Assembly (NCBI RefSeq): GCF_035917235.1
Contig: NZ_CP108423.1
Location: 1-64,000, forward strand
Length of the DNA: 64,000 nucleotides
Source: Streptomyces sp. NBC_01294
GTDB lineage: Bacteria > Actinomycetota > Actinomycetes > Streptomycetales > Streptomycetaceae
Reading direction: 5' to 3'
Below, one piece after another: positions 1-64,000 of the stretch. Each line of letters opens with the position of its first letter. Position 1 is the stretch's first letter. The translations under genes and the position numbers were made by a program. The notes beneath the pieces are model-generated. The model saw only the letters and a list, made by a program, of their open reading frames with translations, did no database searches and was not told the origin of the DNA.

Positions 1-180
1 AGGTGCAATCCTCCATGATCGGAGTTACACCGTTTCTTTTACAGTCCCACGACCGAATAAGCCTGATCAACCTGGGCGCTTTTGAGGGCAACGCGGGTCC
101 GTGACCTTGCCGGATCCAGGCTCGAGAGTGTGCTCTGGCTTGACCTTGACACCGACTCGCCCGTCGTGGAACTGTCGCAC
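1..180. other. Left margin, no gene recognised
   Basis: I find no reading frame with a recognisable product here. The stretch ends at an IS-end-like sequence (181-196) resembling the terminal repeat of the element at 4159-5740, so it may be the inner end of a related element running off the window. That is inference from about 16 bases only. Confidence 0.3.
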
Positions 181-220
181 TGAGGTTAAACGTCAAGCTA
201 AGAAGCCGTTGTCGTACCGA
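181..220 (+). repeat. 40-bp inverted repeat, partner at 4136-4175
   Basis: The reverse complement of 181-220 matches 4136-4175 at 34 of 40 positions. The outer part (181-196) resembles the terminal repeat of the transposable element at 4159-5740. The inner part (199-220) matches the sequence flanking that element. The pair therefore looks like two copies of one element-to-target junction in opposite orientation, bracketing the HAD gene and its insertions. Confidence 0.6.
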
Positions 221-313
221 ACTTGATCGGCGGGTTTCCGCAGTTCAGGCATGATGCCGGCATGGCGAGGCATGCTCGGGCCGTTGGGTTGTCTCGTTGG
301 TGGAGGTGCCGGG

Positions 314-864
314 ATGGCGTCGGTGGTGGGTCTCCTGGAGGAGCGGGAGCTGGCCGCGCGTGAGCGCGTGGAGGAGCTTCGGGAGGTGGCGGACCGGGTA
401 CTCGCTGAGCTCGCCGAAGCGGAGACGGCCTGGCACGAGTGGCTGATCGCCCGGCAGCGCGTTGGCGAGGTTCTGTCCGGGCCACGGCCCGGACAGGCAG
501 GTGAAGCAGGCCCGGGAGCCGGTGAGTCTTCCGGGTCGGAGCCCGCAACGAACGCGCCCGCCGAGGTTCCCCTACCGAGGGCCGCGCGATGGGGCTCGAT
601 CGTCCCGGTGTGGCGTCCCGCGCTTTCCATGGACGTGCTCGCTCCCCACTACCAGCGCATCCTCACCACGCTCACCGAACAAGCATCCGGCGGGAAGCCA
701 GTGATGTCCTGTCAGGAGATCGCTGCCTTACTCGGACTGGAGCCGGTTCCGGCAAGTGTGGAAGGAGTTCGGTCGAAGATGAAGCGGCTGGCCGACCGGG
801 GCTGGGCCGACGAGCCCACCCTGGACGGTTCACGCTCGCCACCGGGCCAGCCGGCGGCTCATGA
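314..864 (+). pseudogene. IS-associated coiled-coil/winged-helix passenger protein, frameshifted
   Basis: The ATG at 314 has a GGAGG seven bases upstream. The N-terminal 45 residues form a charged heptad coil containing LLEERELAARERVEEL. A linker follows, then a winged-helix-like domain (YQRILTTL, IAALLGLEPV, RSKMKRLADRGW). A C-terminal tail of the form PGRFTLATGPAGGS lies one frame off, so a base is missing near 818-823 and the stop is TGA at 862-864. Without correction the frame runs on to 1024. The layout is the same as the passenger gene at 2086-2484. Proteins of this type commonly accompany Streptomyces transposases; a DNA-binding accessory role is inferred. The transposase that belonged to it is not evident next to it. 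Confidence 0.6.
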
Positions 865-896
865 GTATCGTCATCGACCACAGCACCATCTGCTCA
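823..896. repeat. 74-bp direct repeat, copy 1
   Basis: It is identical to 3092-3165 except for one base (t/c at the ATGAG[t/c]ATC position). On the minus strand it encodes the C-terminus of an IS5-type transposase (EQMVLWSMTILMSRRLARWR, stop). Here only that tail is present; at copy 2 it is continuous with a transposase body. The two copies bracket the HAD phosphatase gene. Confidence 0.9.
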
Positions 897-1237
897 TGCA
901 GGGCGGGGCAGCTCGTCCTCGCGTGATCGCCAACGAAAGAGCAACCGATGCAACCGATTGTCCTATTCGACCTAGACGGCCTTTTGATCGACTCCGAGCC
1001 GATCTGGGACGCGGCAAAGCGTGAGGTGTTCGGTCCGCTTGGCCTGCACCTCACAACGGAGATGCAGGCGGCGACGCGCGGGCTTCGGCAAAGGGACATG
1101 GTGGCCTATTGGTTCGATCGGGCCACCATTCAGTGGTCGTTAAGTCCGACTTCTCTTCGTTCGTGATCGCTCGATCGTGGTACTGATCGCGGTCCGGGCT
1201 GCTCGATGGGCATGTCCATGTTGAGATGCGGGGCGTG

Positions 1238-2089
1238 ATGAGAGAGCCGTATCTCAGCGATTTGTCGGATGGGCAGTGGGCGTTGATCGAGCCGATGATC
1301 ACGGCCTGGAAACAGGGCCGGGTGGCGCGGTCGGCGACCGGGGATCCCGGGTCCTGTGACCTGAGGGAGGTCGTGAACGCGATCTTCTACCAGAACCGGA
1401 CGGGCTGTCAGTGGCGCATGCTGCCGCATGACCTGCCGGCCTGGTCGGCGGTGTTCTACTACTTCAGGTTGTGGCGCGAGGACGGGCTCGACCAGCGGAT
1501 TCAGGAACTCCTTCGCTGCCAGGTCAGGGAGAAAGCCCGCCGATTAGAGGACCCGTCCCTCGTGATCATCGACACCCAGTCCGTCCGCGCTGCGGCGGGT
1601 GTCCCCCGGACCACGACCGGGCTGGACGCGAACAAGAAGGTCTCGGGACGCAAGCGGGGACTGGCCGTCGACGTGCTGGGGCTGATCATCGGCGTCGTCG
1701 TCATGGCCGCCTCGGCGCACGACAACGCCGCCGGCATCGCCCTGCTCGACCAGGCCGCCGAGCGGTGCGGAATGCGCCTGGAGAAAGCCCTGGTCGACCA
1801 GGGCTTCAAGGAAGCGGTCATCGTTCACGGCGCACTGCTGGACATCGGCGTCGAGGTCGTCCGCCGCAACCCCGCTGACCAGGGCAAAGGGTTCGTCCCG
1901 CAGCCCAAGCGGTGGGTGGTCGAGCAGACGAACGGCACGCTGATGCTCCACCGGCGCCTGACCCGTGAGTACGACCACCGGCCCGACACCTCCGCCTCAC
2001 GCGTCTACTGGGCCTCCACCGCCAACATGGCCCGCCGCCTCACCACACCCACGCCGACCTGGCGCGACACCATCGGGCTGGCCGCGTGA
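1238..2089 (+). CDS. IS5-family transposase
   Basis: This DDE transposase of about 283 residues catalyses movement of the surrounding element. The N-terminal DUF4096-like domain is visible (LSDGQWALIEPMI, FYQNRTGCQWRMLP). The catalytic residues lie in VIIDTQSVRAA (first Asp), ALVDQGF (second Asp) and RWVVEQTNGTLMLHRRL (Glu, with the usual W-V-E-x-T-N-x-x-L-x-x-x-R-R arrangement). An upstream in-frame ATG at 1226 is possible; 1238 was chosen because GGGGCG precedes it. The stop overlaps the next gene (GTGA), implying translational coupling. The frame is intact. Confidence 0.92.
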   Translation: MREPYLSDLSDGQWALIEPMITAWKQGRVARSATGDPGSCDLREVVNAIFYQNRTGCQWRMLPHDLPAWSAVFYYFRLWREDGLDQRIQELLRCQVREKARRLEDPSLVIIDTQSVRAAAGVPRTTTGLDANKKVSGRKRGLAVDVLGLIIGVVVMAASAHDNAAGIALLDQAAERCGMRLEKALVDQGFKEAVIVHGALLDIGVEVVRRNPADQGKGFVPQPKRWVVEQTNGTLMLHRRLTREYDHRPDTSASRVYWASTANMARRLTTPTPTWRDTIGLAA

Positions 2090-2484
2090 ACATCACCGAA
2101 CTCCTGGTGGACCTTCACCTCCGGGAGAACGAGGCCACGGCCCGGGCAGACGAACTCCGCCATCAGATCGCGCACTTCACCGCCGCCCTCACCGAGACCG
2201 AAGCTCGCCTCGCGGACCTCGCCACCACCCGCAAGGTCATCACCGAACTCGCACCTACCGGCACCGAACCCGATCCGCCCGAGTCGAGCACCGCCTACCA
2301 GACCATCGTCGACGCCTTCAACCAGCACCCCGACCAGGCGTTCCGGGCCCGCGACCTGCACGAACTCCTCGACATGCCCACCGACGAAGCATCCGTCAAC
2401 ATCACCCGCAGCCGCCTCGGACGACTCACCCGCCAAGGCTTCCTCACCCAACCCGGACGAGGCCGCTACCAGAAACGGACTTAA
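2086..2484 (+). CDS. IS5 passenger protein, coiled coil plus winged helix
   Basis: This 132-residue protein starts at a GTG overlapping the transposase stop by 4 bp. Residues 1-55 form a heptad coiled coil (LRENEATARADELRHQIAHF and following). Residues 65-132 look like a small winged helix (YQTIVDAFNQHP, LHELLDMPTDEAS, RSRLGRLTRQGFL) ending PGRGRYQKRT. It ends seven bases before the right IS end, so it is part of the element. The layout matches the protein at 314-864. A role as transposase partner or repressor binding the IS ends is inferred; no known catalytic motif is present. Confidence 0.8.
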   Translation: MNITELLVDLHLRENEATARADELRHQIAHFTAALTETEARLADLATTRKVITELAPTGTEPDPPESSTAYQTIVDAFNQHPDQAFRARDLHELLDMPTDEASVNITRSRLGRLTRQGFLTQPGRGRYQKRT

Positions 2485-3050
2485 CGTCCACTCAAGCCGA
2501 CCCCGACGACGTCGAGCAGCAGATCGTGGCCGCCGTGTGCCGTAGGTTGGAGGGAGTGACGCTGAAACCCGGCGCCGAACACGCCGTCGCGGCGTGCGCG
2601 CGTGCATCGAGGGCGATGGCCGTCGTGTCATCTTCGCCGGAGTCGGTGATTCGGCATGCGCTCGCGAGCACCGGCCTTGACCGATCTTTCGATGCCGTGT
2701 TTTCGGCCGAAGACGACGAACACGGCAAACCCCACCCGGGCGCCTATCTCCGCGCAGCCGCCGCCCTCGGGGCGTCACCCGGCGAATGCATTGTGATCGA
2801 GGACTCGCTCAACGGCCTCCTCGCTGGCGTGTCAGCCCAGATGACGGTCGTCGCCGTTCCCGAGGCCGCTGATCGCTGCGATCCTCGCTTTGCGATTGCC
2901 ACTCTGGTACTGGAGTCCCTCAAGGATCTCGATACCTCTGTATTCGGCGCGTATGTGTCCAGGGGGAGCCGGGACGCCACGTGGGCATCGCGTGCTGCGG
3001 ATCCTCAACCGTTCCGTGAACCAGATCGTGCTGTATGACGCCCTCGATCG

Positions 3051-3086
3051 TGGGTTCGGGCCTTCACGGGTGAAGGCCCGAACCCA
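3051..3086. terminator. Hairpin after the HAD gene
   Basis: Two perfect 17-base arms (TGGGTTCGGGCCTTCAC and its complement) are separated by a GG loop. It starts 12 bases after the HAD stop and also lies downstream of the minus-strand transposase remnant, so it could end transcription from both sides. There is no U-tract, which is common for Streptomyces terminators. Confidence 0.6.
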
Positions 3087-3091
3087 CCCCG

Positions 3092-3165
3092 GGACGGTTC
3101 ACGCTCGCCACCGGGCCAGCCGGCGGCTCATGAGCATCGTCATCGACCACAGCACCATCTGCTCA
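3092..3165. repeat. 74-bp direct repeat, copy 2
   Basis: The partner is 823-896. On the minus strand this copy is the 3' end of the transposase remnant at 3099-3885, including its TGA stop at 3099-3101. It is therefore likely the parental copy, with 823-896 a detached fragment. Confidence 0.9.
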
Positions 3166-3885
3166 GTGTACCGGCGGACAGCGTCTCGTAGTCGCGCACC
3201 AGGCGCCGCGAGCGCATCAGCCAGCTCAGCGTGCGTTCCCCCACCCAGCGTCTGGGCAGCACCACGAACCCCGAGGCGTCGCCGCTGCGCTTGACGATCT
3301 CAAGAGCGAGCCCCAGTTGCTGCTTCGCCCAGCCGACCAGGCGACCCGCGTAGCCGCCGTCGGCCCACACCAGGACGATCCTGGGCGATAGCAGGCCCGG
3401 ACACGTTCCAGCAGCGGCATCGCGGCGTCCCGGTCCGTCACGTTCGCCGCGGTGACCATCACGGCCAGCAGCAGCCCCAGGCAGTCGACCACGATGTGCC
3501 GCTTGCGCCCCGGCACCTTCTTGGCCCCGTCGTAGCCGCGGGTGGCCGCCGGCACCGTGGCCGCCGCCCGCAGTGACTGTGCGTCGATCACCGCCGCGGT
3601 TGGCTCCGGATCGCGGCCGGCCTCCTCGCGGACCAGGCCGCGCAACCGGTCGTGCAGTTCCGCGAGCAAGCCCTTCACACGCCACCGCCGCGCGAAGGCG
3701 TAGACGCGGTCCCACGCCGGGAAGTCGCCCGGCATCGCTCGCCAGGTGATGCCGCCCGCCACCAGATAGCGAACAGCGTCCAACATCTATCGGTGGCAGT
3801 ACCCCTCCGTCTGCCCGCCCCGCCCCTCCAGCCACAGTGGCACCGGCAGACAGTCGCGCACGAGGGCCCATTCCGCGTCCGTCAT
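3099..3885 (-). pseudogene. IS5-family transposase, decayed
   Basis: The minus strand reads as a DDE transposase in pieces: MTDAEWALVRDCLPVPLW at the N-terminus, an in-frame TAG at 3787-3789, then LDAVRYLVAGGITWRAMPGD, AVIDAQSLRAA (first Asp) and a frame change near 3400. The other frame continues with LVWADGGYAG (second Asp) and RRWVGERTLSWLMRSRRLVR (Glu). Another shift near 3166 joins EQMVLWSM. The gene holds at least one nonsense and two frameshift changes and is not functional. The true start may lie slightly upstream (RAPRYPSDM). Element ends could not be fixed; about 190 bp of 5' flank reach the next element at 4159. Confidence 0.8.
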
Positions 3886-4135
3886 GTCCGACGGATAGCG
3901 CGGTGCACGTCCAGGGCGATCACCCGCGTTCCCGAACCGGTGAGCAAGGCAATCACACGATGGGGCAGCCCCGTTGGACTCCACCCGCACGAGAGCGTAA
4001 GACTGCAACAACAGGGCCTCCTGGTGCGCTCCGGCTTCGACAACCATGAGCTGAACCGGAGGCCCTGCCTTCATGCGCGCACAAGCGAGAGATCACCCGA
4101 CAGAGTCGCCACACTCGAACCGATGTCCACCATGA

Positions 4136-4175
4136 TCGGTACGACAACAGCTTCTAACCTTGATCTTTAACCTCG
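4136..4175 (-). repeat. 40-bp inverted repeat, partner at 181-220
   Basis: It matches the reverse complement of 181-220 at 34 of 40 positions and crosses the left boundary of the element at 4159-5740. Similarity on both sides of that boundary suggests a related element inserted at the same target near position 197. Confidence 0.6.
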
Positions 4176-5740
4176 CTGTTGTTTCAAGCGGACATGTTCG
4201 GTGAGGGTTTCGGGTCGTTTCACGGTCTTTCCGGGCTCGTGGCGTGGGGCTGGCCTGCGGTTTTTGGAGCCGGGTGGGCGTCCGGGGCCGGGCCGGGTGG
4301 GTCTTGGCACACCTGCGGGACGGGGGGTCTTCGCGCGGAGGTGGCGGAACCCCCGGCGGACGCGTGCGGGGGTGAGCCGGCGGGGCTCGGCGGGCCGTTC
4401 CCAGGGGCGGCGGAGGTCCTCGGCGAGCGGTCGGGCGAGGCGGAGCTGGGTGTGGGCGGCGATGATCAGCCAGGTCCACAGGTCGGCGGTGTGCGGGTCT
4501 CGGACCTTCGGGACGGTCCAGCCGAGGGTCTGCTTGAACAGCCGAAAGGTGTGCTCGAGATCGAAACGCCGGAGGAACGCCTGCCAGCGCAGGTCGACGT
4601 CCCGGCCGGCCATCCCGGCCTTGGAGGACCACAGCCAGACCGGTTTCGGGTCGCGGTCGCCAGGCAGGCGCTCGACCTTCAGCCGTATCAATGTGCCGTG
4701 GATCAGGGGGAGTTCACCGCAGTGGTCGAGCCAGGGGCCGCGGGCCTGAAGGCGGGGGTGCATGCGGTCCCAGGCGAGGGCTTCGGCCCGGCCGTAGCGG
4801 GTGGTGTCGCAGGTCGTGGCCTGGTCGGGGGTGTGCCAGGAGTCCGGCTTCGAGAAGGTGAGCACGCCGCCGTGCTTGCGGGGCTGCCCGCCGCGCGGGG
4901 TGGAACGACGCGGGCCTGCGTCGCGGAGCATGACCCGGTCCGAGCGCAGTCGGCCGACCAGCTCGACGGGCAGGTCCGCCAGTACGTAGGCGAGGCGGGT
5001 GACGTCGTAGCCGGAGTCCACGACGATGAGAATGTCCGGGTCGCCGCGCTTCCACTGGCCGGCCCGCAGGAGCTGGCCGACGACCTCGCGGAGCTGGCCG
5101 GCGGTTACCGCGGTGGCGTCGTCGGCCGGGCCCAGGCGGATCGCGTCGAGCACGGCGGTCCACGAGGTGCGTCCTGTTTCCAGGGCGGCGACGAAGGAAT
5201 AGGGCCAGCCGGGGATCATCTGGTCAGCACTGCGACCTCGCCCGTATACGTGGCAGAACAGCAGGTCCGGGATGGTGGGCGCGTCGGGCCGCAGCCAGTT
5301 GCTCACGTCGACCGCGAGGACGATCCGCCCGTCGGCCGCCCTCGGCAGCGGCGTCGAGGCCAACAGTCTGCGCAGGCGACGCGGCTCCAGCCAGCCGTGG
5401 TTGACCGCGTCGTACATCGCTCCATGCCCGCGCCGGTGCTCGGCCGTCAGCGTGAGCTCGACCAGCGACCTGACCGGCCCGTCCGTGCACAGCACCGCGT
5501 CGGTGAGCTCGAAGAGCGCATCCGCACGGGCATACAGGCACTCGTAGAACTCAACACGAAAGCGGGACAGGACACCCAACGCCTCGACGGCGGGAACATC
5601 GACAGGGAAACTCATCCTCAGCGGCCGTTCCTCGACACTTCGTTACTCGACATCTCGAAGCGTGGAGGGCGGCCGCGTCGCGCGCTCCCGGAAACGGTAG
5701 ACCTCAGCAGGTCGGATGACGGGCGAGGTTAAAGATCAAG
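4159..5740 (-). mobile_element. Complete IS4/IS701-like element (NF041680-type transposase)
   Basis: The 1582-bp element has a perfect 18-bp terminal inverted repeat (CTTGATCTTTAACCTCGC at 4159-4176; complement at 5723-5740). CTAAC is present on both sides (4154-4158 and 5741-5745), a target duplication of 4-5 bp that fits the YTAR sites of the IS701 group. One intact transposase gene fills it, on the minus strand. Full ends, target duplication and an intact frame suggest recent insertion. Confidence 0.9.
4167..5615 (-). CDS. Transposase, NF041680 family (IS4/IS701-like)
   Basis: The intact frame has 482 residues. I recognise this Streptomyces transposase family by its N-terminal block (VLSRFRVEFYECLYARADAL, VLCTDGPVRSLVELTL) and the central DDE core: IVLAVDVSNWLRPDA (first Asp), DILIVVDSGYDVTRL (second Asp) and the C-terminal RRFDLEHTFRLFKQTLGWT block carrying the Glu. 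The C-terminal 60 residues are basic and proline-rich (PTRPGPGRPPGSKNRRP), probably DNA-contacting. The TAA stop lies inside the left terminal repeat, so the element is tightly packed. A long plus-strand frame over the same region is an antisense shadow. Confidence 0.9.
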   Translation of the reverse strand: MSFPVDVPAVEALGVLSRFRVEFYECLYARADALFELTDAVLCTDGPVRSLVELTLTAEHRRGHGAMYDAVNHGWLEPRRLRRLLASTPLPRAADGRIVLAVDVSNWLRPDAPTIPDLLFCHVYGRGRSADQMIPGWPYSFVAALETGRTSWTAVLDAIRLGPADDATAVTAGQLREVVGQLLRAGQWKRGDPDILIVVDSGYDVTRLAYVLADLPVELVGRLRSDRVMLRDAGPRRSTPRGGQPRKHGGVLTFSKPDSWHTPDQATTCDTTRYGRAEALAWDRMHPRLQARGPWLDHCGELPLIHGTLIRLKVERLPGDRDPKPVWLWSSKAGMAGRDVDLRWQAFLRRFDLEHTFRLFKQTLGWTVPKVRDPHTADLWTWLIIAAHTQLRLARPLAEDLRRPWERPAEPRRLTPARVRRGFRHLRAKTPRPAGVPRPTRPGPGRPPGSKNRRPAPRHEPGKTVKRPETLTEHVRLKQQRG

Positions 5741-5938
5741 CTAACTCCTCAACGTGCTCGTCCGGCTGTCGGCACAACTGCGGATCAGCCTGCCGGCACA
5801 GCCCGTCGCTCCTGACGTCGTCAATCCGCTGGTCAATCTCCACGACGAGAAGGAGAGCCACCCTGATCGAGTGACGTGTGGGTGGGATGATCCCCGAGGC
5901 GGACGTGAGCACACCGATTGCTCAACGGGAAGGCTCGG

Positions 5939-6541
5939 ATGAACACTTGGCAGGACCTCGTAGCGCTGGTGGAAGTGCGGCTGGAGGCCACGTCGCCCAG
6001 TGTGCGGGGCGTTTTCGCCGCGGGTGTTGCCGAGCGCCTGATGAGCTGGCACGAGACTCTGCCCGAGGCTGAACAGGCAGCCTTCACTCTGGGGCTGCGT
6101 CCGCTCCTGAACTCGGTGTGGGAGGGCGCCCTGGGCGATCCGGCGGCGTTTACCGCTGTCAACCGCGGCTTGGCCGAGTACGTGCTCGGCGACCACTGCC
6201 ACAACGACGGCCAGGCGGGGCCTGACGATGCGCACGAGCCGGCCGCTGCCGCGAGCCTCAATGCCGCGTACGCGTACCTCTTCGGATGCACCGAGCTCGC
6301 GGTCTGGGCCAGTCGCCGGGCTGTGGATGGCCAGCACCTCGAGTACCTCGCCAAGCGGGAAGAGGGATGCCTTCTCGACACGGACAAGGCGCTCATCGAC
6401 GAACTCAAGCGCCGACTGCGGGACCTCGACCTCGTCGCCGCGCGTTCGACGGAACTGCGTCACGCCTTGTTCGGACTACCCATCCTCACGTCCATCCCGC
6501 TCCGTGTGGATCTGCGCACTCCTCTTTCCAGCCGCGACTGA
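5939..6541 (+). CDS. Hypothetical protein, helical
   Basis: This 200-residue protein has no family I can name. Start ATG 5939 was chosen over 5918 because GGGAAGG sits just upstream and the N-terminus MNTWQDLVALVEVRLE is a clean amphipathic helix. The sequence is mostly alpha-helical, with acidic stretches, no signal peptide and no membrane segment. Motif-like pieces include GDHCHND and REEGCLLDTDKALIDELKRR. It lies immediately right of the transposable element, which may have separated it from its promoter. Codon use is typical of the window, supporting a real gene. Confidence 0.65.
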   Translation: MNTWQDLVALVEVRLEATSPSVRGVFAAGVAERLMSWHETLPEAEQAAFTLGLRPLLNSVWEGALGDPAAFTAVNRGLAEYVLGDHCHNDGQAGPDDAHEPAAAASLNAAYAYLFGCTELAVWASRRAVDGQHLEYLAKREEGCLLDTDKALIDELKRRLRDLDLVAARSTELRHALFGLPILTSIPLRVDLRTPLSSRD

Positions 6542-6652
6542 CCGGGGCAACTTCCCCGTCAACCGTCGTTCAGCTTCCGTGATGCGGGCGCGTCGCGGAC
6601 GCCTTGCGGAGGCGGAAGGACCCTGCGCCGTTGCCGGTGTCCGGGCTGGGTG

Positions 6653-7601
6653 TCAGGGGCGGGTAGCGGAAGCGCCGTGAGGGGTGGCGGGCCGGGCAGG
6701 CCAGGTGGCCCACCGGGTGGGGGTGAAGGCGTCGGCGTCGCGGCGGATCTCCACGGCGCCGGGGCCCGCGAAGTGGGCCGGGACGACCAGTTCCCGGCTC
6801 TCCACGGCCTGTTGAAGGATCCGGCGCCGTGTGGCCACCGCACCTTTCGCGTCCAGGCAGAAACAACTGTTGCAGGAGGGGCTGACGATCTGCACCGGGC
6901 TGTGCAGGAGGTCACCGACAAAGACGGCCCGTTCGCCGCCGGATGCCAGGCGCAGCACGGACGAGCCCGGCGTGTGGCCGGGCGCGGACTCCAGGGTGAG
7001 GTGTTCGTCGATACGGTGGGTGCCGTGCCACAGCACGGCCTGCCCGGCCTGATGGATGGGCGCGACGCTGTCCTGGTAGACCAGCCGGTCGTCGGGACTG
7101 CGGCCTGTGCCATGGGAGTTGGCCGGCCCGAAGTGGAAATCGTCCGCCGCCGGGATGAGGTAGCGGGCACGGGGGAAAGTCGGGACCCACTCCCCCGGCG
7201 TCGCGGGTGTTCCAGCCGACGTGATCGGCGTGGAGGTGGGTGTTGACGACGACGTCGACGTCCTGCGGGCGGATCCCGGCCCGTGCCAGGGCACCGAGGA
7301 AGTCTGTCTGCCAGTGGTGGAACTGCGGCGAGTGCGGCCGTTCGCGGCCGTTGCCGACGCCGGTGTCGACCAGGACGGTCTGTCCGCCGCTGCGCAGGAC
7401 CCAGGTCTGCAGGGCCATCACCGCCCGGTCGTCCTGCACCTGCCAGTGGTCCGGCGCCAGCCAGTGCTCGTTGTCCTGCCATACCCGGGCCTCGGAGTCC
7501 GCCACGAGACCGCGGGCGGGGGCGAACGGTCCCTGCCACTCCAGGACCCGGATGACCTCGACGTCCCCCACCATGATTGCCTGCTTGTTCTCACTCGTCA
7601 T
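6653..7601 (-). pseudogene. MBL-fold metallo-hydrolase, one frameshift
   Basis: The product belongs to the metallo-beta-lactamase-fold hydrolases, which bind two zinc ions and hydrolyse lactones, thioesters or similar substrates. The N-terminal half (from MTSENKQ) contains VVNTHLHADHVGW, the HxHxDH zinc motif. The C-terminal half, in another frame, contains SAPGHTPGSSVLRL and GDLLHSP plus the final His in PAHFAGPG. The two halves join if one base is removed from the five-C run at 7192-7196 (plus strand), giving AGEWVPTFPRARYLIP. It is otherwise a complete protein of about 315 residues. It is divergent from the AraC-type gene at 7716, a likely regulator-target pair. The single homopolymer change could be sequencing error. 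Confidence 0.8.
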
Positions 7602-7715
7602 ACCTCCGACTCTAGGAAGCGCCGGTGAGCTGCTCAATGTCCTTCCGGCTCAGGTGAATACGCGAACGTCTCACCCTTGATGCTCGGTGATGGACGCGGT
7701 GGATACCGTGGCCCG

Positions 7716-8818
7716 ATGGACGTGGTGAGTGATGCGATCTCGGCCGTGCGGATCGGGCGGCCCTCCTCGGAGCGGGTACGGGTGAGCGGCAGCTGGTGCA
7801 CGCGCCTCGCCCCGTACGACGGCGCCGGTTTCCACGTCGTCCTGGAGGGGAACTGCTGGCTGCTGCCCGACGGAGGCGCTGCCCTGTCGCTGGGGCCGGG
7901 TGACGCGGTGCTGCTGCCGTACGGCACCGGGCATGTGATCGCCGATAGTCCGGTCGATGCCCGGGCTGTGGAACGGGCGGTGCCGTTCGGTCAGTGGGAC
8001 GCGGTACATGCCCCGGACGGGCCACACCGGACGGGCGCAGGCAGAACATGCACCGGTGCCGGCAGGACAGGCGCCATGAGCGGGCTGCCCGGGGCATACG
8101 AGGTGGACGGGGCGGACCGGATGAGCGGCCTGCCCGGTGCAGGCGGGGCTGGTGAGACGGACCGGATGGATGGGGCGAGCGGGGTCGGGGGTGGGCGCCG
8201 GGTGGTGGAGATGCTGTGCGGCAAGTACCGGCTCGACCGCAGCCGGGTGCACCCGCTGATGGCGGAGCTGCCGGAGGTCGTCCACCTGCCGAACCGCGTG
8301 GGCGCGCGTCCTGAACTGCGGGCCGCCATCGACCTGCTGGGCCGTGAGCTGGACGGCCGGCGGCCAGGCTCGGGCATCGCGGTGCCGGGCCTGCTCGACC
8401 TGCTCCTCGTCTACATGATCCGTTCCTGGGTGGCCGAGGACGGCAGCGGTGCATGGCCGGCCGTCCTGGGCGATCCGGTCGCCGCCGCCGCGCTGCGGGC
8501 CGTGCACTCGGATCCGGCCGCCCCCTGGACCAGTCAGACACTGGCCGCGGCCGCGGGGTGTCCCGGCCCACGCTGGCCCGCCGCTTCACCGCTCTGGTGG
8601 GCCGGCCCCCGATGGCGTACCTCACCTGGTGGCGGCTCAGCCTGGCCGCGGCCCTGCTGCGCGACACCACGCAGCCGCTCGCCGCGGTCGCGCGTCAGGT
8701 CGGCTACGGCAGCCCGTACGCCCTCTCGCACGCCTTCAGCCGCGAGTTCGGCACCACCCCGGGGCGCTACCGGGCCCAGCCCTCCCCCGCACCGTCCTCA
8801 GAGGACGACACCGGGTGA
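7716..8818 (+). pseudogene. AraC-family transcriptional regulator, one frameshift
   Basis: An N-terminal cupin-like sensor domain (RVSGSWCTRLAPYDGAGFHV, LGPGDAVLLPYGTGHV) is followed by a C-terminal AraC helix-turn-helix pair (SRPTLARRFTALVGRPPMAY, AVARQVGYGSPYALSHAFSR, FGTTPGRYR). The two parts lie in different frames; adding one G to GGGG at 8555-8558 joins AAAAG to VSRPTLARRF. The linker at about 8020-8200 carries a Gly/Arg/Asp-rich insertion with repeated SGLPGA units, unusual for the family. ATG 7716 is preferred to 7677. The gene is divergent from the metallo-hydrolase it probably controls, with a 114-bp shared promoter region. Confidence 0.8.
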
Positions 8819-8882
8819 ACGTGCGGGCGACGCCCCCGCGGTGGTGGTGGCAGGCGGACCGCCCTCGTCCGGCCCGGCTTCG

Positions 8883-9128
8883 TCAGCACCGGTAGCCGTT
8901 GGGAACCTGGAGGAGAGCCACAAAGATCCAGACCATGACCGGGGCGCCGGCCGTGCCGCCCAGGAGGGCGACCGCGAGGTTCCAGCGTCCTACGTAACCG
9001 ATGAGCATCCCCCACCACACCGCTCCGCCGTGATCGTGAGCAGGTCGCCGTAGAAGACCGGGGCGAGCCCGTTGGCCGCACCGTTCACTCCGACGTCACA
9101 CGCCCGCCAAGCGGCTGCCAGGAACATC
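8883..9128 (-). pseudogene. Remnant of a small membrane protein
   Basis: On the minus strand two frames together read as a hydrophobic protein tail: VNGAANGLAPVFYGDLLTIT, then after a shift near 9015 WWGMLIGYVGRWNLAVALLG and APVMVWIFVALLQVPNGYRC before a stop at 8883-8885. At least two membrane segments are visible. I do not recognise the family. A frameshift and a missing upstream part mark it as broken. Confidence 0.4.
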
Positions 9129-9258
9129 GACCGAGCACACCGGTGGCCAGGCCGGCCACTGGGGCGACCGCACAGCCCCACTGTCCGTGCGTCACGCCGA
9201 CCCGCATCGTGATCTGATCGCCTTGGTCGTCGTCCCCGGTGAGCAAGGTTTCTCCGAA

Positions 9259-9900
9259 GGGAGGAGCAATGCTCATGACCTGTGGACCTACCTCGGGTTG
9301 GACGCGAAAGGCGTAGCTTCCCGGGTGATCGGCTTCTGGTCATCTGTAGCGGAGCTGGCCGACCAGCGTGACGAGCGCGGGCGTCGCCTGCTGGTCCGCA
9401 ACGGCCATCACCAGGCGAGGAAGGTCACCATCGCGGCCGGGGTGGTAGAGGTGAAGGCCCCACGCGTGAACGACAGGGGCAGTGACGAGGCGACGGGCGA
9501 GCGCAAGCGGTTCTCCAGCGACGATCACCCGCTTCACCCAGCAATGGCAAGCCGACCACACCGCGTTCGGTCAGCGAGATCTGTCCGCCGGCGACTACGT
9601 CTCCGTCTGGGCCGACGGCATCCACCTGCGCACCACGAACCCCATCGAGTCCACGTTCGCCACGGTCCGGCTCCGCACAAAGGCCACCCAGGGCGCCGGC
9701 AGCGCGGCCGCCGCCCTGGCGATGGTCTTCAAGCTCGTCGAGTCCGCCCAGGTCCGCTGGCGGGCCGTGAACGCACCCCATCTCGTCACCCTCCCCTCGT
9801 CCGCGCTGGAGCCCGCTTCGAGCGCGGACACCTCGTCGAACGCCCGGCGGGCCCGCATCGCATGAGGCGCGTGCCGACAGGACGTGAAATGCGATGGACA
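9259..9900 (+). pseudogene. IS256-family transposase relic
   Basis: Three fragments of a Mutator/IS256 transposase are fused out of order with the full-length protein. The N-terminal piece (NGHHQARKVTIAAGVVEVKA, PRVNDRGSDEATGERKRFSS) is followed directly by a short core piece (DYVSVWADGIHLR, containing a catalytic Asp) and then by the C-terminal piece (TTNPIESTFATVRLRTKATQ and VRAGARFERGHLVERP). Most of the central catalytic domain is missing, and frame changes occur near 9530 and 9795. No element ends were found. Confidence 0.8.
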
Positions 9901-10050
9901 CGGTGATCTCAGCGGCCGTACCCTCGACCGGTCCCAGCCTTCACACGTTCGAAGAGGTGCATTTGATGACGGTCCAGGTACTCGCGGCCAACTCCCGTCG
10001 GCCGCATTGCCCAGCCGTTCTGACCTCCACGGACCGAAGGAACCCTTGTA

Positions 10051-10797
10051 GTGGATCTGCCACGTAGCTTCACCATCCGCGAGAGCAGCCATCGCATCTG
10101 CAACCCGTTCACCAGCGAGAAACTGACCATCCTGGGTCAGGCCATCAACCCGTCGCCGGGTACCCGCATGCTCGACCTCGCCTGCGGCAAGGGCGAGATG
10201 CTGTGCACCTGGGCCCGGGACCACGGTGTGTCCGGCACCGGGGTGGACATCAGCACCGTCTTCATCGACGCTGCCCGCGGGCGGGCCGTGGAGCTGGGCG
10301 TTGCCGACCAAGTCGGCTTCGTGCACGCGGACGCCTCGGGCCATGTCGCCGACGATCCTGTCGGCATCGCCGCCTGCATCGGCGCCACCTGGATCGGCTC
10401 TGGCGTGGCGGGTACCGTCGAACTCCTGCGGCGCAGTCTCGTTCCCGGCGGCATGATGCTGATCGGCGAACCGTACTGGCGCCGCGAGCCTGAGGACCAA
10501 GTCGCCGTCGAGGGCTGTCACATGGCCCGCAAGGACGACCTGCTCCCGCTGCCAGAACTGCTCGAACAGTTCAGCGCCCTGGGCTGTGATGTCGTCGAGA
10601 TGGTCCTTGCCGACCAGGACAGCTGGGACCGGTACGTCGCGGCACAGTGGCTCAACATCCGACGCTGGCTCGATGCCAACCCCGACGACGAGCTCGCCGA
10701 CGAAATGCGTGCGGAACTCGCTGCGGCACCCGTCCAGCACGCCAGGTACCAGCGCGAATACCTTGGGTGGGGCGTGTTCGTCCTGATGGACCGCTGA
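10051..10797 (+). CDS. Class I SAM-dependent methyltransferase
   Basis: The protein has 248 residues and a GTG start; AAGGAA lies upstream. The Rossmann-fold motifs are clear: MLDLACGKGEMLC (motif I, SAM-binding), GTGVDISTVFID (acidic residue for the ribose), VHADASGHV (motif II) and LLRRSLVPGGMMLIGEPYWR (motif III region). The C-terminus is acidic and helical. The methyl acceptor cannot be deduced. It stands alone, followed by a strong hairpin, so it is likely monocistronic. Confidence 0.88.
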   Translation: MDLPRSFTIRESSHRICNPFTSEKLTILGQAINPSPGTRMLDLACGKGEMLCTWARDHGVSGTGVDISTVFIDAARGRAVELGVADQVGFVHADASGHVADDPVGIAACIGATWIGSGVAGTVELLRRSLVPGGMMLIGEPYWRREPEDQVAVEGCHMARKDDLLPLPELLEQFSALGCDVVEMVLADQDSWDRYVAAQWLNIRRWLDANPDDELADEMRAELAAAPVQHARYQREYLGWGVFVLMDR

Positions 10798-10810
10798 CAC
10801 ACCACTCCCA

Positions 10811-10841
10811 GTGAGCCCCGGCGCCACCTGCCGGGGCTCAC
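10811..10841. terminator. Hairpin after the methyltransferase gene
   Basis: Perfect 12-base arms (GTGAGCCCCGGC and complement) enclose a 7-base loop and begin 13 bases past the stop codon. There is no U-run. Confidence 0.7.
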
Positions 10842-11350
10842 CCGTGTGGCACCGCACCTCGAAGCCCCTCAAACACCGAGAGCATGTCTACGCGCCACGT
10901 GATCCACAGATCTTGACAATTACTCCCAAGGTAGGCGCCCTTGATGAGAGTGCCCGCGTCGCAGCCGGCTGCCCGGCCGACGTATCCGTAGTGGACGTTG
11001 GAAAAGGCGGACGCGAAGGACGCGTTCGGCATCGCGGAAGCCGACCGCGCGATCCTCACACTCTGCGGGCTGGCGACGGCAAGGATCGTTCCAGACGTCC
11101 CGAACTCACACCCGACCAGCTTGACCAAAGACGTGGGGCCCACAGGGTGCGCAGGGCGGCGGGACCGGGGCGCGGTGGGGCGGACCGGGGCAGGGCAGGG
11201 CGGGGCGGGGCGGGGCGGAACGCAACCCGCTGCCTCTCCCCGCCACCCCTGACACCCCGTTATGTCCGCAGCTCCGTCCTGGAGTCCGGGGGCGGGCGCC
11301 GTGGGCCTCTGCAGGCGGCTCGCGCTGGAGCAGGGCCGGTGGGGATGGGG
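10842..11350. other. Intergenic region, no supported gene
   Basis: Short frames exist on both strands but none has recognisable motifs. A G-rich run of GGGGC-type units occurs around 11165-11220. I see no gene here. Confidence 0.4.
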
Positions 11351-12709
11351 TCAGGTGAGGTGTGGGGGTGCGTCGTCCAGGAGCAGTCGCTTCTGCGGCT
11401 TGCCCATCGCGTTGCGCGGGATGGCGGTGACGAAGCGGACCTCGCGGGGGCGTTTGTGGACCGACAGGTGCGCGGCGACGAAATCGGTGAGTTCGCTGCC
11501 GGTGACGTTCTGGGCGACGACGAAGGCGACGATCCGCTGGCCGAGGTCGGTGTCGGGGACGCCGACCACGGCCGCCTCGCTGACCGCGGGGTGGTCCAGC
11601 AGAGCGTTCTCGATCTCGCCCGCTCCGATCCGGTACCCGCCGGACTTGATCAGGTCGGTGGAGGCGCGGCCCACGATCCGGTGGACCCCGTCGCGATCGT
11701 CGACGGCCGCGATGTCGCCCGTACGGAACCAGCCGTCCTCGGTGTATGCGGCGGCGGTGGCCTCGGGCCGGCCGAGGTAGCCGGAGAACAGGGTGGGGCC
11801 GGTGAGCTGGAGTTCGCCGATGTCGGCGCCCGGCTCGGCGGCGATGCGTGTGGTGATGCCCGTGAGCGGGGTGCCGACCGTGCCGGGGCGGACCTCGCCG
11901 CCCGCGCGGCCGCTGACGGTGATCAGGGTCTCGGTCATCCCGTAGCGCTCGACGGGGCGCTGCCCGGTCAGGCGCTCAAGGTCGCGGAAGACCGGCGCGG
12001 GCAGGGCCGCGCTGCCCGACACCAGCAGCCGGGCCCCGGACAGGGCGGCGGCGGACGCCGGGGCGGACGCGATGCGCGACCACACGGTGGGCACACCGAA
12101 GTAGAGGCTGCCACCGGCCGCGGCGTACGCCTCGGGGGTCGGCCGGCCGGTGTGCACGAGGCGGCTGCCGGTGCGCAGGGCGCCCAGGACGCCCAGCACC
12201 AGGCCGTGGACGTGGAACAGCGGCAGTCCGTGGACCAGGGTGTCCTCGGCGCTCCACTGCCAGGCCTCGGCGAGCGCGTCGAGGTCGGCGGTGATCGCTG
12301 CACGGCTGAGGACCACGCCCTTGGGCGGGCCCGTGGTGCCGGAGGTGTAGAGGATCAGCGCGGGATCACCGGGCGCGTGCGTAACTGCGGGCCCGGCAGG
12401 GGCGCGGCGGGCGAAGTCCGTCTCGATGAGGCGGGCGCGGGAGTCGGCCAGGATGTGTCCGCGCTCGGCGGGCCCGGCGTCTGGGGGCAGTGGTACGCAG
12501 GGCACCCCGGCGAGGAGTCCGCCGACGACGGCAGCCACGGTTTCCAGGGAGGCGGTGGCGGTCACCGCGAAGGCGGGCAGGCCCGACCGGTCGAGGTCGA
12601 CGGCCACCGCGCGGGCCGCGCCGAGCAGTTCCTCGTAGGAGGTGGCGCGGCCGGCGACGGTGACGGCGTCCGCGCGGTCCCCGTGGGCCCCGGTGAGGGC
12701 GGTCAGCAT
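11351..12709 (-). CDS. Acyl-CoA synthetase, malonyl-CoA synthetase (MatB)-like
   Basis: This ANL-superfamily adenylate-forming enzyme has about 452 residues. The ATP-binding signature LILYTSGTTGPPKGVVLSR, the ERYGMTET motif, GWFRTGDIAAVD and DLIKSGGYRIGAGEIE (A8 hinge) are present, with the catalytic lysine near the C-terminus in NAMGKPQKRL. Blocks such as GLPLFHVHGLVLGVLGALR closely resemble Streptomyces MatB, which makes malonyl- or methylmalonyl-CoA from the free diacid, ATP and CoA. Substrate assignment is by resemblance only. ATG 12709 with GGAG upstream is preferred to GTG 12781. It is divergent from the DUF1772 gene. No polyketide synthase gene lies in the window. Confidence 0.88.
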   Translation of the reverse strand: MLTALTGAHGDRADAVTVAGRATSYEELLGAARAVAVDLDRSGLPAFAVTATASLETVAAVVGGLLAGVPCVPLPPDAGPAERGHILADSRARLIETDFARRAPAGPAVTHAPGDPALILYTSGTTGPPKGVVLSRAAITADLDALAEAWQWSAEDTLVHGLPLFHVHGLVLGVLGALRTGSRLVHTGRPTPEAYAAAGGSLYFGVPTVWSRIASAPASAAALSGARLLVSGSAALPAPVFRDLERLTGQRPVERYGMTETLITVSGRAGGEVRPGTVGTPLTGITTRIAAEPGADIGELQLTGPTLFSGYLGRPEATAAAYTEDGWFRTGDIAAVDDRDGVHRIVGRASTDLIKSGGYRIGAGEIENALLDHPAVSEAAVVGVPDTDLGQRIVAFVVAQNVTGSELTDFVAAHLSVHKRPREVRFVTAIPRNAMGKPQKRLLLDDAPPHLT

Positions 12710-12872
12710 GGCAGCGGCTCCGTTCGGCGGCAGTACGGGTGCAACGGCCAGCCTACGGGGGTGATCCGGACCGCTGCGCACTTATGATCGGCGGGACTTG
12801 ACCGTTCGATGACCGGTTCTCGACCCGTCCTCGACACGGTTTTCGACGAGTATCGATCCGGGGGAGCCCCAC

Positions 12873-13373
12873 GTGGAAACGGCACGGTTCGCGTCACTGA
12901 TCGCCGCGACGATCACCATGGGTCTGATGAGCGGCCTGTTCTACGGTTTTGCGGTGTCCGTCATGCCGGGTCTGGCGCGCAGCGCCGACCGGACCGTCAT
13001 CGAGACGATGCAGCGCATCAACGTGGCGATCCTCAACGGCTGGTTCATGCTCGGCTACCTGGGGGCACTGGTGTTCACCGGGGTGGCGGTGGCGCTCCAC
13101 GCCACGGGTGACGGCGGGCGCCAGGCACTGGCACCGCTGATCGGCGCGCTCGTCGCCTACATCCTGGCGATGGCGGTCACGGCTCGCATCAACATCCCGC
13201 TGAACAACGCCCTGGAACAGGCCGGGCCCGTCGAGCAGATCAAGGACATGGCCGCCGTCCGCCGCGCCTTCGAGCAGCCGTGGGTACGCGCCAATGTGTG
13301 GCGTGCGGTGCTGTGCACGGTGGCGCTGGGCCTCCTGGCCTGGGCACTGGTCTTGCACGGCCAAGGCCGCTGA
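12873..13373 (+). CDS. DUF1772 (anthrone-oxygenase-like) membrane protein
   Basis: The protein has 166 residues, a GTG start and four hydrophobic segments (about residues 5-27, 50-75, 88-108 and 143-160). The family hallmarks SGLFYGFAVSVMPGL at the first segment and ARINIPLNNAL after the third are visible. DUF1772 members are small integral membrane proteins, some called anthrone oxygenases; the biochemical role is unknown for most. A second family member lies at 17769-18341, on the other side of the ABC-exporter cassette. Confidence 0.85.
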   Translation: METARFASLIAATITMGLMSGLFYGFAVSVMPGLARSADRTVIETMQRINVAILNGWFMLGYLGALVFTGVAVALHATGDGGRQALAPLIGALVAYILAMAVTARINIPLNNALEQAGPVEQIKDMAAVRRAFEQPWVRANVWRAVLCTVALGLLAWALVLHGQGR

Positions 13374-13426
13374 CGCACGTCCCTCTGGATCCGGCCCCGG
13401 CCCGCGACGCCCGGGGCCCGGGGCCC

Positions 13427-13446
13427 GACCGACCGACCGACCGACC
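13427..13446. repeat. GACC x5 tandem repeat
   Basis: Five perfect 4-bp units lie in the intergenic region after the DUF1772 gene. Confidence 0.9.
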
Positions 13447-13503
13447 AGATCCGAACGCCACGCCCCGGGGAACCGTCTCTCGCTCAGTTGCCGCGCCCCT
13501 GGG

Positions 13504-13530
13504 ACGGCCCTGCCGAAACGGCAGGGCCGT
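13504..13530. terminator. Hairpin downstream of the DUF1772 gene
   Basis: A 12-base perfect stem (ACGGCCCTGCCG) has an AAA loop. It is the strongest hairpin between the DUF1772 and padR genes. Confidence 0.6.
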
Positions 13531-13823
13531 TCCCGGCTCCGGACCCGGCCGGCGAGTTGGCCGACGTGCTCCGGTATGGCGGCCTTGATACCGCGCACCT
13601 GTCGCCCCGACGGCACGCCCAGCCCGCAGACGGGCCGAACGGCGCCACCAGGGGCTCGCCCACGATCTCGGCCCGCCGCCGGCCGTCACCGGCTTCGCCG
13701 CAGCCCACGTACTGGTGCACGTCGAGCTCCACCAGCAGTGCGGCCCGCCCGAGGCGCCGCCGGTAACGCTGCTGCAGTGAGCGCTTGCGATACCGCCCCA
13801 GCCGCCCACTATTCCGTCTTGCT
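13531..13823. other. Intergenic region with a possible gene fragment
   Basis: The minus strand at 13600-13735 reads LVELDVHQYVGCGEAGDGRR followed by AEIVGEPLVAPFG in one frame, which looks protein-like but has no start, no end and no family I recognise. It is at most a relic. Confidence 0.3.
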
Positions 13824-13858
13824 AAGTACCGGTAGTCAGCGTTACGGTGTACCGGTAC
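13824..13858. promoter_or_regulatory. Putative PadR operator
   Basis: Two copies of GTACCGGTA, each containing the palindrome TACCGGTA, lie 24 bp apart just upstream of the padR-type gene. PadR repressors usually autoregulate through palindromes in this position. No experimental support. Confidence 0.5.
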
Positions 13859-13894
13859 CCAATAACACTGGATAGCTCAGGGAGGAGGTGTTCC

Positions 13895-14224
13895 ATGGCC
13901 AAGCTGCTGACGGAGATGCTCAAGGGCACGCTGGAGGGCATCGTCCTCGCGATCCTGTCCGGCCGGCCCGCGTACGGCTACGAGATCACGGCGGGACTGC
14001 GGGAGCAGGGTTTCTCCGACATCGCCGAGGGGACCATCTACGCGCTGCTCGTCAGGATCGAGAAGCGCGGCCTCGTCGACGTGGAGAAGGTCCCGTCCGA
14101 GAAGGGACCGCCGCGCAAGGTGTACTCCCTCAACGCTCAGGGACGGGAGTACCTCGAAGAGTTCTGGAGGACGTGGAGCTTCCTCACGGAACGACTGGAA
14201 CAGCTCCGCGAAGGGGGCAAGTAA
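13895..14224 (+). CDS. PadR-family transcriptional regulator
   Basis: The protein has 109 residues. ATG 13895 was chosen because of GGAGGAGGTG at 13881-13890. The winged-helix domain is typical: LKGTLEGIVLAILSGRPAYG, YEITAGLREQGF, EGTIYALLVRIEKRGLV, GPPRKVYSLNAQGREYL. It heads an operon-like run with the DUF1048 gene (2-bp gap) and the downstream ABC exporter, a common actinobacterial arrangement in which PadR represses the exporter until a drug-like ligand binds. That role is inferred. Confidence 0.92.
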   Translation: MAKLLTEMLKGTLEGIVLAILSGRPAYGYEITAGLREQGFSDIAEGTIYALLVRIEKRGLVDVEKVPSEKGPPRKVYSLNAQGREYLEEFWRTWSFLTERLEQLREGGK

Positions 14225-14226
14225 CC

Positions 14227-14616
14227 ATGTCCGATGTCGAAAAGGGCGGCTTCATCTCGAAGGTGATCGGGCCCAAGAAGCGCTGGAGGGCGTACAAGGC
14301 GCGCTCGCGTCAGCTTCCCGAGAACTACCGCACGGCGGTCGAGGCGATCGAGCGGTACCTGATGCACTTCGTGCCGACCGACGGCGACAGCAATGCGTCG
14401 ATGTTCGAAGACCTGGCCGACCTGTTCGAGCAGGCAGCGGCGGACGGAACGTCGATCCGCGAGATCGTCGGGGAGGACCCGGTGGAGTTCGTCGAGGCGT
14501 TCGTCCAGAACTACTCGGAGGGAGGTTACGTCCCCACCCGTGCGCGGAAGCAGCTGACCGACGCCATCGCGCGCGCCGAGGAAGGCGAGGAAGGCGAGGA
14601 AGAGGCGACGCGATGA
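14227..14616 (+). CDS. DUF1048 domain protein
   Basis: The 129-residue acidic soluble protein starts 2 bp after the padR-type stop. The family core is visible (KKRWRAYKARSRQLPENYRT, AIERYLMHF, FEQAAADGTSIREIVGEDPV, EFVEAFVQNY). DUF1048 proteins are encoded almost always beside PadR regulators and ABC-2 exporters; their function is unknown, perhaps an accessory to the regulator or transporter. The C-terminus is a Glu-rich tail (EEGEEGEEEATR). Confidence 0.9.
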   Translation: MSDVEKGGFISKVIGPKKRWRAYKARSRQLPENYRTAVEAIERYLMHFVPTDGDSNASMFEDLADLFEQAAADGTSIREIVGEDPVEFVEAFVQNYSEGGYVPTRARKQLTDAIARAEEGEEGEEEATR

Positions 14617-15196
14617 CTGCGCGCACGACCTGCTGACCGGCGATCCACACGCAGGGCCTTGAGTGGTCGCACAAACCGAACAACGAGCTGCTGCGAGTGA
14701 CGCCGCCATGGCGCCGGACGCCCGGCTGCCAACCGGCCGGCCAGCCGGCCAACCAGCCGGCCGCCGTGGGCGTTCACCCCGTCGCGGCAGGTGGCGGCGC
14801 ATCCGCAGTCGCCATCGATGCGGCCTGCAGCCCCTCCACGCCACGGGCAGCCAGTTGCCCGATCCGGACTTCGACGCCCCACGGCAGCATTCACCTCGGC
14901 CAGGTGGCCCGTGGTTCAGTCGCGCTCGGGATCCCTTGCGGTGATCCGGAGGCCGGCATCACCGCGGGCACTGCGGGCACCGCCACATGGCACGACGTCA
15001 ACTCGGGCCCCGGGCGGGTGCGCAGCACGCTCCCCATATCCGAGGCCCCCAGAGGAGATCGAGGACACCTTCGAGATCCGCACCCAGGCCCGAGCCCTCA
15101 CGGCGACCTCGACATCCGTCGCGCCCGGGGCCGACCCGCGAAGAACGTCCTCACCCCACTCCCCCAGCCACTTCAGTCTTCGAACGGGAGGGCTCC
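14617..15196. other. Spacer between the DUF1048 gene and the ABC genes
   Basis: The 580-bp stretch has no supported gene. It includes a CCGGCC-rich repeat around 14735-14770. The spacer may hold the promoter of the ABC genes; no clear element was seen. Confidence 0.4.
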
Positions 15197-16204
15197 ATGC
15201 CTTCATCTGTCATGCCCACATCCAGGCAGGGCGACGGTCACCTGTCGTCGGCCGCCGTCTCCGCCGTCGGGCTGCGCAAGTCCTACGGCGACAAGGTCGT
15301 GCTCGACGGCGTCGACCTGGCCGTCCCCGCAGGCACGATCTTCTCCCTGCTCGGCCCGAACGGCGCCGGCAAGACCACGGCCGTCAAGATCCTCTCCACC
15401 CTCATCTCCCCCGACCCCGCCTCCGGCGAGATCCGCATCGGCGGCCACGACCTCGCCACCGACCCGCAGGCGGTCCGCGCCGCGATCGGTGTCACCGGAC
15501 AGTTCTCCGCCGTCGACGGCCTGATCACCGGCGAGGAGAACATGCTCCTCATGGCGGACCTGCACCACCTGTCCAAGCGCGAAGGACGCCGTGTCGCCGC
15601 CGAACTGCTGGAGCGCTTCGACCTGGTCGAGGCCGCCAAGAAGCCCGCCTCCACCTACTCCGGCGGCATGAAGCGCCGCCTCGACATCGCCATGACCCTC
15701 GTCGGCGACCCGCGGATCATCTTCCTCGACGAGCCCACCACCGGCCTCGACCCCCGCTCCCGCCACAACATGTGGCAGATCATCCGCGAACTCGTCGCCG
15801 ACGGCGTCACCGTCTTCCTCACCACCCAGTACCTGGAAGAAGCCGACCAGCTCGCCGACCGCATCGCCGTACTCAACGACGGCAAGATCGCCGCCCACGG
15901 CACCGCCGAGGAACTCAAGCGGCTCATCCCCGGCGGCCACGTCCGACTCCGCTTCTCCGACCCGGCCGCCTACCGGTCCGCCGGCACCGCCCTGCCCCAG
16001 GCCACCCGGGACGACGAGGCCCTGGCCCTGCAGATCCCCAGCGACGGCAGCCAGCGCGAACTGCGCGCCCTCCTCGACCGGCTCGACTCCGTCGGCATCG
16101 AGGCCGACGAACTGACCGTCCACACCCCCGACCTCGACGACGTGTTCTTCGCCCTCACCGGCGGAACGCACGCCCCCGGCCACCCCAAGGAGACAGTCCG
16201 ATGA
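15197..16204 (+). CDS. ABC exporter ATP-binding protein, DrrA type
   Basis: The protein has 335 residues; start ATG 15197 has GGGAGGG ten bases upstream. The nucleotide-binding domain is complete: Walker A GPNGAGKTT, Q-loop GVTGQFSAVD, signature TYSGGMKRRLDIA, Walker B IIFLDEPTTGLDP and H-loop FLTTQYLEEAD. The C-terminal extension (DELTVHTPDLDDVFFALTG) is typical of the daunorubicin-resistance DrrA subfamily. With the permease it should export a hydrophobic compound. The stop overlaps the permease start by 4 bp (ATGA). Confidence 0.94.
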   Translation: MPSSVMPTSRQGDGHLSSAAVSAVGLRKSYGDKVVLDGVDLAVPAGTIFSLLGPNGAGKTTAVKILSTLISPDPASGEIRIGGHDLATDPQAVRAAIGVTGQFSAVDGLITGEENMLLMADLHHLSKREGRRVAAELLERFDLVEAAKKPASTYSGGMKRRLDIAMTLVGDPRIIFLDEPTTGLDPRSRHNMWQIIRELVADGVTVFLTTQYLEEADQLADRIAVLNDGKIAAHGTAEELKRLIPGGHVRLRFSDPAAYRSAGTALPQATRDDEALALQIPSDGSQRELRALLDRLDSVGIEADELTVHTPDLDDVFFALTGGTHAPGHPKETVR

Positions 16205-16992
16205 GCGCCCTCTCCCTTGCCGTCCGTGACTCGAACACGATGCTGCGCCGCAACCTGCTGCACGCGCGGCGCTACCCGTCAGGGACCCTGAACCTCCTGC
16301 TCACGCCGATCATGATGCTGCTGCTCTTCGTCTACATCTTCGGCGACGTGATGAGCGCGGGCATCGGTGGCGGCAGGGCCGACCGCTCCGAGTACATCGC
16401 CTACATCGTGCCGGGCATCCTGCTGATGACCATCGGCAGCACCGTGATCGGGGCGGCGGTGTACGTCTCGATGGATATGACCGAGGGCCTCATCGCCCGC
16501 TTCCGCACGATGGCGATCCACCGCGGCTCGGTGCTCATCGGGCACGTCATCGGCAGCGTGCTGCAGTCGATCGCCAGCGTGGTCCTCGTCGGCACGGTCG
16601 CCGTCGCCATCGGCTTCCGCTCCACCAACGCCACGGCCCTGGAATGGCTGGCGGCATTCGGGCTGCTCGCACTCTTCGCCCTGGCCCTCACCTGGATCGC
16701 GGTCGGCATGGGCATGGCCAGCCCGCACCCGGAGGCGGCCGGCAACATGGCCATGCCGCTGATCCTCCTCCCGCTCATCTCCAGCGCCTTCATCCCGGCC
16801 GACACGATGCCGGGCTGGTTCCAGCCGATCGCCGAGTACCAGCCCTTCACCCCCGCCATCGAAACCCTGCGCGGCCTGCTCCTCGGCACCGAGATCGGCC
16901 ACAACGGATGGATCGCCATCGCCTGGTGCGTGAGCCTGTCCGCGCTCGGCTATCGCTGGTCGACGGCCCACTTCAACCGCGACCCGAGGTAG
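16201..16992 (+). CDS. ABC-2 type exporter permease, DrrB type
   Basis: The integral membrane protein has 263 residues and six predicted segments; NLLLTPIMMLLLFVYIFGDV is the first and the IPADTMPGWFQPIAEYQPFT loop precedes the last. The loop with MPxWF-x-x-xxxYxPxT is characteristic of ABC-2/DrrB permeases. Translation is coupled to the ATPase gene by ATGA overlap, so the two are one transport unit, likely a drug or metabolite exporter controlled by the upstream PadR protein. Confidence 0.93.
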   Translation: MSALSLAVRDSNTMLRRNLLHARRYPSGTLNLLLTPIMMLLLFVYIFGDVMSAGIGGGRADRSEYIAYIVPGILLMTIGSTVIGAAVYVSMDMTEGLIARFRTMAIHRGSVLIGHVIGSVLQSIASVVLVGTVAVAIGFRSTNATALEWLAAFGLLALFALALTWIAVGMGMASPHPEAAGNMAMPLILLPLISSAFIPADTMPGWFQPIAEYQPFTPAIETLRGLLLGTEIGHNGWIAIAWCVSLSALGYRWSTAHFNRDPR

Positions 16993-17088
16993 CCTCCATG
17001 ACAGCGCGCAGCCTCTCGCAACGTGTGGCGCTTCCCTTGTTCGCCCTGCAACCCTTGCGTGTCAGTGGCACTCGCTATCGTCCCCACC

Positions 17089-17670
17089 ATGACCTCAAGT
17101 GATCATCTGCTTGACCTGATCCGGAACACCCCGGAGATCGATCTGCTGCTGCGGACATCGTTCAGTTTCGACATCGGGCGGAAGTATCACGGCGATGAGT
17201 TGAGGCTTGCCTCGGGTGCGCCGCTGGAGCCAATCGCCGGGGAGTCCGCCGGTGGCGCGTACTTCCTGTGCGCCGAGCAGGACGGCCGCCGACCGCTGGT
17301 GTTCGCGAGTTCCGAAGGGGAAGGCGGACTGATCGCCGACGACCTGGCCGGCGGACTGGAGATCATTATCGGGATGGCATGGCAGGACTGTCTCGGGTTC
17401 TCCGGCGGGGGTGACGTGGAGGTCATGCAGGTCTCTGCCCAGCACCTCGAACGGTCTCTGGCCCGGCACAACCCGGAGATTACCGAGGAACGAGCCCGCG
17501 TGGCTTCAGCCCTGTCACTTCGTGTCGTGCCCATAGCCGACCTCGTCGTCCGACTGCAGGACGCCGCCTCACGGACCGAGCCCGATTACGTGGTGACCTC
17601 CGAGGACGGGCAGGCGTATGACCCACCGTTCGGCGAGTTCTCGGAGCCTCGCCACGGGGGCTGGCGCTGA
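17089..17670 (+). CDS. Hypothetical protein, SUKH/SMI1-like fold possible
   Basis: The protein has 193 residues. ATG 17089 was preferred to 17023, which would add a Cys-rich extension. The acidic core GGAYFLCAEQDGRRPLVFAS and IIIGMAWQDCLGF resembles SMI1/KNR4-type proteins loosely; I cannot assign a family. There is no signal peptide or membrane segment. SUKH-like proteins often act as immunity proteins, but no toxin gene is adjacent. Confidence 0.6.
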   Translation: MTSSDHLLDLIRNTPEIDLLLRTSFSFDIGRKYHGDELRLASGAPLEPIAGESAGGAYFLCAEQDGRRPLVFASSEGEGGLIADDLAGGLEIIIGMAWQDCLGFSGGGDVEVMQVSAQHLERSLARHNPEITEERARVASALSLRVVPIADLVVRLQDAASRTEPDYVVTSEDGQAYDPPFGEFSEPRHGGWR

Positions 17671-17768
17671 AACAACCGAACCCCTTGCTCGCCAGCCGAC
17701 TGACCTTGTTTCCGACGGCTTCTGCGAGCCCACCGTGCGGGATGGCCGGGGCCGGACCGCAGGGAAGG

Positions 17769-18341
17769 TCAGCGGGTGGTGCGGCCGTGGAGCATCAGGG
17801 CGCGGGCGAGGGCGGCCAGGGCCGCCGTGCACAGCACGGTGCGGATGATGTTCGTGGTGACCCAGGTGGTCTTGAACCGCTCCACGATCGCCAAACCGTC
17901 CGCCCCGACGGCGTCGGGGTCCACGCCGGCGAGCTCGTTGTTGAGCGGGATGTTCACGGTGAAGGTGATCACAAGGACCGCGAGGTAGGCCACGGTGGCG
18001 GCACCCACCCACAGGGCGGTGGCCCGCCGGCCTCCGCGATACTCGACAACCACCGACCCGGCGGCCGCCAGCAGGGCCAGCACGAAGACCATGCCGAAGA
18101 GCGGGTTGCCGTCGATGGCCGCGTTGAAGGCACGCATCGCGGCGACGTACACCCGCTCATCACCGGCCGCCAGCCCCGGCATCACCGAGACGTCGAAAGC
18201 AAAGAACAGTCCGGCCATCAAACCCACCAGGACCGTCGAGAGCATCATCAGGACACCGGCAGACCAGGACGCTCGGGGAGCCGACGGGGACGAGGTCGAA
18301 GACGGGGACGGGGACGGGTACGGCGGCGGGCTGGCAGTCAC
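17769..18341 (-). CDS. DUF1772 membrane protein, second copy
   Basis: About 190 residues from a GTG at 18341 (AGGAG upstream); an earlier GTG at 18383 would add 14 residues. A Pro/Ser-rich N-terminus is followed by four hydrophobic segments. The motifs AGLFFAFDVSVMPGL and FTVNIPLNNEL match those of the protein at 12873-13373. Sequence between motifs differs strongly, so these are distant paralogues, not a recent duplication. Function unknown. Confidence 0.85.
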   Translation of the reverse strand: MTASPPPYPSPSPSSTSSPSAPRASWSAGVLMMLSTVLVGLMAGLFFAFDVSVMPGLAAGDERVYVAAMRAFNAAIDGNPLFGMVFVLALLAAAGSVVVEYRGGRRATALWVGAATVAYLAVLVITFTVNIPLNNELAGVDPDAVGADGLAIVERFKTTWVTTNIIRTVLCTAALAALARALMLHGRTTR

Positions 18342-18807
18342 AACGGCTTGTCTCCTCATTCCAACAAACGGCGCACGGTTCACGGTGTGCTCAGAACACC
18401 AACGCCTGATCGTGGCATCACCCGTTCAACATTCCGCCGGATTCAGCCCGCCCCTTGAGCGAATCTTTGCACCATGACAGGCGGCACACCCTGAGGCCGC
18501 GGGATGCCGCCAACACCCACCATCGTGGCGGACGTTGCTCCCTGGCCACTCTGCGGAGCAGCGGCTGCGTCCGGGGCTCTGCCCGGTGTCCTACGCACTT
18601 GTGGGACACGGGCAGGACCGTCCCGGACACAGCCGCGGCTCAGACGGCCGCGGCTGGACCTGACGCGCCCCGCCTCACGCACGACCGTGAGGCCATCGCC
18701 TCCGCCACAGGCGACAGCGCAGGCCTGGGGACGCTTTGCGGCCGGCGTCCAGGCCCCCCGTTCGGGCGGATTTCAGAGGCCGGGCCGCCGGGAGGTCCCG
18801 TGGGACG
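18342..18807. other. Intergenic region
   Basis: No gene recognised between the convergent/divergent neighbours. Short frames lack motifs. Confidence 0.4.
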
Positions 18808-19551
18808 TCAGGCGCGGCAGCGCAGCATCTCCAGCGGGGGGTTGGCGTGGAAGTCCGCCCAGAAGTCCGCACCGAACTCGCGCCCGCCGGCCTCCGACAC
18901 CGTCAGCGGGACCCAGGAAAGCTCGCGGAATCCGGCTGCCCGCAGGCACTTCTCGTAGACCTCGCGGCGCGGGCGGTTGGCAACGAACGAGACCGGCGGG
19001 TCGAGCAGCGCCGTGGTCCGGACCTGCGGTCCGGTCTCGACCTCCTCGCCGGTGAGCTCGCTGCGGAAGCCGTACCTCTCCGGGGTCGGTCCGTCGAAGC
19101 GGAAGTCGGGTGACTGGTTGAGCAGGAAGAACTCGCCGCCGGGCTGCAGGCTCTGGTGCGCGTTGCGGCACATCCGCTCCGTGGTGGCGATGTCCTCGGC
19201 GTAGTTGAGCAGTTGGACCGCCACCCCGACGTCGAAGCGCCGGTCGAGGGGCCGCAGCTCGGCCACGTCACCGACCTCGTAGTGCACACCCAGCGGACTG
19301 TGTTCTTCCAACTGCTGTGCCACGGCGACCATTTCACCGGAGATGTCGATACCGAGCACCTCCGCGGCGCCGCGCCGCTTGAACTCCCTGCTGTAGAAGC
19401 CGGTGCCGGAGGCCAGGTCGAGAACCGACTTGCCGCTCACGTCCCCGACCAGGGCCAGGAAGCTGGGTACCACTGCGTACTGCTCCAGCGGCAGCGCCTT
19501 GAACCCCTCGTACGCCTCACCGATCTCGTCGTACTGCTGCTGTGCGCTCAT
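18808..19551 (-). CDS. Class I SAM-dependent methyltransferase
   Basis: The protein has 247 residues; ATG 19551 has GGGGAGGA twelve bases upstream. SAM-binding motif I is SVLDLASGTGFYSREF, followed by EVLGIDISGEMV, a motif II acidic block (YEVGDVAELRPLDRRFD) and a motif III region (SLQPGGEFFLLNQS). The C-terminal half has substrate-cap features (YEKCLRAAGFRELSW). It resembles ToxA-like small-molecule methyltransferases; the acceptor is unknown. No biosynthetic cluster is next to it. Confidence 0.9.
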   Translation of the reverse strand: MSAQQQYDEIGEAYEGFKALPLEQYAVVPSFLALVGDVSGKSVLDLASGTGFYSREFKRRGAAEVLGIDISGEMVAVAQQLEEHSPLGVHYEVGDVAELRPLDRRFDVGVAVQLLNYAEDIATTERMCRNAHQSLQPGGEFFLLNQSPDFRFDGPTPERYGFRSELTGEEVETGPQVRTTALLDPPVSFVANRPRREVYEKCLRAAGFRELSWVPLTVSEAGGREFGADFWADFHANPPLEMLRCRA

Positions 19552-19810
19552 GGTGATGTCCTCCCCGTTTTCGGTATGTCCTTGGCCACGGCCCCACCCC
19601 TGGGGCACGTGGCGGCTTCTGACTGGCAGTCTCTACGGGTCCCGGCAGACCCTCGTACTGGCAGAAACCACAAAGATCCGAGCTTCATCCCGGCAACGCG
19701 TACGGCGGGCCCACGAGTTCGAGCGGGTGCCGGACTCCCACGGTGCAGCCCCGCCTGACGTCTCCTCAGGACTTGGCGGTGAGGGGGTTTACCGAACGGA
19801 GTCCGGGTTA

Positions 19811-20956
19811 CTGACCTTGAAGTCGTCTTGTCGTAGGGGCTGACGGTTGCTGATTGTCGCGGTATGCCGGGTGTATGAGGTATCCGCAGGGTGGGGGTCT
19901 GACCGCGGAGAGGCAAGCGTTCCGTGAGCGGGTCCGGATGGAAGCGGTCGCGATGTTCGCCGATGGGCGGGGCAGTACGGAGGTCGCGAAGGAGTTACGG
20001 GTCAGCGTGCGATCGGTTCAGCGGTGGCGTCGTGCTTGGCTCGAGGCCGGCCAGAGCGGGGTCCGTTCTCAAGGCCCGGCGTCCCGGCCGAAGCTGAGTG
20101 ACGCGTTGTTCGCCGTGCTCGAGGAGGAGCTGGCGAAGGGTCCGGTCGCGCATGGCTGGTCTGATCAGAGATGGACGCTGGCCAGAATCAAGACGTTGAT
20201 CGGCTGGCGGTTCCACAAGTCCATGACGCTTTCGGGTATCTCGCAGATGCTGCGGAGGCACGGCTGGAGCCATCAGGTTCCGGCTCGTCGGGCCGTCGAG
20301 CGTGACGAGCCGGCGGTGGCCGGCTGGGTGAAGGACGTGTGGTCGCACGTGGAACCACCGCGGCGGCGCTCGGGGCCTGGATCGTCTTCGAAGACGAAGC
20401 CGGATTCTCGATGACGCCGCCGACCTCCCGCACCTGGGCCCGACGCGGAACCACACCGGTCATCCGGGTCCGTGGACGATCCCAGCGTCGCTTCTCCATC
20501 GCAGCCCTGTGCTGCTACAAACCCGGCGAACGCTCCCGCCTCGTCTACCGGCCCAAACGGCATACCGATCACAAGAGCGGAGGCCGCAAGAGCTTTGCCT
20601 GGACCGAGTACCGCGACCTTCTCATCGCCGCCCACCAGCAGCTCGGCGGACCGATCGTCCTCGTATGGGACAACCTCAACGTCCACAAAGACCGCCGCAT
20701 GCGGGCCTTCATCGAGGAGCACGACTGGATCACCGCCTACCATCTGCCGCCCTACGCACCCGACCTCAACCCTGTCGAAGGCATATGGTCCATCCTCCGC
20801 AGGACCAGCCAGGCGAACACCGTCTTCACCGACCCCGACCACCTCATGCGCCGGCTACGACACGGCCTACGCCAGATCCAATACCGCAGCGACATCATCG
20901 ACGGATGTCTCACCGGCACCGGACTCACCCTGACGACACCACGACTACAAGGTCAG
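19811..20956 (+). mobile_element. IS630-family insertion sequence
   Basis: The 1146-bp element is flanked by TA dinucleotides (19809-19810 and 20957-20958), the duplication typical of IS630/Tc1. The ends are inverted: CTGACCTTGAAGTCGT at the left and CTGACCTTGTAGTCGT as the complement of the right. It carries one transposase in two overlapping frames. Confidence 0.9.
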
Positions 20957-20959
20957 TAG
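19875..20959 (+). pseudogene. IS630-family transposase in two frames
   Basis: The first frame (from ATG 19875) has the N-terminal helix-turn-helix (STEVAKELRVSVRSVQRWRR) and winged helix (GISQMLRRHGWSHQVP). The second frame has the DDE core: AWIVFEDEAGFSM (first Asp), PIVLVWDNLNVHKD (second Asp) and PPYAPDLNPVEGIWSIL (Glu). The change of frame falls near 20350-20365 and needs -1 slippage or one base. Programmed -1 frameshifting occurs in some IS630 elements, but no canonical slippery site is visible, so an indel is as likely. The TAG stop uses the duplicated TA. Confidence 0.85.
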
Positions 20960-21352
20960 ACGCGTGGATACCGGAAGCGAACACCACGCGGGTGGGCGCC
21001 TCCGGAGCGGGTCCCGGCCGCATGACGACCTCTCCCCCGGCGTCATGCGGCAGGCCCGCCCGCACGACGGGCTGCCGCCTGGATCCGTACGGCACCCGGG
21101 CGGCCCCACACCCCGGCCACCCCTCCCCGGCCGGAATGCGGAGCCGCCCGGCAATCCCCCGGCGCCGGCGCTCAGACCGCCGCCCCCGGGCAACGGACCC
21201 CGACGGCAGCAGCCCGGCGCACACCCGACAGCCGCCCCTCGCCCGTTCGGCTGTCCCCGCTCACAAGGCCCTTTCTTGCTCCCCCTCTCACGGGGCCTGG
21301 TCCATTCCGTCCGCATCGCTGAGGCCACGCCATGTGAGAGAGCGCTCCGTTA
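20960..21352. other. Intergenic region after the IS630 element
   Basis: Pro/Gly-rich frames on both strands but no recognisable gene. Confidence 0.4.
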
Positions 21353-21526
21353 GTGGCAAAGGCGAACCTCCTGCAACTGACGAACATTCAGGGCTCGGTC
21401 GTTCTCCGGCTCCCGCTGGACGTCTCCCAGGCGCCGGTCGCCCGCGACCACGTCCGTGGAACGTGGTTCCTCAACCTGTTCTACGTTGGGCGGTACTACT
21501 ACAACAGAGACGGGCTGGCGAAATGA
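21353..21526 (+). CDS. Small hypothetical ORF, 57 residues
   Basis: A GTG-initiated frame of 57 codons has strongly G/C-biased third positions (about 85 percent) and protein-like content (VVLRLPLDVSQAPVARDH, GTWFLNLFYVGRYYYN). An ATGA overlap at its stop opens a 7-codon frame that itself ends in GTGA at the start of the next gene, suggesting translational coupling. I recognise no family. It could be the tail of a longer lost gene cut by the nearby IS630 element. Confidence 0.4.
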   Translation: MAKANLLQLTNIQGSVVLRLPLDVSQAPVARDHVRGTWFLNLFYVGRYYYNRDGLAK

Positions 21527-21542
21527 GTGAGGTCGTTGCTCC

Positions 21543-22067
21543 GTGAACCGTACGGATTCCGCCATGCGCGGTCGGACGACGGTACTCGTCGGCGCGGCAT
21601 GCGCCGTGGCATTCGCCCTGGTCGGCGGTCTGCTGTACGGGGCCGCCACGCTGTTGATCGGCGCCGACGGGCAGTGTGACGAGCCCAGGGGCGTGAAGCG
21701 CCTGGCACAGGTCTCGGCCATCGCCGTTCCGCCGGCGCCGGCCGGGGCGGCCCCCGTCCCGGGCGCGAGCGGCGCCGAGTGCATGGACGACAGCGGCACC
21801 GAGGTCTGGCTGGTCGCCAACACGTACTACACCTACGACGGCGATCCCAACAAGGTGATCGACCACTACTGGGCCGCCGCTCCTGCCGCGGGCTGGAAGG
21901 CCACCGGGTCACGCCCGAAAATCACTCCCGGCTCCCTGCCCAAGGACATGTGCTTCCACAAGGAAGTGGACGGGAAACCGACGCTCCTCAGCGTCTTGTA
22001 CTCCGCGGACAAGGAGTACTTCGTGTCCGTGAACGCGATCCTCGACGGATCCCGTCCCGACTGCTGA
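21543..22067 (+). CDS. Hypothetical membrane-anchored secreted protein
   Basis: The protein has 174 residues and a GTG start. One hydrophobic segment (about residues 12-38, TTVLVGAACAVAFALVGGLL) acts as signal anchor. The outer part has four cysteines (QCDEPRG, ECMDDSG, DMCFHKE, RPDC) likely forming two disulfides, and a conserved-looking block VWLVANTYYTYDGDPNKVID. The family is common in Streptomyces as an uncharacterised exported protein. A 15-bp-stem hairpin follows the stop. Confidence 0.75.
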   Translation: MNRTDSAMRGRTTVLVGAACAVAFALVGGLLYGAATLLIGADGQCDEPRGVKRLAQVSAIAVPPAPAGAAPVPGASGAECMDDSGTEVWLVANTYYTYDGDPNKVIDHYWAAAPAAGWKATGSRPKITPGSLPKDMCFHKEVDGKPTLLSVLYSADKEYFVSVNAILDGSRPDC

Positions 22068-22089
22068 ACCGGCCGCTGGTCGGCATGGG

Positions 22090-22123
22090 GTGCCCTCCGG
22101 GTCCGTACGGACCCGGAGGGCAC
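22090..22123. terminator. Strong hairpin terminator
   Basis: Perfect 15-base arms (GTGCCCTCCGGGTCC and complement) with a GTAC loop, 22 bases after the preceding stop. Confidence 0.75.
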
Positions 22124-22186
22124 CCTTCGTCATTCCGGCTGCGGCAGGCACGTGCTCCGCATGCTGCTCGACTCCGGACGCCGGCT

Positions 22187-22218
22187 CGTCGGTCCGTCGG
22201 TCCGCCGGTCCGCCGGCG
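22187..22218. repeat. 8-bp tandem repeat, 4 units
   Basis: Units CGTCGGTC x2, CGCCGGTC, CGCCGGCG. The CGCCGGTC unit is a rotation of the unit repeated at 53651-53698. Confidence 0.85.
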
Positions 22219-22392
22219 GCCACGATGTTGATATCTCTCTCTCCCGGACCCGTTCTGACCCGACGCTCACGCCCACGGGGCCCGGGACCTGCGGTTTCTT
22301 TGTGGACGGGTGGGTCCGCTCTGCCGTAGTTTCCCTCTGCGCGCTCATCCCCGGGCGCCTTCATTCCGTGCCCGTGGGGGGTCCACACCATC

Positions 22393-23088
22393 ATGTCCTC
22401 GTCCCGTTCCGGCGTTCTCCGTCCCCGCCCGCCCCTGGCCGCCCCGGCCTCCGGCCCCGGCCGCGGCCTGCTCACGGGGGTGTGCGCCCTGCTGTCGGCA
22501 GCCGCGGCAGGCGATCTCTTCTCCCTGTACGCCGGTGTTCGGGCGCACTCCGCGGTGGAGGGGGACGGGGAGTTCGCCTTCGTCTCCGAGGACCGGTGGG
22601 CGGCTCTGGAGATGCTCTTCTTCAGGGTGAACCAGGTGCAGGTGCTGGCCTTCGTGGCCTGCGCGGCCGTCTTCATCACCTGGTTCCACCAGGTCCGGCG
22701 GCGCGCCGGAGCGCTGGAGCCCGCCGGGTTCAGGAGCGGGCCGGGCTGGGCTGTCGGGGCCTGGTTCGTTCCGGTGGCCTGTTTCTGGCTGCCGTACCGG
22801 ATCGCCGTCCAGGCCTGGACGGCCGGCCTGCGGGGCGCCAAGGGGGCCTTCTGGCCGGTGAACCTCTGGTGGGCGTCGTTCGCCGGCTCGGTCCTGCTGG
22901 GCCAGTACGCGAGCCTGCGCTATCGGCGGGCCGAGGACCTCGGGGCCTTCGTCGACGCGGTGACCCTGGGCATGGTGGCCGACGCCCTGAACATCGTCGC
23001 GGCGGGCGCGGCCGTGTACTTCGCCGTGCGCCTGACCCGCATGCTGGCGCCCGGAAGCAACCCGGCCCAGCCGCCCCTCAACGCCTGA
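22393..23088 (+). CDS. DUF4328 membrane protein
   Basis: The protein has 231 residues, with six predicted membrane segments after a Pro-rich N-terminus. DUF4328 hallmarks are visible: VLAFVACAAVFITWFHQVRR, GWAVGAWFVPVACFWLPYRI and LWWASFAGSVLLGQYASLRY. Function unknown; widespread in Streptomyces. It lies alone between a repeat-rich leader and a 250-bp gap. Confidence 0.88.
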   Translation: MSSSRSGVLRPRPPLAAPASGPGRGLLTGVCALLSAAAAGDLFSLYAGVRAHSAVEGDGEFAFVSEDRWAALEMLFFRVNQVQVLAFVACAAVFITWFHQVRRRAGALEPAGFRSGPGWAVGAWFVPVACFWLPYRIAVQAWTAGLRGAKGAFWPVNLWWASFAGSVLLGQYASLRYRRAEDLGAFVDAVTLGMVADALNIVAAGAAVYFAVRLTRMLAPGSNPAQPPLNA

Positions 23089-23321
23089 CCCACCTCCGCA
23101 ACCCCGCCCGTGGCGCGCGTGTGCGCGGGGGCGCCTCAGCCAGGGGCGTCCTCACCGGGGCGCCCTCGCCCGGGTGTTCTGGCAGGCCGTCAGCAGCCGG
23201 CGCCCGTCCGCATGAAATCGGCCGTCGCCTCGCCGGACGGTCCCCGTGCCGCCCCCGTGACGCCCCCGTTCAGCGTCCCTGGATCCGGCCCTGGTCGCTC
23301 AACCTTGGTCGAGGTCAAGCG

Positions 23322-23333
23322 ATATGATCATAT
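23322..23333. promoter_or_regulatory. AT-rich 12-bp palindrome before the flavoprotein gene
   Basis: ATATGATCATAT ends 6 bases before the ATG at 23340. Such an AT-rich palindrome is rare in this GC-rich window and probably overlaps the -10 region or binds a GntR-type repressor. The regulator is not identifiable here. Confidence 0.5.
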
Positions 23334-23339
23334 GGTGGC

Positions 23340-23885
23340 ATGACCACGAGGACTCTCTACCTGCTCTGCTCCGCCGCCCCACCTGTCTTCGACGTCGCCC
23401 ACGTCATCGAAGACGCCCAGGCCCGCGGCTGGGACGTATGCCTGGGCCTCACCCCCACCGCCGCCCACTGGCTCACGGGCAGCCTCGACGGACTCGCCGC
23501 ACTCACCGGGCACCCCGTGTGCTGGCAGTACAAACTCCCCGGCGAACCGGACGTCTGGCCCGAGGCCGACGCACTCCTCTTCGCCCCCGCCACGTTCAAC
23601 ACCATCAACGCCTGGGCTCTCGGCCTCACCCACAACTACGCCATCGGCCTCGCCGCCGAAGCCGCCGGCAAAAGCATCCCCACCATCGCCATGCCCTGCC
23701 TCGACACCGCCCTCGCCGCGCACCCCCAACTCGAAACCTCCCTCGCCACCCTGCGCACCGCCGGCGTCGAACTCCTCTACGGCGAAAACGGCTTCGCCCC
23801 CCACCGGCCCGGCTCGGACACCGTTCCCCACTACCCCTGGCACACCGCCCTCAACGCCATCAACCAGACCACGGCCCACCGCTGA
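23340..23885 (+). CDS. Flavoprotein, HFCD (PPC decarboxylase-like) family
   Basis: This 181-residue Rossmann-like flavoprotein (PF02441 type) begins LYLLCSAAPPVFDVAHVIED. FMN-binding features include the PTAAHWL turn after the second strand and ALLFAPATFNTINAWALGLT, which matches the PASANT-like motif region of phosphopantothenoylcysteine decarboxylase and lantibiotic decarboxylases. The natural substrate is unknown. The start codon lies just after an AT-rich palindrome, so transcription may be nearly leaderless and repressed at that site. Confidence 0.85.
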   Translation: MTTRTLYLLCSAAPPVFDVAHVIEDAQARGWDVCLGLTPTAAHWLTGSLDGLAALTGHPVCWQYKLPGEPDVWPEADALLFAPATFNTINAWALGLTHNYAIGLAAEAAGKSIPTIAMPCLDTALAAHPQLETSLATLRTAGVELLYGENGFAPHRPGSDTVPHYPWHTALNAINQTTAHR

Positions 23886-24026
23886 ACCGCCCCAAGCCGA
23901 CACGAGACGTCGCAGTTCTCCACGCCGGACCGCAGTCGCGACGTGGGAGGAGATCGACACCCGCCCCGCCCCGACCCGCCCCCGATCGGTCCGCCCGGAG
24001 CACGGGCCGGTGGGCATACTGCTTGC

Positions 24027-24923
24027 ATGGGCCAGTGGACGGCAGTCGTCACCGGTGCCCGTGCCCGGCTGGGCGAGGCGCTCTTCCTGCGTGTGGCGGG
24101 GCCATCGGGCCCGGCCAACCGGAACCGGATCCACCTCACGCCCGGTCCACGCTGGTTCGGGCCGGACCACCCGGTGCGGCGGGTCCACGGCGACGCCGCC
24201 CTCTTCGTCGGCGGGATCAGCGCCCTGCTTCTGCAGTCCCTGCATCCGCTGGCCATGGCCGCCGTGGCCCAGCACTCCGCGTACCGGGAAGATCCCTGGG
24301 GCAGGCTCCAGAGCATCAGCACCTTCCTCGCCTTCACCACCTTCGGTACGGCGGACGACGCGCAAGGGGCGGTCGACCGGGTCATCGCGGTGCACAGGAC
24401 GATCAGCGGGCGGGCACCCGGAGGGGAGCCGTACACGGCCACCGACCCGGCCCTCCTGGAATGGGTGCACGACGCCGAGCTGACCTGCTTCCTCCGCTCC
24501 CAGCAGCACTACGGTGCCCACCCGCTGAGCCCCCCGGACCAGGACGCGTACGTGGCGGGCATGGCGCGGGTCGGCGCGGCACTCGGCGTCACCGACCCGC
24601 CACGCACCGCCGCGGGGCTCGCCGCCCGCATCGAGGCCTACCGGCCACAGCTGCGCGGCACCCCCGAGGCCCGGGAAGCCGCCCACTTCATCCTCCGCCG
24701 CCCGCCCCTGCCGTGGGCGCTGCGCCTGCCGTACGCCGCCCTGGCCGCGGGTGCGGTCGTACTGCTGCCGGACTGGGCCCGCGTCGAGCTGGGGCTGCAC
24801 CGGCGGCTGCCGCTGGAGCGGTGGTGGGTCGGCCCCGCGGCCCGCGCGGCGGTCTGGCTGGTCCGGTGGTCCCTGCCTCCGGCGCCGGTGCCGGCCCGCG
24901 CCGCTGCCCCGCCGGCCCCCTGA
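24027..24923 (+). CDS. DUF2236 / MpaB-type oxygenase-like protein
   Basis: The protein has 298 residues. The family block is visible: VRRVHGDAALFVGGISALLL, QSLHPLAMAAVAQHSAYRED, PWGRLQSISTFLAFTTFGTA, WVHDAELTCFLRSQQHYG. DUF2236 includes heme-dependent MpaB-like oxygenases and latex oxygenase Lcp; His residues in SLHPLA and WVHDAE are candidate heme ligands. The C-terminal third is hydrophobic and Pro/Ala-rich (about residues 230-250 could insert in the membrane). The next gene encodes an ADF/cofilin homologue, and a P450 gene follows. Confidence 0.87.
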   Translation: MGQWTAVVTGARARLGEALFLRVAGPSGPANRNRIHLTPGPRWFGPDHPVRRVHGDAALFVGGISALLLQSLHPLAMAAVAQHSAYREDPWGRLQSISTFLAFTTFGTADDAQGAVDRVIAVHRTISGRAPGGEPYTATDPALLEWVHDAELTCFLRSQQHYGAHPLSPPDQDAYVAGMARVGAALGVTDPPRTAAGLAARIEAYRPQLRGTPEAREAAHFILRRPPLPWALRLPYAALAAGAVVLLPDWARVELGLHRRLPLERWWVGPAARAAVWLVRWSLPPAPVPARAAAPPAP

Positions 24924-24984
24924 CACGCGGCGGCGGGGGTTTCGCCGGGCCGGAAGGCGGGCAGCCGCCACGACGGGGGCTCGA

Positions 24985-25032
24985 CACTGCGCTGCACCGA
25001 ACCGAACCGCACTGCACCGCACTGCACTGCCA
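24985..25032. repeat. Degenerate CTGCAC/GAACC repeats before the cofilin-like gene
   Basis: Imperfect short units (CACCGAACCGAACC, CTGCACCGCACTGCACTGCC) fill the spacer immediately upstream of the ribosome-binding site. Confidence 0.5.
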
Positions 25033-25053
25033 CCTGAACGATCGGAGATCGCC

Positions 25054-25461
25054 GTGAGCAGCTCGGGCACCACCGTGGACGACAGCTGCCTGGACGCCTT
25101 GCAGGAGCTGAAGAGCAGACGGGAGATCAACACGGTCGTCTACCGGCTGGACGAGCCCCTGGCGACGGTGGTCGTCGAAAGCAAGTCCAACCTCACGCAC
25201 GAGGAGATGCTGGAGTCGCTACCCGCGAACGAGCCCAGATTCGTCCTGTACGACCTGCATTTCGCCGCGGCGGACGGGGCCCGCAGGAGGGATCTCGTGA
25301 TGATCTTCTGGATCCCCGACGGGGCGCTGCCCGCGCACAAGCTCGCCTACGCCTCCACCCACCGCGTCCTGCGGGATGCCCTCGACGGCATCCAGGTCGA
25401 CGTCCGGGCCACGACCCTGTCCGCCCTGGCCTACGACGAGCTCGCCTCCCAGGCGGTCTGA
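25054..25461 (+). CDS. Actin-depolymerising factor / cofilin homologue (ADF-H domain)
   Basis: The protein is 135 residues, the size of a single ADF-H domain. The GTG start has GGAG six bases upstream. It can be aligned by eye over its full length with eukaryotic cofilin: N-terminal SSSGTTVDDSCLDALQELK (cofilin SxSGVxVxDEx...F..LK), central LESLPANEPRFVLYDLHF, the actin-binding helix region FWIPDGALPAHKLAYASTHR (cofilin WSPDTAPVRSKMxYASSK) and the tail VLRDALDGIQVDVRATTLSA. Cofilins bind and sever actin filaments at the cell cortex. In a bacterium the target could be MreB/ParM-type filaments or a host's actin; that is inference. Codon use looks like its neighbours, so any transfer is old. It sits 130 bp after the DUF2236 gene and 57 bp before a P450 gene, possibly co-transcribed. 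Confidence 0.88.
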   Translation: MSSSGTTVDDSCLDALQELKSRREINTVVYRLDEPLATVVVESKSNLTHEEMLESLPANEPRFVLYDLHFAAADGARRRDLVMIFWIPDGALPAHKLAYASTHRVLRDALDGIQVDVRATTLSALAYDELASQAV

Positions 25462-25518
25462 CGGACGGGATCGGCGACCGCCCCTGTTTGCGGTCCCCCG
25501 ATCGGGTAGGTGCAGACC

Positions 25519-26823
25519 ATGTCCGCTCTATTGACCGACAGCACCCTGTCCCTGTTGCTCCACGGCTACGCATGGGCCCCCGACCTGCGCCGGGCCCATG
25601 ACGGAGCACCCGTGGTGCCCACCCACCTGTTCGGCCGTCCTGCGGCACTTCTGCACGGGCCCGAGGCCGTCGACCTCTTCTACGACGAGAGTCGCGTCCA
25701 GCGGCACGATGCCCTCCCGGCGCCGGTGCTCGACACCCTCTTCGGCAAGGGCGCGGTGCACAGCCTGGACGGGCCACGGCACCGGGTACGCAAGGAACTG
25801 TTCACCTCCCTGCTCATGTCCCCGGGCGCCATCAGTGCCCTGACCGAGAGCTTCGAGGGCGGCTGGCGCGATGCCGTGACGGCCTGGGAAGGCCGCCGGG
25901 TGGTCCTCTTCGACGAGGTGGCCACACTGCTCACACGGGCGGTCTGCGACTGGGTGGGGCTGCCCGTCACGGACGACGCGGCCCGGGAGATCGGTGAGGA
26001 CTGCGTCTCCATGGTCGACGGCTTCGCCGCCGCCGGACCCGGGCGGCTGCGGGCCCGACACGCCCGGCACCGTCAGGAGCGGGCCCTCGCGGCCGCCATC
26101 GCCGACCTCCGCAGGAGCGGACCGCACCCGGACGGTGTCTTCTCCCCCTCCCAGCGCACGTCGGTGCCCGGGAGCCCTCTGGAGGCCGTCGCACTGCATC
26201 GCGAGCAGGACGGCACTCTGCTGGACCCGCACACGGCGGCCGTCGAACTGCTGAACATCATCCGTCCCACCGTCGCCATCGCCTGGTTCGCCGTCTTCGC
26301 CGCCCACGCCCTCCACCGGCAGCCGGGCGGGCTTGACCAGCTCCGGGACGGTGGCCCGGCCCACGCCCGTGCGTTCGCGCACGAGGTCCGCCGGTTCTAC
26401 CCGTTCGTGCCCTTCATCGGAGGCGCCGCCGTGCACGATCTCAGCCTCTCCGGTCACCAGATCGCGGGCGGGACCCTCCTGCTTCTCGACGTGTACGGGC
26501 ACCACCACGACCCGGAGCTCTGGGAACGGCCGTACCACTTCGACGCCGGACGCTTCCTCGGACACGAGCCGGGCCGTGACGCACTGATCCCGCAGGGCGG
26601 AGGCGACGCACGCACCGGTCACCGCTGCCCGGGCGAGGACCTCACCCTTTCCCTGCTCGCCGCGCTCTCGCCCGCCCTGGCGGATCTCGACTTCGCCGTG
26701 CCCCGGCAGGACCTGTCCATCCCCCTGAGCCGGATCCCGACCCGGCCCCGCAGCGGATTCGTCATCGACGTCGCAGGCCGGCCGGGGAGCCGCCGCGCCC
26801 GGGGGTTCCAACCCCCCGTGTGA
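25519..26823 (+). CDS. Cytochrome P450, CYP152-type fatty-acid peroxygenase
   Basis: The protein has 434 residues; the start ATG has GGTAGGTG upstream. The heme-binding loop IPQGGGDARTGHRCPGE places the axial Cys at residue 370. The QGGGD form and the I-helix motif NIIRPTVAIAWF with Arg249, in place of the usual acid-alcohol pair, are signatures of CYP152 peroxygenases, which use hydrogen peroxide to hydroxylate or decarboxylate fatty acids without redox partners. EVRRFYPFVPFIGG matches the family K-helix. Redox partner genes are absent, in agreement. It may share a transcript with the cofilin-like gene. Confidence 0.92.
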   Translation: MSALLTDSTLSLLLHGYAWAPDLRRAHDGAPVVPTHLFGRPAALLHGPEAVDLFYDESRVQRHDALPAPVLDTLFGKGAVHSLDGPRHRVRKELFTSLLMSPGAISALTESFEGGWRDAVTAWEGRRVVLFDEVATLLTRAVCDWVGLPVTDDAAREIGEDCVSMVDGFAAAGPGRLRARHARHRQERALAAAIADLRRSGPHPDGVFSPSQRTSVPGSPLEAVALHREQDGTLLDPHTAAVELLNIIRPTVAIAWFAVFAAHALHRQPGGLDQLRDGGPAHARAFAHEVRRFYPFVPFIGGAAVHDLSLSGHQIAGGTLLLLDVYGHHHDPELWERPYHFDAGRFLGHEPGRDALIPQGGGDARTGHRCPGEDLTLSLLAALSPALADLDFAVPRQDLSIPLSRIPTRPRSGFVIDVAGRPGSRRARGFQPPV

Positions 26824-26917
26824 ACGCGGCGAAGGCGCCAGACTGATCACGCCTACCCCCCACCGGGGTGGGTAGCCGCCCGCCAGGGGCCGCTTCCAGC
26901 AGCGCGAGGAGCCTTCC

Positions 26918-27340
26918 ATGACCCGACGTGTGCACGAGGTGATGACCGAGAATCCGGTGACGGTCGACAAGCTCACGTCGCTGGCGGAAGCGGCGCGGGT
27001 GATGCGCGATGCCGACATCGGGGACGTCCTCGTCGTCGACGAAGGCCGCCTGCGCGGCATCCTCACCGACCGGGACCTGGTCGTCCGTGCCATGGCCGAG
27101 AACAGGGATCCCGCCGAGACGACCGTGCAGGCCATCTGCAGCAGTGAGCCGGTCACTGTCCGTCCCAGCGACGACGTCATCCACGCCGTCACCCTCATGC
27201 GCCGGAACGCGCTGCGGCGCCTGCCCGTGGAAACCGAGGACGGCGAGCTCGTCGGCGTCGTCACCCTGGGCGACCTCGCGGTCGAACAGGACCCGGGGTC
27301 GGCCCTCGCCGCGATCGCGGCAGCGGAACCCGGCACCTGA
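26918..27340 (+). CDS. CBS-domain pair protein
   Basis: The 140-residue protein consists of two CBS motifs: residues 7-60 (VMTENPVTVDKLTSLAEAAR ... ILTDRDLVVRAM) and 75-128 (CSSEPVTVRPSDDVIHAVTL ... VVTLGDLAVEQ). Stand-alone CBS pairs bind adenine nucleotides and act as energy or stress sensors; in Streptomyces many belong to the SigB regulon. The partner is unknown. A hairpin follows at 27403-27427. Confidence 0.92.
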   Translation: MTRRVHEVMTENPVTVDKLTSLAEAARVMRDADIGDVLVVDEGRLRGILTDRDLVVRAMAENRDPAETTVQAICSSEPVTVRPSDDVIHAVTLMRRNALRRLPVETEDGELVGVVTLGDLAVEQDPGSALAAIAAAEPGT

Positions 27341-27402
27341 CGAGCCCGTTCGGCACCTGAACCTGAGGACCCCGCCGGCGGACGGGTGCGCCCATCCGGG
27401 GC

Positions 27403-27427
27403 GGGACCGGCGTGTGGCGCCGGTCCC
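27403..27427. terminator. Hairpin after the CBS gene
   Basis: Perfect 10-base arms (GGGACCGGCG and complement) with a 5-base loop, 63 bases after the stop. Confidence 0.65.
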
Positions 27428-27521
27428 GGTCCGCCCCGTGGCCGTAGGTTTCGCAGCGGGAAGTGCCCGGCCGGGTACGGAACGTGCTGAGGGACAGGGA
27501 CACAGGAAGGGGGTACCGGCG

Positions 27522-28469
27522 ATGACCGAGCAGCGGACCGTCACCGTATTCGGCGCGACGGGACATCAGGGAGGCTCGTTCGTACGGGCCGCCCTCGCGG
27601 ACCGGGACAGCGGCTTCGCGGTGCGCGCGGTGACCCGTCGGCCGGACTCGGACGCGGCCAAGGAGCTGGAACGGCTCGGGGCCGAGGTGGTCCGGGCCGA
27701 TCTCGACGACGAGGACAGCCTGGTCGCGGCGTTCGAAGGCGCGTACGGGGCGTTCCTGGTGACCAACTTCTGGGAGGACATGGACGCCGCGCACGAGAAG
27801 GCGCAGGCGGCGGCCCTGTCCCGGGCGGCGTCGCACGCGGGTGTGCAGCACGCCATCTGGTCCACCCTGGAGGACACCCGCGAGTGCATTCCGCTGGACG
27901 ACGACCGGATGCCCACGCTCCAGGGCTCGTACAAGGTCCCGCACTTCGACGGCAAGGCCGAGGCCGACCAGTACTTCACGGACGACGGCGTGCCGACCAC
28001 CTTCCTGCGCACCACCTTCTTCTGGGAAAACCTGTTCGGCGCGTTCGCCCCGCAGCGCGCCGAGGACGGGACGTTCGAGCTGAACTTCCCCATGGGCGAC
28101 AAGAGGCTCTCCGGAATCGGCGTCGACGACGTCGGCAGGACCGCGCTCGCCATCCTCAAGCGCGGCACCGACTTCATCCCCGCCACCGTCAGCATCGCGG
28201 GCCAACACCTGCCCCTCGCGGACATGGCCGCAGCGCTCTCCAAGGAGCTCGGACAGCCCGTGCGCTACCGGCCCCTGACACCGGACGCGTTCCGCGCGCT
28301 CGGCTTCCCGGGCGCCGACGAGGCGGGCAACATGTTCCAGTTCTACGCCGACTGCGAGGCCCGCTTCACGGGCGCCCGCGACCTCGACGCCGTGCGCGCC
28401 CTCAACCCGGCCCTCCAGGACTTCTCCACGTGGCTGGCCGCACACCGCGACAAGTTCCACTGGAGCTGA
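27522..28469 (+). CDS. NmrA/HSCARG-family NAD(P)-binding protein
   Basis: The protein has 315 residues. The Rossmann motif VTVFGATGHQGGSFVRAAL is at the N-terminus, followed by VRAVTRRPDS and AEVVRADLDDEDSLVAAFEG. Family blocks GAFLVTNFWEDMD, HAIWSTLEDTR and FLRTTFFWENLFGAF match NmrA-like/HSCARG redox sensors, which bind NADPH in an atypical SDR fold lacking the catalytic Tyr-x-x-x-Lys. Either a redox-sensing regulator or an isoflavone-reductase-like enzyme is possible. Monocistronic, with GGAAGGGG upstream. Confidence 0.9.
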   Translation: MTEQRTVTVFGATGHQGGSFVRAALADRDSGFAVRAVTRRPDSDAAKELERLGAEVVRADLDDEDSLVAAFEGAYGAFLVTNFWEDMDAAHEKAQAAALSRAASHAGVQHAIWSTLEDTRECIPLDDDRMPTLQGSYKVPHFDGKAEADQYFTDDGVPTTFLRTTFFWENLFGAFAPQRAEDGTFELNFPMGDKRLSGIGVDDVGRTALAILKRGTDFIPATVSIAGQHLPLADMAAALSKELGQPVRYRPLTPDAFRALGFPGADEAGNMFQFYADCEARFTGARDLDAVRALNPALQDFSTWLAAHRDKFHWS

Positions 28470-28557
28470 GAACCGAGAACTGAGCCCCAAGGCCGAAAGC
28501 TGTTACCCCGTCAGGCATGGATGCAGGCAGGCAGGCGGCGGGTCGTAGCGTGGCCCC

Positions 28558-29763
28558 ATGAAGACGATCCCGGTGTCCTGGACCTCCGCGAGCGCCCGCC
28601 GGATGGAGCGGCAAGGGCTCCTCACCCCTGCCACCACCGCCGAGACCCCGCCCGCCGACATCGCCGGGCGGATGCTCGGGGCGCACGCGCAGGTGGCGTC
28701 GGCGGCGGAGCTCTCCATCGCGCTCCGGTTGGACGGCGCGACGCGCACGGACGTACGCGACGCCCTGACCGGCGGACAGGAACCCGCACGAGGCAGGGGC
28801 CAGGCACCGCGACCGGAACCGGAACCGGGCACGCTGGTCAAGACCTTCGGGCCGCGCGGCACCATCCATCTGCTGCCCGCACAGGATCTGCCCTGGTGGA
28901 CCGGGGCCCTCTCCGCCCTCCCCACGCTCCCCAGCCCCTTCCGCCCGGAGGCCCGGATGACGGCCGCCCAGACGGACGAGGTGATCGCCGCGATCGGCGA
29001 CGCGCTGACCGACGCCGAACTGACGGTGGACGAGCTCACCGAGGCGATCGTGGAGCGGACCGGACCCTGGGCCGCCGACCCGGTCATGCCCGCCTTCCAG
29101 ACCATGTGGCCGCGCTGGCGGCAGGCCACGCACGCCGCCGCCCATCACGGAGTGCTGGCGTTCGGCCGAGACCGGGGGCGCAAGGTCACGTACACCAACC
29201 CCCGCTGCACCCCCGCCTCCCCCACGCGGTCGCTGCACGAGCTGGTGAACCGCTATCTGCGCGCCTACGGGCCCGCCACCGCCGACGACTTCGCCACCTG
29301 GCTCGCCGCCCCCAAGGCCTGGGCCGCCGAGCTCTTCGCCTCCCTCGCGCAGAAGGGGAGCATCGAGGAGGTGGCCTTCGCGTCCGGCCGGGCATGGCTC
29401 GCCGCCGGCGACACGGTCTTCCCGGACGAACCCGCGCGCGGCCTGCGCCTGCTGCCGTACTTCGACGCGTACGTCGTCGCCGGCCGCCCCCGCGAACTGC
29501 TCTTCCCCGGCGCTGCGGCCACCCGCGCCCTGGCCGGCGGCCAGGCCGGCAACTACCCGGTCCTGCTGGTCGACGGCACGGTCGCCGGCGTCTGGCACCA
29601 GCGCCGTACAGGCCGGCGCATCGCGTTCACCGTGGAGCCGGTGGGACGGCTGAGCGCGGCCCACCGCCGCACGCTGGACGAACAGGTGGAGCGTACGGGC
29701 GCGATGCTCGAGGGAACTCCGGAGCTCACCCTGGGCAAGGTCACCGTAGGCCCCCACGCCTGA
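28558..29763 (+). CDS. Winged-helix DNA-binding domain protein (HTH_42 family)
   Basis: The protein has 401 residues. It belongs to the HTH_42 (formerly DUF1006) family related to the AlkX/YcaQ DNA glycosylases, which unhook interstrand crosslinks. Visible blocks: RMLGAHAQVASAAELSIALR, TLVKTFGPRGTIHLLPAQDL, RYLRAYGPATADDFATWL, LRLLPYFDAYVVAGRPRELL, VLLVDGTVAGVWHQRRTG. The QxQ-type catalytic motif of YcaQ is not obvious, so a glycosylase role is uncertain. A low-complexity stretch (RGRGQAPRPEPEPG) interrupts the first domain. Confidence 0.88.
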   Translation: MKTIPVSWTSASARRMERQGLLTPATTAETPPADIAGRMLGAHAQVASAAELSIALRLDGATRTDVRDALTGGQEPARGRGQAPRPEPEPGTLVKTFGPRGTIHLLPAQDLPWWTGALSALPTLPSPFRPEARMTAAQTDEVIAAIGDALTDAELTVDELTEAIVERTGPWAADPVMPAFQTMWPRWRQATHAAAHHGVLAFGRDRGRKVTYTNPRCTPASPTRSLHELVNRYLRAYGPATADDFATWLAAPKAWAAELFASLAQKGSIEEVAFASGRAWLAAGDTVFPDEPARGLRLLPYFDAYVVAGRPRELLFPGAAATRALAGGQAGNYPVLLVDGTVAGVWHQRRTGRRIAFTVEPVGRLSAAHRRTLDEQVERTGAMLEGTPELTLGKVTVGPHA

Positions 29764-29919
29764 CCCGCGTATCGCCGCGCCCCGATCGTGCCGTTCCGCG
29801 CATGGCACTCCGTCCATGGCGCTCCGTCGGCGCAGCCTGGCCGGCGGCATCCGGGGCCGTGCCCGCCGGAGGGGCCATGCCCACGGCGTGGCGAGGTCGG
29901 GGCGCTTGGGCGCTGGGTC

Positions 29920-31392
29920 ATGATCGGCTGCGTGAAGACTTCCGGACGTCTGGCCGCCCTCACGGTCGCGGGCCTGCTCGCCGCACTCCCCGCGTGCTCG
30001 GAGTCCGACGGCCGTGGCGGCGGGACGGGGGCTCGTACCGGCGTGGACACCGCTCGGGCGGGGGCTGCCGGAGCGGTGTTCCGGGGCGGCCGCCCCGCTG
30101 CCGCAGGCGCCGGTGACCCGTACTTCCCGGAGCTCGGCAACGGCGGCTACGACGTCACCCACTACGCCCTGACTCTGGCCTACGACCCCGGCAGCGGCCG
30201 CCTCGAGGGCACTGCGGAGATCACCGCGAAGGCGACCGCGGACCTCAGCGCCTTCAATCTCGACCTCCTCGGCATGGAGGTGCAGAGCGCCACCGTCGAC
30301 GGCCACAAGGCGCGGGTTCGGCACGACGGGCAGGAGCTGACCCTGCAGCCGCGCGATCACCTCAGGAAGGGCGCCGCCTTCCGCACCGTCGTGCGGTACG
30401 CGGGCACGCCGGAGTCGATCACCCATGACCACGGGTGGCGCGAAGGCTGGTTGAGGACGGACAACGGAGCGGTCGCGTTCGGTGAGCCGACGGGCTCGAT
30501 GTCCTGGTTCCCGGGCAACCATCACCCCTCGGACAAGGCCTCGTACGACATCACCGTCACGGTCCCCAAGGGGGTGCAGGCGATCTCCAACGGGCTGCTG
30601 CGCGCCCGGCGCACCAGCGGCGACCGCGCCACCTTCCACTGGCACCAGGCCGAGCCCATGGCCAGCCATGTGGCGACCGTGGCCATCGGCAGCTACGACA
30701 TCAGGACCTCCCGGACCCGATCGGGCGTCCCGGTCGTGTCGGCGTTGGACACGACCGCGAGCGTGGACGAGGACGGAGCGGTACTCGGCCGGTTCCCCGA
30801 GATCATGGAATGGGCCGAGGGGAGGTTCGGTCCCTACCCCTTCTCCGCCGCCGGGGTGATCGTCGATCAGGCGGCCGATGTGCCCTACGCCCTGGAGACC
30901 CAGACCAGGCCGACCATTCCGGCCGGCATCTTCCACACCACCAACGTGGTGCACGAACTGTCCCACCAGTGGTTCGGCAACTCCGTCACCCCGCGGACCT
31001 GGCGGGACATGTGGCTCAACGAGGGCTTCGCGACCTATGCGGAGTGGCTGTGGACCGAGGACCACGGTGGGGCCAGCGCCCAGGATCACTTCGACCGCAA
31101 CCACGCCAAGGCCGCGGACGACGACGAGTGGGACTTCCCGCCCGCCGAGCCGCCGAGCGCCTCGGACATCTCCGGCCAGCCGGTGTACGTGCGCGGCGCG
31201 ATGGTGATCCACAAGATCCGCCAGGCCGTGGGCGACGAGGACTTCCGTACCCTGGTGCGGGGCTGGACCCTGCGCCACCGCCACGGCCACGCCTCCACGG
31301 CAGACTTCACCGCGTACGTGGAGGCCGAGGCCGGCCGGGACCTCGACTCGATCTGGGACTCGTGGCTCTACGGCGACGGCAAGCCCGCGTGA
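29920..31392 (+). CDS. M1-family metallopeptidase, lipoprotein
   Basis: The protein has 490 residues; GTG 29932 is an alternative start. The N-terminus is a lipoprotein signal ending in LLAALPACS, so the enzyme is membrane-tethered outside the cell. The zinc site is HELSH (His345, Glu346, His349) with Glu368 in NEGFATYAEW, exactly the HExxH-x18-E spacing of M1 aminopeptidases. YALETQTRPT replaces the GAMEN exopeptidase loop, as in the bacterial M1 subgroup with short C-termini. The N-terminal beta domain (HYALTLAYDPGSGRLEGTAE) is present; the long helical C-domain is absent, typical of this subgroup. Confidence 0.92.
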   Translation: MIGCVKTSGRLAALTVAGLLAALPACSESDGRGGGTGARTGVDTARAGAAGAVFRGGRPAAAGAGDPYFPELGNGGYDVTHYALTLAYDPGSGRLEGTAEITAKATADLSAFNLDLLGMEVQSATVDGHKARVRHDGQELTLQPRDHLRKGAAFRTVVRYAGTPESITHDHGWREGWLRTDNGAVAFGEPTGSMSWFPGNHHPSDKASYDITVTVPKGVQAISNGLLRARRTSGDRATFHWHQAEPMASHVATVAIGSYDIRTSRTRSGVPVVSALDTTASVDEDGAVLGRFPEIMEWAEGRFGPYPFSAAGVIVDQAADVPYALETQTRPTIPAGIFHTTNVVHELSHQWFGNSVTPRTWRDMWLNEGFATYAEWLWTEDHGGASAQDHFDRNHAKAADDDEWDFPPAEPPSASDISGQPVYVRGAMVIHKIRQAVGDEDFRTLVRGWTLRHRHGHASTADFTAYVEAEAGRDLDSIWDSWLYGDGKPA

Positions 31393-31408
31393 TGGGGTCG
31401 ACGCGGTG

Positions 31409-32110
31409 TCAGGTCCTGATGCGCCGGCGGGCGGTCTCGACGAGCTTCATGTACTTGTCCCAGTCCCACGCGGTCCCGGGGTCGTCGTGAGTGGACAGCG
31501 GGACCTCGACGTGGCCCAGAATGTGGTCCCGGTCGACCGGCACGTCGTACTTCGCGCAGATCGTGGCCGTGAGCACGGCGGATGCCTCGTACATCTCGTC
31601 GGTGTAGACGGGCTGATCGGTCCAGCCTTCGTGCTCGATGCCGATGCTCCGGTAGTTGTACCAAACGCTGCCGGAGTGCCAGGCCACGTCGCGCTCGCGC
31701 ACGCACTGGGCGATCCGCCTGCCGGTCGCGCTGATCATGTAGTGCGCGGACACCCTCTCGGCGGGGTCGTTGAACTTGGCGAACATGATCGGCAAGATGT
31801 CCGTCGTCAGGTGAATGACGACGTATTCGATGGGGTACGCCTCGGGACGGTCGGAGGGCGAGTAGTTGGACTCGGAGGCTTCGACCCAGACGGCGGGGGC
31901 GTAGTCCACCGAGGGGTCCGTTCGCAGGGGCGCAGGCGGTCCGGCGGCGGCGACGGGAGCCTTGGCCTTGCGCACGGGTCTCGGCAGCGCAGCTTTCGCC
32001 TTCTCCTCGGGCCTCATCAGCTGGGGCAGCCCGACAGCGGCCAGAGCCGTGCCCGCCGCGCCGGCAGCACCCCACAACAGCCGTCGACGGCTCAGCGGGC
32101 TGTCTTCCAT
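31409..32110 (-). CDS. Tat-exported N-acetylmuramoyl-L-alanine amidase (amidase_2)
   Basis: The protein has 233 residues; ATG 32110 has AGGAG at optimal spacing and is preferred to GTG 32116. The N-terminus carries a twin-arginine signal (SRRRLLWGAAGAAGTALAAV). The amidase_2 domain follows: IEYVVIHLTTD (first zinc His), VSAHYMISATGRRIAQCVRE, VAWHSGSVWYNYRSIGIEHE, ILGHVEVPLSTHDDPG (His and Asp of the zinc site). It should cleave the amide between muramic acid and the stem peptide in the cell wall. It is convergent with the M1 peptidase gene and divergent from the secreted-protein gene. Confidence 0.92.
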   Translation of the reverse strand: MEDSPLSRRRLLWGAAGAAGTALAAVGLPQLMRPEEKAKAALPRPVRKAKAPVAAAGPPAPLRTDPSVDYAPAVWVEASESNYSPSDRPEAYPIEYVVIHLTTDILPIMFAKFNDPAERVSAHYMISATGRRIAQCVRERDVAWHSGSVWYNYRSIGIEHEGWTDQPVYTDEMYEASAVLTATICAKYDVPVDRDHILGHVEVPLSTHDDPGTAWDWDKYMKLVETARRRIRT

Positions 32111-32416
32111 GGCCACTCCTCATGAGGTCGAGCAGGCAGGCAGAGGACGACGCGCCGCGAATCGTGACATCACGATAGATAGGCGACACATCACTTAATC
32201 TGATGCTTCACCAGGGCCCGCACCCCAGCAAGCCGGTCCTCCACCACTCGGCGCACACCCTCACCCCTGACCGGGCAGCATAAGAGGTCGGGCGCACGGG
32301 CCCCCTGCCCCCATCTGCACCCATTTGGGCGAAAACTCGATCAGACCCTGCCCATCGAGCCGAACGCGAGCCATGGTCTGTCCAGAGAAGACAGGCTCGA
32401 CGAAGGGTACGGAACG

Positions 32417-32869
32417 TTGAATTTGAGGCGCACCGGAACGATCCTGGGCGGAGCCGCGCTGGCCGTGCTGACCCTCCCGGCCAACGCTCACGCTGCAGCC
32501 GTCGCTTGTGGCGGAGGTGTGTCGACCGGCCGTGTCGCCATCAACGGCTGCATCAGTGCCGAGCGGGGATCCGCCGGCAGATTCCCCACCCGAGAGATCA
32601 CGGCACACATCAAGGCGCGCAACACCGGCACCAAGGCGGTGAATGTCTCGTACGAGGCGTTCTTCCGTGTGGTCGACGGTGGTCACTGGGTGAAAGTGGG
32701 CAGCGGTCGCGCCTACGTCCGGGCCGGCGAGGCCATCGGACCTGTCGAAGTGGGAAGCACGACCCGGGTATGCGGCCCCGTAAAGGTCGAGATCCGCGTA
32801 CATGCTCGGGCCGACGGCGCTGCCTGGAGCGGCTGGTCTCCCGCAGCCACGAAGCAATGCCAGACCTGA
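32417..32869 (+). CDS. Small secreted protein of unknown function
   Basis: The 150-residue frame starts at TTG 32417 (TTG 32423 also possible). The Sec signal is RRTGTILGGAALAVLTLPAN with cleavage near AHA-AA. The mature part has four cysteines (VACGGG, NGCISA, RVCGPV, KQCQT) and predicted beta strands (TAHIKARNTGTKAVNVSYEA), suggesting a disulfide-stabilised beta sandwich. Family not recognised. It is followed immediately by an 8-bp tandem repeat array. Confidence 0.75.
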   Translation: MNLRRTGTILGGAALAVLTLPANAHAAAVACGGGVSTGRVAINGCISAERGSAGRFPTREITAHIKARNTGTKAVNVSYEAFFRVVDGGHWVKVGSGRAYVRAGEAIGPVEVGSTTRVCGPVKVEIRVHARADGAAWSGWSPAATKQCQT

Positions 32870-32870
32870 G

Positions 32871-32918
32871 CTTCTGCGCTCCTGCGCTCCTGCGCTCCTG
32901 CGCTCCTGCGCTCCTGCG
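32871..32918. repeat. 8-bp tandem repeat, 6 units (CTCCTGCG)
   Basis: One CTTCTGCG and five perfect CTCCTGCG units start right after the stop codon of the secreted-protein gene, in the 95-bp gap to the convergent PAP2 gene. Confidence 0.92.
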
Positions 32919-32963
32919 CACTCTGGGCCGACGGGCCGTGGCACACAGAGGGGTGGGCTCCTG

Positions 32964-34526
32964 TCATCTCCTGCGGGACGACGGCGGGGACGGAGGCGAG
33001 GGTGAGGGCGTGGGTGTGGGGGAGGGCCCCGAGGCTCGTACGTTCAGGGGCGGTTCGGGAGCGGTGGCCGAGAGTTCCGGCTCCAGGCCCTCCTGCATCG
33101 CGGCCGTCCGGCGCCGCCCGGTGTCCGCTCGCCAGGCTTCGAAGACCAGCGTCGTCGCGGTGACCACGGCGAGGCCGAGCAGCCATCCCCCCACCACGTC
33201 GCTCACCCAGTGCACGCCGAGCGCGACGCGCGTGTAGCCGACGCCCAGCACGGAGACCGCCGCGAGCGCCCAGGGAAGCGGCCGCCAGGCGCGGGGCACC
33301 AGGGGCAACAGGACCAGCAGGAGGACGGCGCAGGAGGTGGTGGCCGTCATCGCGTGGCCGGACGGGAAGGAGAACCCGGGCGCGTGAGCGACCGGTTCGG
33401 GCAGATGGGGTCGTGCGCGCTCCACCACGCCCTTGACCAGCACCCCGGTCAGGGCGCCGGCCGTCGCGGTCACGGATGCCCAGGCCGCGAGCCGCCAGGC
33501 GCGGCGGGTCAGGAGCCAGAGCACGAGCAGGGCCACCAGCAGACGCATCGTCACGGGGTCCCACACGAAGCCGGTGAGCACGTCGAGGACGCGCACCCAG
33601 CCGGGGCGGCCGAGGGCGGCCTCGTGCAGCCGCTCGGCCACGGCCTGGTCGAGCCGGTACAGCGGCGGCCACCGGGACTCCACCAGGACCAGGGCGAGGG
33701 CGAAGGGCACTGATGCCGCGGCCGTGGCGGCGGCGGTCAGGAGCAGCCTCGCGCCGAAGGTCGCGTCGGGGCCGGAGTAGCGTGCCGGCAGGGCCCGGAT
33801 GGTGGCGCGCTGTGTTCGGCGGGGCGGACCGGTGCTCGCCGGCTCCGGCGCCCGCGCGGCCCGGCCGAACAGCACGACGGACCCGACGATCAGCAGCGTC
33901 GCAGCGCCGTTGAGCAGGCCGCCCGCCACGTCGGTGGGGTGGTGCATGCCTCGGTACACGCGGGACAGCGCGACGGCTGCCGGAACGAGCAGCGCAGCCG
34001 CCACCGCGGCGTACCGCCACCGTCCTCGGCCGCGTGTCCTCAGCAGCACGATGACGGCCAGGCCCGCGTAGAGCGCGACGGACGCCCCGACGTGCCCGGA
34101 CGGGAAACTGGAGGTCGGTGGCGCACCGTCCAGGCGGGGGACGTCGGGGCGCGGTCGTCGTACGAGCGCCGCCACCACCAGGAACACGGCGGACTGCGCG
34201 GCGACCGACGCGGCGAGGAACAGGGCCTCGGCCCGCCACGCGACGCGCGGCAGCACGAGCATCGCCACGACGCAGACCAGGGTCACGGCGATGACGCTCT
34301 CCGTGTCGGCCAGCACGGAGAGCCACCGCGTGACGGCCGTGAGCGGTGGGACGCGTTCCTCGGCGAGGTACCGGTTGGCCCGGTCCTCCCACGACAACAT
34401 CCCCTGGTCCGCCGACGCTCCGGTGACCAGTGCCCCCAGGCCCGCCATCAGCGCCGCCTGGACCGGCAGGAGCAACAACAACGGCCATGCCCTCGCACGC
34501 CGGGCCGGGCCTCTTTCTCGCATCAT
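32964..34526 (-). CDS. Membrane protein with two PAP2 phosphatase domains
   Basis: This 520-residue protein holds two complete type-2 phosphatidic-acid phosphatase domains in tandem. Domain 1 (about 50-215): RRPRPDVPRL, SFPSGHVGAS, SRVYRGMHHPTDV. Domain 2 (about 285-455): ERARPHLPEP, SFPSGHAMTA, TRVALGVHWVSDV. Both carry the KxxxxxxRP-like, PSGH and SRxxxxxHxxxD motifs, so both may be active. It probably dephosphorylates lipid phosphates such as undecaprenyl diphosphate or phosphatidate at the outer membrane face. Length is twice the usual PAP2 protein. The C-terminus is a Pro/Ser-rich tail. Confidence 0.9.
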   Translation of the reverse strand: MMRERGPARRARAWPLLLLLPVQAALMAGLGALVTGASADQGMLSWEDRANRYLAEERVPPLTAVTRWLSVLADTESVIAVTLVCVVAMLVLPRVAWRAEALFLAASVAAQSAVFLVVAALVRRPRPDVPRLDGAPPTSSFPSGHVGASVALYAGLAVIVLLRTRGRGRWRYAAVAAALLVPAAVALSRVYRGMHHPTDVAGGLLNGAATLLIVGSVVLFGRAARAPEPASTGPPRRTQRATIRALPARYSGPDATFGARLLLTAAATAAASVPFALALVLVESRWPPLYRLDQAVAERLHEAALGRPGWVRVLDVLTGFVWDPVTMRLLVALLVLWLLTRRAWRLAAWASVTATAGALTGVLVKGVVERARPHLPEPVAHAPGFSFPSGHAMTATTSCAVLLLVLLPLVPRAWRPLPWALAAVSVLGVGYTRVALGVHWVSDVVGGWLLGLAVVTATTLVFEAWRADTGRRRTAAMQEGLEPELSATAPEPPLNVRASGPSPTPTPSPSPPSPPSSRRR

Positions 34527-34748
34527 TTGGGGTCTTGTTGCCCCGGCGGACCCGATGATGCGCCCGGCGCGGCCTCTGTCTGGGGATCCCGGTGTGCCGG
34601 GTGGTCCGTTTGGATCCGGCGATCCCGTTCAGACGGGGAGAGACGTACCGGGTCCGCCATCCCCCGGGCGGTGGTCGGCGGTGTCGGGTGGCGAGAGGGG
34701 CCGCGCCGAGGGGGCGAAGCTCGTGACGAGTGAGGGAGGGGCCCGTAT

Positions 34749-35585
34749 ATGACGACATCGGGAGGGGGCCGGCGCGGCAGGGGCGACGGCGCGGCATCGG
34801 TGGGTCGTGACGTCGTGTTGGCGGTGGGGCTGGTGGGGATCTGCCTGGGCGGGTCGGCCCTCTTCGTCAGAACGGCCGCGACGGCGGGCGGCGACGAACC
34901 GGTGATGCCGATCGTCGTGCTGATCGTCCTGGCCGCCGGCGTGGCGCTGGCACGGTGGAGCGTAGCTGCCGGCCGACACCGCTCCCCCGCGCTCGGGCCG
35001 GGCTCGCGCAGGCCCGTAAGGCCGGACGCGCCGTCACCGTACGCTCCGTCGGCGGGGGCGGAGGCTGAGCCGGAGGCGGAGGCGGGGGCGGAGGCGGGGG
35101 CGGAGCCGGAGGCGGTCGGCCTGCCCGAGGTGGGGGTCGGCGCCCTGGACCACACGGCGGTGGACGCCGACGGCTTCGAGCACACGGTTGCCGCGTTGTG
35201 CGCCCGTGACGGCTGCCCCCGGGTGGAGGTGGTGGGCGGGGCGGGTGACTTGGGCGCCGACGTGATCGCCGTGACGGAGGAGGGGCTGCGCGTGGTGATC
35301 CAGTGCAAGCAGTACGGCGAGGGCAACCGGGTCGGTTCGCAGGACCTCCAGCGCTTCGGCGGTACCTGTTTCGCCGTGCATGAGGCCGATGTGGCCGTCG
35401 TCGTGACCACCAGCGCCTTCACCGCGCCGGCCGCGGAGTACGCCGCCGCCTGCGCCATCGTCTGCGTCGACGGCGAAGGCCTGGCCGCGTGGACGGAGTC
35501 GCGTACGCCGCCCCCGTGGGAGGCCGCCGCCGCGTCGCGGGCGGAGGAACGGGAAGCGGAGGGGGTGACGGGTGCCGGCGCATAG
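34749..35585 (+). CDS. Membrane-anchored Mrr-like restriction endonuclease-fold protein
   Basis: The protein has 278 residues. Two membrane segments (about 20-40 and 50-68) are followed by a linker with a Glu/Ala repeat (AEAEPEAEAGAEAGAEPEA) and a C-terminal Mrr-type nuclease domain. The PD-(D/E)xK core is visible: FEHTVAALCARDGCPRVEVV, GAGDLGADVIAVTEEGLRVV (catalytic Asp), IQCKQYGEGNRVGSQDLQRF (Q-x-K). Soluble Mrr enzymes cut modified DNA. A membrane-tethered form may act on incoming DNA; that is inference. The protein starts about 220 bp after the divergent PAP2 gene. Confidence 0.87.
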   Translation: MTTSGGGRRGRGDGAASVGRDVVLAVGLVGICLGGSALFVRTAATAGGDEPVMPIVVLIVLAAGVALARWSVAAGRHRSPALGPGSRRPVRPDAPSPYAPSAGAEAEPEAEAGAEAGAEPEAVGLPEVGVGALDHTAVDADGFEHTVAALCARDGCPRVEVVGGAGDLGADVIAVTEEGLRVVIQCKQYGEGNRVGSQDLQRFGGTCFAVHEADVAVVVTTSAFTAPAAEYAAACAIVCVDGEGLAAWTESRTPPPWEAAAASRAEEREAEGVTGAGA

Positions 35586-35762
35586 GGAAGGGAGCCCAAA
35601 GGGGCCCGAGGGACGGGTCGAGTATCGCCGCTGTCTTCTTCCACGGGCGGGAGCCTGATGCCGTCCGGGCCGGGCCGCCTGGGTGACATCCGGCCCGTTG
35701 CGATGAGTACGGGCTCCTCTGCCGGTCTACTCTGCAGTCCCATCGCCCCGGAGGAGCGGCAG

Positions 35763-36365
35763 ATGACCGATACGACGACTCTCGACCTCGGACCACAAGC
35801 CCGGATCGTGGCCCGTCTCGCGGCGGGCGTCCCGGACGCCCGGCTCTCCGACCCGACGCCCTGCCCCGAGTACGCGGTCAGCGCCATTCTGGGCCACCTC
35901 ACGGGCCTCGCCGTCGCGTTCCGCGACGCCGCCCGCAAGGACATGGGCCCCATGACGGACACGGTCCCCGACCCGGCCGCATTCTCCCTGCGCGCCGGCT
36001 GGCGCGAGGAACTGCCCCGGGTCCTCGGCGAACTGGCCGAGTCCTGGAAGGATCCGGCCGCCTGGACCGGTATGACCCGCGCGGGCGGTGTGGACCTGCC
36101 CGGCGAAATCGCCGGTGCGGTGGCCAACGACGAACTGGTGATCCACGGCTGGGACCTGGCCCGGGCCACCGGCCAGGAGTACGCACCCGATCTGGACGCG
36201 CTGCGCGCCTCGCATGCGTTCCTCCTGGCGGCCGCCGAGGACGAGGACCGCGGCGGGGGCATCTTCGGAGCCGTCGTGCCCGTACCCGACACGGCCCCGC
36301 TGCTGGACCGGGCAGTGGGTCTGAGCGGGCGCGACCCGGGCTGGACACCTCCGGGAACCCCGTGA
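35763..36365 (+). CDS. TIGR03086-family (DinB-like, maleylpyruvate isomerase fold) metal-binding protein
   Basis: The protein has 200 residues. The N-terminal block RLSDPTPCPEYAVSAILGHL matches the family P-C-x-x-W/Y-x-V-x-x-L-x-x-H-L consensus, and DELVIHGWDLARATGQEY gives the second metal-binding His. The fold is a four-helix DinB bundle binding a divalent metal. Members serve as thiol-dependent (mycothiol) isomerases or transferases; the substrate is unknown. Start ATG follows GGAG at 35753. Confidence 0.88.
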   Translation: MTDTTTLDLGPQARIVARLAAGVPDARLSDPTPCPEYAVSAILGHLTGLAVAFRDAARKDMGPMTDTVPDPAAFSLRAGWREELPRVLGELAESWKDPAAWTGMTRAGGVDLPGEIAGAVANDELVIHGWDLARATGQEYAPDLDALRASHAFLLAAAEDEDRGGGIFGAVVPVPDTAPLLDRAVGLSGRDPGWTPPGTP

Positions 36366-36727
36366 CGCGGGCGACCGGCTGTCCCCCGACGGCCTCGAGG
36401 TGTGGCGGTGGTCGGCCGCGGAGGCTTCGATCCGCGGCCTGGTGAGGACGGGGCGGTCCTCTCCCCGTCACCACTGGCAACGATGCGCCGCTGATCACGT
36501 CCCGGACGATCGCGGTCCTCCGGATCCACCTCACAGCGGTCGCCCGACGATCCTCTTCGCGCGGCTCCGGAGACGGTGTCCGGTGTCCGGTGTCGGGTGG
36601 GGCAGGGGGCATGGACCCGCCCAGGCCGCCGCGTGGCGGCGGACGGTGGTGCGGTGTGGCGTGGGGCTCAGGGTGGGCAGGGGCGGTTCTGTGGCCGGGG
36701 GTGCCGGCCGGGACCGGGGGATGTTCG
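36366..36727. other. Intergenic region before the hydrolase gene
   Basis: About 360 bp without a supported gene. Possibly contains the promoter of the hydrolase/caspase unit; no clear element was seen. Confidence 0.4.
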
Positions 36728-37597
36728 ATGGCGCCGATCGTGCTGGTGCACGGGATCTTCAACCATGTCCGTGGGGCGACGCCCGAGGCTGCGGCGCTGC
36801 GGCGGGCGGCGGATTGCCGGCCGAAGCTGGCGGAGGGCCTCGCACGGCTGTCGGTGGAGGTGCCGGAGCTGGTGATGGCCTACTACGCGGATCTGCTGCG
36901 GCGGGAGCTGCCCGAGCAGGCGCAGTCGGCCCGGATCGAGGCGGACTTCGAGGATCTCGGCGGCGGGCAACGGGCGGAGGCGGCGGAGTGGCTGATCGCG
37001 GCGGGGGCCCCGGTACCGGAGGATCCGCAGGATATGGGCCTGACGCCGCTGCGGCAGATGCTGGGCTGGCTGGTCGCCGAACGCGCCGGCCGCTTGGGGG
37101 CGGCGGCGCGGGAACAGCTGATCGGCCGCCTGGAGCGGACCGTCGTCACGAACCTGCGTGAGGTGGAGGCCTATACCTCTTGGCCGGATCGGCGGCGGCT
37201 GGTGCGTGAGCGGGTGGCGGGTGTGATCCGGCGTGAGGCGCCGTCGGTGGTGATCGCGCATTCGCTGGGGTCGTACATCACTTACGAGACGCTGCACGCC
37301 TTCCCGGAGCTGGAGGTGGAGCTGCTGGTGACGGTGGGCTCGCCGCTGCGGGTCCCGGCGCTGGCGCGCCGGCTGGATCCGGCGCTGCGTGCGGGCCGCG
37401 GGGCACGGCCCGCCGGTGTGAAGCAGTGGGTGAACTTTGCGGATGTCGGCGATGTGGTGGCGGTGCCGCCCAAGCTGGAGGAGGTGTTCCCGGTCGATCA
37501 GGACGAGGTGTGAGACAACGGGCTGGGGTTCCACGGGTTCGGCGGGTATCTGGCGAACGGGTTCCTGGCGGCCGCCATCGCTCCGTACGTTTCCTGA
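36728..37597 (+). pseudogene. Alpha/beta hydrolase (serine peptidase-like) with in-frame stop
   Basis: The frame from ATG 36728 reads as a serine hydrolase: oxyanion strand PIVLVHGIFNHVRG, nucleophile elbow SVVIAHSLGSYITYE, a strand with TVGSPLRVPALA and NFADVGDVVAVPPKLE (likely acid). TGA at 37511-37513 stops it after 261 residues, but the same frame continues with NGLGFHGFGGYLANGFL to a TGA at 37595-37597. The downstream piece carries the expected catalytic His (GFHGFGGYL). The nonsense change therefore removes part of the catalytic triad. It precedes the caspase-NTPase-WD40 gene by about 140 bp, and the two probably formed one system. Confidence 0.78.
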
Positions 37598-37734
37598 CAG
37601 GACTTCAGCCGCCCCGGCGTCGTGGCGTGACCTGCCGGGCCGGGCTGAACCGGGCCGGGGCAGAGGTGGGGACGGACGGGAAGAGGCGCGCGGTCGAGGG
37701 GTCGCCGCCGTCAGGTGGACAGGGGGGTCTTGTG

Positions 37735-40602
37735 GTGCGGGCATTGGTGGCGGGGGGTCGGGTGTTTTCCCGAGCCGTATGTCAGCGAGGACGACGAGGC
37801 CGACGGCGTCCCAGCCTTCACACCGCTGCCGGCCGTCGCTGAGGCGGTACGGGAGCTGGCCTCTGCCCTGGAGCGAGCCGGTGCCATGATGGGCGGGGAC
37901 CCGCTGCTGGAGTGTGACGAGGGCGAGTTCATGCGGCGCTGGCGAGAGCTGCGCCGGCACCCCGGTCACGGCGAGCCTCTCGTCGTACATTTCGCCGGCC
38001 ACGGCATTCAGGCCGGCAGTGGCGGCCTGTACCTGGCCGCATCGGGCGGCGAGGCACGCGAGGACTTGCTCGCCGACACCTGTGTCAGCTTCGGACGGCT
38101 TCTGGAAGGAGCCGAGAACTGCGGGCGGCCGGTGCTGTTCCTGCTGGACGTGTGCGAGGCAGGTCAGGCCGTCGTCCAGCAACAGCTCGCCGACCTCGCG
38201 GCCCGCCGGCGGCAGGACGCACCACGGAACGTGTGGATCATCGGGGCCTGTACCAGCGGCGCTGTCACCTACGGAGCCCGCTTCAGCACCGCCACAGCCA
38301 CGATCCTGCACCAGCTGGCCGACGGCGACCTCGACATCACCCCCACGGTGGAGTACGTGCCCCTCGCGGACTTCGCCGTCGCCGTCGACCGTCATCTCGC
38401 CCGCACCGACCGCGCCGCCGGACGCCCCCGGCAGACCCTGCTGCTCACCCCGCAGGTGCGTGCGGACCCCGAGCCGCAACCGTTCTTCCGCAACCCCGCA
38501 CACACCGCCGACCCCCGGGGAGACCTCTTGGCCGGCATGGACCCGAGGCTGCGCGAATTCGCCCTCGGCTGTGCACCCGGCCTGGACCCGCTGCACTTCG
38601 CGACCCGCGCGGCCGGCAACCCCACCGCGAACGACATCCTCTTCTCAGGCCGCCGTTCCCCACTGGACCGCATCCAGGCATGGACAGAACGCCCCGCGTG
38701 CCGGTCAGGAACGGCTCCTGGTGGTCACCGGCGGACCGGGCAGCGGAAAGTCCGCGCTCCTCGGCGTCACCGCCTGCCTGCTCCACCCCGAACTGGACCC
38801 CCTCGGCAACCGTGTCGCCCGGGCGGTAGAGCACTTCGACCCCCGGCAACCGGACACCGTGCTCGCCGTCCACGCCCGCCAGCTCACCCTCCGGCAGATC
38901 ACCGACTCCCTGCGCCACCAACTCCACCACCAGAAGCAGCATGGCACCGGCCCGACCCGCACCGGATCAGGCGGGCCATCACCGCGGTCAGACGGCCCGG
39001 CCGGCGCTGAACAGGCAGACACGGCTGAGCTCGTGGCCACACTGCGCGCTTGCGGCGACGTACTCGTGATCCTTGACGCTCTGGACGAGGCCGACGATCC
39101 CGCCGCCGTGGTCAACAGGCTCCTCCTGCCCCTCGCCGCCGCCGACACCGGTACGGAGCCCTCCGGTTGCCGCGTCGTGATCGGCACCCGGAAGTGGTGG
39201 GACACCCTGCCTGCGCTGCGCCACTATCTGACCGAGTACCCCGATGCGGAACTCGACCTCGATCCCGCCACTGACCATGACCGTCGTGTCCTCGCCTGCG
39301 ACCTCGAGACCTACTTGCGCGGGCTCCTCCCCCGCCGCCGCTATCCGCGAGACGAAGTCCGCCGCATCGCCGACCGGCTCGCCCAGTACAGCGACCACGG
39401 CGCCTTCCTCGTCGCCGCCCTGTACGCCGACCACCTGCTCCACAGCGGCCAGCCGATCGGCTCAGGGCCGCCCTGCACCATCACGGAAGTCTTCGACCTT
39501 CACGTCCAGAGCCTGGCCTCGGACGATCCGTGGATCCGGGCCGTTCTCAACGTCCTCGGCCAGGCCCGCGGCCAGGGCATGCCCCTCGACCTCATCCACG
39601 CGGCCGCCCTTGCCCAGCAACCTGCCGGCCCAGGCCGGACCACTCCCCCACTCGCCGACACCCGCCGTGCCCTCGCCAAGACCGCCTTCTACCTCCGGAC
39701 CACCCCCGATACCGACCACCGCCTCCTCTACCGCTACTTCCACCAGGCCCTGACCGACCACGCCAGGCCCCACGCCGACCCCGCCACCGTCCACCGCGCC
39801 CTCGTCGCCCGGCATCCCCACCACCGAGGACGGCACCCCCGACTGGGCCGACGCCCACCCCTACCTCCTACGCCACGCGGCCGCCCACGCCGCCGCAGCC
39901 GGCGGCGACGCTCTCGATCAACTCCTCACCGACCCCTGCTACCTCCTCCACGCCGACCCCGACACCCTCGCCCCTCACCTCCACCACGCACGTACCGAGC
40001 AGGGCCTCCTCCACGCCGATATCTACCGCACCACCGTCACCCACGACCCGCGCCGCCACCACGCCGAGGCCCGCCGCGCCCTGCTCGCCCTCGACGCCGC
40101 GGCTTGGCAGCAGTCCGGCCTCGCGCGCACCATCACCCACGCCCCGCTCGCCGGGCGGCCCGTTCCTCCGACTCCGGCGTGGGCGACGCGTCAGACCCAC
40201 GCCGCCCGGCGGCACACGCTCACCGGCCATACAGACGTAGTGCGGGCGGTTGCGGTGGTGGAAGGCCCGGACGGGCCTCTCGCGATCACCGCCGGCGACG
40301 ACAGGACGGCGATCGTCTGGGACGTGGTCAGCGGCGCCCGGCGCCACACGCTCAGCGGCCACAACGGAGACGTACGGGCCGTCGCGGTGGTGAACGGCCC
40401 GAAGGGACCCCTCGCCATCACCGCCAGCAATCACGGGACCGCGATCGTCTGGGATGCCAAGAGCGGTAGGGACGTCTCGCGCACCCACCTGCCGCACGGA
40501 GGGATCCAGGTGGCCGCAGCCGGGACCGGCTTCATGCTTGCCTACGGGCGGGAGGTTGCGTACTTCGCATGCCCATGCCCCTGCCCATGCCCATGCCCAT
40601 GA
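37735..40602 (+). pseudogene. Caspase-like / STAND NTPase / WD40 protein, multiple frameshifts
   Basis: Four frame segments read in order as one protein of about 955 residues. An N-terminal caspase-like domain has LVVHFAGHGIQAGSGGLYLA (catalytic His) and RPVLFLLDVCEAGQAV (catalytic Cys). A STAND-type NTPase follows: Walker A VVTGGPGSGKSALL, Walker B DVLVILDALDEAD, then VVIGTRKWWDTLPALRHYLT. A helical region (HPYLLRHAAAHAAAAGGDAL) leads to WD40 repeats (HTLTGHTDVVRAVAVV, TAIVWDVVSGARRHTLSGHN). Frames change near 37765-37768 (TTTT), 38692-38700 and 39808-39810 (CCC); each is corrected by removing one base. Only two WD40 blades remain. Related proteins are proposed conflict or programmed-death effectors: WD40 sensing, NTPase switching and caspase killing. 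Confidence 0.82.
40569..40602 (+). repeat. CATGCC-type 6-bp tandem repeat at a gene end
   Basis: CATGCC/CCTGCC units (about 5) encode the terminal Cys-Pro repeats of the WD40 frame before its TGA. Confidence 0.8.
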
Positions 40603-40809
40603 CGAGACAGCGTGCACGATGAACGGTCGCAGCACTGACCACCACTGACCTGGCCCAGTAACCCAGACACGCCGCGGCGGGGCTGCGGGCTTGCAGGCAG
40701 CACCCGGCATTCTGGTCTGGAGCTTGAGGGGTTTGAAGCGCGACACCGGGGCATCCCACAACGAGGCCCCGCGTTTGCCAGCGCCTTTGCCAGCCGACAG
40801 GAGGCAGCA

Positions 40810-41118
40810 GTGACCACCTACGTCATCACCGTGCCCGGCACGTTCCTGAAGGACGTCGACGATGCAGCACGCTCCGCGCTGGCCAGGAGGCTGGCCTCGC
40901 ACCACACCGACTTGAGCGAGGCCGAAGACGTGGAACTGCTCACGGTCCACGAGGACGGTACCTTCTCCGTCCGGCTCGAAGTCGAGGCCTCGAACCGGGC
41001 CACGGCCGAGGCCGACGCCGTCCGCCTGGCAGCCGACGCCCTGGAAGAGCTGGGGTTCTCGGAGAAGGACGCGCCCCTGGGACCTCCGGCGGTCACAGGG
41101 GTCGACGGCGAGTCCTGA
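40810..41118 (+). CDS. Hypothetical protein, 102 residues
   Basis: The GTG start has AGGAGG five bases upstream, a strong site. The small soluble protein has alternating strand and helix pattern (TTYVITVPGTFLKDVDDAAR, VELLTVHEDGTFSVRLEVEA, ADAVRLAADALEELGF), like a ferredoxin-type fold. Family not recognised. It stands alone between the caspase gene and the PPOX gene. Confidence 0.65.
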   Translation: MTTYVITVPGTFLKDVDDAARSALARRLASHHTDLSEAEDVELLTVHEDGTFSVRLEVEASNRATAEADAVRLAADALEELGFSEKDAPLGPPAVTGVDGES

Positions 41119-41364
41119 GCAGAACGCCGGGTATCCGGCTACGGGGTCCCCGCCCGGTAGGGCCCTGAAGCGCGCATGACCACTGGCCACTCCCTCAAAC
41201 CCCTCCCCGGCGAACCGATCAGGCCACGTCGTCCCCTCTCCTCCGCGTGGCCCACGCCACCGGGCGCTGGTTCGCTGCGCGGCCATGCGGGTGACGTACG
41301 GGGAATGGGCAGGAGCGGGGAGAGGTTTTCACAGAGTAGGCCTTCCGTCCTGAAGGAGGATGCC

Positions 41365-41790
41365 GTGGCACTGTCCCGGACCGAGCGTGAGCAGTTCCTC
41401 GCCGAACCCCACATCGCTGCCCTCGCCGTGAGCGCGGGCGATGACCGTGCGCCGCTGACGGTACCGATCTGGTACCACTACACCCGCGGCGGCGACATCT
41501 GGATCATGACCGGCCGCGACTCCCGCAAGGCCGAACTGATCAAGTCCGCGGGCCGGTTCAGCCTGATGGTCGACCGCGTGGAGCCGACGATCCGGTACGT
41601 GTCGGTCGAGGGCCCGGTCGTCTCGACCGTACCGGCGGTGCGCGAGCAGCTGGTGTGGATCTCCTCGCGGTACCTGCCCCCTGAGAAGGTGGACGGCTAC
41701 GTCGACGACGCGTGGAAGAACCACGGCGAGCAGGTCGTCATCCACATGCGTCCGGCACGGTGGGTGAGTTCGGACCTCGGCCAGGTGTAG
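41365..41790 (+). CDS. Pyridoxamine 5'-phosphate oxidase-like flavin/F420-binding protein
   Basis: The protein has 141 residues; GTG 41365 has AAGGAGGA at 41353-41360, which decides the start against ATG 41176. The split-barrel fold is recognisable: FLAEPHIAALAVSAGDDRAP, VPIWYHYTRGGDIWIMTGRD, SRKAELIKSAGRFSLMVDRV and a C-terminal strand VVIHMRPARWVSSDLG. Actinobacterial members bind F420, FMN or heme. No catalytic assignment can be made. Confidence 0.88.
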   Translation: MALSRTEREQFLAEPHIAALAVSAGDDRAPLTVPIWYHYTRGGDIWIMTGRDSRKAELIKSAGRFSLMVDRVEPTIRYVSVEGPVVSTVPAVREQLVWISSRYLPPEKVDGYVDDAWKNHGEQVVIHMRPARWVSSDLGQV

Positions 41791-41930
41791 ACCGGCCGCT
41801 GCTCCCGGTGGTGCCGGCCTCAGCTCGGCGAGCCGTCGGCATGCCCGGGCCGAACGGCGTCGGGCAAGCCGCTACCGATGCGAAGGGGACCGACCGACCC
41901 GAGCCTCAGGGCCCCTCCCGGACGTCTCCT

Positions 41931-42872
41931 CTACTGGATGTTCAACCCCACCGGATGCGCGCCGTCCGCCGGACACACGAACACCCGCAACTCCCCGAAG
42001 CGCCCCACGGTCAGACCCGGATCACCGCCGCTGTCCACCGTCAGGAACAACCGCATCCCCGCCCCGCACACACCGCAGTCCACCCGCATCCGATTGGTCA
42101 GGTGCCAGCTCGGCCACCCTCCGACCTTCCACCCGGGCCTGCAGGCCAGCGTCCGGTGGTACTCCGTCCCCCGGGCCCGCGCCCACGCCTCACCCCGCTC
42201 GAACAGCTCCTCCGGTATCTCGTCGCCCGCCGGCAGGTCCACCACCTCCGCCGGATCCAGCACACACGGCCGAGCCACATAGATCCCCTGCGCCCCCGCC
42301 GACCGAGGGGCCTCCGCCACGGCCCCCACGTCCGACGACGACCGGAACCTCACCGTCACCGTCGGCCCCCAGTAGAACCGCCGGCCTGCCGGCTCCGCGT
42401 GATCCTGCGGACACCACAACACCTGCACCACATCCGCGCCTCCGGGCCACTCCCACCCCGGCACATCCCGCGCGAACACCTGCACCACGGGCACCATGGG
42501 CACCCCGTCACCGACCCCGGCCGGCTCGCACCGCACACGCTCCCAGGACGCCAGGTCAAGGGACCCGCCGTCCATGATGCGGTCCATCAGCTCGGAATCC
42601 TCCGCGCCGACCACCGACACCCGCCGTCTCCGGCGCTCCCGCCTCCGACGGTCGATCCCCGCCCAGAGCTCCCGCTCCTCGTCGGTCAGCGCCTCGCGCA
42701 CCTCGACGAGTCGCGGCTCGCGGCACACGGGCCACGCCTCCTCGACCGGCCACAACAGCGGTCCCCCGATGGAACTCTCCCGCACACCGGGCGTGCCGGC
42801 CGTCGGCCGGAGGAGGGTGGCGGAGCGGGCGTAGGGGGCGAAGTCCGGTAGCGCGGCGGTGAGGTCGGTCAT
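41931..42872 (-). CDS. Hypothetical protein, possibly DUF1963-like
   Basis: The 313-residue soluble protein has a Pro/Trp-rich N-terminus (SSIGGPLLWPVEEAWPVC) resembling the proline-rich opening of DUF1963/YwqG proteins, then a basic segment of Arg residues (AGIDRRRRERRRRR). GGADVVQVLWCPQDH and CGVCGAGMRLFLTVDSGGDP follow, the latter with a C-x-x-C pair. RVFVCPADGAHPVGLNIQ ends the protein. Function unknown; such proteins are often encoded in polymorphic-toxin or conflict settings. It is convergent with the PPOX gene. Confidence 0.7.
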   Translation of the reverse strand: MTDLTAALPDFAPYARSATLLRPTAGTPGVRESSIGGPLLWPVEEAWPVCREPRLVEVREALTDEERELWAGIDRRRRERRRRRVSVVGAEDSELMDRIMDGGSLDLASWERVRCEPAGVGDGVPMVPVVQVFARDVPGWEWPGGADVVQVLWCPQDHAEPAGRRFYWGPTVTVRFRSSSDVGAVAEAPRSAGAQGIYVARPCVLDPAEVVDLPAGDEIPEELFERGEAWARARGTEYHRTLACRPGWKVGGWPSWHLTNRMRVDCGVCGAGMRLFLTVDSGGDPGLTVGRFGELRVFVCPADGAHPVGLNIQ

Positions 42873-43178
42873 CGGGGCAGGCTAGGGCATCTCAGCGAGT
42901 GCCACACGCCCACGAGCTCCGCCTTCACCCGACACGGGTTCTCACCGTAGGCAACCACGGCTGCGAACACCGCATCCAGGGCGGCCTGGAGCGGGTCGGC
43001 CTCGGCGGCGTCGAGCAACGTACGGGTCAGCACTGACAGTTGCGCCGCCCCCGCGAGGCTGCCTCTCGCTCAACTGGCCCGGTTCTGCGGGACTCTGCCT
43101 CGTCGCCGTCGACACGGGGGGCGTCGGCAGCGGCTGTCGGGTGGTGGCCTCCGGTGACGCTTGTTCAGGCGGTCGCTG
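42873..43178. other. Intergenic region left of the IS701 element
   Basis: No supported gene. The sequence changes to IS at the GTAGTGCTTTGTTA repeat starting at 43179. Confidence 0.4.
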
Positions 43179-44561
43179 GTAGTGCTTTGTTACCCGGTCT
43201 TGTCACGTCGGGTGTTCGGTAGTTCGCTGGTTGTATGAGGGCTGGGGAGCTTGGGGCGGTGCGGGTCCGGTTGGAGGAGTTCGCTTCGGAGGTGTTCGCG
43301 CCGCTGGTGCGGCGGGACTGGCTGGAGAAGGGCCAGTTGTATCTGCGGGGCCTGTTGCTGGACGGCCGACGCAAGGTCGATGCAGCCGATGGCCGAACGC
43401 CTCGGAATCGATCACCAGCAGCTGCAGCAGTTCATGACGTCCTCGACCTGGCCGGTCGAGGACGTCCAGGCCCGGCTCGCATGGCGGGCCGTGGCCGCGG
43501 TGCGGCCCGAGGTCTGGGTCGTGGACGACACCGGCTTCCCCAAGGACGGAACCGCCTCGCCGGGCGTGGCCCGCCAGTACTCGGGCACGCTGGGCAAGGT
43601 CGGCAACTGCCAGATCGGCGTCAGCGTCCACGCCGCTTCCGACACGGCCTCCTGTCCGCTGTCCTGGCGGCTGTTCCTGCCGGCTGGCTGGGACGGGCCC
43701 GAGGCGGCCGTCCGCCACAAGGCCTGCCGGATCCCCGCCACCGAACACCACCGCCCCAAGTGGCAGCTCGCGCTGGACATGCTCGACGAGCTGTCCGCGA
43801 TCGGTCTGCGGCCCGCCGCGCTGGTCGCCGACGCCGGCTACGGCGCGAACGCCGACTTCCGTCACGGCCTTCAGGACCGGGGTCTGGCCTACGTCCTGCA
43901 GGTCAAGGGCGGGATGACCGCCCATGGTGAGGAGGCCGAGCCGCATCAGCCCGCCTGCAGCGGGCTCGGGCCCCGCCCTCTGCCTCGATACCGCACCCGG
44001 CCACGTTCCTTACGCGACCATGTGCTGGCTGCCGGGCGGAGCCGTGGCCGGACGCTGACCTGGCGCAAAGGCTCCAGGGCCGCGATGAGCTCGCACTTCG
44101 TGCACCTTCGGGTCCGCCTCGCCGGCCGCCGCCCGAAACCGGCAGCCGACGGGACGATCCCCTCGTCTGGCTGATCGCGCAGTGGCCCGAGGACGAGGCG
44201 GAGCCGGTGAAGTACTGGATCTCGAACCTGCCCGCGAACATCCCTGCCAAGGACCTGGTCCGCCTGGCGAAGGCCCGGTGGCGGATCGAGCACGACTACC
44301 GCGAGCTGAAGACCGTCCTGGGCCTGGACCACTTCGAGGGCCGCTCGTTCACCGGCTGGCACCGCCACGTCACCCTCGTCACCGCCGCCCACCTGTTCCT
44401 GACCGAACAGCGGAGGAGCCCCAAAGCCCCTGCCAGGGCCTGACCCTCTACCAGGCCCTGGACCTCCTCCAACACCTACTCGCCACCTGGACCGGCACCT
44501 GCCCCACCTGCCGACAACCCACCCCATGGCAGCCCCACGACACCAGCTAACAAAGCACTAC
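43179..44561 (+). mobile_element. Degenerate IS701-family element
   Basis: The ends are an inverted 14-bp repeat (GTAGTGCTTTGTTA at 43179-43192 and its complement at 44548-44561). The element is 1383 bp. No matching target duplication was seen (left flank GCTG, right flank TAGG), so one side may have recombined. It carries a frameshifted transposase and abuts the next IS exactly. Confidence 0.8.
43235..44550 (+). pseudogene. IS701-family transposase, frameshifted
   Basis: Four frame segments read in order. The N-terminal piece is VRLEEFASEVFAPLVRRDWL. The core follows: WVVDDTGFPKDGTASPGVAR (first Asp, family hallmark), YSGTLGKVGNCQIGVSVHAA and LVADAGYGANADFRHGL (second Asp). The C-terminal pieces are LVWLIAQWPEDEAEPVKYWI, WRIEHDYRELKTVLGLDHFE (Glu) and CPTCRQPTPW. 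Frame changes near 43378, 44160 and 44435 each need one base. It is not expressed as a full protein unless these are sequencing errors. Confidence 0.82.
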
Positions 44562-44564
44562 TAG

Positions 44565-45510
44565 GGCCTGTCCGGCGGATCTTGTGACCGTCGTGGCATC
44601 GGGTCGTTGGCATGAGCATGGGGCGGGGAGATTTAGCGCATGAGGAGTGGGCCCGGCTGAAGCCGCATCTGCCGAAGTCCGGGCAGCGCGGCGGCCGGTG
44701 GGCCGGCCACCGCAGGGTCATCAACGGGATCCTGTACCGACTGCGCACGGGGGTGCCGTGGCGGGATCTAGCTGCGCGTTTCGGCCCTTGGAAGACGGTG
44801 TACGAACGGCACAGACGCTGGTCGGCGGACGGCACTTGGGACAGGATCTTCGCGGCCGTCCTGGCCGACGCCGACGCGGAAGGCCGGATCGACTGGTCGA
44901 TGGTAAGCGTCGATTCGACCTCCTGCCGGGCCCATCAGCACGCCGCCGGGGCTCGTAGGAAACCGCCACGAGTGCCGGGAAAAGACGCACGCCCCGACAG
45001 CACCGCCCCGACGAGGGACTCGGACGCTCCCGGGGCGGTCTGACCTGCAAGATCCACCTCGCCGGTGAGGGTGGACGCCGCCCCCTGGCCCTGCTGATCA
45101 CTCCGGGCCAGTGGGGCGACGCTCCGCAGCTCATCCCGGTCATGGACCGCATCCATGTCGCCCGCCTCGGCGGCGGACACCCGCGCACGCGGCCCGACCA
45201 TCTCGGCGGCGACAAGGCGCACTCCTCCCGCCGCAACCGCCGCTACCTGCGACGACGCCAGATCAAGCACACCATTCCCGAACCGAAGAACCAGCGGGCC
45301 AACCGCCAACGAAGGGGCAGCAAGGGCGGCCGGCCCGCAGGCTTCGACAAGACGATCTACAAGCGCAGGAACGAAGTCGAGCGGACGATCAACGCGTTGA
45401 AGAACTTCCGGGCCGTGGCGACGAGGTTCGACAAGCGCGGCTACGTCTTCCAAAGCACCGTCACCGTCGCCTCGATCCGACTCTGGCTTCGCCCGTGATC
45501 TCTGCCGGAT
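44565..45510 (+). mobile_element. IS5-family element targeting CTAG
   Basis: The 946-bp element is flanked by CTAG on both sides (44561-44564 and 45511-45514). The left end is GGCCTGTCCGGCGGATC; the complement of the right end is ATCCGGCAGAGATC, imperfectly matching. The right-hand CTAG supplies the stop codon of the DinB-type gene. The same left-end sequence reappears in the MITE at 46089-46159. Confidence 0.78.
44612..45498 (+). CDS. IS5-family transposase, two overlapping frames
   Basis: Frame 1 (44612-45043) holds the N-terminal domain (EWARLKPHLPKSGQRGGRWA, RTGVPWRDLAARFGPWKTVY) and the first catalytic Asp (SMVSVDSTSCRAHQHAAG). Frame 2, entered by -1 shift near 45010, continues GLGRSRGGLTCKIHLAGEGG with the second Asp in HLGGDKAHSSRRNRRYL and the Glu region YKRRNEVERTINALKNFRAV. 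Many IS5 elements of this type make one protein by programmed -1 frameshifting. The shift zone here contains GCCCCG, so a deletion in a C-run is equally possible. Confidence 0.8.
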
Positions 45511-46017
45511 CTAGTCGCCGGTCTGGCCGTCGAGCATCTCGCGCAGGATGTCCAGGTGGCCGTTGTGGCGGGCTGTCTCCTCGGTGAGGTGGAGGAGGAT
45601 CCAGCGCAGGTCGACATGGAGACCGTCGCGGACGGCTCCCTTGGCCTGGGTGTCCAGGCTGTTCCCGGCGACCAGTTCGCGGTAACGGGCGCTCTGTTCG
45701 GCGTATTCGTCGAGCAACTGCGTGAGCGGGAAGTCGACGGCGATACGCATCTCGCGGTCGGGGTCCTCATCGGTCCAGGGGCCCTGGTCTTCCTCGCCGA
45801 GGAAGACCACCTGGAACCAGTAGTACTCGACCCAGCGGAGATGGTTGATCAATCCGCTCATGGTCATCAGCGGTGAGCCCGGCAGGAGCGCCTTGCGGGC
45901 GTTCTCCACCGAGACGCCATCGCACTTGGCGCGGGCGGTGTCACGTGCGTAGTCGAGAAACGTGGTGAGCTGGGTGCGCTCGTCCCACGCGGGCGGCGTG
46001 TCGTCGATTCTGGTCAT
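45511..46017 (-). CDS. DinB-family protein (DUF664)
   Basis: The protein has 168 residues. The DUF664/DinB four-helix bundle is recognisable: LTTFLDYARDTARAKCDGVS, SLMTMSGLINHLRWVEYYWF-like block (first metal His in NHLRWVE) and RWILLHLTEETARHNGHLDI (the H-x-x-E-E-x-x-x-H second metal site). Members are metal-dependent, some bacillithiol or mycothiol transferases. The stop codon TAG is formed by the CTAG duplicated by the adjacent IS5 element, so the C-terminus may have been set by the insertion. A MITE lies in its upstream region. Confidence 0.88.
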   Translation of the reverse strand: MTRIDDTPPAWDERTQLTTFLDYARDTARAKCDGVSVENARKALLPGSPLMTMSGLINHLRWVEYYWFQVVFLGEEDQGPWTDEDPDREMRIAVDFPLTQLLDEYAEQSARYRELVAGNSLDTQAKGAVRDGLHVDLRWILLHLTEETARHNGHLDILREMLDGQTGD

Positions 46018-46088
46018 CGCGCGAAGCGTCCCCGATCACGCGACCGATGTCGAAGTATTTTTCGACGGGCCCAACCTGTTCCACCTAG

Positions 46089-46159
46089 CTCCTTGTCCGG
46101 CGGGTCGCTACAGCGATTCAGCGCCGGTGGGCCGCCCGGCATGATCCGCCGGACAGGCC
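46089..46159. mobile_element. 71-bp MITE related to the IS5 element
   Basis: CTAG flanks both sides (46085-46088, 46160-46163). The complement of the right end, GGCCTGTCCGGCGGATC, is identical to the 17-bp left end of the IS5 element at 44565. The left end (CTCCTTGTCCGGCGGGTC) is an imperfect inverted copy. The 36-bp interior has no coding capacity. It sits in the promoter region between the divergent DinB and DUF2199 genes and could be mobilised by the neighbouring transposase. Confidence 0.75.
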
Positions 46160-46172
46160 CTAGGCTCGCGCC

Positions 46173-46682
46173 ATGTCTATCGATCTCGGTTTCACATGCT
46201 CCTCCTGCGGCGAACAGCACGCAGACCTTCCCATGGCCTACTCTGCCATGGCTCCTGACGACTGGGACCCCAGCTTCGAAAGTGATCCGGACAGCATGTT
46301 GTCGTCCGACCAGTGTGTGATCAAGGGCCAGCACTTCTTCGTCAGAGGGATGATCGAGATACCGGTGATCGGCAGCCAGGACGTCTTCTCGTGGGGCGTC
46401 TGGGTCTCTCTGAGCAGGGACAATTTCGCCCGTGCTCTCGAGGTGTGGAACACGGAGGGCCGTGAAGCCGAGAAGCCGTACTTCGGCTGGCTCAGCACCG
46501 AGCTCGCGCTCTACTCCGAGAGCACCACCAACCTCAAGACCAACGCCCACACGCGACCGGTGGGCAAGCGCCCTTCCATCGAGCTGGAGCCCAACGAGCA
46601 CCCGCTCGCCGTCGAACAGCGCACCGGGATCACGCAGGACCGTGTGCGTGAGATCGCCGTGGCGGTGCTGCATCCGGCCTGA
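46173..46682 (+). CDS. DUF2199 domain protein
   Basis: The protein has 169 residues. The N-terminal FTCSSCGEQHADLPMAYS gives a C-x-x-C zinc-ribbon-like start followed by the family blocks DQCVIKGQHFFVRGMIEIPV, SWGVWVSLSRDNFARALEVW and PYFGWLSTELALYSESTTNL. Function unknown. Its ATG lies 10 bp from the MITE target site, so the MITE may now supply part of the promoter or leader. Confidence 0.88.
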   Translation: MSIDLGFTCSSCGEQHADLPMAYSAMAPDDWDPSFESDPDSMLSSDQCVIKGQHFFVRGMIEIPVIGSQDVFSWGVWVSLSRDNFARALEVWNTEGREAEKPYFGWLSTELALYSESTTNLKTNAHTRPVGKRPSIELEPNEHPLAVEQRTGITQDRVREIAVAVLHPA

Positions 46683-46819
46683 GTCACCTCATGTCGTCGT
46701 CGGAACACCGGTCGTAGGCGGGTGGGCCCTTCCCCGACGGGTGCCGGGGGATATCCCCCCTTCCGATCCTGGGGTGCATCGGATGGTCTCCGCCCGTCGG
46801 GCGGACCTAGCGTTCCGCC

Positions 46820-48006
46820 ATGACTTCGACTTCACGCTCGCGCCTCTCCGTGGTACTGGCCACGGCCACCGCCTGCTGCTCGCCGCCACGGCGGCGAGCG
46901 CCGTGGCCCGACCCCCGGGTTCCTCCGCCGCAGACCAGTTACGCCGGGACACCGAGGCGATCCACGCCCTCGGTGTCAGCGGCGTGCAGGCCCGCACGGT
47001 CGCACCAGGCGGTCGGCAGTCGGTCGCCACGAGCGGCACGGCCGACCTGCGCACCGGCCGCCCGGTCTCGTCCAACGGGTACTTCCGCATGGCCAGCACG
47101 TCCAAGACGATGGTCGCCACCGTGGTCCTCCAACTGGAGGCGGAGGGCAGGCTCTCCCTGGACGACACCGTCGACCGCCGACTGCCAGGAGTGGTGCGGG
47201 GGAACGGCAACGACGGCAGCCGGATCACCCTCCGCCAACTGCTCCAGCACACCAGCGGCATCCACGACGACCTGCCCGGATACACCACACCGGAGGAATA
47301 CCGGCAGCAGCGCCACGACGTCCACAGCCCCGAGCAGCTGGTTGCCCGAGCCATGGCCCACGCGCCGAACTTCCCGCCCGGTGAGGGCTGGGAGTACTCC
47401 AACACCGGCTACGTCCTGCTGGACATGATCATCCGGATGGCCACCGGTCAACCAGCCCACCGGGAGATCGAAGACCGCATCCTGCGCCCGCTCGGCCTCG
47501 ACCAGACCCGGTGGATGGGCACCTCGCCCACCCTGCCCCGTCCGCACGCCCGGGCGTACCAGCTCTTCGGCCCCGGTTCCGTGGTGGACGTCACCGAACA
47601 GATACCGGTGGACCACCAGAACCTTTCGTGGGTCACGACCACACCGGACGAGAACGACTTCTTCCGCGCCCTGCTCGGGGGCCGCCTGCTGCCGAAGGGT
47701 CAACTGGCCAAGATGAAGCAGACCGTCCCCGTGAGCGCGGAGGTCCAACAGCTGTGGCCCGGCGGCCGATACGGGCTCGGCCTGGTTGAACGCCCCCTGA
47801 CCTGCGGGGGAACCTACTGGAGCCACGAGGGCGGCGACGGCGGCTACATCACCCACAACGGCGTCACCGACGACGGCAAGCGAAGCGCCGTCGTCTCCAT
47901 GTCCGAGGCACGCGGCGACACCCCGGAGCACATACTGGCCCAGGAGGGCGCGGCCGGCACCCTGATCGACAACGCGTTGTGCGCCGGGGGCCGCGGCACC
48001 TCGTGA
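46820..48006 (+). pseudogene. Serine hydrolase (beta-lactamase/DD-peptidase family), one frameshift
   Basis: The signal peptide starts at ATG 46820 (TSTSRSRLSVVLATATA) and continues one frame away as LLLAATAASAVARPP; restoring one C near 46871-46873 joins them. The mature enzyme is complete: SxxK in YFRMASTSKTMVATVV, YxN in GWEYSNTGYVLLDM, and the third motif HEGG in YWSHEGGDGGYITHNG. Expected length is about 395 residues. Such exported serine hydrolases act as D-alanyl-D-alanine carboxypeptidases or esterases. Without the correction the enzyme would lack its export signal. Confidence 0.85.
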
Positions 48007-48296
48007 GCGAAGGCGTCCCCCGAGTCGGCCATGGCGGCCCCTTGGAGGCGCGTAGCGGTCGGCGGTCCCGTCGGGGCCAGGTGATCCATGGGGTCGGGGT
48101 CGAGGGGGGCAGGGCGGGATCACCTGGTGGACGATCCGGCGGGCAGTGGAGGGACCACGACCACTTGGACGGAATGGTGACTTCACGTCCTGGGTCCGTA
48201 ACGGTCCCACGGGAAGGGGATTCCAGCGATTCCGCCGGGCACAACCGAATGGTCGACCACACGTTTCGAGCCAGGTGAAGGCACACGGGGGCTACC
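48007..48296. other. Intergenic region
   Basis: No gene supported; GC-rich and repeat-poor, with a GGGGGCTACC leader before the next ATG. Confidence 0.4.
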
Positions 48297-49013
48297 ATGC
48301 GCACTGCCCGCAAGAGCTGGAAGACCTACGCCCTTGGGGTCCCGGCCATCGCCGCGCTCCTCTCGTCCACGGCCTGCCAGTCCGGCGGCGCGGACGACGG
48401 CAAGAGCCCCACCGCCTCCGGCAGCCCGAGTGCGACCGGCGTCCCCACGCCCTCCGGTACGCCGAGCACGGCCGGCACCGCCCAGCCCGGTGGCGGCGGT
48501 ACGACCGGCCCCTCGCAGAGCCCGGGTGGCGGCTCGGCCGGCCCCGGCGGCGGTGACACCACCATCGCGGCCTGCAATGACAACGACCTCTCGATCGACA
48601 CGTCGGGGTGGCGACAGGATTCGGGCCAGCACCTCCTCATCACGGCCACCAACTTCACCGACAGGGCCTGCACCCTCTACCACTACCCGTACGTCCGCTT
48701 CGGCACCGACATCGGAGCTCCGGTCAGTCCGATGGAGTCCGAGCCGCGGGCCATCGCCACGATCGGGCCGAAGGAGAAGGCGTATGCGGGCCTGTTCGTC
48801 TTCCGGGCCGGCCAGAAGACGACGAACGTCACATCGTTCTCCCTCGGCTACCAGGACCGCGCCCCCAACAGCAACACGGATGTGGCACCGCTCGACATCA
48901 GGCTGTCGGACGAGGTCGAGTCCCTCACCGTCGGCCCCACGCCCCGGGTCACGTACTGGAACACCGATCTCCGCGCGGTCGAGGACTTCCTGTTCAGGTC
49001 GGGCAACAGCTAG
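48297..49013 (+). CDS. DUF4232 lipoprotein
   Basis: The protein has 238 residues. The N-terminal signal ALGVPAIAALLSSTACQSGG ends in a lipobox-like STAC, so the protein is probably lipid-anchored. A Gly/Ser/Pro-rich spacer (about residues 32-92) is followed by the DUF4232 beta domain: LLITATNFTDRACTLYHYPY, GPKEKAYAGLFVFRA, VTYWNTDLRAVEDFLF. DUF4232 proteins are abundant secreted beta-sandwich proteins of Streptomyces with unknown function. Confidence 0.9.
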   Translation: MRTARKSWKTYALGVPAIAALLSSTACQSGGADDGKSPTASGSPSATGVPTPSGTPSTAGTAQPGGGGTTGPSQSPGGGSAGPGGGDTTIAACNDNDLSIDTSGWRQDSGQHLLITATNFTDRACTLYHYPYVRFGTDIGAPVSPMESEPRAIATIGPKEKAYAGLFVFRAGQKTTNVTSFSLGYQDRAPNSNTDVAPLDIRLSDEVESLTVGPTPRVTYWNTDLRAVEDFLFRSGNS

Positions 49014-49192
49014 GAGCTCCCTCATCGGGGGCCGGGCGCTGCCGCTGGGCCGAGCAACCGGGGGGAAGCACAACGGCGGTGGAGCCGCGGTTCGATTTCG
49101 GGTGTGAGACTTGTGACTCATCACATACGAGTCCGACCTGCGCCTGCTCGCCGGGCTCCGCGTGGCCGGGCTCCTGGTCGGAGGACATTTTC

Positions 49193-49462
49193 GTGGCGAG
49201 GGGCAGGCAGCTGGCCGTGGTCACGAACGGCGAACGCGCGATGGTGGTCCTGACGGATACCGATGGCAGCCCCTGGGAGCACCTCGTCGATCCGCACGCC
49301 GACAGCAGCTCTGGGCGCTATCCACTGTCCAACGGGCAGATCGACACATACGCCGACCGTGACACCGTCACCTTCGACCTTGCGTGCCGTGCCGTCGCGC
49401 ACTTCATCACCCACGCAACCTGGCCCGCCGACGTGAGCATCGAGGACGACCGCAGCTCCTGA
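49193..49462 (+). CDS. Imm1-like immunity-type protein
   Basis: The protein has 89 residues from a GTG with GGAGG eight bases upstream. The sequence LAVVTNGERAMVVLTDTDGS, PLSNGQIDTYADRDTVTF and VAHFITHATWPADV matches the pattern of Streptomyces Imm1-type proteins, which protect against deaminase or other polymorphic toxins. No toxin gene is adjacent, so it is an orphan or has been recruited elsewhere. A 16-bp palindrome ACCCGGCGCGCCGGGT follows the stop. Confidence 0.7.
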   Translation: MARGRQLAVVTNGERAMVVLTDTDGSPWEHLVDPHADSSSGRYPLSNGQIDTYADRDTVTFDLACRAVAHFITHATWPADVSIEDDRSS

Positions 49463-50143
49463 CCCGGCGCGCCGGGTTCCGATCGGGGGCCGGCGGTCGA
49501 TACACAATCAGCCGGCGACCGGACCTGGGCCGAGCGTTCGCCGAGTGGATGGGCGGCGCCCTCCGGGGGCACCCTGCGGGTGTCACGTCCGTGACGGCCC
49601 CGGACTCCTCTCCAACCTCAGCTGCGGGGCCGAGCTCCCGTCCCGGGCTCTCCCGTGGAGCCAGATCGCGGAGTTCGCAGTGGACCTGCACGTCATGGTC
49701 GTGCTCGCCGTCGTCATCGTTGATGTCGAACTGTCGTGCTCGGCACGCAGGAAGACGAGGGCTTGCTCTCTCCGCGGTCCATTGCGCACGCCGGCCCTCC
49801 TCACTTCGTGAATCAGCACCTTGACGTCGTGGGGCGGGTCCGTCGGGGGCGGGGTCGCGGCGGATGCCTTCGGATTCGGCGAGCTCGTGGCGGACGGCGA
49901 CCGCGTGTCACTGCGGTAGATGCCGGTGCGGCGGCCGAGTCCGGCCTGGCCGGCCGCGCCGGCCTCGGCGAGGGCGACCAGTGCGGCGAAGTGTCCCTTG
50001 TGCGCGCCCTCGGCGGCCAGACACTCGCCGACGAGGCGGTCAGCGACGGCCACAGACACCGGCGTGCAGCCGGGCCGGTGGGGGGCGCGTTCGGGAGGCG
50101 GGAGGCGGGGTCGGGTTTATGGCGGCCTCCCCCTCCCCCCTTG
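49463..50143. other. 680-bp gap without a supported gene
   Basis: Frames on both strands lack recognisable motifs; the minus-strand frame at 49583-50059 has atypical composition (Thr/Ser-rich) and is doubtful. The right end runs into the operator-like repeats before the epoxide hydrolase. Confidence 0.4.
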
Positions 50144-50186
50144 CGTTAGTGCTACCAACGATCTAGCCGCGTTAGTGGCACGAACG
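50144..50186. promoter_or_regulatory. Two 17-bp operator-like sites
   Basis: CGTTAGTGCTACCAACG (50144-50160) and CGTTAGTGGCACGAACG (50170-50186) are imperfect palindromes with CGTT/AACG arms, 26 bp start to start. They lie 38 bp before the GTG of the epoxide hydrolase, a placement typical of TetR-family repression. No regulator gene is adjacent. Confidence 0.6.
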
Positions 50187-50223
50187 TTTGGGCTGCGAAT
50201 GAATCTTCCTGGAGGGAAGAACC

Positions 50224-51330
50224 GTGATCAAGCCGTTCCGCATCGACATCCCCCAGACCGACCTCGACGACCTGGCCGACCGTCTCTCCCGCACCCGTTG
50301 GCCCAACGAGGTCGCCGACGCCGGGTGGGACTACGGCTTCCCGCTGGCGCGGCTGAAGGAGCTGGCCGCGTACTGGCGCACCGGCTACGACTGGCGTGCG
50401 CACGAGGCCGAGCTCAACGGGCTGCCGCACTTCACCACCGAAATCGACGGCCAGAAAATCCACTTCGTCCACGTCCGGTCGGCGAAGCCGGACGCGCTCG
50501 CGCTGATCCTCACCCACGGCTGGCCCGGTTCGTTCCTGGAGTTCCTGGACGTGATCGAGCCGCTGTCGCGCGACTTCCACCTGGTGATTCCGTCCATCCC
50601 GGGTTACGGCTTCTCGGGGCCGACCCACCAGCGCGGCTGGGACAGCGTCCACGTCGCGCGGGCCTGGGCCGAGCTGATGCGCCGTCTCGGGTACGAGCGC
50701 TACGGTGCGCAGGGCGGCGACTTCGGCGCGGGCATCTCGACGGCGCTCGGCGCGGTGGCACCCGAGCAGGTGGTCGGGGTGCACCTCAACTACCTGCCGA
50801 CGCGGCCGGACCCGGACGCCGACGTCGAACTGTCCGCAACGGATGAAGCCCGGCTGGACAAGGTCAGGCAGCTGATGGCGAACCGCCCGCCGTACCAGGC
50901 CCTGCAGGCCACCACCCCGCAGACCATCGGCTACGCGCTGACCGACTCTCCCGTCGGCCAACTGGCCTGGATCGCCGAGCGCTTCGCGCAGTGGACCGAC
51001 CCCCGCTCGACGATCAGCGACGACCGGATGCTCACCGACGTCTCGCTGTACTGGCTGACCGCCACCGCCGCATCCTCGGCGCGGCTGCACCGCGAGACGC
51101 CGCGGCGGACCGAGCCGCGCCCGGTGCCGGTGGGCGTGGCGGTGTTCGCGCACGACATCACCCAGTCGGTGAGACCGCTGGCCGAGCGGTTGTACGACAT
51201 CAGGCACTGGTCCGAGTTCGACCGCGGCGGGCACTTCGCCGCGATGGAGGTGCCGGAACTACTCGCCGAGGATGTCCGGGAGTTCTTCCTGACCAGCATC
51301 AAGGACGACGATCAGGTCGCCACCGGCTGA
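50224..51330 (+). CDS. Epoxide hydrolase family protein
   Basis: The protein has 368 residues, with GGAGGGAAG before the GTG. The N-terminal EHN domain is IDIPQTDLDDLADRLSRTRW. The alpha/beta hydrolase core has HGWPGSFLEFLDVI (oxyanion HGxP), YGAQGGDFGAGISTALG (nucleophile Asp in GGDFG) and RGGHFAAMEVPELLAED (catalytic His). The Tyr pair typical of epoxide activation is likely within YWLTATAASSARLH. This is the microsomal-type epoxide hydrolase family, which opens epoxides to diols. Control through the two upstream operator-like sites is likely. Confidence 0.9.
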   Translation: MIKPFRIDIPQTDLDDLADRLSRTRWPNEVADAGWDYGFPLARLKELAAYWRTGYDWRAHEAELNGLPHFTTEIDGQKIHFVHVRSAKPDALALILTHGWPGSFLEFLDVIEPLSRDFHLVIPSIPGYGFSGPTHQRGWDSVHVARAWAELMRRLGYERYGAQGGDFGAGISTALGAVAPEQVVGVHLNYLPTRPDPDADVELSATDEARLDKVRQLMANRPPYQALQATTPQTIGYALTDSPVGQLAWIAERFAQWTDPRSTISDDRMLTDVSLYWLTATAASSARLHRETPRRTEPRPVPVGVAVFAHDITQSVRPLAERLYDIRHWSEFDRGGHFAAMEVPELLAEDVREFFLTSIKDDDQVATG

Positions 51331-51437
51331 GACGCACCGCCGGCCGCCGCCGCGAACGGCCCGGCGCACAGGAGAACGCCCAGGCGGAAGACCCTGCCGA
51401 GCAGGCCGCTCGTATCCGCCGCTCGTTCCGGGCCGGG

Positions 51438-53246
51438 TCAGACGAGATCCGCGATGGTCGTCGCCCATGCGTGGGACATGGCCGTGCTGCCGTCCGCCCG
51501 CAGCGCCTCGAACGTGTAGAAGTACGTGTTCCCCTGCGCTGCCGTGTCGTCCGTGTAGTTCCTGGTCTCGGTCGGCAACAGCCCGGCGTGCAGCGGTTCG
51601 TACGCCTCGGTGGACGGGTTCCACCTGCTGACCCGATAGCCGACGATCGGGTCGCACAGCGAGGTGTCGTGGCATCCCCACGAAACGACGAGCCTGCTCG
51701 GTCCGGTGATCATCGTGGCGTAGGACCCGCCGTTGAGGAGCCCGGTGGTGACGACGGTCACGGACGGACGAGGTCCAGCTCGGTGGCCGTGACCGTGGCG
51801 ACCGTCGGATCGTCGAGCCGCAGCCGGTTGTCCCAGCGGTCCTTGGCTATCACGGCGTAGACGTAGGTCTCGCCGTCGGGGATGGACGGGCAGAGCATCG
51901 CCTGCGGGTCGGACGTGCCTTCCGAACAGCTTTCGAGCCAGCGGACCGTGCCGTCGGGCTGACGTACTCCGCGCCAGGCGAAGTACGAGGCGATGTCGTC
52001 CTCTGCCGGAGCGTCCCAGCTCAGCAGCATGCCGTCGTTGCGTGGTGTGGCGCGCAGGCCGGTGACCGGGCCGGGGGCCACGCGGTCGCCGCTGCGGACG
52101 GTGACGGGGGCGGACAGCGCCGACTCGTTTCCGGCCGCGTCCACCGCGGTGACGGCGTACGTGTAGTGGGCGCCGGGGGTCATGCCCTGGTCGGCGCACA
52201 TGCGGTCGTACGCGGAATCGGTGTTCACGCAGGACACGCGGGTTAGCGTGGCGGGGTCGAGGGTGGTGCCCGGAGAGCGGTACAGGCGGAAGTGGCCGCC
52301 GTTCACCCGGTCGTTGTCGAAGGAGTCCGGCATCTTCCAGGAGACCCGGGTCTCGGACGCCTGGACGTAGGTGGTCAGGTCCGTCGGGGCCTGCGGGGGC
52401 GTCCGGTCGACGCCGTCGCCGATCACGGTCGCGGAGAACGCCGACGGGTTGCCCTTCGCGTCGAGGGCTCGGACGCGGTAGTGGCGGGGGGCGTTGGCGG
52501 GCGTGAGGTGGTCGTCGTACGACGGCTGGGTGGTCGTGCCGAGCAGCGTGTACGGGCCGGCCGACTGCGCGGCCCCGTACACCTCGTACCGGGCGGCATC
52601 GGCCACGGGCTGCCAGCGCAGCAAGGTGGTGAACCTGTCGCCTGTGGCCGTCAGGCCGGCCGGGGCTGCCGGGCCGGTCCGGTCCAGGGAGGTCGCCGAC
52701 ACGTCGAGGCTGCCGCGGGACTCGCGGCCGCCCTTGTCGACGGTGCGGACCTCGTAGAAGAAGGTCTGGCCGGTGGCCGGCAGCGCGTCGGTGAAGGAGG
52801 GGGCGGTGAGCAGGGCGGAGCCGCTGGCCTTGGACCAGCTCGTGGTGGCGAGCCGACGGTACACGCGGTAGCCCGCGAGGTCCGTTTCCTTGCTCGCGGT
52901 CCAGCGCAGGGTGGCCTGGCCCGTCATCGCGTCGTACGTGGCGGACAGGCCGGCGGGCGTCGCCGGGACCGCCTCCACCCACCGGTCGAACAGGCGCCCG
53001 GCGGGCGGGCGGGCGCCACGCGGTGTGGCGGAGATCGTGGAGGGTGCGACGGAACCGGGGGTGTTGCCGGCGGTATCCGGGCTGTCGGTGACGTCGTCCG
53101 CGGAGAGCGTGACGGGCGGGGTGGCGGCGGTCGCCGGGGTGGCGACGAGGACGCTGCCGACCGTGGTGAGGAGGGCTGTCGTGGCCAGCGCGCTCAGCCG
53201 GGTACGCGAGTCGCAGACGAAGGGCCTTTCCAGGACCCCGGCGACA
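51438..53246 (-). pseudogene. Secreted fibronectin type III repeat protein, frameshifted
   Basis: The minus strand encodes a signal segment (RTRLSALATTALLTTVGSVL, cleavage near ATPATA) followed by four to five fibronectin type III domains: PATPAGLSATYDAMTGQATL, PAAPAGLTATGDRFTTLLRW, PQAPTDLTTYVQASETRVSW, PGPVTGLRATPRNDGMLLSW. The last domain (VTVVTTGLLNGGSYATMITG ... YFYTFEALRADG) lies in another frame, reached through a GGAC GGAC repeat at 51762-51769; loss of one 4-bp unit or one base explains it. The start is uncertain: ATG 53246 (GGAG upstream) is out of frame with the signal segment, suggesting another indel near 53220. Such proteins are extracellular and often bind polysaccharides. Confidence 0.72.
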
Positions 53247-53650
53247 TGCCGGGGCTGCTCCGTGAGGAGGTGAAGGTGGCGTGGGAGAGGGCGGCTACGG
53301 TCGGGCCCGTGGGGTCGATCCTCCGCCGGAGGGGACTTTACCTTCCGGCATGCGCATCCGAACAGCGGGTTTGGTGGAGGGGTGTTCCAGGGACTCCGGG
53401 GAAAGGGACCCACTCGGCCAAATCCCCGCAGACCAGATTCCCGGCGACCTCAGCCCTCCGGAGCCATGCGACCGGCGCGGGGAACACCCGGCCGCCGCAA
53501 CCCTCACGAAGGGGAGCAATGAGCAACGACCTTCACCGGGACCGGGAGCAGTACCCGGGCCGGGACCGGCTGGTGCCCGCGAGGACCGAAGTCGCATCGA
53601 GTGGAGAAGGGATCCGGGTACCGGGTACCCGGTACGGGGAGTATGGGGTG

Positions 53651-53698
53651 CCGGTCCGCCGGTCCGCCGGTCCGCCGGTCCGCCGGTCCGCCGGTCCG
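53651..53698. repeat. 8-bp tandem repeat, 6 perfect units (CCGGTCCG)
   Basis: Six identical units sit between the lipoprotein gene's stop (53724) and a palindromic GGGTACCGGGTACCC block (about 53615-53635). The unit is a rotation of that at 22187-22218. Confidence 0.95.
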
Positions 53699-53723
53699 GG
53701 GGCCCGCGGCAGGGCAAGGGCCG

Positions 53724-54386
53724 TCAGGTGCGCGTGCACACGTGGATCGACATGGATCCGGAGAGATCCATGTGGCGGATGCGCAGTTCGCTTCCGTTGT
53801 AGGCGGCTTCCAGCTTGCCGAACATGTCGTTGGCGCCCAGCGGGTACCAGGGCAGGGAGAGCGCGACCCGGTCGTCCACGGTGTCGGGGACGCGCTCGGC
53901 GAAGGACACGTCGAGTGCCCTCGCCCTCCCCCTTGGGGCCGGTGAGCACCTGGATGTCGAGGCGGCCTCGCTGGTGGCTCCACCGGCCGTTCCAGGTGCC
54001 GGCGGGACCCGACCAGACGATGCTCCAGGTGCCGTCGGCGCCGACGACCGCCTTGCCGTCGCTCTTGCGTCCGCCCTGGCCACCGGGGAGGGTCGACCGG
54101 ATCGCCCAAGTGCCCTTCACGAATTCCGCGAAGGCGCGCCCCACGACACCGCTCGCAGCGGACGCGGAGGACGTGGGGGACGTGGCGGACGTGGGGCAGC
54201 CGGGGAGTGCGAGAGCGAAGGGGAAGGGGAACCGGACGGGGCAGGCGACGAGGACGGTGGGGCGGCCGGTTTGTCCTTGCCGGTGCAGGCGGCCAGCGGT
54301 GTGGCGCCGACCCCGACCGCCAGGTACCGCAAGGTGTTGCGCCGGCCGATGAGTCTCGTCGCCGTTCGGATCTCGCGTGTGTTCAT
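53724..54386 (-). pseudogene. Putative lipoprotein, two frameshifts
   Basis: The ATG at 54386 has GGGGGA upstream. A twin-arginine-like start GRRNTLRYLAVGVGATPLAA with lipobox LAAC, then a Pro/Ser spacer, opens the protein. The mature part is read in two other frames: VVGRAFAEFVKGTWAIRSTL and DGTWSIVWSGPAGTWNGRWS, then LDVSFAERVPDTVDDRVALS and LSLPWYPLGANDMFGKLEAA, ending VCTRT. Shifts occur in the repetitive GGACGTGG stretch (about 54165-54195) and in the C-run at 53928-53932. Family not recognised; length about 215 residues. Confidence 0.65.
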
Positions 54387-54463
54387 CGGGTCCCCCGCCT
54401 CGGTGCATTTGGATCTTGAACCGAGTCTACGAGGTCACCGCCCCCGCCGGACGCCGAGCCGTG

Positions 54464-55528
54464 TCAGTGCGGCATGGCCGCATGCTCCGACTGAAGGGTG
54501 CGCAGGAGGTCGAAGGCAGGGCCGTCCACCGGGCGCTGGGTGTTGCCGAGGGCGATGACGGCAAGCCGCTTCTCCGGGTCGAAGCCGACGAAGGAGGAGA
54601 AGCCCCCGGTCCCTCCGTTGTGCCAGACCTGGAGGTGGGAGCCCTGCCGGGGGTGGAGGCGGTGAGCCATCCAGCCGAGGTGCACCCAGGCGAAGGGGCT
54701 CGTACGGTGCTCGACCGAACGGCTCAGGCGGATCGCCTCGGCGAGCTCTGCGGGACCGCCGTCCAGCTGGGCCCGTACGAAGGCCACCAGGTCGGTCGCG
54801 GTCGACCGCAGGCCGCCCGCTCCCACCAGGTCGGCGAGGTGCCACGGTGCGGCGGGGCGCCCGCGGCGGCCGTGACCCTGCGCGGAGCGTTCCGAGCGGG
54901 TGCCGTCCACCGTCACGACGGTGTCGGTCATGCCCAACGGGGCGCAGATCTCGCGGGTGATGAGGGCTTCGTACTCCGTGCCGGCCCGGCGGGCGAGGGC
55001 CAGCCCCAGCAGCCCGGCGCCGAGGTTGGAGTAGCGGAACCGTTTCCCCGGCGTGGTCCCCAGGCGCGTCCTGGCCAGCCCCGACAGCAGGACGTCGGCC
55101 GTGCAGTCGGCGTACGGATCCGGCTTCGACGGGCGCAGCAGAGCCTGGAGGAGCATGCCTCGAGGCAGTCGCGGCAGGCCGGAGGTGTGGGTGGCCAGAT
55201 GCTGCAGGGTGATCTGACGGCCGTCCCGTGACGGTACGGCCGTCCCGTCGGGCAGCAGATCGCCGAGCGGCTCGTCCAGGCCCACCGTGCCGGCGGATGC
55301 CAGGCGCGCCAGGGCCAGGGCGGTGAACGACTTGGTCACCGAGCCGATCTCGAACAGGGTGTCGGGGCCGGGGGCACGGCCGTGGTCCGCGCCGGTGCTG
55401 CCGGCACCCCGGATCTCCACGGCGTCTTCCGCCACGACGGCCACTACGGCGCCGACGCGCTGCTCGGCCAGCCGGTCCGCGGTCTGCTGGGCGAGGGTTC
55501 CAAGTTCTTGTGCCATGACGGCCATCAT
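54464..55528 (-). CDS. Serine hydrolase, beta-lactamase family
   Basis: The intact protein has 354 residues. SxxK motif in LFEIGSVTKSFTALALARL, YxN in KRFRYSNLGAGLLGLALA, and the third motif HNGGTGGFSSF. No signal peptide is evident, so it is cytoplasmic or an esterase-type class C relative rather than a periplasmic beta-lactamase. It lies 3' of the TetR-type gene on the same strand and may be co-transcribed, with the 8-bp repeat array in between. Confidence 0.88.
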   Translation of the reverse strand: MMAVMAQELGTLAQQTADRLAEQRVGAVVAVVAEDAVEIRGAGSTGADHGRAPGPDTLFEIGSVTKSFTALALARLASAGTVGLDEPLGDLLPDGTAVPSRDGRQITLQHLATHTSGLPRLPRGMLLQALLRPSKPDPYADCTADVLLSGLARTRLGTTPGKRFRYSNLGAGLLGLALARRAGTEYEALITREICAPLGMTDTVVTVDGTRSERSAQGHGRRGRPAAPWHLADLVGAGGLRSTATDLVAFVRAQLDGGPAELAEAIRLSRSVEHRTSPFAWVHLGWMAHRLHPRQGSHLQVWHNGGTGGFSSFVGFDPEKRLAVIALGNTQRPVDGPAFDLLRTLQSEHAAMPH

Positions 55529-55692
55529 GGCTGCGTCCTCGCGCTACTGGTGCGCCCTGATGATGATTTCCGGCCGTCGGCACTCCGACCTGAGCAGTAC
55601 GACGAGGCGATGACGGTGGGTCACCCGCGGTCGGGACCACGTGGACGATCTGCCCCTCGGCGGGCCACTGGCCGCGGGCCAGTAGATCCTGA

Positions 55693-56411
55693 TCAAGCGG
55701 TGCGAGATCCGATGAGCCAACGACGACCACGGCGCCGCAGCGGGATCCGGGACCGTCCGGCGCCCTCTGGTCCCGCCAAGCAGGCGAGCGGGCGAGCAGG
55801 CGAGCAGGCGAGCAGGCGAGCAGGCGAGCAGGCGGCGTCTGCGGGGTCTGCGCCGGGGTGAGTTTCGTGAGGATCAGCAGGGTGTCGACGAGGTCCTCGG
55901 CGGGGGCGCCGGTGGCCAGGCGGCGCAGTTGCTGTCCGAAGACGAGGGCGACGGCCGCGGCGGCCAGGCGTTCGGGGTCCGGCACGCCGAGTTGGGTCAG
56001 GATCCGGGTGGCCAGCAGGTCGTAGGCGGCGAAGCACTCGGCTGCGGCGGCACGCAGCCGTTCGTCGCGGCCGGCTTGGACGTACAGCTCGAAGGGCGCG
56101 ATGTGGCGGCTGTCGAAGCCGTTGCCGCCCGCGACCTGCGCCACCACCTCGGCCGCCTGTCCGATGTCGAAGCGCTCGTCGGAGCATGCGTCGGCGAGCT
56201 GCGTGAAGTGCCGGGTCTCCTCGGCCACGAAGTGCAGCAGGCTCTCGCGCAGCAGCTCGTGCTGGGTGGCGAAGTGGTAGGTGACGGAACCGAGGGAGAC
56301 TCCGGCCTCCTTCGCGATCCGCCGGTTGGTGACGGCGGCGATGCCGTCCTGCCCGATGATCCGCAGTACGGCGTCGATGATGCTCTGGCGGGTGTCGGAA
56401 GCATGGGGCAT
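55693..56411 (-). CDS. TetR-family regulator with repeat-extended C-terminus
   Basis: The ATG is at 56411. The N-terminal helix-turn-helix is typical: SIIDAVLRIIGQDGIAAVTN, RRIAKEAGVSLGSVTYHFAT. The ligand domain continues to about residue 185 (PAEDLVDTLLILTKLTPAQ). The frame then enters an 8-bp tandem array (55781-55836) that encodes ARLLACSP-type repeats in every frame, and no stop follows in this frame until 54435, within the next gene. The given end uses the stop of an alternative frame and is approximate. Normal family length is about 190-200 residues. It is divergent from the SDR gene and very likely binds the palindrome at 56507-56526. Confidence 0.72.
55781..55836. repeat. 8-bp tandem repeat, 7 units (CAGGCGAG)
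   Basis: Five perfect CAGGCGAG units plus two variants (CGGGCGAG, CAGGCGGC). The array lies in the C-terminal coding region of the TetR-type gene; 8 is not a multiple of 3, so copy number shifts the frame. Confidence 0.92.
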
Positions 56412-56506
56412 GGCGTCATTCTGCCCCATCGGCGGGTACGACTGCCCTGGCAGGGCTGGGGCGTTGGCGGCGGACGCGGTGTGGACAAGGGGCGGAGTCA
56501 TCCCTA

Positions 56507-56526
56507 CTGTTCGTTCGAACGAACAG
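56507..56526. promoter_or_regulatory. 20-bp perfect palindrome, TetR operator candidate
   Basis: CTGTTCGTTCGAACGAACAG lies between the divergent tetR-type and SDR genes, 24 bp before the SDR start. A perfect 20-bp palindrome at this place is the expected binding site of the adjacent TetR-family regulator, controlling both genes. Confidence 0.8.
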
Positions 56527-56550
56527 CCGAAGGCCGCACCGGGAGTTGTC

Positions 56551-57346
56551 ATGGACATATCTGGATCGAACGTTCTCCTCACCGGGGCAACCGGAGGCAT
56601 CGGCTCCGCACTTGCCGCGCACCTGACCTTGCAGGGGGCCCGCCTCACCGTCACCGGACGGCGGGGAGGAGGCCCTCAAGGCCACCGCGGACGCCTGCGG
56701 CGCCCGCACCGTGGTCGCCGATCTGGCCGTCCGCGCCGATGTCGTCCGCCTCGCCGAGACCTGCGCCGAGGCGGACGTCCTCGTCGCGAACGCCGCGCTG
56801 CCCGCCAGCGGCGACCTTCTGGACTACACCGAGGAGCAGCTCGACCGCGCCCTCGACGTCAACCTTCGCGCGCCCATCCTGCTCACCCGGCTGCTCGCGG
56901 CGCACATGGCGGCCCGCGGCCGCACGGCCACATCGTGCTGGTCGGCTCCATTTCCGGCAAGGCGGCGACCAAGTCGACCTCCCTGTACAACGCGACGAAG
57001 TTCGGGCTGCGCGGATTCGCCCTCGCCCTGCGCCAGGAGCTCAGGGGCAAGGGGGTGGGAGTGTCCCTGGTCCAGCCCGGCTTCGTCCGCGACGCGCGGG
57101 ATGTTCGCCGCTACCGGTGCCGCCACGCCGAACGGCATCAGGACCGTCACGCCCGACCAGGTCGCCGCCGGCGTCGTACGAGCCGTCCGCCGCGACAGGT
57201 GCGAGGTCAATGTCGCGCCACTGGAGCTGCGGCTGCTGAGCGCGATCGCCGGGCAGTTCCCCGGGTTCGCCGAGCGGGTCCAGGCCCGGGCGGACGTCGA
57301 CGGCTCCGTGCGGCAGATCGTCGACGCCCAGCGATCGAGCCGTTAG
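56551..57346 (+). pseudogene. Short-chain dehydrogenase/reductase, three frameshifts
   Basis: Read across frames, the protein is a classical SDR: cofactor motif VLLTGATGGIGSALAAHL, then ALKATADACGARTVVADLAV, VLVANAALPASGDLLDYTEE (NAG-like motif), GHIVLVGSISGKAATKSTSL with catalytic Ser, YNATKFGLRGFALALRQELR (Tyr-x-x-x-Lys) and GVGVSLVQPGFV. Shifts lie at 56663-56670 (extra G), about 56925 (missing C) and 57091-57100 (extra C). About 265 residues when corrected. The oxidoreductase substrate is unknown. Expression is probably controlled by the TetR site directly upstream. Confidence 0.85.
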
Positions 57347-57535
57347 GCGGGGCGAGCGCCGGTGCTCCCGCCGCCGGGCCACCGCCGGGCGACCGCCGGG
57401 CAGGAGCACCGCTCGCCCCGACTCCCCCACCCTCGTACGGATCCGCCCGCGCCCGCACGCCTCCGCACCCACGCGCCTTCGCACCCGCACCCCGCACGCC
57501 TTCCCTGCCACCTCACGTGAACGGAGAGCACGGCT

Positions 57536-59995
57536 GTGCCGAGTGAACACCTCCCCAAGGACGCGCCCGACCCCAACCCGCATGTCGAGCGCAGGTCCCT
57601 GCTCCGATTAGGGGCCCTGCTGGCCGCGGGCGGAGCCGCCGCGCTGGTTCCCGCACCGATCGCGCACGCCACGACGCGGGGCCAGGGGACCGACGCGGTG
57701 ACCACCACCTACCGCGGCCACTCCCCCTACGGCAACGACCAGTGGGCGTACGTCGCCTTCGACGTCCCCGCCGGAGTGCAACGGATCTCCGTCTCCACCT
57801 CCCACGACGCCTCCGCCGGCATCCTGGATCTCGGCATCTTCGGCCCGTCCGGCTTCCGCGGCTGGTCGGGCGGCGAACGGTCCGGGTTCGCCCTCTCCGC
57901 GGCGGAAGCCACCCCCGGCTACGTGCCCGGGCCCGTCGAGCCCGGAAAGTGGTCCGTCATCCTCGGGCCGATGGTCGGCAGCGCCGCCGGAATGGCCTGG
58001 CAGGTCGACGTCACCCTGCACCACGGAGACCCGCTGCCCCAGGCCCCGTACGACGTCCTGCCGACCTCGGTGGCGGGGCGGGGGCCCGGCTGGTACCGGG
58101 GCGACCTGCACCTGCACAGCGTGCACTCCGACGGGAAGCGCACGGTGGACGAGATCGTGGCGGCCGCCCGCCAGGAGGGGCTGCACTTCATCGCCACGTC
58201 CGACCACAACACCAGCTCCACCGGCGTGACGTGGCGCGGCAACGTCCCGACCGACCTGCTGGTCATCAACGCCGAGGAGGTCACCACCCGCCACGGCCAC
58301 TGGCTGGCCGTCGGCCTGCCGCAGGGCGAATGGGTCGACTGGCGCTACGGCCCCGCGAACCAGGGGGCCTTCGAGGGCCACGCCCGGCGCGTGCACAGTC
58401 TGGGCGGACTGACGATCGCCGCCCATCCGCTCACGCCGGCACCGGGATCCTTCTGGGAGTTCGGCCTCGACCGCGTGGACGCGCTGGAGGTGTGGAACGG
58501 ACCGTGGACCCTGGACGACGCCGCCAACATCGCCGCCTGGCACGTCATGCTCTGCCTCGGCAAGCGGGTCGCCGCCGTCGGCAACAGCGACGCCCACAGC
58601 CACGGGGACGCCGTCGGCCGGCCGCACAACGTGGTGTACGCCTCCGGCCTGTCGACGCCCGCCGTGCTGGACGCACTGCGTCTGGGCCGGTCGTACGCCG
58701 TCGAATCCGCGGCCGTGACCGTGGACTTCACCGCGCGCGCCGGCGGAGCGGTCGCGGGGCCCGGCGAGGAACTGCCGCTGTCGTTCTTCGACGCCGTCGA
58801 CGTGACCCTGAACGTGACGGGCGCCCCGGACAGCATCGCCACCCTGTACACCGAGTGGGGCATCATGGCCGCCACCTGCATCGACGGCAGCGGCAGCGGG
58901 CAGCTGCGCTGGCGCGGCTGGGGCAAGGCCTCCCTGTTCGCCCGGGCCGAGGTGCGCCGGCCCAAGCCCGCCTCCACCACGCTGGACCAACTGGTGGCCC
59001 TCACCAACCCGGTGTGGTTCTACTCCGCGCAACTGCCCCCGTACGACGTCGAACGGCGCGCGCTCTTCCACACCGAGCGCCGCCGCGACGGGTCGTGGAG
59101 CAGCATGCGCCCGCTGCCGGGCGCCACCGCCGGCGCCGCTTCGTTCACGGGGATCCAGAGCGCCGTGGCGGGCATGCCGGACGGCTCCGTCGTGGTGCTG
59201 GGCATCGCGCCCGACAACGGCCTGTGGCTGACCACCGTACGGGGTGCGGTCACGCTCCAGCCCTGGCAGCGGGTCGCGGGACCGGACGGCTCGGCCGGCT
59301 TCACCGTCCGGGAGGCGGACGTCGCGGCCTTTCCCGACGGCACCTGCCAGATCGTGGTGACGGCCATGGACGGCACCGCCTTCCACCAGCAGCGCCGCGC
59401 GGACGGCGGGCTGCAGGGGTTCCGACCCCTGTCCGGCTTCACCTCGAAGAGCCGCTGGGGTGCGACGAAGGTGTCGATCACCGCCATGCCCGACGGGTCC
59501 GCCCAACTGCTCAGTTACGGCACGGACGGTGCCATGTACCACTGTGCTCGCGGGCGGGACGGTGCGTGGACGCCCTGGGGACGCCTGGCCGGCTACAACG
59601 GGGCCCCGACGTTCTCGGGTCCTGCCCTGGCGATCACCGGGATGCCCGACGGTTCCTCCCAGGTCCTCGCGATCGGGCTCGACGGGCTGGTGTACCACCA
59701 GCTGCGGCGGCCGGACGGTTCCTGGACCGGCTTCCGGCCCCCGCGGGGCGTCACCACCGCCACCATGGGGGCCAGCGCCATCGGCATCACGGGGACGCCC
59801 GACGGCTCCGCCCAGGTCGTGGCGGTCGGGCTCGACGGACGGCTCTGGCACAACGTCAGGAAGCCGGACGGCTCGTGGACGCCGTTCGCCCGGATACCCG
59901 GCCCGAACGGGAAGGACCCCTTCCCCGCGGGGCAGGTCCGCATCACCGCCCTGCACGACGGCACCACGCACCTGGCGGCCATCAGCGCCGGCTAG
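57536..59995 (+). CDS. Tat-exported CehA/McbA-type PHP metallohydrolase with C-terminal repeat propeller
   Basis: The intact protein has 819 residues and a GTG start with GGAGA upstream. A Tat signal (ERRSLLRLGALLAAGGAAAL) leads to a beta domain, then a PHP domain (about 180-420): WYRGDLHLHSVHSDGKRTVD (HxH metal site), LHFIATSDHNT, HPLTPAP and GNSDAHSHGDAVG. The C-terminal 270 residues contain about six repeats of the type ITGMPDGSSQVLAIGLDGLV, each with G-M-P-D-G-S and a Tyr/Trp strand, resembling tectonin/PLL lectin-like propellers. The PHP part is expected to be a phosphoesterase or esterase; the propeller probably binds carbohydrate outside the cell. Confidence 0.9.
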   Translation: MPSEHLPKDAPDPNPHVERRSLLRLGALLAAGGAAALVPAPIAHATTRGQGTDAVTTTYRGHSPYGNDQWAYVAFDVPAGVQRISVSTSHDASAGILDLGIFGPSGFRGWSGGERSGFALSAAEATPGYVPGPVEPGKWSVILGPMVGSAAGMAWQVDVTLHHGDPLPQAPYDVLPTSVAGRGPGWYRGDLHLHSVHSDGKRTVDEIVAAARQEGLHFIATSDHNTSSTGVTWRGNVPTDLLVINAEEVTTRHGHWLAVGLPQGEWVDWRYGPANQGAFEGHARRVHSLGGLTIAAHPLTPAPGSFWEFGLDRVDALEVWNGPWTLDDAANIAAWHVMLCLGKRVAAVGNSDAHSHGDAVGRPHNVVYASGLSTPAVLDALRLGRSYAVESAAVTVDFTARAGGAVAGPGEELPLSFFDAVDVTLNVTGAPDSIATLYTEWGIMAATCIDGSGSGQLRWRGWGKASLFARAEVRRPKPASTTLDQLVALTNPVWFYSAQLPPYDVERRALFHTERRRDGSWSSMRPLPGATAGAASFTGIQSAVAGMPDGSVVVLGIAPDNGLWLTTVRGAVTLQPWQRVAGPDGSAGFTVREADVAAFPDGTCQIVVTAMDGTAFHQQRRADGGLQGFRPLSGFTSKSRWGATKVSITAMPDGSAQLLSYGTDGAMYHCARGRDGAWTPWGRLAGYNGAPTFSGPALAITGMPDGSSQVLAIGLDGLVYHQLRRPDGSWTGFRPPRGVTTATMGASAIGITGTPDGSAQVVAVGLDGRLWHNVRKPDGSWTPFARIPGPNGKDPFPAGQVRITALHDGTTHLAAISAG

Positions 59996-60088
59996 GCGTG
60001 TCTTTCGGACCCTGCCGTCGATCGGATCGGCGAGGCCTTCGAGGGGTTCGAGGCGTTCGAGTCCGAGGCCCGCTCGCCCCCGACGGGG

Positions 60089-60501
60089 TCAGGGCATCTC
60101 GTCGGGGTCGCAGCTGGCCCTGCGCAGCCCGATCGTGCGCAGGGCCCGCATCAGGGCTTCGGAGTCTCCCTCGCGCACGACGTGGACGGCTCCTCGGCCG
60201 CGAGGACCGACACCGCGCGGGGCACGTGGGCTGCGGACGTCCGCAGCACCACCCCGCTCGGGGGGTCCAGGGCGCGCACCCCGTGGAACACGCGCAGGAC
60301 GTCCGGGTCCGCGTCGAGACGGTCGATCCTGGCGGGCAGGGACAGGACGGTGATGTCGGGCAGCAGGACGCGGGCGTGCGCCAAGGCGACGGCGGCGTCG
60401 TGGGCATGCGAGACGACCCGGAAGTGCGGGTTGCGCTGGATGCCCGAGCGGAGCAGCTCCAGCTGCTCGCCGTCGGGCACGCCGACCACCAAAACGGTCA
60501 T
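60089..60501 (-). pseudogene. Receiver-like regulatory protein, one frameshift
   Basis: MTVLVVGVPDGEQLELLRSG starts a CheY-like alternating fold (NPHFRVVSHAHDAAVALAHA, LPDITVLSLPARIDRLDADP, SGVVLRTSAAHVPRAVSVLA). After a shift near 60190 the last strand and helix continue as AVHVVREGDSEALMRALRTI, ending DPDEMP. The conserved phospho-acceptor context is atypical (ITVLSLPAR), so it may be a pseudo-receiver. No kinase or output domain is present. About 135 residues when corrected. Confidence 0.6.
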
Positions 60502-60596
60502 CACCTGTTCCATCATGCGTTCCGGTACGCCGCGAGGCGACCCGTGGCACGGAGACCGCGACGGGCCTCGCACCTCCCGCACCTCCCACGCCGGCC

Positions 60597-60910
60597 CGGG
60601 CGCGGTCTACGAGGCCGGGCACCGCGCGGGTACCAGCGGCCCGGGGTGCAATCCGCATGCGGGTCCCGTCCCACACCACGGTTTCCGCGGGCAGGATCAG
60701 CAGACCGGCCTCGCCGTCGGCCCAGGCCGCCCCGACGCGCCGCACCTGGACGGCGGCGCCCGCCGTGCCGGCCATGTAGACGGTCGGGTCGACCTCCCAG
60801 CCGCGCTCGGCGAGCCACTCCTCGAGCTGTGCCATGGCCGAAGAGGTGTCGCCCCGCGCGGCCACGCGTACGTGTTCTCGTTCTCGTTCTTCTCGTTCTC
60901 GTCGTCCATG
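60597..60910 (-). pseudogene. Small hypothetical protein with repeat-encoded N-terminus, frameshifted
   Basis: ATG 60910 begins DDENEKNENENTYAWPRG, encoded by GTTCTC-type repeats (60872-60905 on the plus strand). The frame then shifts near 60851-60860 to read MAQLEEWLAERGWEVDPTVY, MAGTAGAAVQVRRVGAAWAD and LLILPAETVVWDGTRMRIAP, a compact conserved-looking domain. The 3' boundary is unclear because the frame stays open into the next gene. Family not recognised. ATG 60835 is an alternative start that avoids the shift but lacks a ribosome-binding site. Confidence 0.5.
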
Positions 60911-61151
60911 CCCTGTCCCCCCGTTGTGGTCGGTCGTCCGACCACGAGCGATGTTCTCAGGTGGCACCGACGGCGGCCCCGCGATTTCACCCCCGTCCTG
61001 CCCGACCACCTGCCGACACAAGGGAGCATCTCCTGGGATTGAACGATTTTCTTGCCGAGTGCCCTGGGAAAGTCATCCCGGAAACGCCGAGTGTCACGGT
61101 TCCGATGTTTCCCCTCGGCTCGGTGCCGCCTCGCGTGTCGGCTCTGCTCGG

Positions 61152-61761
61152 CTATCGGGCCAGAGCGAAGGTCCCGGCGGCGACGGCTCCGCCCACCGCG
61201 GCGCCGACCAGGACTTGGGCGAGGGTGTGGTCCCTCAGCTCCACCCGGGACCAGCTGACGACGGCGACCAGGAGGGAGGCGAGGAGCACCCAGGGCCCGT
61301 AGGTCATGGCGAGCATGGCCACGCTTCCGCAGGACACGGCCGCGTGCACGCTGATCTTCCAGGCAGGGGTCACGGCGAGGAGGGCGGCCAGGGTGACCAG
61401 CATGGCCACGATCAGCGCGATCATCGTTCGGGGGGCACCGAAGGCCCACAGCAACAGGATGCCGGTGGCGACCGAGGCGACGACGAAGGCCATCACGATG
61501 ATGCGCTGCTGCCCCTGGCCGACGTGCCGGTCGGCCCAGCGGCCGCGGCGGATGCCGTACGTGATGAAGGCCAGAGGGATGACCGCGGCGAACAGGCAGC
61601 CGAGCAGACCCCATCCGATGTCGGGCGAGGCGGCTGTCGTGCCAGCCGATGAGGAGGGTGTCGGCGATGATCCAGGTCTTGGGATCGAGCCCATCGGTGA
61701 TCAGGCGAGCGGCCCGGGACTCGTTCCGGGACTCATGGGGCCGGGTGATCGTGGTCGTCAC
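61152..61761 (-). pseudogene. PAP2-type membrane phosphatase, one frameshift
   Basis: GTG 61761 starts a protein whose N-terminus (TRLITDGLDPKTWIIADTLL-like segment) is one frame from the main body. The shift lies near 61626-61640 and leads into WGLLGCLFAAVIPLAFITYG. Five membrane segments follow (IIVMAFVVASVATGILLLWA, MIALIVAMLVTLAALLAV). The PAP2 motifs are weak: AWKISVHAAVSCGSVAML (SxH-like) and WSRVELRDHTLAQVLVGAAV (R-x5-H). This divergent PAP2 subgroup is common in actinobacteria. Corrected length is about 203 residues. Confidence 0.75.
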
Positions 61762-61771
61762 GCCGTGAGCC

Positions 61772-62522
61772 TCAGCTGCCGGTCAAGGAGCGGTCGAGGA
61801 GGGGCAGCAGGCGCTCCCAGTGGCGCTGCAGCGCGGAGGGGTTGAAGGCGTCGGTGTCGGACATGGTGAAGCCGTGGACGGTGCCGGGGTAGACCTCGCA
61901 CGTGTAGCCGACACCTGCGGCATCCAGGGCCTGGGTCGAGCTCACCGATGGTCTCGGGCGACATGTCGTTCTCGGCGAGGCCGAGGTGGACCTGGGCGGT
62001 GAGCGCGGAGACGAGGCGGTGCGGGCTGTCGGGTGCGTCGGTGACCAGGGGGCTGGGGTGGAATCCGGCGACGGCGGCCACCTGGTCGGGGTGGGCCGCT
62101 GCGGTGCGCATCGCCAGCACGGCGCCCATGCAGTAGCCGATCACCGCGACCGGACCGGAGCTGACCTCGGGCTGGGTGGTGAGGAACCTGAGGTACGCGT
62201 CGGCGTCGCTGAGGGCACGTTCCGTGGTGTGCGCCTCGATCAACGGCATCAGCCGGGCGAAGACCGCGGGCCGGCTCTCGTTTCCGATGTGCTCGGGGAG
62301 TTCGATCACCGGTGCCGGGCCGTGCCGGTAGTAGAGGTGGGGGACGAGGACGTAGTACCCGTGCCCGGCCAGTTCGCGGGCCATCTCCCTCAGCACGGGC
62401 CGCACGCCGAACGCGTCCGTGTACAGCAGCACCCCCGGATGCCTCTCGCCACCGTCCGGGAAGGCGGCGAAGGCGTCGGCCCGGCCGTCCGTGGTGGGAA
62501 TCTGCAGAGTCTTGGTGGGCAA
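61772..62522 (-). pseudogene. Dienelactone hydrolase family protein, one frameshift
   Basis: The N-terminal 195 residues are intact: LYTDAFGVRPVLREMARELA, YYVLVPHLYYR, VAVIGYCMGAVLAMRTAA (nucleophile Cys in GYCMG) and AQVHLGLAENDMSPETI (catalytic Asp region). Near 61935 the frame changes to ALDAAGVGYTCEVYPGTVHG, with the catalytic His in TVHGFTM, ending RSLTGS. Corrected length is about 250 residues. The Cys-His-Asp triad is that of dienelactone hydrolases, which hydrolyse lactones or esters. Without correction the His is lost. Confidence 0.83.
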
Positions 62523-62573
62523 GGTCTTCCTTCCTCGGGCTGCTGCCGGTGCACAGCCTCTCTCAGCGCGTAC

Positions 62574-63294
62574 TCACCTCGGACGGTGCGGTTCCGGGTC
62601 CCGGGGAACGGCGGCGAACACCGGGCCACCGACGGCCCGCTCCAGACGGTATCGCCTGAGCGTCCGATCGAAGCGGGCCCGGCTGCCCGGCAGGGCTCCG
62701 CGGAAGTCGGCGATCAGCGCCTCGTCCGGCACCCGCGCGGCGAGCCCGGCGACCACCGGGTCCGTGCCGGGACGGCCGCGGAGGTCGGCCGCTGGGTGCA
62801 GCGGCAGGTCGGGGCCGTCCAGCTGCAGGAGGTCCCAGAAATCGTCGGCGTACGGCTGGACGCCGTCCTCGAAGCCCGTCTCGTCGACCAGTTCCTCCGC
62901 TGTCCCGATCAGCCGGTCGAGCCACTTCGGCAGCGAGTCGGCTTCCACGTACAGTCCGCCCCTCGCGGTACTGCATCAGCACCTGGCCCCACCGGCCGTC
63001 GGCTTCGATGTCGACCCAGGTGACGCCGCCACCGCCGTCGTCCGTGCCAGCCAGCCAGTGGGGGTGCGGGAGGCCGTGGTCGCCACCCTGACGGGGGTGG
63101 CCGGTCAGTACGAACTCCACCGGCGGCACCGCGAAGCCGCCGAGCCGGCCCAGCAGTTCACGAGCCTCGGCCGCACCGGGACGGGCCAGCTTGTCGAAGT
63201 CGGCAGCTGTCGCGCCGGGTTGTGCCGCGGGGTCGAACGGGACCCGGGCGGCCAGCACCCGAAGTCGCTGCACGAGGGCGTCACCGGAGATCAT
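62574..63294 (-). pseudogene. SMI1/KNR4 (SUKH)-like protein, one frameshift
   Basis: The first half (ISGDALVQRLRVLAARVPFD, LARPGAAEARELLGRLGGFA, WVDIEADGRWGQVLMQYREG) and second half (LYVEADSLPKWLDRLIGTAE, FWDLLQLDGPDLPLHPAADL) join if one base is removed from the C-run near 62956-62961. The PxxxxWLxxLI block suits the SUKH/SMI1-KNR4 superfamily, frequent as immunity proteins against polymorphic toxins. Corrected length is about 239 residues. No toxin gene is next to it. Confidence 0.65.
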
Positions 63295-63480
63295 CCGACC
63301 ACGCTACCGGAGCAGCGCCCGTTCGGCGGAGCCGATGCCGCTGTGGGGACCAAGGGCGAGCGGGTCGGTGAACACGGCTCGTCCTCTCCGTCCGCACCCG
63401 GCCTACCCACTCCGCCGACGGCCGCTGCCGCGCTCTCCTTCCGACGTCAGCGAGTCAGGCTCCTCCCCGGGGCCAGCGGG
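63295..63480. other. Intergenic region
   Basis: No supported gene between the SUKH-like gene and anmK. Confidence 0.4.
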
Positions 63481-64000
63481 TCAGCGCCGCACCGGGGCCC
63501 CCACGGTCAGGGAGCTCGGGGCACGGGTCGGCTTCGCGGGAAGTTGGAGCGGGCGGCTGCCCGGGGTGATCGAGCCCAGGACGCGCGGGCCCGCGGCTCC
63601 GGTGCACCCGGGAGCGTTGCCCGGGAGGCCGTGCAGGGTGAGGTAGCCCAGCACGGCGAACGCGTAGCCCTCCTTGCCGCGGCGGCGGGCAGCCCGAGCG
63701 CCTCCGACGATGCAGCCCTCCGCGCCGCCCAATTCGGCGCGGAGCATCCCCGTCAGCGTCGGGTTGCGCACACCGCCTCCCGACGCGAAGACCTCCGTGG
63801 CTCCCAGCGGCCGCAGCGCGTCGGCGACGGTCCGGGCGGTGAGGCGCGTGAGCGTGGCGACCACGTCCTGCGGCGGGAGCTGTCCGAACCCCGTCAGCCG
63901 GGCGCGCAGGTATTCCTCGTGGAACAGCTCCTTGCCCGTGGTCCGCGGCGCGGGCAACCGGTAGTACGGCTCAGCGAGCAGGCACTCCAGCAGAGCATCG
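63481..64000 (-). CDS. anmK: Anhydro-N-acetylmuramic acid kinase, 3' part
   Basis: The C-terminal 172 residues of AnmK, running off the window edge (5' end missing). Recognised by LPAPRTTGKELFHEEYL, VVATLTRLTARTVADALRPL, EVFASGGGVRNPTLTGMLRA and EGYAFAVLGYLTLHGLPG. AnmK phosphorylates 1,6-anhydro-MurNAc during cell-wall recycling. Between 63690 and 63740 the frame reads an Arg-rich GCIVGGARAARRR where the family has a conserved block; the adjacent frame gives SSEALGLPAAA, so two compensating indels are likely. The fold would otherwise be intact. Confidence 0.85.
   Translation of the reverse strand, partial: DALLECLLAEPYYRLPAPRTTGKELFHEEYLRARLTGFGQLPPQDVVATLTRLTARTVADALRPLGATEVFASGGGVRNPTLTGMLRAELGGAEGCIVGGARAARRRGKEGYAFAVLGYLTLHGLPGNAPGCTGAAGPRVLGSITPGSRPLQLPAKPTRAPSSLTVGAPVRR

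Follow-up and report, generated by a model that had tools for sequence, protein, structure and literature searches.

The first 64,000 nucleotides of the chromosome of Streptomyces sp. NBC_01294, here called the window, carry a short gene for an ADF-H protein between genes for two oxidative enzymes (Table 1). Since the window is one arm of a terminal inverted repeat, the gene is present twice, and the source genome accordingly yields two ADF matches (contig C1, positions 25087 and 8201389 of a chromosome of 8226482). The first-pass annotation had described a proper ribosome-binding site and flanking genes for an oxygenase and a CYP152 P450, and all of these are found at the locus. Beyond the CBS-pair gene lie genes for an NmrA-like protein, an AlkZ-like glycosylase and an M1 peptidase. 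The same two neighbours, oxygenase and P450, enclose the ADF gene in Streptomyces sp. NRRL F-2580 (L043). For strain APSN-46.1 (L042), the DNA comparison with the window gave matches only at 24901-24978, 25022-25499 (the ADF gene) and 27330-28471, with no similar DNA for the P450 or for most of the oxygenase. At 4 kb upstream of the ADF gene (19854-20959), an IS630-type transposase is split over two overlapping frames, first HTH and then DDE_3, in a manner that suggests expression through a frameshift.

Table 1. Features of the window around the ADF gene
Position	Strand	Feature	Remark
1..64000	.	Terminal inverted repeat, at least 64 kb	99.84% between the window and the opposite chromosome end, inverted
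23943..24923	+	MpaB/latex-clearing-type (Lcp) oxygenase ORF, PF09995	Upstream neighbour
25044..25047	+	Ribosome-binding sequence GGAG	Read directly from the sequence
25054..25461	+	ADF-H (cofilin-fold) protein, 135 aa	GTG start; group B of the streptomycete ADF family
25120..25134	+	Codons 23-27 (R-E-I-N-T)	Near-invariant in groups B and C
25189..25206	+	Codons 46-51 (N-L-T-H-E-E)	Near-invariant in groups B and C
25333..25344	+	Codons 94-97 (A-H-K-L)	Equivalent to yeast R96-S97-K98-M99 of the G/F-actin site; only K98 retained
25510..26823	+	P450, CYP152 (fatty-acid peroxygenase) type	Downstream neighbour
26918..27340	+	CBS-pair protein	Second gene downstream of ADF

The product matches the PF00241 profile with 92.9 bits, against a curated cut-off of 22.4, over domain positions 1-124 of 125 and has the fold of the ADF-H domain superfamily, which bears out the earlier proposal of an ADF/cofilin homologue along the whole domain. 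It is a small, probably cytosolic protein with an intact ADF-H fold, and no signal peptide is apparent by eye. Cofilins proper rank above GMF and twinfilin in the sequence search, and the ADF-H domains of twinfilin, coactosin, GMF and drebrin are 13-25% identical to it. With eukaryotic ADF/cofilins (yeast Cof1, actophorin, Arabidopsis ADF1) it has in common the whole domain, the fold, W86, P88, L56-P57 and the YD motif. It differs from them in that most basic residues of the G/F- and F-sites are replaced, in that the R23-N26-T27 and NLTH-E positions are new, and in that no eukaryotic-type actin was found in its host cell. At the place of the regulatory N-terminal serine of cofilins the window protein has Ser4; the same site holds P, R, R, W and S in five close relatives.

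The streptomycete ADFs fall into three groups, A, B and C, with the window gene in group B. A tree of 71 hand-chosen rows, with few outgroups, unites groups B and C in one clade (support 100/100) that lies apart from the fungal cofilins on a stem of 0.99 changes per site. The window protein belongs to this clade and has the features by which the B/C family was defined within this analysis (R23, N26, T27, NLTH-E, A71, G75 and R77). Group A lies among the cofilins of Agaricomycetes (mushrooms), where most inner fungal forks are poorly supported. One example (L003/L022, genome G299) is 64-68% identical to the cofilins of Lyophyllum, Termitomyces and Asterophora, and the best 120 of 214 matches of one search include 20 rows with Streptomyces, Embleya or Kitasatospora names and one with an incomplete name. 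L004 (G251) branches away from the other group A rows, which could point to a further capture, although monophyly of group A withstands the test (p-AU 0.164; 0.108 with L004). For the bacterial ADFs as a whole, monophyly is weakly rejected (p-AU 0.045, for groups named after the sequences had been inspected). On these alignments, the simplest reading would be at least two captures from eukaryotes, one of them from mushrooms. For B/C, we infer that transfer ran from a eukaryote to a streptomycete ancestor. A truncated relative (L011 in G078) was left out of all protein alignments. Two group B proteins (L028 and L032, 172 and 174 aa) have a C-terminal tail of some 35-40 residues that is of low complexity by eye, and two group A genes (L023, L025) lie near transposase-like ORFs, again judged by eye (an IstA/IstB-like pair and an IS5-like ORF).

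Streptomycete ADFs are already known by an NCBI name and from one crystal structure, that of a Streptomyces griseoflavus cofilin (PDB 5ivu). This protein is 33% identical to the window protein and sits among fungal and group A sequences in the tree, whereas the window protein is in the other clade. In the open-licence PMC literature no accompanying paper for PDB 5ivu was found, nor, among the matches listed, a paper on streptomycete cofilins. The Streptomyces proteins named by NCBI 'actin-binding ADF family protein' or 'cofilin family protein' belong to the same families as those described here; the former name asserts actin binding, whereas groups B and C are without most of the contacts.

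Free-standing bacterial copies had been called rare. This holds across the phylum, where the source genome itself was the only one of 396 sampled genomes with an ADF-H gene, but not inside Streptomyces, where the family is recurrent (18/392 genomes). The order as sampled contains such genes in 21 of 391 genomes and 2 of 10 genera, and of 37 pattern matches that a motif scan found in the genome_contigs collection (84,980 species according to its description), 23 were confirmed, each under a Streptomyces title. A first protein search returned 12 relatives. When the B/C alignment was used and the 8000 best candidates were scored, 241 proteins were obtained at E<=0.001; the 120 of them that were listed cover 92-100% of the query, and every listed row with an organism name is Streptomyces. 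When the label 'no ADF' is mapped on an rpoB tree of 60 chosen genomes, 10 changes are required, and well-supported branches force at least 8 of these: the ADF gene comes and goes.

Lappalainen et al. in 1997 are said to be the source of the actin-site assignment in yeast cofilin. For the comparison below, positions 109 and 110 and further sites of a wider list were taken by us as actin contacts. This wider list includes positions of our own choice; a narrower one (80, 82, 96, 98, 99, 109, 110 and 135) gives the same picture, with only 0.6% of random sets as variable in group B. In the part of one article that deals with these sites, the G/F site of yeast cofilin comprises R96 and K98 and the F site R80, K82, R135 and R138 (PMC3541276). 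In yeast numbering the window protein has R80, D82, A96, K98, L99, R109, D110 and Q135, with 138 in a gap. One of the two basic residues of the G/F site is thus retained (A94 and K96 in its own numbering), as is one of the four of the F site (R, D, Q, gap).

The same change can be followed through the groups. Basic residues are found in all 18 fungal sequences at positions 96, 98, 110 and 135 and in most of group A (20, 24, 25 and 23 of 25, respectively), in few members of group B at 96, 110 and 135 (4, 1 and 6 of 30; 17 of 30 at 98) and in almost none of group C (3, 0, 1 and 0 of 100). Position 80 remains basic in 19/30 B and 100/100 C proteins, position 109 in 21/30 and 98/100. Several charges are reversed in group C, with an acid at 98 in 100/100 and mostly also at 82 and 110. 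The eukaryote set comprises 103 sequences (18 named fungi, 4 others and 81 further matches, some of them metagenome proteins without a name that could belong to bacterial group A). Its contact sites are much better conserved than the remainder (0.42 versus 1.10 bits), while in group A they are not (0.85 versus 0.84), in group B they are far less conserved (1.82 versus 1.05) and in group C they are about as variable (0.79 versus 0.89, p 0.83). Since contact sites vary more than the remainder in group B and several are charge-reversed in group C, the actin-contacting role that the first-pass annotation had assigned to WxPDxAPxxxKxxYAS is unsupported for this protein, in which R96 is replaced by Ala, K82 by Asp, M99 by Leu, R110 by Asp and R135 by Gln. 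Of that annotation, the homology and the fold stand and this part does not. Weak actin binding is nevertheless possible, judging from the retained K98, R80 and R109 and a net positive face. The six rows of the window subgroup are uniform at R80, D82, A96, K98 and D110, which could reflect a changed rather than a lost interface, and the actin face of group C was partly rewritten and then retained.

Other positions are near-invariant in groups B and C. R23 is present in 30/30 B and 100/100 C proteins, N26 in 83% of B and all of C, and T27 in 93% and 97%, where the eukaryote set has mostly K, K and Y. N46, L47, T48, H49 and E51 are conserved to 93-100% in B and C, and not in the eukaryote set or group A. 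Sixteen positions are invariant over 24 diverse B and C rows. The near-invariant positions may form one binding site: R23, N26 and T27 lie in the loop that precedes strand 1, N46-L47-T48-H49 and E51 where helix 2 begins, and both would be among the parts of a new face.

We lean, by a modest degree, towards reading the window gene as a eukaryote-derived ADF/cofilin that has lost much of its actin surface and has been repurposed for a non-actin partner. An ancestor of the streptomycetes would have captured a eukaryotic ADF/cofilin gene, much of the canonical actin-binding surface would have been lost with the ADF-H fold intact, and the product would serve as a module that binds a streptomycete partner, presumably neither actin nor MreB. 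The PF00022 search found eukaryotic-type actin in none of the 18 ADF genomes. The function implied by the cofilin name is probably wrong for the window gene.

This reading is placed ahead of three others. The next in order, though unlikely, is that the captured ADF has a bacterial actin as its target, binding filaments of MreB, Mbl or another MreB-family protein and controlling how they turn over in hyphae or spores. Binding of an actin fold by an ADF fold would be the least inventive new role, and all 18 ADF genomes carry weak PF00022 matches (best 45.5 bits) that do not score like eukaryotic actin. The best of them (L065) is an MreB/Mbl protein with 449 bits to PF06723, and the remaining matches are read as MreB-family genes. 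ADF genomes more often have a second, stronger PF00022 match (10/18 versus 14/94 without ADF; Fisher p 5e-4, before tree correction). However, this co-occurrence over all ADF types vanishes on the rpoB tree, where the same direction is seen in 0.8 and the opposite in 2.8 of 10 independent pairs. Group C alone leans towards the association (1.6 with versus 0.1 against, of only 5 pairs). The tree comprised 18 ADF genomes, 14 ADF-negative paralogue-positive genomes and 28 double negatives, the latter picked roughly in handle order with G001 and G008 skipped; membership of G024, G046 and G025-G036 in the paralogue sample was deduced from handle numbering. Moreover, the source genome has no PF00022 match at E<=1e-8, and the ADF, which only about 5% of species possess, cannot belong to the core factors of MreB. 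In G042, L065 (997-2106) is the second MreB/Mbl-family gene, with a PF00022 match that is probably mreB about 3.5 kb away; similar pairs occur in several relatives.

A released ADF that targets the eukaryotic actin of amoebae, fungi or plants is less probable still. The source of the family is eukaryotic, and since group A retains most actin contacts and one member closely resembles mushroom cofilins, at least group A proteins could bind eukaryotic actin; profilin, too, is present in some streptomycetes. Against this, the window protein has neither a visible signal peptide nor R96, K82, M99, R110, R135 and R138, none of its tested neighbours is a known delivery part, and several contact charges are reversed in group C. 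For an effect on eukaryotic neighbours, group A is a better candidate than the window protein. Lowest in the order, and doubtful, is a transferred gene that drifts without function, as its patchy presence, the fast change at former contact sites and the truncated relative might suggest. The dN/dS values point both ways and are all inflated by GC3 bias: 0.62-1.09 in three window-subgroup pairs and 0.95 in one group A pair would be in line with drift, 0.15-0.56 in ten other ADF pairs argue against it. The power of these estimates is low because GC3 is near saturation, and tight constraint is therefore not demonstrated for window-type genes; for the same genome pair the P450 neighbour has 0.34 versus 0.62 for ADF, and values of 0.57 and 0.26-0.29 were obtained for a CutA pair and for methyltransferase pairs. 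The 241 relatives, largely full-length among those listed, intact ORFs and the sixteen invariant positions likewise speak against drift.

Profilin would be a second captured actin-binding protein in streptomycetes. PF00235 matches occur in 7/392 Streptomyces genomes (L162-L168 in G112, G208, G046, G385, G039, G188 and G191), and a rescan of six of the seven gave matches in 6/6, from 123 to 47 bits. Both a near-eukaryotic form (123 bits) and a diverged form with a shared LLHG motif occur, and the ADFs show a similar division. Two of the seven genomes also carry ADF (Fisher p 0.037, without tree correction). The profilin of G112 is possibly a contamination, as that assembly is fragmented. A broader proposal, which we regard as evenly balanced, is that streptomycetes have repeatedly captured eukaryotic actin-binding proteins, with cofilin probably taken up at least twice and profilin as well, and that one cofilin lineage became a large bacterial family whose actin face was rewritten for a bacterial partner. 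Taken together, ADF and profilin suggest that cytoskeletal genes have passed into streptomycetes from fungi or other eukaryotes.

If the repurposing of the window gene is real, it would be a case of neofunctionalisation of a cytoskeletal regulator in cells without eukaryotic actin. The groups provide a natural experiment, with one fold that has (A) or is without (B, C) most actin contacts and with bacterial relatives without the gene, which makes testable both what actin requires of the cofilin molecule and to what new uses the ADF-H domain can be put. The label 'actin-binding ADF family protein' may misguide for groups B and C.

Upstream sequences and neighbours suggest a stress-response role for part of group B. 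An element of the form GAAC-N14-18-CGTTG, which in our view resembles an ECF sigma promoter, lies at -65 to -70 of 8/15 group B genes, 0/16 C and 0/3 A genes; the pattern was composed post hoc, and the Markov control (mean 0.04 of 15) is therefore too kind. With a stricter form, 9 matches were found in 5 genomes, including that of the ADF gene itself; the reversed control had 2. The element is not present upstream of the window gene, where short repeats (GCACTGCACCG/GAACCGAACC) stand in its place at about 24984-25035. The GGGTA hexamer, presumably a SigB-type promoter element, was found in only 1/35 ADF upstream regions of 160 bases each. Among 71 proteins encoded beside B/C genes, DUF2267 (3), CBS, HSP20, hemerythrin and PRC (2 each) recur, all five as neighbours of group B genes, and a second set of 82 proteins has SpoIIE (3), STAS and PRC (2 each). 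A control of 98 proteins from 20 arm regions of 5 genomes has SpoIIE (3) and HATPase_c_2 (2) among its first 25 families; as these two recur equally there, the stress-neighbour pattern is suggestive only. From the three sets, 7/77 (with one CBS protein added), 17/99 and 9/107 candidate neighbours were left out. At a few group C loci, CutA1, a methyltransferase and, by eye, a small AMPK-type carbohydrate-binding-like protein recur.
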